Notes under the pieces: model-generated | What the model was told of the DNA's origin: nothing | The model's input: only the letters and a program-made list of their open reading frames with translations | Database searches by the model: none | Shown here: piece by piece, positions 1 through 23,964 of the stretch | Position numbering within the stretch: the first letter of the stretch is position 1 | Layout of the letters: each line of letters opens with the position of its first letter | Origin: a virus | Reading direction: 5' to 3' (one strand) | Length of the DNA stretch: 23,964 nt | IMG/VR virus record: IMGVR_UViG_3300008625_000073 | Coordinates: 1 to 23,964 of that record | Position numbers and translations under genes: made by a program

Positions 1-119
1 CGAACCTGATTCGCTGCATGCTGCGACGTATTCTCGCGTCGATATCGTGACGCAATGACAGCGAATACTCCGCTGACCATTGCGGCACTGATTAGCCCTG
101 CGAATCCGATCCATTCCAT
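1..119 (-). CDS. Small membrane protein, holin candidate (cut by window edge)
   Basis: The first 39 codons are visible, reading MEWIGFAGLISAAMVSGVF from the start and continuing as a hydrophobic segment to about residue 25. A charged tail (RYRRENTS) follows. The ATG overlaps the TAA of the upstream 162-aa gene (TAATG), the coupling seen throughout this operon. One transmembrane helix with a basic C-terminus, placed directly after the tail-fibre genes, fits a small holin or other lysis-associated membrane protein. No lysin is visible because the window ends. The function is inference from position and topology; the coding call rests on the overlap and the open frame. Confidence 0.6.
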   Translation of the reverse strand, partial: MEWIGFAGLISAAMVSGVFAVIASRYRRENTSQHAANQV

Positions 120-607
120 TAGGTGGGTTCGGTCCATGTGAGGGTGTCCTCGTCCCAGTCGTAGAACGGCCCATCAGGGGTCGGATCTGCGACGGGATAG
201 GGGACAGGTGGTTCCCAGTGGTCTGTTACCCATGTCCATGATGGGAACGGTGAGGGTGGTTGTATCCACGAAACGGTGTCCTCATCCCACAGATAGCCAG
301 CAACCTGTGGGGTGGGTGGTTGCCACTCATAGTTGTCATCTAGCACCCATGACGGGAACGGTGACGGCCCGTAGAAAGCGTCGGCCACAGGGTCGTAGGT
401 GGAGCCGATTCCCGCATAGTTCATGCGCAACGGTGTGCCACCAAGGGCGTGGACGTTGCCTTGCGTGTTGTAAGACGTTTGTATCCATGTGCCACCAAGT
501 CCAAGGTCGTCGGCTAGGAACTCTTGCCCACGATGCTCTTGATCATCGCCCACGACTAGGACTCGTGTGACGGTGTTGGTTTCGTCTATTTCAGCAAAGT
601 GCGCCAT
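119..607 (-). CDS. Tail-fibre-associated Trp-rich repeat protein
   Basis: The 162-aa protein starts MAHFAEIDETNTVTRVLVV, a beginning widespread in small tail-associated proteins of marine phages. The middle has the familiar QTSYNTQGNVH and NYAGIGSTYD motifs. The C-terminal half is an imperfect duplication: PSPFPSW(V/T), then W-x-PP-x-P, then WDEDT(V/L)(S/T)W occur twice. The ATG overlaps the TGA of the glycine-rich gene upstream (ATGA). It is probably exposed at the distal tail and involved in receptor contact or fibre assembly. That role is inferred from the family and from its place at the end of the tail-fibre cluster; no catalytic motif is seen. Confidence 0.8.
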   Translation of the reverse strand: MAHFAEIDETNTVTRVLVVGDDQEHRGQEFLADDLGLGGTWIQTSYNTQGNVHALGGTPLRMNYAGIGSTYDPVADAFYGPSPFPSWVLDDNYEWQPPTPQVAGYLWDEDTVSWIQPPSPFPSWTWVTDHWEPPVPYPVADPTPDGPFYDWDEDTLTWTEPT

Positions 608-1545
608 CAGACTGCGTACCTGATTACAATGATGCCAGAACCACCATTGAGGCTGCCCGTGCTATAGTTTTGACCGCCACTGGCCGATCCAGTATTGGCG
701 GCAGCACCAGAACCTGAGTACCACGTGTTCGTGCTGCCCACGTGGTAACTACCATGGCCAGCGCCTCCTCCACCTCCACCGCCATAGCCTGCGTTGGGGA
801 AGGGATATGTAGTCAAGCCACTGCCACCGCCACCACCAGCGTAGGAAACCGCAGAGCCTGTTCGGTAAGAGTTGGTTGCAGCGCTTCCACCAGCACCGCC
901 GTAGCCGTTGCCGTAGGAGGCTGATGCGTTGTTTCCGATTCCTCCTGCACCACCCCCGCCTCCACCGCCAGACGACGGGTAACCGCCCCCGTAAGTGGCC
1001 CCATTTCCACCGTAGTTGCCAAATCCAGTCTGATTGTTCTGGTTTGGGCCATTTCGCATACTACCGCCCCCGCCACCGCCAGTTGATCCTCCTGCTGGAT
1101 TGACATTGCCATCTTGAATACCGTGACCGCCTCCAAGAGCAGTAGTCTGAGTATCAAAGGTGGTGCTCGAACCGTTTCCCCCCCCAGGTTGGCTCGATGC
1201 TGCCATTGAGCCTCCTGCCCCGACGGTGCAGACATAGGAGCCGTTGCTGGTTGCGCCTGTGGTTGTGGAAGCAGTGAGTGTTACCTCCTTGTAACCCCCT
1301 GCACCGCCACCACCGCAGGATGCCGCGGTGATCCAGTTGAAACCACCAGTTCCACCACCTGCAATATACAGAACATCTATATCGGTTTCGCCCGACACGA
1401 CGGTAAATGTGCCTGATGATAAGAACGTATGAGACTTATAGTTGGTGCCACCTGATGTATATGTGTTAGTTGTGCCGCCAGTAGCCTCAAACCCACCGCC
1501 GCCACCCGACTGAACCGCCCCCAACAACGCAGGACCAATACTCAC
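607..1545 (-). CDS. Glycine-rich tail fibre / adhesin-like protein
   Basis: A 312-aa protein dominated by GGGG runs from about residue 65 to the C-terminus, interspersed with Ser, Asn and Tyr. The less biased N-terminal part (around residues 30-60, FLSSGTFTVVSGETDIDVLY) followed by glycine-rich sequence matches the glycine-rich domain of many phage tail proteins. The start is GTG, preceded by GGAAG about 10 nt upstream. Such proteins are thought to form polyglycine-II-like bundles at fibre tips that contact the host surface. It lies in a run of three tail-fibre-like genes. Nearby plus-strand frames are shadows of the GGN codons. Confidence 0.8.
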   Translation of the reverse strand: MSIGPALLGAVQSGGGGGFEATGGTTNTYTSGGTNYKSHTFLSSGTFTVVSGETDIDVLYIAGGGTGGFNWITAASCGGGGAGGYKEVTLTASTTTGATSNGSYVCTVGAGGSMAASSQPGGGNGSSTTFDTQTTALGGGHGIQDGNVNPAGGSTGGGGGGSMRNGPNQNNQTGFGNYGGNGATYGGGYPSSGGGGGGGAGGIGNNASASYGNGYGGAGGSAATNSYRTGSAVSYAGGGGGSGLTTYPFPNAGYGGGGGGGAGHGSYHVGSTNTWYSGSGAAANTGSASGGQNYSTGSLNGGSGIIVIRYAV

Positions 1546-1576
1546 AACACACCCGCTTCCAACATCGTTGCAAACG

Positions 1577-2323
1577 TCACGCCAACGCCCCCGTCACATA
1601 CCACTCGTCCGTAGCCCTCTTGACGAGAGCCACCGATGCGTACTGTCCATCAATCGCAAGATTGCTATCTTTGGAACGCAATGTCACTCCTGCACCCGCC
1701 GTAATAGTTGTCGCACCAGCACCCTGCTGCACGACCAGAATCTGTGTCCCCACAGCGAAAGCCACGCTGGAGTTGGGAGGCACCGTCAACGTATTCGCAG
1801 ACGCATTGTTGACCTCGACCAGTTTCCCTGCATCCGCCAGCACCAGTGTGTAAGAAGCCGTCTGGTTATTGAATGCAATGTCTTGAAGTGCGACAGTGCC
1901 TGTCGCATCAGGCAACGTGATAACCCTGTCTTCGGTTGTCGGATCGGTTGCCCTTAGAAATGTTTCGTATGCGTCGGCTGTGGTGCCTTCCCACACAATC
2001 TCCTGGTTGGTGGCACCATCCAAGTAGATCGAATCCGATGCGGTGGTCACGCCATCGAGCGTGACCGCACCGCCATACGACACCCCCGCAGCAGCCGTCG
2101 AATCAGCCTTCAACACACGGTTATCGGTACCGACGGCGACACGGGCCACCGTGTCAGCGGCCGTAGCCGCAATCAGATCACCCTTAGCGTCCACAATGTC
2201 GTTCTGAACGACACCAGGGGACGTATTTACGAACGCCTCAACGTCAGTAAAGTTTTGGTTGACATCGGCTGCGACAGCAGTCGTCCCCGCAGAAAAGTCG
2301 TTCGTAACCGCCAAGGTCGCCAT
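1577..2323 (-). CDS. Tail fibre-like protein
   Basis: The 248-aa protein has an N-terminal stretch (NDFSAGTTAVAADVNQNF) and a DAKGDLIAATAADTVARV segment, both typical of phage tail fibres. The C-terminal part has the pattern NNQTASYTLVLADAGKLVEV, a threonine/valine-rich beta region and a final EWYVTGAL; this tail domain recurs at fibre C-termini in many marine and environmental phages. The ATG directly follows the stop of the 537-aa gene, with GGAGG nine nt upstream. The predicted role is fibre or baseplate attachment. The exact adhesin specificity cannot be told from sequence. Confidence 0.8.
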   Translation of the reverse strand: MATLAVTNDFSAGTTAVAADVNQNFTDVEAFVNTSPGVVQNDIVDAKGDLIAATAADTVARVAVGTDNRVLKADSTAAAGVSYGGAVTLDGVTTASDSIYLDGATNQEIVWEGTTADAYETFLRATDPTTEDRVITLPDATGTVALQDIAFNNQTASYTLVLADAGKLVEVNNASANTLTVPPNSSVAFAVGTQILVVQQGAGATTITAGAGVTLRSKDSNLAIDGQYASVALVKRATDEWYVTGALA

Positions 2324-3937
2324 CTAGCGGAGCCTCCTTGGCACGTAAGTGAACGCCAAAGCGTTCACCTCCCAGGTGTTGTTCGTGCCCGTCGGGCCAG
2401 AAACCTTCATACTTATTGCCCTTGCTGTCCCAAGTGTTGGAAGATTCTTCACATCGGCCACCAAATCCTTGGCCACAGCGTCCCACTGGGCGTAATACGC
2501 CGAGTTCGGATCAGCGTCATCCCACCTCATCGTTCCCCACAACGAACTAGACGTACGCCCCGTGATGTCCACATCAAACGACTTGGCCTGCTCCGCCTTG
2601 TCGTAGTTCTTGTAAACCGCCACAGGCAACGTCAAAGAAGCATCCGCCAACGTCACCATGCGAGGCTTCCCCCACCGCTTCTTCACAATCGGGTTGCGAC
2701 CCGCAACCCACCTCGTCACAAAATAAGACGAAATGTGAACCTCCGTGGACCCCACATACCTGTCAGTGGTGCGGTTCTGCTCGTCCTCAACATCAACAAC
2801 GACACCAGTGTTGGCGACACAACCCGCCAACACCGTTGGTGTGCCCCCAGGGGGGCGATACGTAAACATGGGGCCAGCGTCAACATCTGTTGACACCCAC
2901 GCCCCGAAGTCACCCAACGTCGGATCATAAATCAGTGTGCGTCGAGCAGTTGCAGCATCCTCAGTCCAGTCAACCGACACATAGAGTTTGTTTTTACCCC
3001 AAGCCATTTGTGGCTTGTTCGTAAACGTGATGCGTGCATCGTCAATAGCGGGCACCAACTTGGCGAACAACCAAATAAACCGTTCCCCGTCGAACAAGTA
3101 GATGCCTTCGGTGCCGAACCAGAAATATACCCCATGAGGCGTAGACACGGGCGACGATTCGGCAATCGAACCGACATCGTTTGTCAATGTCACAACCTGA
3201 AACGAATCCGAGTCAAACCCGTAGATCGCATGGACACTGTTTTCCTTGAACACCAGGAGGCGGTCCCCGTGGGGGACCAGCGCAGTGATCGACCCGCCAT
3301 GCTCCCCAATATCAATATCCACGTAGTCCGATGCCGCCCACTTCTCAGGAAGATTCGCATTAGACCAACGCACCCTCGACCTGTAAGCCGTACCCGACTC
3401 GTACGTGTGCGCAACGAAAGCAAAGTTGTTCCAAAACGCCACATACTTGGCTTGAGGCATGTTGCCCGTTGTGCCGTCCAACGTGGTGCCCAAATCGGAA
3501 GCCGTGGTGCCATCCCATTTGAACGACACCTGATCGTATGAAACGCCGTAAGCGACGTTGTTCATGGTGATGCCGTACACCCGCGACCCAGCCGTTCTCG
3601 CAGTGATGCCCGTCAGGTCCGTAAAGTTCGTCGAGCCGCTGTACGCCACCTTCGTGCCGTAGTTGACCATCACCTGGTTCGTGCCCGAATCGGTGTGAAA
3701 CCCCCACAGGCCCTGAACGTCGGCAGACAGCGCAGTGGTGTTGCGACGGTCCACGCCGTCACGCATCCGAATACCGCCCCGCGGATCCACAACCACGTTC
3801 AGCAAATCAGGCGACTCGTTTTCCGCCAAGTTGAACTGGTCAGACCTGAAGTTCAACCCACCCGAAAACGATTCCAGAACTTCAATCTTGAAGTCCCTCT
3901 TGGTCGGTCCGCCAGGAGGCGCTATGCCTACTCCCAT
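2324..3937 (-). CDS. Large tail/hub structural protein (probable beta-propeller nozzle)
   Basis: This 537-aa protein opens with a Pro/Gly-rich stretch, then SFSGGLNFRSDQFNLAENES and a GGIRMRDG motif. That beginning is common to large tail proteins located just downstream of head-tail adaptors in podoviruses. The rest is rich in beta-strand, Trp, Asn and Gly (for example GDRLLVFKENSVHAI and GVYFWFGTEGIYLFDG), suggesting a repeated beta-propeller as in nozzle or hub proteins of short-tailed phages. The fold is inference. The start overlaps the end of the adaptor gene by 10 nt, supporting coupled expression. No tape-measure gene follows, consistent with a short tail. Confidence 0.75.
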   Translation of the reverse strand: MGVGIAPPGGPTKRDFKIEVLESFSGGLNFRSDQFNLAENESPDLLNVVVDPRGGIRMRDGVDRRNTTALSADVQGLWGFHTDSGTNQVMVNYGTKVAYSGSTNFTDLTGITARTAGSRVYGITMNNVAYGVSYDQVSFKWDGTTASDLGTTLDGTTGNMPQAKYVAFWNNFAFVAHTYESGTAYRSRVRWSNANLPEKWAASDYVDIDIGEHGGSITALVPHGDRLLVFKENSVHAIYGFDSDSFQVVTLTNDVGSIAESSPVSTPHGVYFWFGTEGIYLFDGERFIWLFAKLVPAIDDARITFTNKPQMAWGKNKLYVSVDWTEDAATARRTLIYDPTLGDFGAWVSTDVDAGPMFTYRPPGGTPTVLAGCVANTGVVVDVEDEQNRTTDRYVGSTEVHISSYFVTRWVAGRNPIVKKRWGKPRMVTLADASLTLPVAVYKNYDKAEQAKSFDVDITGRTSSSLWGTMRWDDADPNSAYYAQWDAVAKDLVADVKNLPTLGTARAISMKVSGPTGTNNTWEVNALAFTYVPRRLR

Positions 3938-4629
3938 GAATATCGCATGCGGTCCGCAAGAACGACACGCCCGCCACGCCTAGAAGTGCGACCATTCAGA
4001 ATAATGGGCTGTGGTGCAGGCGCATCGTCGTGACGGGCCTTCAAGTTGTTTAGTTCCTGGTTGAAAATAGCGAAATACTGGCCCGCCATCTGCGGGTCCT
4101 CTTGCTGCTCATAGGCCCGAGCAACCCCATAGGTGGCGACAACCATGTGAAACGGATCAGGTAGATCCGAAGGCTCGGTCGCATCCACCGACCCCGCGCC
4201 GAACGCCGCAGGGTTCTTGTAGCCCCGAACATTCACCGTGTATACCGCATCAGGTATCGGATGGAGGCGTACAGTGTCGGCCCAATACGACCAGTACCAC
4301 GGTTCCCCCGTCGTGGACACATCCAACGGGTACACGCTGTCAGAGTCGTCGCGGCCAATAAACGTCAACACATGGTCATCGGTTCGCAAAGCAGCAATCT
4401 CCCGCAAACCATTCGTGACCGACGCTCCCACAGTCGCCAGGCTGTAATCCTTCGTGGACGCAACCGTAGAGAACGTTGTGGACGTTTCATAAAACGGCCA
4501 CCGTTTCTCGCTGTAGACGATTACGTCGTAGCCCTCACCCAGGAAACGGTTGAGGGTGTCGTCTGTGATGTCAGACGAATCAATGTCAACAACGCTCCTG
4601 ATGTACGAGCGCATCGTGGAAATATCCAC
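3928..4629 (-). CDS. Head-to-tail adaptor (connector) protein
   Basis: The 233-aa protein starts MDISTMRSYIRSVVDIDSSD, then ITDDTLNRFLGEGYDVI. This helical N-terminus is typical of gp6/gp4-like adaptors that dock under the portal. The middle is mixed beta with aromatic residues, and the C-terminus is helical (AIFNQELNNLKARHD). The start is GTG overlapping the TAG of the 86-aa gene; an in-frame ATG five codons later is an alternative. Its position between capsid and large tail protein matches podovirus order. The precise family was not verified by search. Confidence 0.75.
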   Translation of the reverse strand: MDISTMRSYIRSVVDIDSSDITDDTLNRFLGEGYDVIVYSEKRWPFYETSTTFSTVASTKDYSLATVGASVTNGLREIAALRTDDHVLTFIGRDDSDSVYPLDVSTTGEPWYWSYWADTVRLHPIPDAVYTVNVRGYKNPAAFGAGSVDATEPSDLPDPFHMVVATYGVARAYEQQEDPQMAGQYFAIFNQELNNLKARHDDAPAPQPIILNGRTSRRGGRVVLADRMRYSWE

Positions 4630-4889
4630 TATTCACCCAACCGTGCATGAAACATGCAAATATCGGTTCCTTCGGCAGGTCGAGCCTTACAAGGCTCACC
4701 CGCCACCGTAGTTTCCCTACACACAGGCCCCGAAGGTTTCGGATCGTGAGTGGGAGTAGGGTTTATGCGAGCCAGGTTGCGTTCACGGCTTATTGCGTGA
4801 CGTTCAGAACGAACCTCGCGCATGTTGCCCGCTGGTTGACCAGCAGGACGAGTCCTTGTTCCGTAACTGATAGCGAAATCGCGTGCCAT
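4629..4889 (-). CDS. Small Cys/His protein, putative zinc-binding
   Basis: This 86-aa basic protein carries C57, C67, C78 and H81 in the order VCRETTVAGEPC then ICMFH, a pattern seen in many small phage and actinobacterial proteins (CxxxxxxGxxC...CxxH) likely to bind one zinc. The first 50 residues are Arg-rich and probably flexible. The ATG has a strong SD (AGGAG six nt upstream). It sits between capsid and adaptor genes. Function is unknown; a minor virion or head-completion role is only positional inference. Confidence 0.7.
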   Translation of the reverse strand: MARDFAISYGTRTRPAGQPAGNMREVRSERHAISRERNLARINPTPTHDPKPSGPVCRETTVAGEPCKARPAEGTDICMFHARLGE

Positions 4890-4913
4890 GTCGGTCTCCT
4901 GGGAAACATGAGG

Positions 4914-4965
4914 GGCGGGGACGGCGGTTGGCCGATGGGGGAAGGGAGAACACGCCGCCCCCGCC
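4914..4965 (-). terminator. GC-rich hairpin downstream of the capsid gene
   Basis: Positions 4914-4926 (GGCGGGGACGGCG) pair with 4953-4965 (CGCCGCCCCCGCC) over 13 positions with one non-Watson-Crick pair, leaving a 26-nt loop. It lies 11 nt after the capsid stop codon in transcription direction. There is no T-run, so it may be an intrinsic terminator of the U-less kind or an attenuator/RNA-stabilising hairpin that sets capsid expression above that of downstream genes. Confidence 0.5.
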
Positions 4966-4976
4966 GATTATGTGGA

Positions 4977-5915
4977 TCAGGTGACGCCTGTCAACTTGCC
5001 CTGACGCGCCCTGTTGGAACAGGTCAGGTTGCCGTATGACAGGATCTGTGAGTACACAGCGTCCTGATTGGTGGGCCGCACGAACGGTGTCGGCTTGAAC
5101 CACGTATCCGAGTGACCTACCAACTGGAGGTACTTGGTGTTCAGCATGTACATCACCTGCGAGGTGCATGCACCGTCGAACGTGACAGGTGCGCCCTTGA
5201 ACATGAGGTTCTGGAAACCAGCGTCAGCGACATCAGTGTCGGTGTAACGAATCTGGTCTGTCAGAAGGGCCTCATAGTCCTCGTAGACATCCTGTGTGGT
5301 GATGATGATCGACGGCTGATCGTTGCCAACCGAAACACTGTTGTACAGTGTCGCCATCTTCGCGGTGGTGATCGCACCACCCGAAGCGGTTTCGGTTGAA
5401 GCCCAGAAGCCGTTGCCAGAGCCAGACTGGTCGATGCCACCGACAGTGCCCGTGGAATCCACGATTGCTGCGATGCCTTCCCAGTCCTTGTTGGAGTTGC
5501 CCGTGCCGTCAGCGAAGAACATGGTGTTCATGTTTTCAATGACTGTTTCCTGAGCCTGGAAGATCTTGCCTTCCAGCAGGTCGATGATCTGAGCCTCGCC
5601 GTTGTTCTTGGCTTCCTCAAGACCATTGATGGTCACGGTCACGGCGTACTGCTTCCAGTCGTACTCAGCGGCCGAAATGCCTGTCTGAGCAGTCGTGGAA
5701 ATAGTGTCCGTGGTGGCGTACGAACCAGCGGTGCTGTTCGTGCCGTAGATGATTGGAACGACGATCTTCGCTCCACCACTGATCCGCCTGATCGTCTGCC
5801 CGTTAGTCAGGGCATAAAACAGGGGACGCGCTGAGAAAATGTTGTCCACCAACTTGGGGACATAGTTATTCAGCGTGGTAGAGAGAATCTCATCAAAGTT
5901 GCTGTTGCCAGCCAT
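4977..5915 (-). CDS. Major capsid protein (HK97-type fold expected)
   Basis: The 312-aa protein begins NSNFDEILSTTLNNYVPKL and continues with SGGAKIVVPIIYGTN, SAAEYDWKQYAVTVTINGLE and EAKNNGEAQIIDLLEGKI. These are hallmarks of a phage major capsid family with an HK97 fold, usually about 300-330 aa. IIITTQDVYEDYEALL and the C-terminal YLQLVGHSDTWFKPTPF also fit. ATG is preceded by AAGGA seven nt upstream, a strong site for a highly expressed gene. It follows the scaffold and portal genes, the classical order. Fold assignment is by family resemblance, not by structure prediction. Confidence 0.93.
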   Translation of the reverse strand: MAGNSNFDEILSTTLNNYVPKLVDNIFSARPLFYALTNGQTIRRISGGAKIVVPIIYGTNSTAGSYATTDTISTTAQTGISAAEYDWKQYAVTVTINGLEEAKNNGEAQIIDLLEGKIFQAQETVIENMNTMFFADGTGNSNKDWEGIAAIVDSTGTVGGIDQSGSGNGFWASTETASGGAITTAKMATLYNSVSVGNDQPSIIITTQDVYEDYEALLTDQIRYTDTDVADAGFQNLMFKGAPVTFDGACTSQVMYMLNTKYLQLVGHSDTWFKPTPFVRPTNQDAVYSQILSYGNLTCSNRARQGKLTGVT

Positions 5916-5946
5916 GATGGTTTCCTTCTGTTAGAGGTATGTGAGA

Positions 5947-6681
5947 TCAGGTTGAACTCAACTGCTTCTTAGCCAAAGCGAAAGCCTCACGGATTGAACC
6001 TGCCTGCTTCCCAGCGTTGTTCGACACAACGGCACCAGCCTGAACGGTCTTTCCGCCCTCGACTGACACAGCGTCCCGTTTCGCCTCGGTTACCTCACGG
6101 TCAGCCTGCGCCTGCGCCGCAGAAGCGGACACCTCGCGGAACTTCATGTGAGCGTACGCGGCGTCCAAGTTCGGAATCCCGTTAGACAACGCATGCTGAA
6201 ACAGCGCACGCTCGTCAAACTCGCCGTACTTGGACTTCAATCCGACAACTTCCTTGTCAATGGCCTGCTGCCTAGCGGCCGCAGCCTGGGCCTCCAACTG
6301 GGATTCGATCTTCGCTATCCTCTGCTCCGTCGGGTCCATCTCGTCCCACGAATCATCCGACTCGGGCGACGGCTGGGTGTCCGACACACCAAACGCAGTA
6401 GACAACGCTGTGATTGTCCCAGCAGGATCCGACTCCAACGCGTTGGCGATGGCTTCGGCTTGCTGCAACCGTTGACGTTCAGATGCCAACTCCTGCGTCT
6501 TACGGGTGTAATCCGCCTGACGTTGGTATCCGCTTTGAAGTTCCTCCAGCGTGACCGACTGATCTTCACCATCCACCTTGATGGTGTATGTTTCCGATTC
6601 GACGGTTTCTGTGGGTTCTTCTGTTGAAGCCTCTGGAATGTCCACCTCGTCGGTGGGGTCCGTTGGTTCTGATTCTGGCAC
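5947..6681 (-). CDS. Capsid assembly scaffolding protein
   Basis: The 244-aa protein is very acidic at the N-terminus (about the first 40 residues, rich in E, D, T and P). Then comes a short beta segment with EDQSVTLEELQSGYQRQADY, the signature start of many phage scaffolds, followed by a Gln/Arg/Glu-rich coiled coil to about residue 85 and a second helical section (IAKIESQLEAQAAAARQQA). The C-terminus is basic (AFALAKKQL), as expected for coat binding. GTG is chosen because AGGAGG lies four nt upstream. It sits directly between portal and capsid, as usual for this protein, which directs procapsid assembly and then exits. Confidence 0.9.
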   Translation of the reverse strand: MPESEPTDPTDEVDIPEASTEEPTETVESETYTIKVDGEDQSVTLEELQSGYQRQADYTRKTQELASERQRLQQAEAIANALESDPAGTITALSTAFGVSDTQPSPESDDSWDEMDPTEQRIAKIESQLEAQAAAARQQAIDKEVVGLKSKYGEFDERALFQHALSNGIPNLDAAYAHMKFREVSASAAQAQADREVTEAKRDAVSVEGGKTVQAGAVVSNNAGKQAGSIREAFALAKKQLSST

Positions 6682-6732
6682 TTAGCCTCCTAGGAATCCT
6701 ATTTGGTTGTTCCTGATAGAAAGTTGCAGTGT

Positions 6733-6753
6733 CCCACTTTGTTACAAAGCGGG
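6733..6753 (-). terminator. Hairpin whose loop is the portal stop codon
   Basis: In the minus-strand RNA the arms CCCGCUUUG and CAAAGUGGG pair over nine positions (one G-U) around the loop UAA, which is the portal stop codon. It lies between portal and scaffold, where gene dosage must rise. There is no U-run after it. The downstream arm overlaps one copy of the AAAGTGGGACAC motif (6729-6740). It may act as a weak terminator, an RNA-processing site or a protein-binding operator. Confidence 0.5.
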
Positions 6754-8610
6754 AAGTTCCATCCCCATTTGTCCCTCCAACTGAGTCAACAACTCAGGAG
6801 GAACACCACCCGTAGGAGCAAATGCTCCGCCCTGGGCAGGCAGCGGCGGCATCGCCCCGTTGGGCGGCATTCCGCCGCCAGGAGGAGCACCCTCAGGCCC
6901 CTCGGGGGCCATCGGCTGCTGCTGCATCATAAACTTTTCGGGATTTTTGATGTCGAACCCGTCGCGCAACACATGCAAAGCCAACTGTGCAGGATCAATC
7001 ACCGTTCCCACCAGAGGCGCAACAGCATTCAACAAACTGATGGCCTGCTGCTTGCGAATCGTGTCATTGATCGGCTGAGTGGAACCACCCTCAACAGTAA
7101 AATCAAACTCGCCCACAATGTCTTCACGGGCATAAGCCACAAACTCGTCGTTACCGTCGGGACCAGCGATACGGGCAACCTGCTCACCAGTCATGTACTG
7201 CTGCATCAACTGCAAGACACGCCTGGCGATCTGCCCAATAGCCAACTCCACAATCGCCAACTTGTCGGCAGCCCGCGCATTGGCGGCATCGGCAATAATC
7301 GAAGCCTCAGTGGCCGTACGGCGAATCTCAGGCATCTGCCCACGGGCGTACTCGTTTACACCGCTGACCGTGTTGATGTCTTGTTCAATAATGTTGCTGT
7401 AAGCGTAAATCTCGGGGCTTAGCGCCGTCTGAGGCATCGGCATGACAACCTCAGACAGCGGCTTGTTCTCATCGACCACGGGCACCAAACGGCCATCGTC
7501 GTCAGATTCCAGGGCCTCGCGGCCCTCGGGACCGAAACTGCGTTCGTGGTACAGGTACTTGCGGGCGTAGCGTTTACGGTCATTCATCAACTGCGAACGG
7601 GTCTTATCCAACTCCAGTTGCAGCGATTCAATCGACTCCAAATCACCCAACGGGTAAAACCTGTCAGGAATGTCGTAGTTCCTTAGCATCACGAACGGCT
7701 GACCGTACGCGTACGGCATGGGGGTCGGATCAAGAAGGAACTCGTCGCCGTTCTCGGCGCACACACTGACGGTATTTGACTCGATGTCGTAGTACTCGTA
7801 CAGGGTTACACGGTCGTCGTCAACGTACTGCTCTGTTCCGCCCAAACCGTCTTCGCGGGCTCCCTTCACACCCGCATCGGCACTTAGGCGTTTCCGCACC
7901 GACGGCTTGTACCGCTTGTCCGACTGGACATCCTCCAGGGACCGCACAATGCGTTGCGCAATCCAGGTGACATCATCCATGCAGGTTGCTTCAGGGTCAA
8001 CGAATACGTCGAACGGGGAAACCCGTTCGACAAACGCCTGATCCTCCACAATCGTCATGGTTGTTGTAGGCAGATTCGCTGAAATCTCTTCATCTGTGGG
8101 TAGTTCCCCAGCGAACTCGGGCATCTGCACGGCGGCAGCGTCAGCGACAGCGACCTGTTCAGCGTACAGGGCTTCCAGGTCGAGGTCCCCCAGGGAGCGT
8201 TCCTGCTCAACGAACCGCCAACCGACCTTCAACCAGCCGTGGCCAAAGATCAAAAAATCTTTGACGGCACGCCGAAACGGCTTCTGATAGTCGTGATGCC
8301 GCCACAAATAGTTGATGACGGCCTCATTGGTGGCCGCACGCTCCGCACCCTGTGGGGTCGTAGCCGACACCACAATCTTTGGATGGTTCACCGCAACAGA
8401 CGGCGAAATCACATTGATCGTCGAAAACGCCAGATTGACAGCGATCAGATCCGACTGCGTAACTGTTGTGGACGGCCAATGCTTCCCACGGTACAAATCA
8501 CCGAGCCTGCGCCAGGTCTCGTCGTAGCCCTCGTCGTCACGCCACTTGCGGGCCAACTCCAGGCGACGCTTATACGCATCGAACCGTTCCGAACGCGTCT
8601 TACGAGCCAC
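6742..8610 (-). CDS. Portal protein
   Basis: The 622-aa protein has the length and character of podovirus portal proteins. The N-terminal helical region (RKTRSERFDAYKRRLELARK) is followed by NVISPSVAVNHPKIVV, the FLIFGHGWLKVGWRF clip region and acidic segments. A long helical section follows (SLQLELDKTRSQLMNDRKR, then NTVSGVNEYARGQMPE), and the last 65 residues are Pro/Gly/Met/Gln-rich and flexible. It forms the dodecameric channel at one capsid vertex, docking terminase during packaging and the adaptor afterwards. GTG directly abuts the stop of the upstream 89-aa gene, with AAGGTGG seven nt upstream. The next gene is the scaffold. Confidence 0.92.
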   Translation of the reverse strand: MARKTRSERFDAYKRRLELARKWRDDEGYDETWRRLGDLYRGKHWPSTTVTQSDLIAVNLAFSTINVISPSVAVNHPKIVVSATTPQGAERAATNEAVINYLWRHHDYQKPFRRAVKDFLIFGHGWLKVGWRFVEQERSLGDLDLEALYAEQVAVADAAAVQMPEFAGELPTDEEISANLPTTTMTIVEDQAFVERVSPFDVFVDPEATCMDDVTWIAQRIVRSLEDVQSDKRYKPSVRKRLSADAGVKGAREDGLGGTEQYVDDDRVTLYEYYDIESNTVSVCAENGDEFLLDPTPMPYAYGQPFVMLRNYDIPDRFYPLGDLESIESLQLELDKTRSQLMNDRKRYARKYLYHERSFGPEGREALESDDDGRLVPVVDENKPLSEVVMPMPQTALSPEIYAYSNIIEQDINTVSGVNEYARGQMPEIRRTATEASIIADAANARAADKLAIVELAIGQIARRVLQLMQQYMTGEQVARIAGPDGNDEFVAYAREDIVGEFDFTVEGGSTQPINDTIRKQQAISLLNAVAPLVGTVIDPAQLALHVLRDGFDIKNPEKFMMQQQPMAPEGPEGAPPGGGMPPNGAMPPLPAQGGAFAPTGGVPPELLTQLEGQMGMELPAL

Positions 8611-8880
8611 CTAAACCCACCTTGACCCGACAGGTTCAATGTTGCGGCCCTGAGCCTTCGCTTCAGCAACCACTTTTGCTTCGCGTTCGTTCATCGTGAG
8701 GTCTTGCTCGTCGGCAGGCAAAGTGCTGCGATGCCCGCGGCCCATGTCAAACTTGACTCCAGCCAGTTTCTTGCGCCACGCCCAAAGTTCGTTGAGTTCC
8801 AGACGCGTCTTCGGCCCCTGATGGGCCTCAACGTATCTTGCGAACTCATTGAACGACGCATCGGGCGGCAAAACCGCCAC
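8611..8880 (-). CDS. Small conserved-looking hypothetical protein
   Basis: An 89-aa protein, helical and charged, with an aromatic patch (ELNELWAWRKKL). No domain is recognised. It starts with GTG three nt after the upstream gene's stop and ends immediately before the portal start, so it is certainly part of the packaging/portal transcript. It may be a minor head protein or packaging accessory; that is positional inference only. Confidence 0.7.
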   Translation of the reverse strand: MAVLPPDASFNEFARYVEAHQGPKTRLELNELWAWRKKLAGVKFDMGRGHRSTLPADEQDLTMNEREAKVVAEAKAQGRNIEPVGSRWV

Positions 8881-8882
8881 CG

Positions 8883-9149
8883 CTACGGCTGCTTGTGAGC
8901 AGGCTCGACCTTGCCGCTGAGACCATGCTGGTTCTCGGGGGTGGATCGAACCTTCACAGCGGCACCCTTGTCGCCACCGCCGTCAGAACCCGTGGTATCG
9001 CCACCGATGCGCACGGTCGGCTTCTGCGACCCCGTTTCGGTCACACGGTTCGCAGCGACACTGCCGCCACGATCCAACTTGTTGTTGCGACCCTTGGAAC
9101 CGTCAACGGTCTGAGTGCCACTGGTATGCGACACAAACTTGGTTGCCAT
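8883..9149 (-). CDS. Small hydrophilic Gly/Ser/Thr-rich protein
   Basis: An 88-aa protein beginning MATKFVSHTSGTQTVDGSKG and rich in Gly, Ser, Thr, Asp and Lys, with little predicted structure. The open frame extends upstream to 9455, but the internal ATG at 9149 is chosen because GGAG stands 10 nt before it and the upstream extension overlaps the terminase nuclease coding region. No domain is recognised. Disordered proteins at this site may be head decoration or packaging accessories, but the function is unknown. Confidence 0.7.
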   Translation of the reverse strand: MATKFVSHTSGTQTVDGSKGRNNKLDRGGSVAANRVTETGSQKPTVRIGGDTTGSDGGGDKGAAVKVRSTPENQHGLSGKVEPAHKQP

Positions 9150-9198
9150 CAGAAAATATCTCCGTGGTTGATAATGGGAAAGAACCGATAAGTCCTCA

Positions 9199-9888
9199 TC
9201 AGGAAGGACGAGGTGTCCCACTTGCCGTCCCACGGACAGCATTAGCCCCGATTTGAAACGGATTTTCGCCGTGAGAGTCCGCCTGGCGGCGAAACCAGTC
9301 GACAGTCCAATAGTCGTCCACCTCGACAGCAAACTCGGGTGCATGCGCATACTTGCGCATCTGATTCGCCAAAGCCAAAGCCATGACACGATCATCAAAC
9401 GGCGACCCAGACATCGACCCCCGCTCATTGCGCACAAACGTACGCAACTCGGCAACCGTGTGCTTATCGCGCAACACCAACTCGTCGTTCTTCAACGCAG
9501 TAGCCAAATCGTCAATCATCAACGGCTTAGACGTACGAGTCGTCTTCCACCCATACTCCTGCGTGACCCTATCCGACACCTTGTTCAACGACCGTTTACG
9601 AAAAAGGCGAGGATACCCCAGTTGACGCAACACAGTCAACGTCGTCAAACCATGATTGTTCGACTCGACACAACACAACGCATCCCGATACCACAACCCG
9701 ACATTGAACACCTCCTGAGCCAACTCGTCAGGCGGAATATGCCCATGCCACACCGCCGCCTGCACCCCAGACGACACAGACAACACCTGGATGCACGAAT
9801 AATCGCCATGCCCCAACCCCTCAGCAGTATCAACCCCCAACACGTACGCTTCCTGGGGTTGCGGCCTCTCCCACACAACGAAACTCAC
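9199..9888 (-). CDS. Terminase large subunit, nuclease domain (separate gene)
   Basis: A 229-aa protein that is only the RNase-H-like nuclease half of a large terminase. All three acidic sites are present: D20 in YVLGVDTAEGLGHGDY, E75 in CCVESNNHG, and D165/D166 in FDDRVMALALA. The GWKTT...KPLMIDDL section typical of the family is intact. The start is placed at GTG 9888, where GTGA overlaps the stop of the ATPase gene and GGAG lies eight nt upstream; an upstream GTG at 9930 is possible but would begin inside conserved ATPase sequence. The nuclease cuts concatemeric DNA to initiate and end packaging. The normal fused protein is about 450-550 aa, and here the two halves add up to about 520. Confidence 0.9.
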   Translation of the reverse strand: MSFVVWERPQPQEAYVLGVDTAEGLGHGDYSCIQVLSVSSGVQAAVWHGHIPPDELAQEVFNVGLWYRDALCCVESNNHGLTTLTVLRQLGYPRLFRKRSLNKVSDRVTQEYGWKTTRTSKPLMIDDLATALKNDELVLRDKHTVAELRTFVRNERGSMSGSPFDDRVMALALANQMRKYAHAPEFAVEVDDYWTVDWFRRQADSHGENPFQIGANAVRGTASGTPRPS

Positions 9889-10772
9889 TGCCGAAACTCC
9901 AACACCCGTGGCTGCAAAGCATGCAGCCACCCCTCATCGCCACTGACACAACCCCGCAACAACACATCCAACACATCCAAATCAAACACAGGGTTCCCAG
10001 AACGAACAAACGCCTCCTCCGCAGTCGTCGGATACTCCTGAGCCAACTGCCAAGGCAACATCGACTGACACTTTTCCTCATACCAGGCATCGCCACGATC
10101 CTCCGTAGCAGACCACGGAAAAAACATAGGTTCAAACCTATTGGCACCAGTTTCCGCACCAGTCCACAACTGGTGAAAAAAGTTTCCGCTGCCATTCGCC
10201 GTGCTGAGACCAATGATGCGGCCACCCACATCGGCAACAGGCTCAATCGAAGCCCACGCCTCCTCGGGATTCGGTAGAAACGCCCACTCGTCCACAACAA
10301 TCAGCGTCGCAGACTCGCCACGGGCAGGATCAGACGCAGACGGCATCGACGTAATCATCGAACCATTCTCAAACGACATGCGTTGCTGATGCTCCACCAA
10401 CGAATCAGGCCCCCTCGCCACCATCCACTTCGGCAAATGCTTGAACCCGTACTTCGTTTTCCTCAACAACAACACAGCCTCACGCTCAGTGCGGCTGAGA
10501 TCAATAATGTTTTGATCATCACGAAAAAACGCCAACCAAAACTGGTGCGCAGCCACCAACGTCGTCCAACCAATCTGACGAGCCTTCAACGTCAAACTGT
10601 AACGATTCGCCGCCCACTGACGCAACGCCTCATCCTGAGCATCACGCAACTTGAACAACACACGGCCACGCGCAGGGTGCGCAATACACCAATACTTCTC
10701 CAAAAAATATTTCTCATCATCACGGCAACGACGCCATTCGGCCTCCTGCCGCAACTCCTGCAACCGCGACAA
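9885..10772 (-). CDS. Terminase large subunit, ATPase domain (separate gene)
   Basis: The 295-aa protein is the packaging-motor half of a large terminase. It shows a Walker A-like KARQIGWTT (residues 63-71), Walker B LIVVDE (157-162) and the coupling motif LSTANG (189-194). It ends at LEFRQ, just where the linker to the nuclease normally continues, and the next gene supplies that domain in the -1 frame. The start is TTG immediately after the previous stop codon and lacks a strong SD; the start is therefore less certain than the product. The protein hydrolyses ATP to pump DNA through the portal. The Walker residues are intact, so the gene does not look degraded. Confidence 0.9.
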   Translation of the reverse strand: MSRLQELRQEAEWRRCRDDEKYFLEKYWCIAHPARGRVLFKLRDAQDEALRQWAANRYSLTLKARQIGWTTLVAAHQFWLAFFRDDQNIIDLSRTEREAVLLLRKTKYGFKHLPKWMVARGPDSLVEHQQRMSFENGSMITSMPSASDPARGESATLIVVDEWAFLPNPEEAWASIEPVADVGGRIIGLSTANGSGNFFHQLWTGAETGANRFEPMFFPWSATEDRGDAWYEEKCQSMLPWQLAQEYPTTAEEAFVRSGNPVFDLDVLDVLLRGCVSGDEGWLHALQPRVLEFRQ

Positions 10773-11021
10773 CTACTCAACCAATCTCAAACGAGGCTGC
10801 CACTCGTTGCGCCACACCGACGGAGGATGATTCGCCTCAACCAGGCCCCGCTCCGCCACCGAAGCGTACGGGCGGATCACAAACTGGCAAGGATCCTCCT
10901 CCAACCACAACTCGTCCTCCTCAGCCGTAGACGGCAACCCGTCATGCGTCGCACACACAGGAGGACTACACCAACTTTTCTTTATCCCCTCAGCCAACCA
11001 CTCATCAAACGACTCAGCCAC
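10773..11021 (-). CDS. Small actinophage-type hypothetical protein next to terminase
   Basis: The 82-aa acidic protein reads FDEWLAEGIKKSWCSPPVC, then ATHDG, and later EEDPCQFVIRPY. This arrangement (Trp-Cys...Cys..His-Asp, later DPC) resembles small proteins common in actinobacteriophages. C18, C23, H26 and C45 could bind a metal. GTG start; its SD lies in the end of the small membrane-protein gene upstream. Function unknown. The family resemblance is from memory and supports an actinobacterial host. Confidence 0.75.
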   Translation of the reverse strand: MAESFDEWLAEGIKKSWCSPPVCATHDGLPSTAEEDELWLEEDPCQFVIRPYASVAERGLVEANHPPSVWRNEWQPRLRLVE

Positions 11022-11025
11022 AACA

Positions 11026-11139
11026 TCACCTTCCCAAAGTCAACCCATCAGCAGCCCTGTCCAGAGCCTCATGGATAGCGTACACGACCACAGCGAACAC
11101 CGCAGCGACAACAACGGCAAACAAAACCCTACTTGCCAA
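11026..11139 (-). CDS. 37-aa single-span membrane protein
   Basis: A short frame reads (TTG start) MASRVLFAVVVAAVFAVVVY, continuing AIHEALDRAADGLTLGR. It has one clear transmembrane segment over roughly residues 4-20 and a charged C-terminus. GGTGGAG lies five nt before the TTG. It overlaps the end of the 46-aa gene by 11 nt and ends five nt before the GTG of the next gene, so it fills what would otherwise be an empty gap. No family is recognised. The start codon is the weakest part; the hydrophobic frame itself is convincing. Confidence 0.6.
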   Translation of the reverse strand: MASRVLFAVVVAAVFAVVVYAIHEALDRAADGLTLGR

Positions 11140-11269
11140 CCAAACTCCACCAAGCAGGCTTCACACCCAACGCAGCAAACTCGGCACGCTCCAACACGCG
11201 GCGCTGCACGCCAGCATCAAGCCGTGCCTTGTTGCGGGCCTTACGCCGCCTCTTCTCACCCCTGGTCAC
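11129..11269 (-). CDS. 46-aa basic protein
   Basis: From GTG 11269 the product reads MTRGEKRRRKARNKARLDAG and ends KPAWWSLVGK. It is strongly basic and helical at the N-terminus, suggesting nucleic-acid binding. The GTG is chosen over the longer open frame because AAGGAGG sits eight nt upstream and the longer frame runs into the 526-aa gene. The start lies three nt after the TAG of that gene. Function is unknown. Confidence 0.65.
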   Translation of the reverse strand: MTRGEKRRRKARNKARLDAGVQRRVLERAEFAALGVKPAWWSLVGK

Positions 11270-11271
11270 AA

Positions 11272-12852
11272 CTAACCCCTCCTTTGAGTTTCCAACAAAG
11301 CCGCCTCCAACAAACCTGCCTGGGATGCCGTAAACGCCTGAGGCGGCACCGCATACGGAGGGGTCCAACCAGGGGCGGGATTGCTTCCAAGCCACTTATT
11401 TGTTAGCAGCCACCTCATAAAGTCGTCCGTCGACTGGTTCGCGGCCTGGCCCGACCGAGGCAAAGAATGCACGCCAGGTCCAAATACTGCTTCAGGCATA
11501 GAGGAACTTGACCGTACCGTATTCGCAGCAATGGTCGCAGGATTCAACAACACTTCGCTTTCACCAATGGCACCAGCGGCGCGGGCGTCAAAAGAGGTCA
11601 GTATGTCCTTGCGGGGATTGACAACCATTTCCAAAATGTCGTGTTGCCGCTGCTGTGCCCAAGGCAGATGACTCGCTGGAGTCAACAAAGAACCCGTAGG
11701 AGGAGTCGTTGACGCCGACGGGCCAATAGGACTATTTCGCACCTGCGTCCGCAACAGCGGCATTGTCGAACCGACACCGACCGCATCGACCGACCTGACA
11801 ACAATCTCCTGCAAATCGTTTGCAACAAGGTGCGCCACACGCTCGATATGCGCTGGCTCCGACAGCCTGTTCGCACCCGCCTCCTTCAAATAGTGATTTA
11901 TCCCAGAAGAAGGGCGCCCCGAGCCACCCTCCGTTGGACCCCTGTTCCAAACGTCGTCGATGCTCTTATTGGGATTGATCCGCTCAGACAGTTGGCCAGG
12001 CCGAACCGTTCGAAGCCCCAAAACATCCCTTGTCCTAATCGTGTTATTTCCAAAGTTCTGCGGAGAAGTAACACCGTCAACCACTATGTCAGCGTATTGC
12101 TGATATACGTCAGGATCGGGACGCCCACTCCGCATGTCGTCAAGAAACGCCTTGACATCAACCGCCTCATCTTGCAACGAATAAAACCTGCCAGGATCCA
12201 TCAACTGTCCCGACGAGATGCCCTCATTCACAGCGGCACGCCCCAACGCTGCCGAACCACGCTGGCCAAGACGAATCAAAGCACGAAGACCAAAGTTGAG
12301 CGGATCAATAGGATTCATCCTAAAAGCAGCATCCACAATCGCCGACATGGACCCGTAGTCAGAAGTTGGACCTTTGTCCATCGTATGCCGCATAAGAAAA
12401 TCTTCATCCGTAACCCGATTACCCTCATCCCCCGATGAAAGAAAAGCAAGAGCAACCGCCTGACCAATAGAACGATCCTGGGCCGTGTCGTACGCCTCAC
12501 GCCAACGCCGCCCATTGAACCAATCGCCCCAGTTGACCCCCTCAGCCTCCGACATAGAAGCGTACGTCATAGCGGCCGACAACGGCTCCCGTATAAACTC
12601 ACGCCCTGGCGTATCAACCGCATGCGTCAACGCCGTCAAGAAACCCAACGAAGGTTCAACACTACCGCCCTGGGGTTCCCTATACGCCGTCGGATCAACC
12701 CGCGGCGCAGTCTCTTGCGCCGACAACAACGGCGCATCCAAAGACCCCACCTCAGGATTACGGTCACCAACCTCCAACACTCGGCGACGAGGCTGCAGCG
12801 AACGAACACCAACCGACGAATCCAACCCAGGATGAAAGGCACGAACCCCCAT
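11272..12852 (-). CDS. Large hypothetical protein, possible internal virion protein
   Basis: A 526-aa protein with no recognised domain. Residues 70-220 are helical and contain GREFIREPLSAAMTYASMSE and DAAFRMNPIDPLNFGLRALI, the kind of "DPLNF" amphipathic context seen in large internal/ejection proteins. The C-terminal third is low in charge and rich in Pro, Ser and Thr. ATG overlaps the TAA of the 376-aa gene (TAATG). It lies between TerS and TerL, an unusual place for structural genes. An ejected or virion-associated role is inference. Its G/T-rich coding strand agrees with its neighbours, so there is no sign of recent transfer. Confidence 0.75.
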   Translation of the reverse strand: MGVRAFHPGLDSSVGVRSLQPRRRVLEVGDRNPEVGSLDAPLLSAQETAPRVDPTAYREPQGGSVEPSLGFLTALTHAVDTPGREFIREPLSAAMTYASMSEAEGVNWGDWFNGRRWREAYDTAQDRSIGQAVALAFLSSGDEGNRVTDEDFLMRHTMDKGPTSDYGSMSAIVDAAFRMNPIDPLNFGLRALIRLGQRGSAALGRAAVNEGISSGQLMDPGRFYSLQDEAVDVKAFLDDMRSGRPDPDVYQQYADIVVDGVTSPQNFGNNTIRTRDVLGLRTVRPGQLSERINPNKSIDDVWNRGPTEGGSGRPSSGINHYLKEAGANRLSEPAHIERVAHLVANDLQEIVVRSVDAVGVGSTMPLLRTQVRNSPIGPSASTTPPTGSLLTPASHLPWAQQRQHDILEMVVNPRKDILTSFDARAAGAIGESEVLLNPATIAANTVRSSSSMPEAVFGPGVHSLPRSGQAANQSTDDFMRWLLTNKWLGSNPAPGWTPPYAVPPQAFTASQAGLLEAALLETQRRG

Positions 12853-13982
12853 TACTGGTTACCCAACAACGACAAACCGCCACCAGCCATCAACGCAGGA
12901 CCAGCAAACCCACCCGTTCCCACAGTCAACAAACCAGCACCAACCAAAGCCGCAGCCAAAGCCAACTTGTGCTCCAACGGCATATCTCCCACACTACCAC
13001 CAAGCCTCCTCAACACATCACGCGCCTCCTCCAAACCACGCTGATTGATTCTCCTCTGCTCCTCCGACAACGGCGCACCAGGCTTATAATCCTCGCCACC
13101 GTCACGCCCATCCCCAGACCCCTCAGGGTGGACACGCCCCACCCTCGGCGGCTCACCACCCATGCGTACGACCAAATCTTTCAACAACGAATCAGGGGCA
13201 CTAAAACCAGGAGACCCAGCAGGCAACGACTGCCGCCGCAGAGAAGGCGGCGAAACAGGCAACTTACCCGCCTGCACACCAGGCGGACCAGGCGGCAACC
13301 GAACCGAATCAAACCCCTCCAACCCCGTCAACGAAGCCACAGCCCTCGACTCATTCACAGACGGACCCGACCCCAAAGGATCCGTCCAATGCTCCCGTAT
13401 CTCAGGATCCCAAGGAACAAACCTGCCAGACTCATTATCGTACTGCCAACCCCGACGATCAGCCTCAGCGTGAATCGCATCCCAAACATGATCCCCATAA
13501 TCGCTCTCCCGCAACGGAGTCCCATAACTAGCAATCAAATCCTGCATCACACGAGCATACAACTCCTCCACAGCGCCCTCAGTATCCACCAAACCAGGCG
13601 GAAACTCCTCAAACGCCCCAGGCGACCTTTCAGACGCAAGATTCAACTCCCTGGCAGCCAAAACAGCCTGCCTCTCCACAGCCTCCACAGCATCATCAAT
13701 ATCCACAACCTCGACAGAAAGAGCACCTCGAAAGATGGGAGAAACCTCCGACAACCCGCGAGACTCCCGCGTCACCAACTCCCCAGACACGGGATCCACA
13801 ACCAAATCCCACGGATTCCGCTCCGACTCCGCCGTACCCTCAGAAACATCCGCCGTACCCTCAGAAACAAAAGCATCAAACTCGTCAAAATCGAAACCCA
13901 TCCGCTCAACATCACCAGGATTCAAAACAACAGAACGATCACGACCACCACCAACCCCCACAACACCCTTACGACCAACCAT
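12852..13982 (-). CDS. Large acidic hypothetical protein with hydrophobic C-terminus
   Basis: The 376-aa protein begins MVGRKGVVGVGGGRDRSVVL. The middle is acidic and Pro-rich with a duplicated seven-residue unit (VSEGTAD/VSEGTAE). The C-terminus (about the last 40 residues) is a hydrophobic Ala/Gly/Leu segment, LALAAALVGAGLLTVGTGGF, that could insert in a membrane. ATG 13982 is chosen because it follows the TerS stop by four nt; the frame is open further upstream but would lie inside TerS. No family is recognised. With the next gene it may form an internal virion pair; that is conjecture. Confidence 0.7.
   Translation of the reverse strand: MVGRKGVVGVGGGRDRSVVLNPGDVERMGFDFDEFDAFVSEGTADVSEGTAESERNPWDLVVDPVSGELVTRESRGLSEVSPIFRGALSVEVVDIDDAVEAVERQAVLAARELNLASERSPGAFEEFPPGLVDTEGAVEELYARVMQDLIASYGTPLRESDYGDHVWDAIHAEADRRGWQYDNESGRFVPWDPEIREHWTDPLGSGPSVNESRAVASLTGLEGFDSVRLPPGPPGVQAGKLPVSPPSLRRQSLPAGSPGFSAPDSLLKDLVVRMGGEPPRVGRVHPEGSGDGRDGGEDYKPGAPLSEEQRRINQRGLEEARDVLRRLGGSVGDMPLEHKLALAAALVGAGLLTVGTGGFAGPALMAGGGLSLLGNQ
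13828..13869. repeat. Perfect 21-bp tandem duplication inside the 376-aa gene
   Basis: A 21-bp unit (13828-13848) is repeated without a mismatch at 13849-13869. It encodes a seven-residue duplication, VSEGTAD then VSEGTAE, in frame. It looks like a recent slippage event in a flexible acidic region. Confidence 0.9.
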
Positions 13983-13986
13983 AGAC

Positions 13987-14445
13987 CTACCCACCAGAAC
14001 CCCCACGAACCTCAGCAACCAACCCCTCCAACTCAGCCGCCAACTCCTCATCAGACAACCCCGAAACCAAACGATCATCCTCAACAACCACATGACGCTT
14101 CGGAGTAAACTTCTCCACATACTGCAAATACAAAGAAGCAGCCTTCACATCCCCACCCGCAGCAGCCCGCCACAAAGACTCCACAACCGACTGAGTGCGC
14201 TCAGGATGCACATTCAAATCAGTAGCACGCCGATCCCACTCACGCACAAAACGCGGATCCCGCTTCCACTTCCGAACCGTCGAAGCCGCAACCCCATTCA
14301 ACTCAGCCCAATCCTTCTGAGTCGACGGCACACGACCCTCCCCATCCAACAACCAATCCAAAAACAACGCCCACTTCTCAGGCATCACCTCAACCCCCGA
14401 AACAGGATCCCTAGACCACCCCCTACCGCCACCAGACTGAATCAC
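13987..14445 (-). CDS. Terminase small subunit
   Basis: The 152-aa protein starts MIQSGGGRGWSRDPVSGVEV. Residues 40-72 (STQKDWAELNGVAASTVRKW, then KRDPRFVREWDRR) form a helix-turn-helix typical of phage small terminases. Residues 85-112 (VVESLWRAAAGGDVKAASLY) make the oligomerisation helices, and the C-terminus is acidic. GTG 14445 is chosen because GGAGG lies six nt upstream; the longer open frame has a non-conserved Cys/Gly-rich N-terminus covering repeats. TerS recognises the pac/cos site and loads TerL. As in many phages it is first in the late operon, next to the repeat-rich region that may contain that site. Confidence 0.88.
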   Translation of the reverse strand: MIQSGGGRGWSRDPVSGVEVMPEKWALFLDWLLDGEGRVPSTQKDWAELNGVAASTVRKWKRDPRFVREWDRRATDLNVHPERTQSVVESLWRAAAGGDVKAASLYLQYVEKFTPKRHVVVEDDRLVSGLSDEELAAELEGLVAEVRGGSGG

Positions 14446-14481
14446 ACAACACCTCCACATCAACACCCCCCATGTCCCAAA

Positions 14482-14516
14482 CCCACTTTGTACCAACCCA
14501 CTAGTACAAAAGTGGG
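14482..14516. repeat. Inverted repeat upstream of TerS
   Basis: CCCACTTTGTAC (14482-14493) faces GTACAAAAGTGGG (14504-14516) with a 10-nt spacer, perfect apart from one extra A. The right arm runs into a GTGGGACAC motif, and GTCCC at 14474 echoes it on the other side. It sits 37-71 nt before the TerS start and may be an operator or TerS-binding site. Confidence 0.75.
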
Positions 14517-14560
14517 ACACCGCAACCCGTAAAATAGGGAAAGGGAAAAAGAACGGTAAC

Positions 14561-14591
14561 GTGGCGAGCCCCCCAAAAGGGGTCTCGCCAC
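14561..14591 (-). terminator. Intrinsic terminator-like hairpin before the late operon
   Basis: GTGGCGAG (14561-14568) pairs with CTCGCCAC (14584-14591), extended by CCCC/GGGG around an AAAA loop. Read on the minus strand it is followed after seven nt by TTCTTTTT, so termination of leftward transcripts coming from the gp88-type gene is plausible. This would insulate the TerS operon. Confidence 0.6.
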
Positions 14592-14740
14592 AAGCGTACA
14601 GGGGGAGAAGCCCAAGAAACCCCCCACAAACCACCCCCGCGCCCAAACACCGCCCCGTTTGTACTACACCACCCCCCACCAGCCAAGTTACAAAAACTTG
14701 CACGCATCGGCCCTCAAGTAATAATACTTATGGGGAAGCG

Positions 14741-14752
14741 GGGGGTACCCCC
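14741..14752. repeat. 12-bp perfect palindrome GGGGGTACCCCC
   Basis: A self-complementary 12-mer, followed by a second inverted repeat CCCACC-AGG-GGTGGG (14750-14764). Both lie between the AT-rich palindrome at 14716-14729 and the AT-rich TAGATAATAT box, at the point where strand composition reverses. Confidence 0.8.
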
Positions 14753-14829
14753 ACCAGGGGTGGGTGCCTTGTGCCCGATAGAGTGTAGATAATATGCGTT
14801 ACCTGTACCGTTGCCGGGCCGCTGCACTC

Positions 14830-14871
14830 GTAACGGTAACGGTGCCGCCGACACGCCGACACGGCGACACG
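14830..14871. repeat. Iteron-like tandem repeats: 2 x GTAACG and 3 x 8 bp
   Basis: GTAACG occurs twice in tandem at 14830-14841. Seven nt on, CCGACACG (14848-14855), CCGACACG (14856-14863) and GCGACACG (14864-14871) follow head to tail with a single difference. The arrangement resembles initiator-protein iterons, although the units are short. Confidence 0.75.
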
Positions 14872-14961
14872 GCCTCGGCGGCCTGCACGCCCGTTGTGGT
14901 AGCGGTTCGGTGGGTGGGCTTGGTGCGCGTTGGGTGTACTGCTGGGGTGGGTTGAGGGTGG

Positions 14962-15900
14962 TTACCGTCGGATGAAAATGATGTCGGGGGCGGTGGCGGA
15001 TGGGTTGGCCCAACAGGCTCTGCATTTGTGGCAGGCGCCTTGGTGGTGGTTGGTGTTTCTCCTGGGCGTGGTGATGGGCATGGTTCCGCTGTCGACGGGG
15101 CAGGTGATGCGGCGGCGGTCTCGGTTGTGGTCGAGGCTGTCGAGGAGTGTGTGTGCTTGGTTGAGGGTGTCGGCGAGGATGGCTACGGGTAGGTGGCTGT
15201 AGGTGGTGGTGGTTAGGGCTTGGCGGGTTCTGTCGGTCATGGTTGGGTCGGTTGACAGGTAGAGGGTGAGGTGGTGGCCGTCGAGTTGTCTGGTGAGGTT
15301 GGCGAGTGGTTCGGCAGGGTCGGGTCGGTCGAGGCCGTAGGAGCGTGTGTAGAGCCAGGTGCGTATGTTGGGGAGTTCGTCGTAGGCCCAGGCGATGGCG
15401 GCGGACCAGGCTTGGCCGTCTTGGGTGGTGGCTAGGTCTCCGCCTGCGCCGATGCGGAGGGTGGGTTGGCGTACGGGGTGGCCGTTGTGTAGGGCTGTTG
15501 GTCCTGGTTGTGTTTGGGTTCGGTGGGTTTCTTGGAGGATGGCGGCGCACAGGTTGGTTCTGTCGGTCACGGTTAGGTTCTTCCAGATGGTGAGGCGGTT
15601 GGTGGTCATGGCGCCGAGGGTGGTGCGGCCTAGTTCGAGGCGGCGGGCGTAGCAGGTGAGTGTTCCGTCGGGCGTTTTATGGCAGTAGGTGGATGCGCCT
15701 GGGCAGGTGCCGCCATGCTCTGGCGGTCCTGATGGGAGCCAGGTTGCGTTGCGGACGGTGTCGCTAGTGCGCCCGTTGGGTGTTGCGATGGGTCCTGTCT
15801 TGGTGTCTCTGGCTAGGAACCCGCGTGCTAGTTGTGGTGGTACGGCGTGGGGGTTGATGGCGTGGTTGGTGGTGGTGATGGTTACTGGGGTGGTGGTCAT
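14962..15900 (-). CDS. gp88-type cysteine-rich phage protein
   Basis: The 312-aa protein has an N-terminal cysteine cluster, CPGASTYCHKTPDGTLTCYA (C66, C73, C83), and a C-terminal C267...C290-x2-C293-x2-C296 ending in WANPSATAPDIIF. This layout, with RIGAGGDLATTQDGQAWSAA in between, matches the phage gene-product-88 family, frequent in actinophages and of unknown activity; the cysteines suggest a metal or Fe-S site. ATG 15900 is chosen because AGGAGG is 11 nt upstream; the open frame starts earlier but overlaps the 41-aa gene. Its coding strand is A/C-rich, opposite to the late operon, so it belongs to a compositionally different block. Confidence 0.8.
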   Translation of the reverse strand: MTTTPVTITTTNHAINPHAVPPQLARGFLARDTKTGPIATPNGRTSDTVRNATWLPSGPPEHGGTCPGASTYCHKTPDGTLTCYARRLELGRTTLGAMTTNRLTIWKNLTVTDRTNLCAAILQETHRTQTQPGPTALHNGHPVRQPTLRIGAGGDLATTQDGQAWSAAIAWAYDELPNIRTWLYTRSYGLDRPDPAEPLANLTRQLDGHHLTLYLSTDPTMTDRTRQALTTTTYSHLPVAILADTLNQAHTLLDSLDHNRDRRRITCPVDSGTMPITTPRRNTNHHQGACHKCRACWANPSATAPDIIFIRR

Positions 15901-15902
15901 GG

Positions 15903-16028
15903 TTATCGGTTCCTCCTGATGGTTGAGTAGATCCATCCAGCGATGACGCTGGCGGTGGTGGTGGCGCCGAGTGCGGCGAAGCCGACGATAGCGGCGTCGA
16001 GGATGGCGGGGCTTGTGATGCAATGCAT
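15903..16028 (-). CDS. 41-aa membrane protein
   Basis: The peptide MHCITSPAILDAAIVGFAAL continues GATTTASVIAGWIYS and ends TIRRNR. It has one long hydrophobic segment over about residues 8-34 and a basic C-terminus. ATG is preceded by AGGAG five nt upstream. The stop lies two nt before the ATG of the gp88-type gene, so the two are co-translated. A different open frame through the same bases is Arg/His-rich and is a shadow. No family is recognised; a holin-like or small membrane-anchor role is possible. Confidence 0.7.
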   Translation of the reverse strand: MHCITSPAILDAAIVGFAALGATTTASVIAGWIYSTIRRNR

Positions 16029-16106
16029 TGTGTCTCCTGGGTGGTGGTTGGTGGTTGCAGGGTAGTTGGGTTCTTGGGTGGTGTCTGTTTATTACGGTTG
16101 TGTGTC

Positions 16107-16133
16107 GGCTTCATTTTTGCGGAGCAGAGCCGT
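16107..16133 (-). promoter_or_regulatory. Spaced direct repeat, copy 1 (upstream of 41-aa/gp88 unit)
   Basis: GCTTCAT, four unmatched bases, then GCGGAGCAGAGC and one base before GT (16108-16133). The same pattern with identical spacing stands at 17687-17712. Both copies lie about 80-110 nt before a minus-strand gene start and in the same orientation to it, which suggests a promoter element or regulator site. TAATAA occurs 13 nt downstream on the minus strand and might serve as a -10. Confidence 0.5.
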
Positions 16134-16142
16134 GGCGCGGGC

Positions 16143-16166
16143 GGTCCCCCAGTTTCCTGGGGGACC
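16143..16166 (-). terminator. Strong hairpin after the DUF932 unit
   Basis: GGTCCCCCAG and CTGGGGGACC form a perfect 10-bp stem around TTTC, extended by one more C-G pair. It lies 22 nt after the stop of the 83-aa gene. There is no T-run on either strand, as often in high-GC actinobacterial phages, so termination is likely but not certain. Confidence 0.65.
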
Positions 16167-16187
16167 GTCGGGGGTGGGTGTGGTTGG

Positions 16188-16439
16188 TTAGGTGGTGGGG
16201 TTGGTGTCCTCCTGGTTGAGTGCGGGTCGTTCGTAGGGGTCTGCGAATGGTGGGGTAAGCAGGTTGGTGAAGATGTCGACGAGCGCCTGTTTTACTGCGG
16301 CTTTGGTGGCGATGACGGTGGTTTCGGTGTCGCTGTAGTACTCGTCGCGGATTCTTTCCGATACCTGGTCTTCGATGGCGGCCCATATGTCGCTGTCAGG
16401 GACCTCGACGTATTCGTTGATGCTGAAGTAGATATCCAT
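16188..16439 (-). CDS. 83-aa acidic hypothetical protein
   Basis: The product starts MDIYFSINEYVEVPDSDIWA and is acidic and helical in the middle (AAIEDQVSERIRDEYYS). The ATG overlaps the TGA of the DUF932 gene (ATGA) with GAGG upstream; the longer Arg-rich open frame through this region is a shadow of DUF932. No domain is recognised. Coupling to the DUF932 gene suggests they work together, perhaps as partner or inhibitor; there is no direct evidence for a function. Confidence 0.7.
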   Translation of the reverse strand: MDIYFSINEYVEVPDSDIWAAIEDQVSERIRDEYYSDTETTVIATKAAVKQALVDIFTNLLTPPFADPYERPALNQEDTNPTT

Positions 16440-17581
16440 CAGGCTGCCGCCTCTGTCAGCATCTTGGTGTACGCGGTGGACAGTGGGTATCCGTTGTCGC
16501 CGCTGACGGCGAGGGTGCGTTGGATGGTGACGGCTGCAGGGTGGCGCTTTACGCCGTTGCGGCTCGGTTGGGTACGGTGGTGCTGCTCGTACCCTTGGAG
16601 TGCCATCAGGGCGCCCCAGGCGGTGCCGCGGTGTTCGGCGGGTACGTGGCTGCTGTAGTACTCGTCGACGATGGCGTCGTGGCGGTTTTCCCACACGGTG
16701 AGGCTGCGGCCGTCTTCGGTTGGCTTGTCTTTGCCGTATGCCTGGGCTGCTACCTGGTCGACTGTTTCGTTGAGAAAAACCGTCGCTGGGGCTGGGGTGT
16801 CGAGGAGCCGCGCTATGGCGGCGTCTGTTTCGGTGGCGGCTCCTACCATGTCGCGGAGCACCCTGCGGGCGACGGTGAGGTTGTCGCGCACGTTGGCGGT
16901 GTGCTTGATGCGCACCTCTTGGGGTGCTGTCGACAGCAGCGAGGCCCTGAAGGTGTTGGCGCACACGATGATGTATGGGGCGAGGCATCCGACGAGGGCG
17001 GTGGTGCCGTCGTGGCTGGTTCCCAGGTTCATTGAGTAGCCGCGTGCGGGGAGACCGTCGAGGGCGTCGATGTCGGGGATGCCGACGGATACGAACGCCA
17101 GGCGGCGGTCCCTGAGGGTGCCTGTCGACAGGATCGGCAGCGAGACGCCCCGTTCTACCTGGGCGGCTTCTTGGAGGGTGCCTGCCAGGTCGACGAGTTC
17201 CTCGTTTTGGACAATGGTGTATTTGTCGGTGGGGAAGTAGTGCGGCGGGTTGTTGCCGCAGGCGACGCCCTTGTGGTCCTCAATGATCGCGTCGGGATGT
17301 AGGACGAGGTAGCCAGCGTCCTGCAGGTCGATGCATGCATCCTGGAGGGCGAAGTCGAGAATCTGGGAGTCGTCGACGGTGCGTCTGGCGTCGGCCAGGG
17401 GGACGGTGTTGATGGTCCATTCTCCGACGCCGAGCACCTTGCGTACCAGGTCGAGATCGAGGCCGTCGGGGGTGTCGTCCCAGCGGTGGGTTTCGCCGAG
17501 GCTGTGCCAGTTGCCCATGCCTGAGAGTGGGTGTCCTTCGATGAGGACCACCCTGTCTGTGCCTGTTATTTCGTGTGCCAT
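16439..17581 (-). CDS. DUF932 phage/plasmid-like protein
   Basis: The 380-aa protein starts MAHEITGTDRVVLIEGHPLS and contains MNLGTSHDGTTALVGCLAPY and IIVCANTF, followed by IKHTANVRDNLTVARRVL. These are the diagnostic parts of the DUF932 / phage-plasmid-like (TIGR03299) family, usually 300-400 aa. Biochemical activity is unknown; members are found in phages, plasmids and actinobacterial genomes. ATG has GGAGG seven nt upstream. It is first of a two-gene minus-strand unit ending at the hairpin at 16143 and diverges from the early plus-strand operon. Confidence 0.85.
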   Translation of the reverse strand: MAHEITGTDRVVLIEGHPLSGMGNWHSLGETHRWDDTPDGLDLDLVRKVLGVGEWTINTVPLADARRTVDDSQILDFALQDACIDLQDAGYLVLHPDAIIEDHKGVACGNNPPHYFPTDKYTIVQNEELVDLAGTLQEAAQVERGVSLPILSTGTLRDRRLAFVSVGIPDIDALDGLPARGYSMNLGTSHDGTTALVGCLAPYIIVCANTFRASLLSTAPQEVRIKHTANVRDNLTVARRVLRDMVGAATETDAAIARLLDTPAPATVFLNETVDQVAAQAYGKDKPTEDGRSLTVWENRHDAIVDEYYSSHVPAEHRGTAWGALMALQGYEQHHRTQPSRNGVKRHPAAVTIQRTLAVSGDNGYPLSTAYTKMLTEAAA

Positions 17582-17763
17582 GTCTCAACCTCCTGGGTTG
17601 GTTCGGTTCGCTATTTGCGGACCGAGGCCGCCAGTGTATGGCGTACAGGGTGGTGAACGGTGGATCCTGGCATATGCGTTGTTGGCGCTTCATCGCAGCG
17701 GAGCAGAGCGGTACGCTGTGCCCTCACATAGTCGGTGCCCTTGGTGGGCGGATCGGAGACAAC
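17582..17763. promoter_or_regulatory. Divergent intergenic region between leftward and rightward operons
   Basis: These 182 nt separate the DUF932 gene (leftward) from the first plus-strand gene. They contain copy 2 of the spaced repeat (17687-17712), a TACGCT box (17712-17717) that could be a -10 for the rightward operon, and CATATG (17671-17676), a possible -10 for leftward transcription. No good -35 accompanies either. No ORF with a ribosome site is seen. Confidence 0.5.
17686..17712 (-). promoter_or_regulatory. Spaced direct repeat, copy 2 (upstream of DUF932 unit)
   Basis: GCTTCAT (17687-17693), four bases, GCGGAGCAGAGC (17698-17709), one base, GT. It matches the copy at 16108 outside the four-base spacer and the single variable base. 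It lies 106 nt before the DUF932 start. Confidence 0.5.
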
Positions 17764-18024
17764 ATGCCAGCGGTTATCTTGAGGAATGGGAGGCGTCCGC
17801 TGTTGTGGTCGACGCGTCCAGGTGCCCGTCGTGAACGGGGGCACGTTGGCACGGTGCTGGCGGAAACGGACGGCCACCACCAGTATGTCGTGTGGTCGAT
17901 GTTTTCCGACGACGGCGCCGTGTGGGATTGTGTCGGAGGCGCCTACTTTCACCAGTTGACGGAAGCGACAGACGAGTGGGCCTCCAGGGCCAGGAAGGAC
18001 GGTAGTCATGGGTCGGCAAGGTAA
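17764..18024 (+). CDS. 86-aa hypothetical protein, first gene of the early operon
   Basis: The product starts MPAVILRNGRRPLLWSTRPG and contains an aromatic region (HHQYVVWSMFSDDGAVWDCV). ATG 17764 has GGAG five nt upstream; the open frame extends back to 17575 but lacks an SD there and covers the promoter region. It overlaps the next gene by 17 nt. No domain is recognised. As the promoter-proximal early gene it may act on the host or on regulation, but this is only positional. Confidence 0.7.
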   Translation: MPAVILRNGRRPLLWSTRPGARRERGHVGTVLAETDGHHQYVVWSMFSDDGAVWDCVGGAYFHQLTEATDEWASRARKDGSHGSAR

Positions 18025-18358
18025 CGGTGCCGCAGTGAGGGTCGAGGCGCAGTGTCGTCGCTGTCCCCGCGTGGAGTCTGTCGAGGTTGAGCGGTCGGCG
18101 TTGAACAGGTTCGAGTTGCGGGCTGGGCTGGTGCAGAACCTGTTTCCTGACTTGTCGGCCTCCGAGAGGGAGGTTGTGATGGGTTGGCGCAACGGTTCGT
18201 TTCTGTGTTCGTCCTGTTGGGACGAGGTGTTCGCCGAGGAGGCTGTCCCTGAGCCTGACGATGGCTTGGATCGGCGGGAGCGTGACGCCTTTGAGGCTGG
18301 GTCTCCGACGCCTGTGTTTACGGTGTTGATGGATGACCTGTTGGGTGGTGACGTATGA
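18008..18358 (+). CDS. 116-aa protein with CxxC...CxxC zinc-ribbon pattern
   Basis: C16-x2-C19 near the N-terminus (QCRRC) and C67-x2-C70 (FLCSSC) could form a zinc ribbon. In between is a helical region (ALNRFELRAGLVQNLFPDL), and the C-terminus is acidic. ATG 18008 is preceded by AGGAAGG; the 14-nt sequence GGCCAGGAAGGACG before it is repeated exactly before the 132-aa gene. It overlaps the next gene by four nt (ATGA). Possible DNA- or RNA-binding protein; the family is not recognised. Confidence 0.7.
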   Translation: MGRQGNGAAVRVEAQCRRCPRVESVEVERSALNRFELRAGLVQNLFPDLSASEREVVMGWRNGSFLCSSCWDEVFAEEAVPEPDDGLDRRERDAFEAGSPTPVFTVLMDDLLGGDV

Positions 18359-18549
18359 GTGGGCCTCGACCATCGGCGAAGTGTTCGGCCGAGGGTATCG
18401 GCCGTGACCTGCTTGGTTTGATCGACTGGGTGGCCACTCATCGCCTGGACGTTCTCACTGACAGCGACTGGTTTAGGGAACTGATTCGTGAAGAGGTCGA
18501 GGCCGTGCTGCGGCGTCCCGAGGAGAGGCCAGGACCGTGGCCCGTGTGA
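18355..18549 (+). CDS. 64-aa helical hypothetical protein
   Basis: The product contains IGRDLLGLIDWVATHRLDVL and ELIREEVEAVLRR, two amphipathic helices, suggesting a small protein-protein interaction partner. The start shares ATGA with the stop of the upstream gene, and the end overlaps the next gene by 13 nt. No domain is recognised. Confidence 0.65.
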   Translation: MSGPRPSAKCSAEGIGRDLLGLIDWVATHRLDVLTDSDWFRELIREEVEAVLRRPEERPGPWPV

Positions 18550-18836
18550 AGCGTGGTAAGCACGGCGTGTTCATGTACGACAATGCCCGCTGCCGTTGCG
18601 ATGTGTGCCGTAGGGCGCATCGCCGCCGTGCCGCCGAAGCCGCACGGGTTCGAGCCCGCAAAAAGGCTGGAGATCGGAGGGCTGCGGCGGACAAGCGTCG
18701 AGTCCGCCCATTGCCTGCGTGGCAGGCTGGCGGGACGATGACCAGGGAGCAGTACCTGCGGGAGCGTGACGCTGACGCTGAGGTGGGTGCTCCTCGCAGC
18801 GCGGCGCCCCGCAAGACCTTTATCCCAATCATTTAG
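18537..18836 (+). CDS. 99-aa basic protein with CRCxxC motif
   Basis: The N-terminus reads KRGKHGVFMYDNARCRCDVC, then RRAHRRRAAEAAR. HG...Y...CRCxxCRxA is a motif of small basic proteins common in actinophages and actinobacteria, probably a metal-stabilised nucleic-acid binder (C19, C21, C24). The rest is Arg/Ala-rich and helical, and the C-terminus is Pro-rich. GTG start with AGGA just upstream; the start is of medium certainty. Last gene of the first early block. Confidence 0.7.
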   Translation: MARVKRGKHGVFMYDNARCRCDVCRRAHRRRAAEAARVRARKKAGDRRAAADKRRVRPLPAWQAGGTMTREQYLRERDADAEVGAPRSAAPRKTFIPII

Positions 18837-19021
18837 GGAACAAGGGTGGTGGGCGTACAGCCTGTGGCCCGTTGACACGAACCAACACCCCGCCACATAG
18901 GTAACGGGGCGGCTCGGCCGCCCAGGTGGGACACTTTGGCGTTATGGCAGGGACTACGTTCGCTTCGGTGAAGTGGTCTCCGCCCGCAGGCCCGCCAAGG
19001 CAGGCCAGGAAGGACGAAACT
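18837..19021 (+). promoter_or_regulatory. Intergenic regulatory region with TTGACA box and GTGGGACAC operator-like site
   Basis: A perfect -35-like TTGACA (18872-18877) is followed 18 nt later by CATAGG (18896-18901), a poor -10. Then come TAGGTAACGGGGCGGC (18898-18913), repeated exactly at 19275-19290, and GGTGGGACAC (18925-18934). The final part contains GGCCAGGAAGGACG, the SD region of the next gene. An ATG at 18944 opens a longer frame but lacks an SD. This is probably a second early promoter with an operator just downstream of the start site. Confidence 0.5.
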
Positions 19022-19420
19022 ATGCACATTCCAGAAGAGCCACACAACGAGGACATCACTGATGGGGTACGACCACTGGAGGCGGCAATGGAGATAGATA
19101 TTACTCCAAACCCGCTTCTATTCGGTGAAAAGATGCGGACCCTGCTTGAACAATACGGCGATAATCACGCCGAGATTCTTCGCTGTTCAGCCGATATTGC
19201 CCGCAACCTGGAGCGGCTAAAAATGGTGTCAGCGTTCGTGCGGCGGCAAGCCATGCTCGACGCCCAAAACGAACTAGGTAACGGGGCGGCGGTGGGTCGC
19301 CTCGCTGGCGTTGGCCGCGTCAGGTCACATCAACTCATCAACCGTGCGACCGATGAGCGGATGCACCGCGTCACGTTGGAGGATGTGGTGGGTTACGCCG
19401 AGGAGAACCTGTACGTCTAG
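19022..19420 (+). CDS. 132-aa hypothetical early protein
   Basis: The product starts MHIPEEPHNEDITDGVRPLE. A helical region follows (NPLLFGEKMRTLLEQYGDNH, then IARNLERLKMVSAFVRRQA), and the end is VTLEDVVGYAEENLYV. ATG 19022 is chosen because GGAAGGAC is six nt upstream. The gene contains TAGGTAACGGGGCGGC, an exact copy of a sequence in its own upstream region. Seven nt after its stop is a terminator-like hairpin, so it may be its own unit. Possibly a small DNA-binding regulator, but no helix-turn-helix can be asserted. Confidence 0.7.
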   Translation: MHIPEEPHNEDITDGVRPLEAAMEIDITPNPLLFGEKMRTLLEQYGDNHAEILRCSADIARNLERLKMVSAFVRRQAMLDAQNELGNGAAVGRLAGVGRVRSHQLINRATDERMHRVTLEDVVGYAEENLYV

Positions 19421-19427
19421 GTACCTA

Positions 19428-19454
19428 GGGAGACCCCCTTTAGGGGGGTCTCCC
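19428..19454 (+). terminator. Terminator-like hairpin after the 132-aa gene
   Basis: GGGAGACCCCC and GGGGGTCTCCC form a perfect 11-bp stem around a five-base loop (TTTAG). It begins seven nt after the stop codon. A T-run is lacking; the stem is instead followed by the CGTTAC repeat cluster. Confidence 0.65.
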
Positions 19455-19480
19455 GTTACCGTTACCGAGTAACCGTTACG
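19454..19480. repeat. CGTTAC repeat cluster
   Basis: CGTTAC occurs at 19454, 19460 and 19474, with AGTAAC (19468-19473) in reverse orientation between. This is the reverse complement of the GTAACG repeated at 14830-14841 and elsewhere in the right half. It lies between a hairpin and the nuclease gene, so a binding site for a regulator or initiator is possible. Confidence 0.6.
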
Positions 19481-19544
19481 TTCCACCCTGTACGCTTAGG
19501 AAGGGTCCACCGTTGCACCGCCTCCGCCTGGTAGGGTTCTTTCC

Positions 19545-20312
19545 GTGATCGAGATTCCCCTCCGCCAATCATGGCTGAACACGTTCGACCGCTGCCCCGA
19601 GCAGGCCCGCCAGGAACGCCTGGGTTTGGTAACGACGCCGCCGAATAGTCACATGCTGCGAGGCAACCTGGTGCATGCCGCAATCGAGCATTGCGGCAAC
19701 ATGATGATGCAGCATGAAGCGACTCCTTCGCTGGAGGAATGCATGGAATACATGGATTCGGTAACGGCGGAACTTTCCTCCGAAGTTATTGAGTGGCGGG
19801 AAGATTACGAAAAGGTTGTTGATCGGGCACGCACCAATCTGACTGGCTGGTACAACGACTATCTTCCACTGTTGGGTATTCCAACTGGAGTTGAACAACG
19901 GTTTCGCATCACCCTCGACGAACGTGACGGTGTGCGTCTCGTCTTGACTGGTACCGCCGACTGGGTGGAGCCTCATCGGATAACAGACTGGAAGAACCCA
20001 TCGAGGGAATACCTGCAGTGGGAGCAGCGCCGCTGGAATCTGCAGGCGACGGCGTACTGTCATGCCCTGGGGATCCCCTCGTTCGCCCTGGTTGCGATTG
20101 TGGACGGTCAGGTGCAGGAAACGCTGATAGAGCGCCCAGCGGGCCATGGAGAGGCCCTGAAGGATCTCTGCTGGGCTGCTGCTGGTCTGATACAGTCTGA
20201 TCTCAAGGTCTGGCCGATGCGTTGGTCGGGATGGCACTGCTCACCAAAGTGGTGTCCCGTCTGGCAGGCTGGAGAATGCCGAGGGAAACACCTTGGTCCA
20301 AACCCGTGGTAG
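19545..20312 (+). CDS. PD-(D/E)XK exonuclease, Cas4/RecB-like with four Cys
   Basis: The 255-aa protein has GNLVHAAIEH, then LTGTADWVEPHRITDWKNPS, and RRWNLQATAYCHALG. These are the D, DxK and QxxxY motifs of the RecB/Cas4 nuclease family. C17 near the N-terminus and C232, C237 and C245 near the C-terminus are arranged like the Fe-S-binding set of Cas4/AddB proteins. It is expected to degrade or trim DNA during replication or recombination. GTG start with a weak SD (TAGGG). It is followed after 10 nt by the 253-aa protein and then the helicase. Activity and cluster are inferred from motifs. Confidence 0.85.
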   Translation: MIEIPLRQSWLNTFDRCPEQARQERLGLVTTPPNSHMLRGNLVHAAIEHCGNMMMQHEATPSLEECMEYMDSVTAELSSEVIEWREDYEKVVDRARTNLTGWYNDYLPLLGIPTGVEQRFRITLDERDGVRLVLTGTADWVEPHRITDWKNPSREYLQWEQRRWNLQATAYCHALGIPSFALVAIVDGQVQETLIERPAGHGEALKDLCWAAAGLIQSDLKVWPMRWSGWHCSPKWCPVWQAGECRGKHLGPNPW

Positions 20313-20322
20313 GAGAACAACC

Positions 20323-21084
20323 ATGACAGATACAGGCACGACCGTAACGGTCGGGTTTACCCAGAAGGTGTCGGAGGCACCGTACGAGACCGCTGATTAC
20401 CATTTCAGCATCACTCGCACGTACCCTGATTCCTTTACCGACGACGCCATCAAGGCGGAGGCGGAATCCATGTGGCACGACGCCAAGATGGAGGTGCTGC
20501 GTCAGGCAGGCCAGGAGTTCACCGTTGGGGAGGATGAACGCGTTATGCGTCTTCTCAAAAGCGGCGTGGCCCGACCTGATGCTGATCGAGGCGCCCCGTC
20601 CTCGCCGCCCGCTGCGAGTGTCGGTCCAACGCAGGCGTCGGCCCAGGCGCCTCCCGTTGCCCCATCCGCTGCCCCCGTTCTGGGAGTGAACAGCGGTAAG
20701 ATATATCCCCGTGTCGACTTCTGTCTCGGCAAGCAGTCCGTCGAGAAGCAGGCAGCGTGGAACCTGTTGGCGTTCCAACCCAACGAGTGGTCCGACGGAA
20801 GCGGCGGCACCACCAAGGTGTACGAAGTCAAGGAACACGCCGACGGCACCACCGACCTGTCGAAAGGCGGGAAGAACTTCCCGAACTTTTCGGTAACGAA
20901 GGAAGCGTTGCAGCACATCGGCATTCAGGTTGCCAACAATGTTGGGTTGTGGATCAACCCAGGCGACTCGAACGTCCCGTTGAAGGTGTGGGACCAGGCC
21001 AGCGGTCAAACGCAGGCCGATGCCGTTGACTTCGAGTGGGAGTCCCGACGCCAGGCCCTTCAGGGTTACGCATACGGGAAGTGA
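20323..21084 (+). CDS. 253-aa hypothetical protein of the replication operon
   Basis: The protein has an N-terminal domain (about 1-85, with TVTVGFTQKVSEAPYETADY and AEAESMWHDAKMEVLRQAGQ), a Pro/Ala/Ser-rich linker (about 90-130) and a C-terminal domain with WNLLAFQPNEWSDGSGGTTK and KNFPNFSVTKEALQHIGIQV. ATG 20323 has AGGAG seven nt upstream. Its stop overlaps the helicase start (GTGA). Two domains joined by a linker between a nuclease and a helicase suggest a DNA-binding or single-strand-binding role, but no known fold is recognisable by eye. Confidence 0.75.
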   Translation: MTDTGTTVTVGFTQKVSEAPYETADYHFSITRTYPDSFTDDAIKAEAESMWHDAKMEVLRQAGQEFTVGEDERVMRLLKSGVARPDADRGAPSSPPAASVGPTQASAQAPPVAPSAAPVLGVNSGKIYPRVDFCLGKQSVEKQAAWNLLAFQPNEWSDGSGGTTKVYEVKEHADGTTDLSKGGKNFPNFSVTKEALQHIGIQVANNVGLWINPGDSNVPLKVWDQASGQTQADAVDFEWESRRQALQGYAYGK

Positions 21085-22046
21085 CAGGCATCCCTGTCGC
21101 TCTCAGTGAGGCGGAGGTCGATGCCCGTTTGGAGGGCGCCGACCTCCGCCCCACGGGTACCGACTACCGTTTCTTCCGCCCCACGTCGAAAGCGGTCGAC
21201 CGATGGGTCGAATACGCTGCAGGCAGCCACGACAGGTTCTTCCTGGGTCTCGCAGAGATCGACCAGCGGATGCGAGGAGTGTGGCCGTCAGACGTTCTCG
21301 TCGTCACTGGAAGGGCGCACAGCGGCAAGTCGGCGGTGCTGCTGTCATCCATAGTGAAGAACCTGCAGCAGGACGAAAACTTTCGTGCCGTTATCTTCAC
21401 ACCAGATGAACCAGAGATCCTCGTCGTGTCGAAACTGTACGCTTTGCTTTACCTGCAAAGCCTGGAAGACGTTGAACGCGGGCTACAAGATGCCGACCCT
21501 GCCTACCTGCAGCACATCGAAGCGGCGAAACCTTTGCTCGACAGGGTGAAGATCTTTCCATCTGCGATGCCGTTCGACGAAATGTCTATAGCATTAGCAG
21601 AGTGCGAAGACTACTGGCAGGTTCGACCCCGCTTCGCAATGATCGACTTCCTGGAACAGTTGCCAATGGCATCAGGATACGAAGGCGTGTCTTCCGTGCT
21701 GAAAGGCGTCAAGGAATGGGCCGAAACAGAAAACCTGCCCGTCGGCCTCGTCCACCAGTCAGGCAAGTCATCGACGCGTGGTTCCTCCAGGGGCATGGAC
21801 GACGGCAAGTTCAACGCTGACGAATACGCCATCCTCCAGTTGAATGTGTTTCGCAAACGAGATAACCCGAAACTCGACGACCATGAGAAACGAATCCATT
21901 CGGTATCTGTTTCACTAGACCTGTGCAAGAACAAGCGTCCTCCCTGCGAGATAACCAGCCCGCCAATCGACTACTTCATGGACCCTCGCTGCGGCATGGT
22001 TCGAGAATACTTCGACTCTGACATACCAGGCCAATGGATGATGTAA
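21081..22046 (+). CDS. RecA/DnaB-type replicative ATPase (helicase-like)
   Basis: The 321-aa protein has Walker A GRAHSGKS (residues 77-84) after a strand DVLVVT, then NFRAVIFTPDEPEILVVSK, a Walker B-like RFAMIDFLEQL and GLVHQSGKSSTRGSSRG, the usual late motif of DnaB-like ATPases with a His-Gln. It probably unwinds DNA together with the primase encoded next. The start is GTG, the second base of a GTGA overlap with the previous stop; a longer open frame begins at 21036 but overlaps the previous gene. Its C-terminus overlaps the primase start by 13 nt. Confidence 0.85.
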   Translation: MTGIPVALSEAEVDARLEGADLRPTGTDYRFFRPTSKAVDRWVEYAAGSHDRFFLGLAEIDQRMRGVWPSDVLVVTGRAHSGKSAVLLSSIVKNLQQDENFRAVIFTPDEPEILVVSKLYALLYLQSLEDVERGLQDADPAYLQHIEAAKPLLDRVKIFPSAMPFDEMSIALAECEDYWQVRPRFAMIDFLEQLPMASGYEGVSSVLKGVKEWAETENLPVGLVHQSGKSSTRGSSRGMDDGKFNADEYAILQLNVFRKRDNPKLDDHEKRIHSVSVSLDLCKNKRPPCEITSPPIDYFMDPRCGMVREYFDSDIPGQWMM

Positions 22047-22999
22047 CCGAAGAAACAGTGGCAATGTTTGCGGCCCTCCACGAAGGAGGCCGCATCGCCA
22101 TCAACTACGGCAGCATCAAACCTCTCGTAGACGCCCAGGGCGCCCCATACGCAGCAACAGGGGAGCCGTACGAAGACGCAATCAGAGACCACCTCAACGA
22201 CGAACCACCCATCGGGGTGTACCCACTGTTCCGCAACGACGACCACGGCGGCAGATGGCATGTCAACTGGTGCGCAGTCGACCTCGACGAAGGCGAAGGC
22301 GACCTCGTCCACGCCAAGAACCTGAAACTGCTACTCAACAAGTTTGGGATCACAGCGTTCATTGAGCGTTCCCGCTCCAAAGGATTCCACATCTGGGTGT
22401 ACCTGAAACAACCAGTAACCGCTGTCCTGGCGCGTGAAGCCCTGTTCGGAGCATGCGAACTCATTGATGTACCAACCAGAGAGGTGTATCCGAAACAAAC
22501 AGAACTCGACGGCAAAGGATACGGCAACTGTTTGCTACTTCCGTTCCCCAACATGTCGAACCCTGGCCGACAGGTCATCCTCGACGAGGACGACAGCCCG
22601 ACAACCGTTGCACGGTTCACGCATCTGGCGTGGACAACCAGGGCACCCGTCCACTCGATACAAACCCTCCACTCGCTACACAAGGAACGACACCTCAGGA
22701 GGGCGAATGCTTTCCTCGACGAGTCGGGTGTCGGCGCCATCCAGGGACGTGACGACAAAAACTTCAAATACATAGCGAGACAGATATGGGAAGGCGACGT
22801 TCGAGAAGACAGGTCAAACGCCCTGTACGCCTTCGCCTGCTCCCTGTTTCGCCAAAACTACAGAGATGACTCTGTGTTCCGTTGGTCTGCCGCCCTGGAT
22901 GAGAAGATCGGCAAGTTTGTTGGCCGCTCCGACCGCGAGAAGCGTCTGCATGAACTCGTTGAACATGCCAAGATCGACACTGACGTTGGGAGAGATTGA
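22034..22999 (+). CDS. Archaeo-eukaryotic-type primase (TOTE-like)
   Basis: The 321-aa protein shows AVDLDE (D83, D85: catalytic acidic pair), RSRSKGFHIWVYL (motif II, H119), and EVYPKQ then YGNCLLLPF. This is the pattern of archaeo-eukaryotic primase domains found in TOTE-type conflict systems and phage primases. It would make primers for DNA replication. Its N-terminal 60 residues are helical; the last third (AIQGRDDKNFKYIARQIWEG) resembles the C-terminal extensions of such primases. ATG overlaps the helicase end by 13 nt. The family was identified by motif only. Confidence 0.82.
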   Translation: MDDVTEETVAMFAALHEGGRIAINYGSIKPLVDAQGAPYAATGEPYEDAIRDHLNDEPPIGVYPLFRNDDHGGRWHVNWCAVDLDEGEGDLVHAKNLKLLLNKFGITAFIERSRSKGFHIWVYLKQPVTAVLAREALFGACELIDVPTREVYPKQTELDGKGYGNCLLLPFPNMSNPGRQVILDEDDSPTTVARFTHLAWTTRAPVHSIQTLHSLHKERHLRRANAFLDESGVGAIQGRDDKNFKYIARQIWEGDVREDRSNALYAFACSLFRQNYRDDSVFRWSAALDEKIGKFVGRSDREKRLHELVEHAKIDTDVGRD

Positions 23000-23340
23000 T
23001 GCCGAACCCGTTGACACACAAGTTCACGGTGCATACCAGCCCCAGGGTGAAGGGGCGTCCCCGTTTTGCGCGGGGACGCACGTACACGCCGAAGGCGACG
23101 ATAGATGCCGAGCAGATAATAGCGGAGGCGTACAGTGGGCCGAAGTTTGAGGGGCCTGTGTCGTTGTCGTGTGTGTTTCAGAAAGACAAGATCATTATTT
23201 CGTTGACTCCGTTGGCGGTTGAGAAGTCGCCGCTTCGTGGTGACGTATCCAACTATTTGAAACTTGTCGAGGATGCTTTGAACGGCTTGGCGTATGACGA
23301 TGACCGCCAGGTGCATCGTCTTGTCGGGAAGAAGCGGTAA
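22999..23340 (+). CDS. RusA-like Holliday-junction resolvase
   Basis: The 113-aa protein has the length of RusA (about 120 aa) and the catalytic region GDVSNYLKLVEDALNGLAYD followed by DDRQV. D82, N85, K88, D92 and D100-D102 correspond to the family's acidic metal-binding site and lysine. An N-terminal PRVKGRPRFARGRTYTP segment is also family-typical. It resolves four-way junctions in replicating or concatemeric phage DNA before packaging. ATG overlaps the primase stop by one nt (TGATG), with GGAGAG as SD. The activity is inferred from the family. Confidence 0.88.
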   Translation: MPNPLTHKFTVHTSPRVKGRPRFARGRTYTPKATIDAEQIIAEAYSGPKFEGPVSLSCVFQKDKIIISLTPLAVEKSPLRGDVSNYLKLVEDALNGLAYDDDRQVHRLVGKKR

Positions 23341-23813
23341 TGGGTAACAGGCTGCCAACCAACTGTTCTGTTTGTTACGGTGTGACGGATTGGGGGACGT
23401 TCAGGGCTGAGGCTGGGAAAGATCCGACCTGTGTCTGTTTAGACGAGGACAGGGTGTTTCTTTTGGAGGAGAAGGCGTGGGATGAGTTTGTTGCGATGGT
23501 CGACGACGACCGCCCCAGGTTCCTACCTGGGTTGAAGAAACTGATGGATCGAGCGGTGCCGTGGCTGATTGGTGATGTCCACGAAGCGGATAGTGCATCT
23601 CAGGATGCGGATGTACAGGCTGCACCTTGTGGAACAGACGAAAAGTTACAGGCTGTACCTTGTAGTTGCGGCAAGTACCGCTTCCCAGCGTTCGAGTTGG
23701 AGACATTGGACTGGTCGTGGGGGCCAATCACGGACGACGACGGCGTGCATGAGGCTGATCTGTGTCAGGAGTTGAAGCACGGGCTGATCCTTGATGTGGA
23801 GGCCCAGCAATGA
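23340..23813 (+). CDS. Cys-rich protein with DUF1778-like segment
   Basis: The 157-aa protein has CSVC (C9, C12) and CVC (C31, C33) in the first 35 residues, possibly a zinc site. Then comes RVFLLEEKAWDEFVAMVDDD, with RPRFLPGLKKLMDR, which resembles the C-terminal half of DUF1778-type antitoxins (LDEEAW..F...L). The C-terminal part is acidic and has CGTDEKLQAVPCSCGKYRF. ATG overlaps the stop of rusA (TAATG). Whether it is an antitoxin-derived regulator or something unrelated is unknown; no toxin partner is visible. Confidence 0.65.
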   Translation: MGNRLPTNCSVCYGVTDWGTFRAEAGKDPTCVCLDEDRVFLLEEKAWDEFVAMVDDDRPRFLPGLKKLMDRAVPWLIGDVHEADSASQDADVQAAPCGTDEKLQAVPCSCGKYRFPAFELETLDWSWGPITDDDGVHEADLCQELKHGLILDVEAQQ

Positions 23814-23899
23814 GCATTAGTGCATTACTTATCGACCTGCAAAAAAACTGGAGTTTCTTTGCACCTCTTCCTTATAAGAAACGGTTGTACCACAAATGA
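23810..23899 (+). CDS. 29-aa ORF, possibly a leader peptide
   Basis: The frame reads MSISALLIDLQKNWSFFAPL and ends PYKKRLYHK. It shares ATGA with the upstream stop and has an optimal GGAGG seven nt before the ATG. Its stop overlaps the next ATG (ATGA). It is noticeably AT-rich compared with the neighbours. It could be a real tiny protein or a translated leader coupling to the gene after it. Confidence 0.5.
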   Translation: MSISALLIDLQKNWSFFAPLPYKKRLYHK

Positions 23900-23964
23900 T
23901 GCTTGAAGTAGAAAACCGTGAACGATGGCTCATACTGAGAGCCTTACGGCGACTAGGCAACGAC
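23896..23964 (+). CDS. Partial gene at the right edge
   Basis: Only 23 codons are visible, beginning MMLEVENRERWLILRALRRL. The ATG overlaps the TGA of the 29-aa ORF. No SD is obvious, so translation may depend on coupling. The sequence is too short to name, but a helical N-terminus with WLILRALRRLG suggests a nucleic-acid or partner-binding helix. Confidence 0.5.
   Translation, partial: MMLEVENRERWLILRALRRLGND

Follow-up and report, generated by a model that had tools for sequence, protein, structure and literature searches.

A conserved core upstream of the terminase small subunit gene is the candidate replication origin of a little-known family of tailed phages

Why should the base composition of a phage DNA strand reverse abruptly between two genes that are read in the same direction? 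The question is raised by the window analysed here, the whole 23,964-nt stretch of IMG/VR record IMGVR_UViG_3300008625_000073, which is a fragment of a tailed phage of about 39-42 kb with a P22/SU10-like portal. Its family is little known, mostly marine, and infects bacteria. The left arm of the window, on the minus strand, starts with the gene of the terminase small subunit (TerS, 13987-14451), followed by a gene without assigned function (12852-13982), the ATPase part of the terminase large subunit (TerL, 9885-10772), its nuclease part as a separate open reading frame with a 4-nt GTGA overlap (9199-9888), and the SU10/P22-like portal protein (6742-8610). To the right, also on the minus strand, lie genes of the GP88 (PF17338, 14962-15903) and DUF932 (PF06067, 16439-17581) families. 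Further on, the plus strand encodes a PD-(D/E)XK exonuclease (19545-20312), a DnaB-like replicative helicase (21036-22046), an archaeo-eukaryotic-type primase (AEP-TOTE, 22034-22999), and a RusA Holliday-junction resolvase (22996-23340). The initial annotation placed the reversal near 14.7 kb and preferred to explain it by a replication origin with G/T-rich strands leading away on both sides, the alternatives being a module with a different codon history or a genome end.

Results

The reversal is as described, and stronger than first stated. Positions 13921-13980 of the plus strand hold 27 C, 24 A, 5 T, and 4 G, whereas 15181-15240 hold 29 G, 18 T, 8 C, and 5 A. The cumulative skews of the window reach their minima at 14,715 (GC), 14,756 (TA), and 14,727 (keto), and a maximum-likelihood fit of a single change point in the keto fraction between 12 and 18 kb also gave 14,727, with a 2-log-unit support interval of 14,716-14,756 and a log-likelihood gain of 349. 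The keto fraction differs by 0.42 between the adjoining 1.5-kb stretches, whereas shuffling the sequence 500 times in 300-base blocks gave a contrast of 0.28 at most; by the same measure, the largest rise in five classical phages (lambda, T7, phi29, c2, and sk1) is only 0.05-0.11. The change point falls inside non-coding DNA (14452-14961). It is flanked by TerS and GP88, which share the minus strand and whose Pfam/PHROGs matches show them to be real genes.

Amino-acid content was ruled out as the cause by fourfold-degenerate sites, which flip sign between TerS (GC skew -0.89, TA skew -1.00) and GP88 (+0.87 and +0.92). On the plus strand, G and T make up 2% of these sites in TerS and 8% in the gene next to it, against 94% in GP88 and 81% in DUF932. 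Non-coding DNA switches composition too, both in the window and in the mean profile of 71 dereplicated members of the family, where the keto fraction passes from 0.44 to 0.62 across about 50 nt. The GC content is 0.63 in 14,728-18,900 and 0.56-0.57 elsewhere in the window.

The GP88 gene provides a test of gene orientation. A match to GP88 and DUF932 was found in few of the examined relatives. Where GP88 is read towards the site of the switch, as in the window, its coding strand is C/A-rich (fourfold keto 0.06-0.42), and in three relatives with an inverted GP88 the coding strand is G/T-rich (0.60-0.76). Because its composition depends on its orientation to this site, the bias tracks position relative to the site; neither the identity of the gene nor its amino-acid content nor the direction of transcription sets it. 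Gene orientation and transcription were ruled out as causes by this inversion and by the head-on GP88 and DUF932 genes of the window; the same observations show a bias that follows the direction expected of forks leaving an origin, and not that of the genes. Relatives with other genes to the right show the same switch.

The switch keeps its position across about 70 dereplicated relatives, where it coincides with a conserved core that lies 190-600 nt upstream of TerS. The core spans about 30 bases (14700-14729 in the window, minus strand) and consists of a 14-nt AT-rich near-palindrome, AAGTATTATTACTT (14716-14729, 12 of 14 positions dyad-symmetric), on which the change point falls, followed by AGGGCCGATGCGTGC (14700-14714), whose family consensus is AGGGnCRGTGCGTG. 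In other clades ATATGTATAGATAT replaces the near-palindrome at the same place. The switch thus coincides with an AT-rich element, AAGTATTATTACTT or ATATGTATAGATAT, amid GC-rich DNA, as expected of the unwinding element of an origin. When 2.9 million viral contigs were searched for exact matches, the common variant of the core turned up 48 times, and all tabulated or examined matches lie 187-598 nt upstream of a TerS gene of this family, on the same strand. The median distance from change point to core is 31 nt, with 25 of 35 relatives within 100 nt and about 10 having a local change point farther away. The core is absent from G007, whose skew minimum is still upstream of TerS. Our literature searches, which covered open-licence papers only, found no description of this element.

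Other elements surround the core. A G/C-rich inverted tract, GGGGGGTACCCCCACCAGGGGTGGGTGCC, adjoins it in the window (14740-14768), and a C-run/G-run tract lies at most 80 nt upstream of it in 33 of 49 distinct relatives. Between core and TerS, most relatives have a hairpin of differing stem sequence (GTGGCGAGCCCCCCAAAAGGGGTCTCGCCAC, 14561-14591 in the window) and an inverted box, TGTCCCA ... TGGGACA, of variable spacing (14473-14519, minus strand, just upstream of TerS). As for initiator sites, the upstream sequence showed no enrichment of DnaA-box matches (3 in 50.6 kb vs. 24 in 808 kb genome-wide), and we saw no iteron array shared across the family. A phage origin may do without DnaA boxes or iterons if it relies on another initiator, and we do not require them of every phage origin.

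The genome of the window is incomplete, and the extreme of cumulative skew expected at an origin was found in its relatives. The GC-skew minimum lies just upstream of TerS in the closed relatives (MW202803.1, G004, and G007+G014) and at the core in the near-complete contigs G021-G025. The maximum lies at 0.45-0.70 of the genome in the closed relatives and at 0.66-0.68 in the near-complete contigs; it is at 0.45 in MW202803.1 and at 0.66-0.70 in the others, and in most members it is not midway. MW202803.1 (Podoviridae sp. ct52p938, from Manatee Spring) is a complete relative with a portal 41% identical and a similar gene order; its skew switches about 400 bases upstream of TerS, at ATATGATTCCTGG, although, unlike the window, it has no match to the core pattern ATGTATAGATAT.

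The bias drops with distance over several kilobases. Across relatives, the fourfold keto fraction of the coding strand is 0.85 in TerS, 0.76 in TerL, 0.66 in the portal gene, and 0.53 in that of the major capsid protein (MCP), and in the distal arm the bias is gone after 4-6 kb. The drop is not cleanly monotonic, as values climb back to 0.65-0.85 in tail genes at a distance of 15-27 kb; codon selection could account for the low MCP values. Across members, the keto fraction of TerL does not correlate with its own distance from the core when taken alone, and does so weakly once that of TerS is subtracted.

Discussion

Our results suggest that the core at 14700-14729 and its non-coding flanks are probably where outward, bidirectional leading-strand synthesis starts in this phage family. 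The global skew minimum of the relatives at this spot, the presence of the core there, and the inversion of GP88 all support the candidate origin that was proposed initially. Leading-strand synthesis would start at the core and proceed outward both ways, displacing on each side the parental strand that has its 5' end at the core, and the sign of the skew fits the displacement of this strand. Near the core, the displaced strand may stay single-stranded long enough for deamination of C and A to bring in G and T, and its slow copying might produce the local peak of bias. Several results weigh against this reading: DnaA boxes are not enriched and no family-wide iteron array was seen, the drop of the bias is uneven and the distal arm loses it early, the skew maximum is off centre in most members, some relatives have their change point away from the core, and G007 has no core.

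Searches for DNA polymerases of families A and B gave no match to DNA_pol_A or to DNA_pol_B, the latter with a working control. The protein-primed type (DNA_pol_B_2) had no match in 15 records and none in the control genomes either, so that this search lacked a working control. Since a helicase and an AEP primase are encoded and such a polymerase was not found, the phage is probably copied by the polymerase of its host. Related terminases occur in two contigs of metagenome-assembled genomes, one in an Acidimicrobiaceae bin and one in a Euryarchaeota bin; such bins often take up phage, and therefore we claim no host.

Bacterial bidirectional origins have a GC-skew minimum at a non-coding site, the maximum elsewhere on the circle, and a G-rich leading strand (PMC7111523, PMC3269012). 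The candidate origin shares these features, but here the bias nearly saturates fourfold sites, adds T over A to G over C, and peaks within a few kilobases of the site. In vertebrate mitochondrial DNA the single-stranded H strand turns G/T-rich, which was ascribed to deamination of C and A (PMC3269012). The strand that would be exposed is likewise G/T-rich here, although in mitochondria one strand is displaced from OH, whereas in these phages the effect extends both ways from a single point, symmetrically. The origin of lactococcal phage c2 is also non-coding and adjoins late genes (a 611-bp region between early and late genes), and the minimum of its cumulative GC skew, at 7,099, falls within the annotated putative origin region (6635-7245). 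Yet c2, whose genome is unrelated, has a keto contrast close to nil (0.06 per 1.5 kb), and its terminase gene (15546-17102) does not adjoin the origin. Its early and late genes diverge from the origin, whereas GP88 and DUF932 of the window point at the core.

The genome end that the initial annotation had mentioned is an unlikely alternative, although the main one. The core would then be a cos or other packaging cut site, the switch would be the joint between the ends of the linear virion genome, and the bias would come from end-primed recombination or from an origin beside cos. Cos sites commonly sit a few hundred bases upstream of TerS. The near-palindromic core adjoins the TerS gene at just such a distance; in lambda, where TerS starts at 191, cos likewise precedes it by a few hundred bases and has a dyad-symmetric core. 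One contig of 39,978 bases (G024) starts 16 bases short of the core and has these 16 bases again at its other end, two others (L084 and L050) start inside the core, and an end that primes synthesis by invasion would give the same strand polarity as an origin. However, most core-bearing contigs run through the core, and the closure of other complete or nearly complete contigs lies elsewhere. The comparison with lambda also has its limits: most assemblies show no fixed end, and the keto contrast of lambda is small (0.09). The excess of contig ends upstream of TerS turned out, base by base, to be no proof of physical ends: the starts are scattered across 600 bases and do not pile up at any single base, and many of them lie within the G/C-rich hairpin, which suggests assembly drop-out. 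Moreover, a cut site alone cannot account for kilobases of strand bias, and resection of 5' ends would leave the opposite strand exposed. Both functions might also be combined, a single element beside TerS serving as cos and as the sole replication start, with ends that prime outward break-induced-like synthesis and long deaminated single strands that saturate the nearby genes. We give this version little credence; if true, a widespread family of uncultured phages would use one and the same signal to package its DNA and to initiate replication.

Transcription is a poorer candidate still. Divergent transcription from promoters at the core would expose both non-template strands as R-loops and bias their mutation, which would fit the sign of the skew, its strength near the site, and the outward reading of TerS and the late genes on the left. 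On the right, outward transcription would have to run antisense through GP88 and DUF932, both of which point towards the core, and in the inverted GP88 the composition of the coding strand changes along with orientation. This makes the idea very improbable. More doubtful again is that the right block owes its skew to a foreign codon history. Its GC content is indeed higher, and GP88 and DUF932 have matches in few examined relatives. Still, the GP88 inversion refutes this cause of the skew, non-coding DNA flips as well, and the same switch occurs beside other genes; the GC step is real, and the block itself possibly has a foreign source. Finally, a chimeric assembly that fused two contigs at 14.7 kb, near which assemblies of this family often break, is refuted by the same organisation in about 70 relatives and by an independent contig of 11,568 bases from another metagenome (L004), which has TerS and GP88 arranged as in the window, with both proteins 100% identical.

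With replication from the core as the favoured reading, the likely start is narrowed to about 30 bases, a signal that can be cloned and tested. Marine metagenomes commonly contain this family, and the phage collection we searched includes no isolate of it. The result also bears on a possible coupling between the start of replication and DNA packaging. The near-saturated, position-dependent bias, with genes in both orientations as built-in controls, makes these phages a natural test of how the exposure of single strands during replication shapes mutation.

Results

An abrupt reversal of strand composition around 14.7 kb had been reported in the initial annotation, and its base counts were exact on recount. 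We placed the change point of the keto (G/T) fraction at 14,727 (2-log-unit interval 14,716-14,756), within the non-coding stretch 14452-14961 of the window. The keto contrast between the flanking 1.5-kb stretches is 0.42, and reached at most 0.28 in 500 shuffles of 300-base blocks; the same measure gives 0.05-0.11 for lambda, T7, phi29, c2 and sk1, and 0.13-0.22 for four closed relatives of the window. The stretch 14728-18900 has a GC content of 0.63, against 0.56-0.57 elsewhere, and no convincing gene lies at 17.6-18.9 kb.

At 23,964 bases, the window (virus record G000) represents only part of the genome of a tailed phage. Leftward from 14.45 kb, its minus strand carries TerS (13987-14451), two unknown genes, TerL, a SU10/P22-like portal gene and further genes, probably including that of the major capsid protein (MCP). 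TerL (9199-10772) consists of two ORFs, one for the ATPase and one for the nuclease part, which share 4 nt (GTGA), and two relatives (G004, G001) likewise have two ORFs overlapping by 4 nt. To the right of TerS lie GP88 (PF17338, 14962-15903) and a DUF932 gene (16439-17581), both on the minus strand, followed on the plus strand by genes for a PD-(D/E)XK exonuclease, a DnaB-like helicase, an AEP-type primase and RusA. The sole portal relative in the phage collection searched was MW202803.1 (Podoviridae sp. ct52p938, Manatee Spring), a circular record of 42,055 bases, and IMG/VR holds many relatives. Overlapping contigs or end overlaps allowed us to close genomes of 38,742 (G007+G014), 38,898 (G004) and 40,381 bases (G001). 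The G004 genome is also contained in G010 (56,885 bases), which runs about 17.7 kb past one genome length and looks like an assembly artefact. Related terminase genes occur in contigs binned as Acidimicrobiaceae TMED189 (L240) and marine Euryarchaeota (L241), which may hint at hosts or reflect mis-binning.

Where relatives extend far enough beyond TerS, their keto minimum mostly falls 200-450 nt upstream of this gene, where a conserved signal of about 30 bases is found (the core; window 14700-14729, minus strand). In the direction of TerS, the non-coding region begins with a G/C-rich inverted tract (in 33 of 49 relatives). An AT-rich near-palindrome comes next (in most clades ATATGTATAGATAT, in that of the window AAGTATTATTACTT), followed by AGGGnCRGTGCGTG, then a hairpin and lastly a TGTCCCA...TGGGACA box. 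In 71 members whose sequences around the core diverge by more than 20%, mean keto rises at the core from 0.44 to 0.62 over about 50 nt; the median distance between core and change point is 31 nt, with 25 of 35 relatives within 100 nt. An exact search for ATGTATAGATATNNANGGNCRG over all viral contigs returned 48 stretches: in all those newly fetched, the TerS of this family follows downstream at 187-598 nt and on the same strand, and the remainder had previously been retrieved through TerS. An inverted-repeat contig with two cores (L217) looks like an assembly artefact. In one member (L089, from G007), the core is missing together with most of the hairpin upstream of TerS, and another sequence joins inside the hairpin arm, possibly by deletion or an assembly fault.

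The long hairpin (window 14561-14591, with no T-run after it) usually lies 60-140 nt upstream of TerS in relatives. Its stem sequence varies among members, its position and T-N-R-R-G-like loop are kept, and many contig breaks coincide with it. In five relatives (L127, L126, L137, L113, L131), the region 390-700 nt upstream of TerS holds arrays of several different perfect hairpins of 30-45 nt, spaced by a few tens of bases. The inverted box (window 14473-14519) immediately precedes TerS and is present in most relatives, with spacing from about 1 to more than 50 nt.

The switch is also an extreme of cumulative skew on complete genomes. In MW202803.1, whose TerS is at 41,422, the GC and TA minima fall at 41,816 and 41,821, about 400 nt upstream of that gene, and the GC maximum at 19,254; composition passes from C/A-rich to G/T-rich inside about 20 bases at the minimum, and the core pattern had no match in this distant member. 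The detrended GC minimum lies at -325 (G004) and -27 (G007+G014) relative to TerS, with maxima at genome fractions 0.66 and 0.70. In five further, near-complete relatives (G021-G025), rotated to the core, the minimum coincides with the core and the maximum falls at 0.66-0.68.

Discussion

The composition of these genomes suggests that the core is probably a replication origin, from which leading-strand synthesis would proceed outward in both directions. The main alternative, a cos site that would make the core a genome end, is rather unlikely. One relative of 39,978 bases (G024) begins 16 bases ahead of the core, with ACCATCCACGCTTATA, and has the identical 16 bases at its end (stretches L248 and L249), and two further contigs start inside the core; yet most contigs cross it, and several closed genomes break at other places. 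The two readings are compatible: through recombination an end can serve as primer for outward synthesis, and the phage encodes both an exonuclease and a resolvase.

Transcription and codon history fare worse. With genes assigned by homology, GP88 matches oriented like TerS, towards the core, have a coding-strand keto of 0.06-0.42 in relatives, against 0.76 (G024), 0.75 (L230) and 0.60 (L240) in relatives with inverted GP88. The composition of GP88 thus goes with where the gene lies and which way it points with respect to the core, so that an explanation by transcription would require antisense transcription. The same inversions exclude the proposal, made in the initial annotation, that the skew reflects a right-hand module with a different codon history. 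Amino-acid content is ruled out by fourfold-degenerate sites, which in plus-strand letters are A or C at 80 of 82 sites in TerS and G or T at 182 of 193 in GP88, despite the shared minus strand; in the next genes out, fourfold G/T is 0.08 and 0.24 in the left arm and 0.81 in the right arm, where it reaches about 0.5 beyond 4 kb.

The sign of the bias fits an origin at the core. On either side, the G/T-rich strand is the one with its 5' end at the core, which is the strand that outward synthesis would displace; the opposite strand would be exposed if exonucleases trimmed back 5' ends. The vertebrate mitochondrial H strand has a similar pattern of base changes, losing C and A and gaining T and G while single-stranded, which was ascribed to deamination of the two lost bases (PMC3269012). 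In relatives, the coding-strand value of genes assigned by homology drops significantly at every step (paired tests) from TerS (0.85, at 0.46 kb from the core) to TerL (0.76, 2.4 kb), portal (0.66, 5.0 kb) and MCP (0.53, 7.3 kb), but tail genes 15-27 kb away, called like other ORFs in relatives by a simple longest-ORF caller, are back at 0.65-0.85. Arm-wide bias and gene-specific codon selection therefore also contribute. With the gradient depending on more than distance, we hold the location of the start to be more certain than exposure as the cause of the near-core peak.

Skew minima are standard origin markers in bacteria (PMC7111523), and skews of double-stranded DNA viruses were analysed earlier (Grigoriev 1999, as cited in PMC1783863). 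The GC minimum of c2 (7,099) lies inside its own annotated putative origin region. We found no published description of the core element in the open-licence literature. Judging from sequence, it is likely to be a phage replication origin with an unusually strong strand bias.
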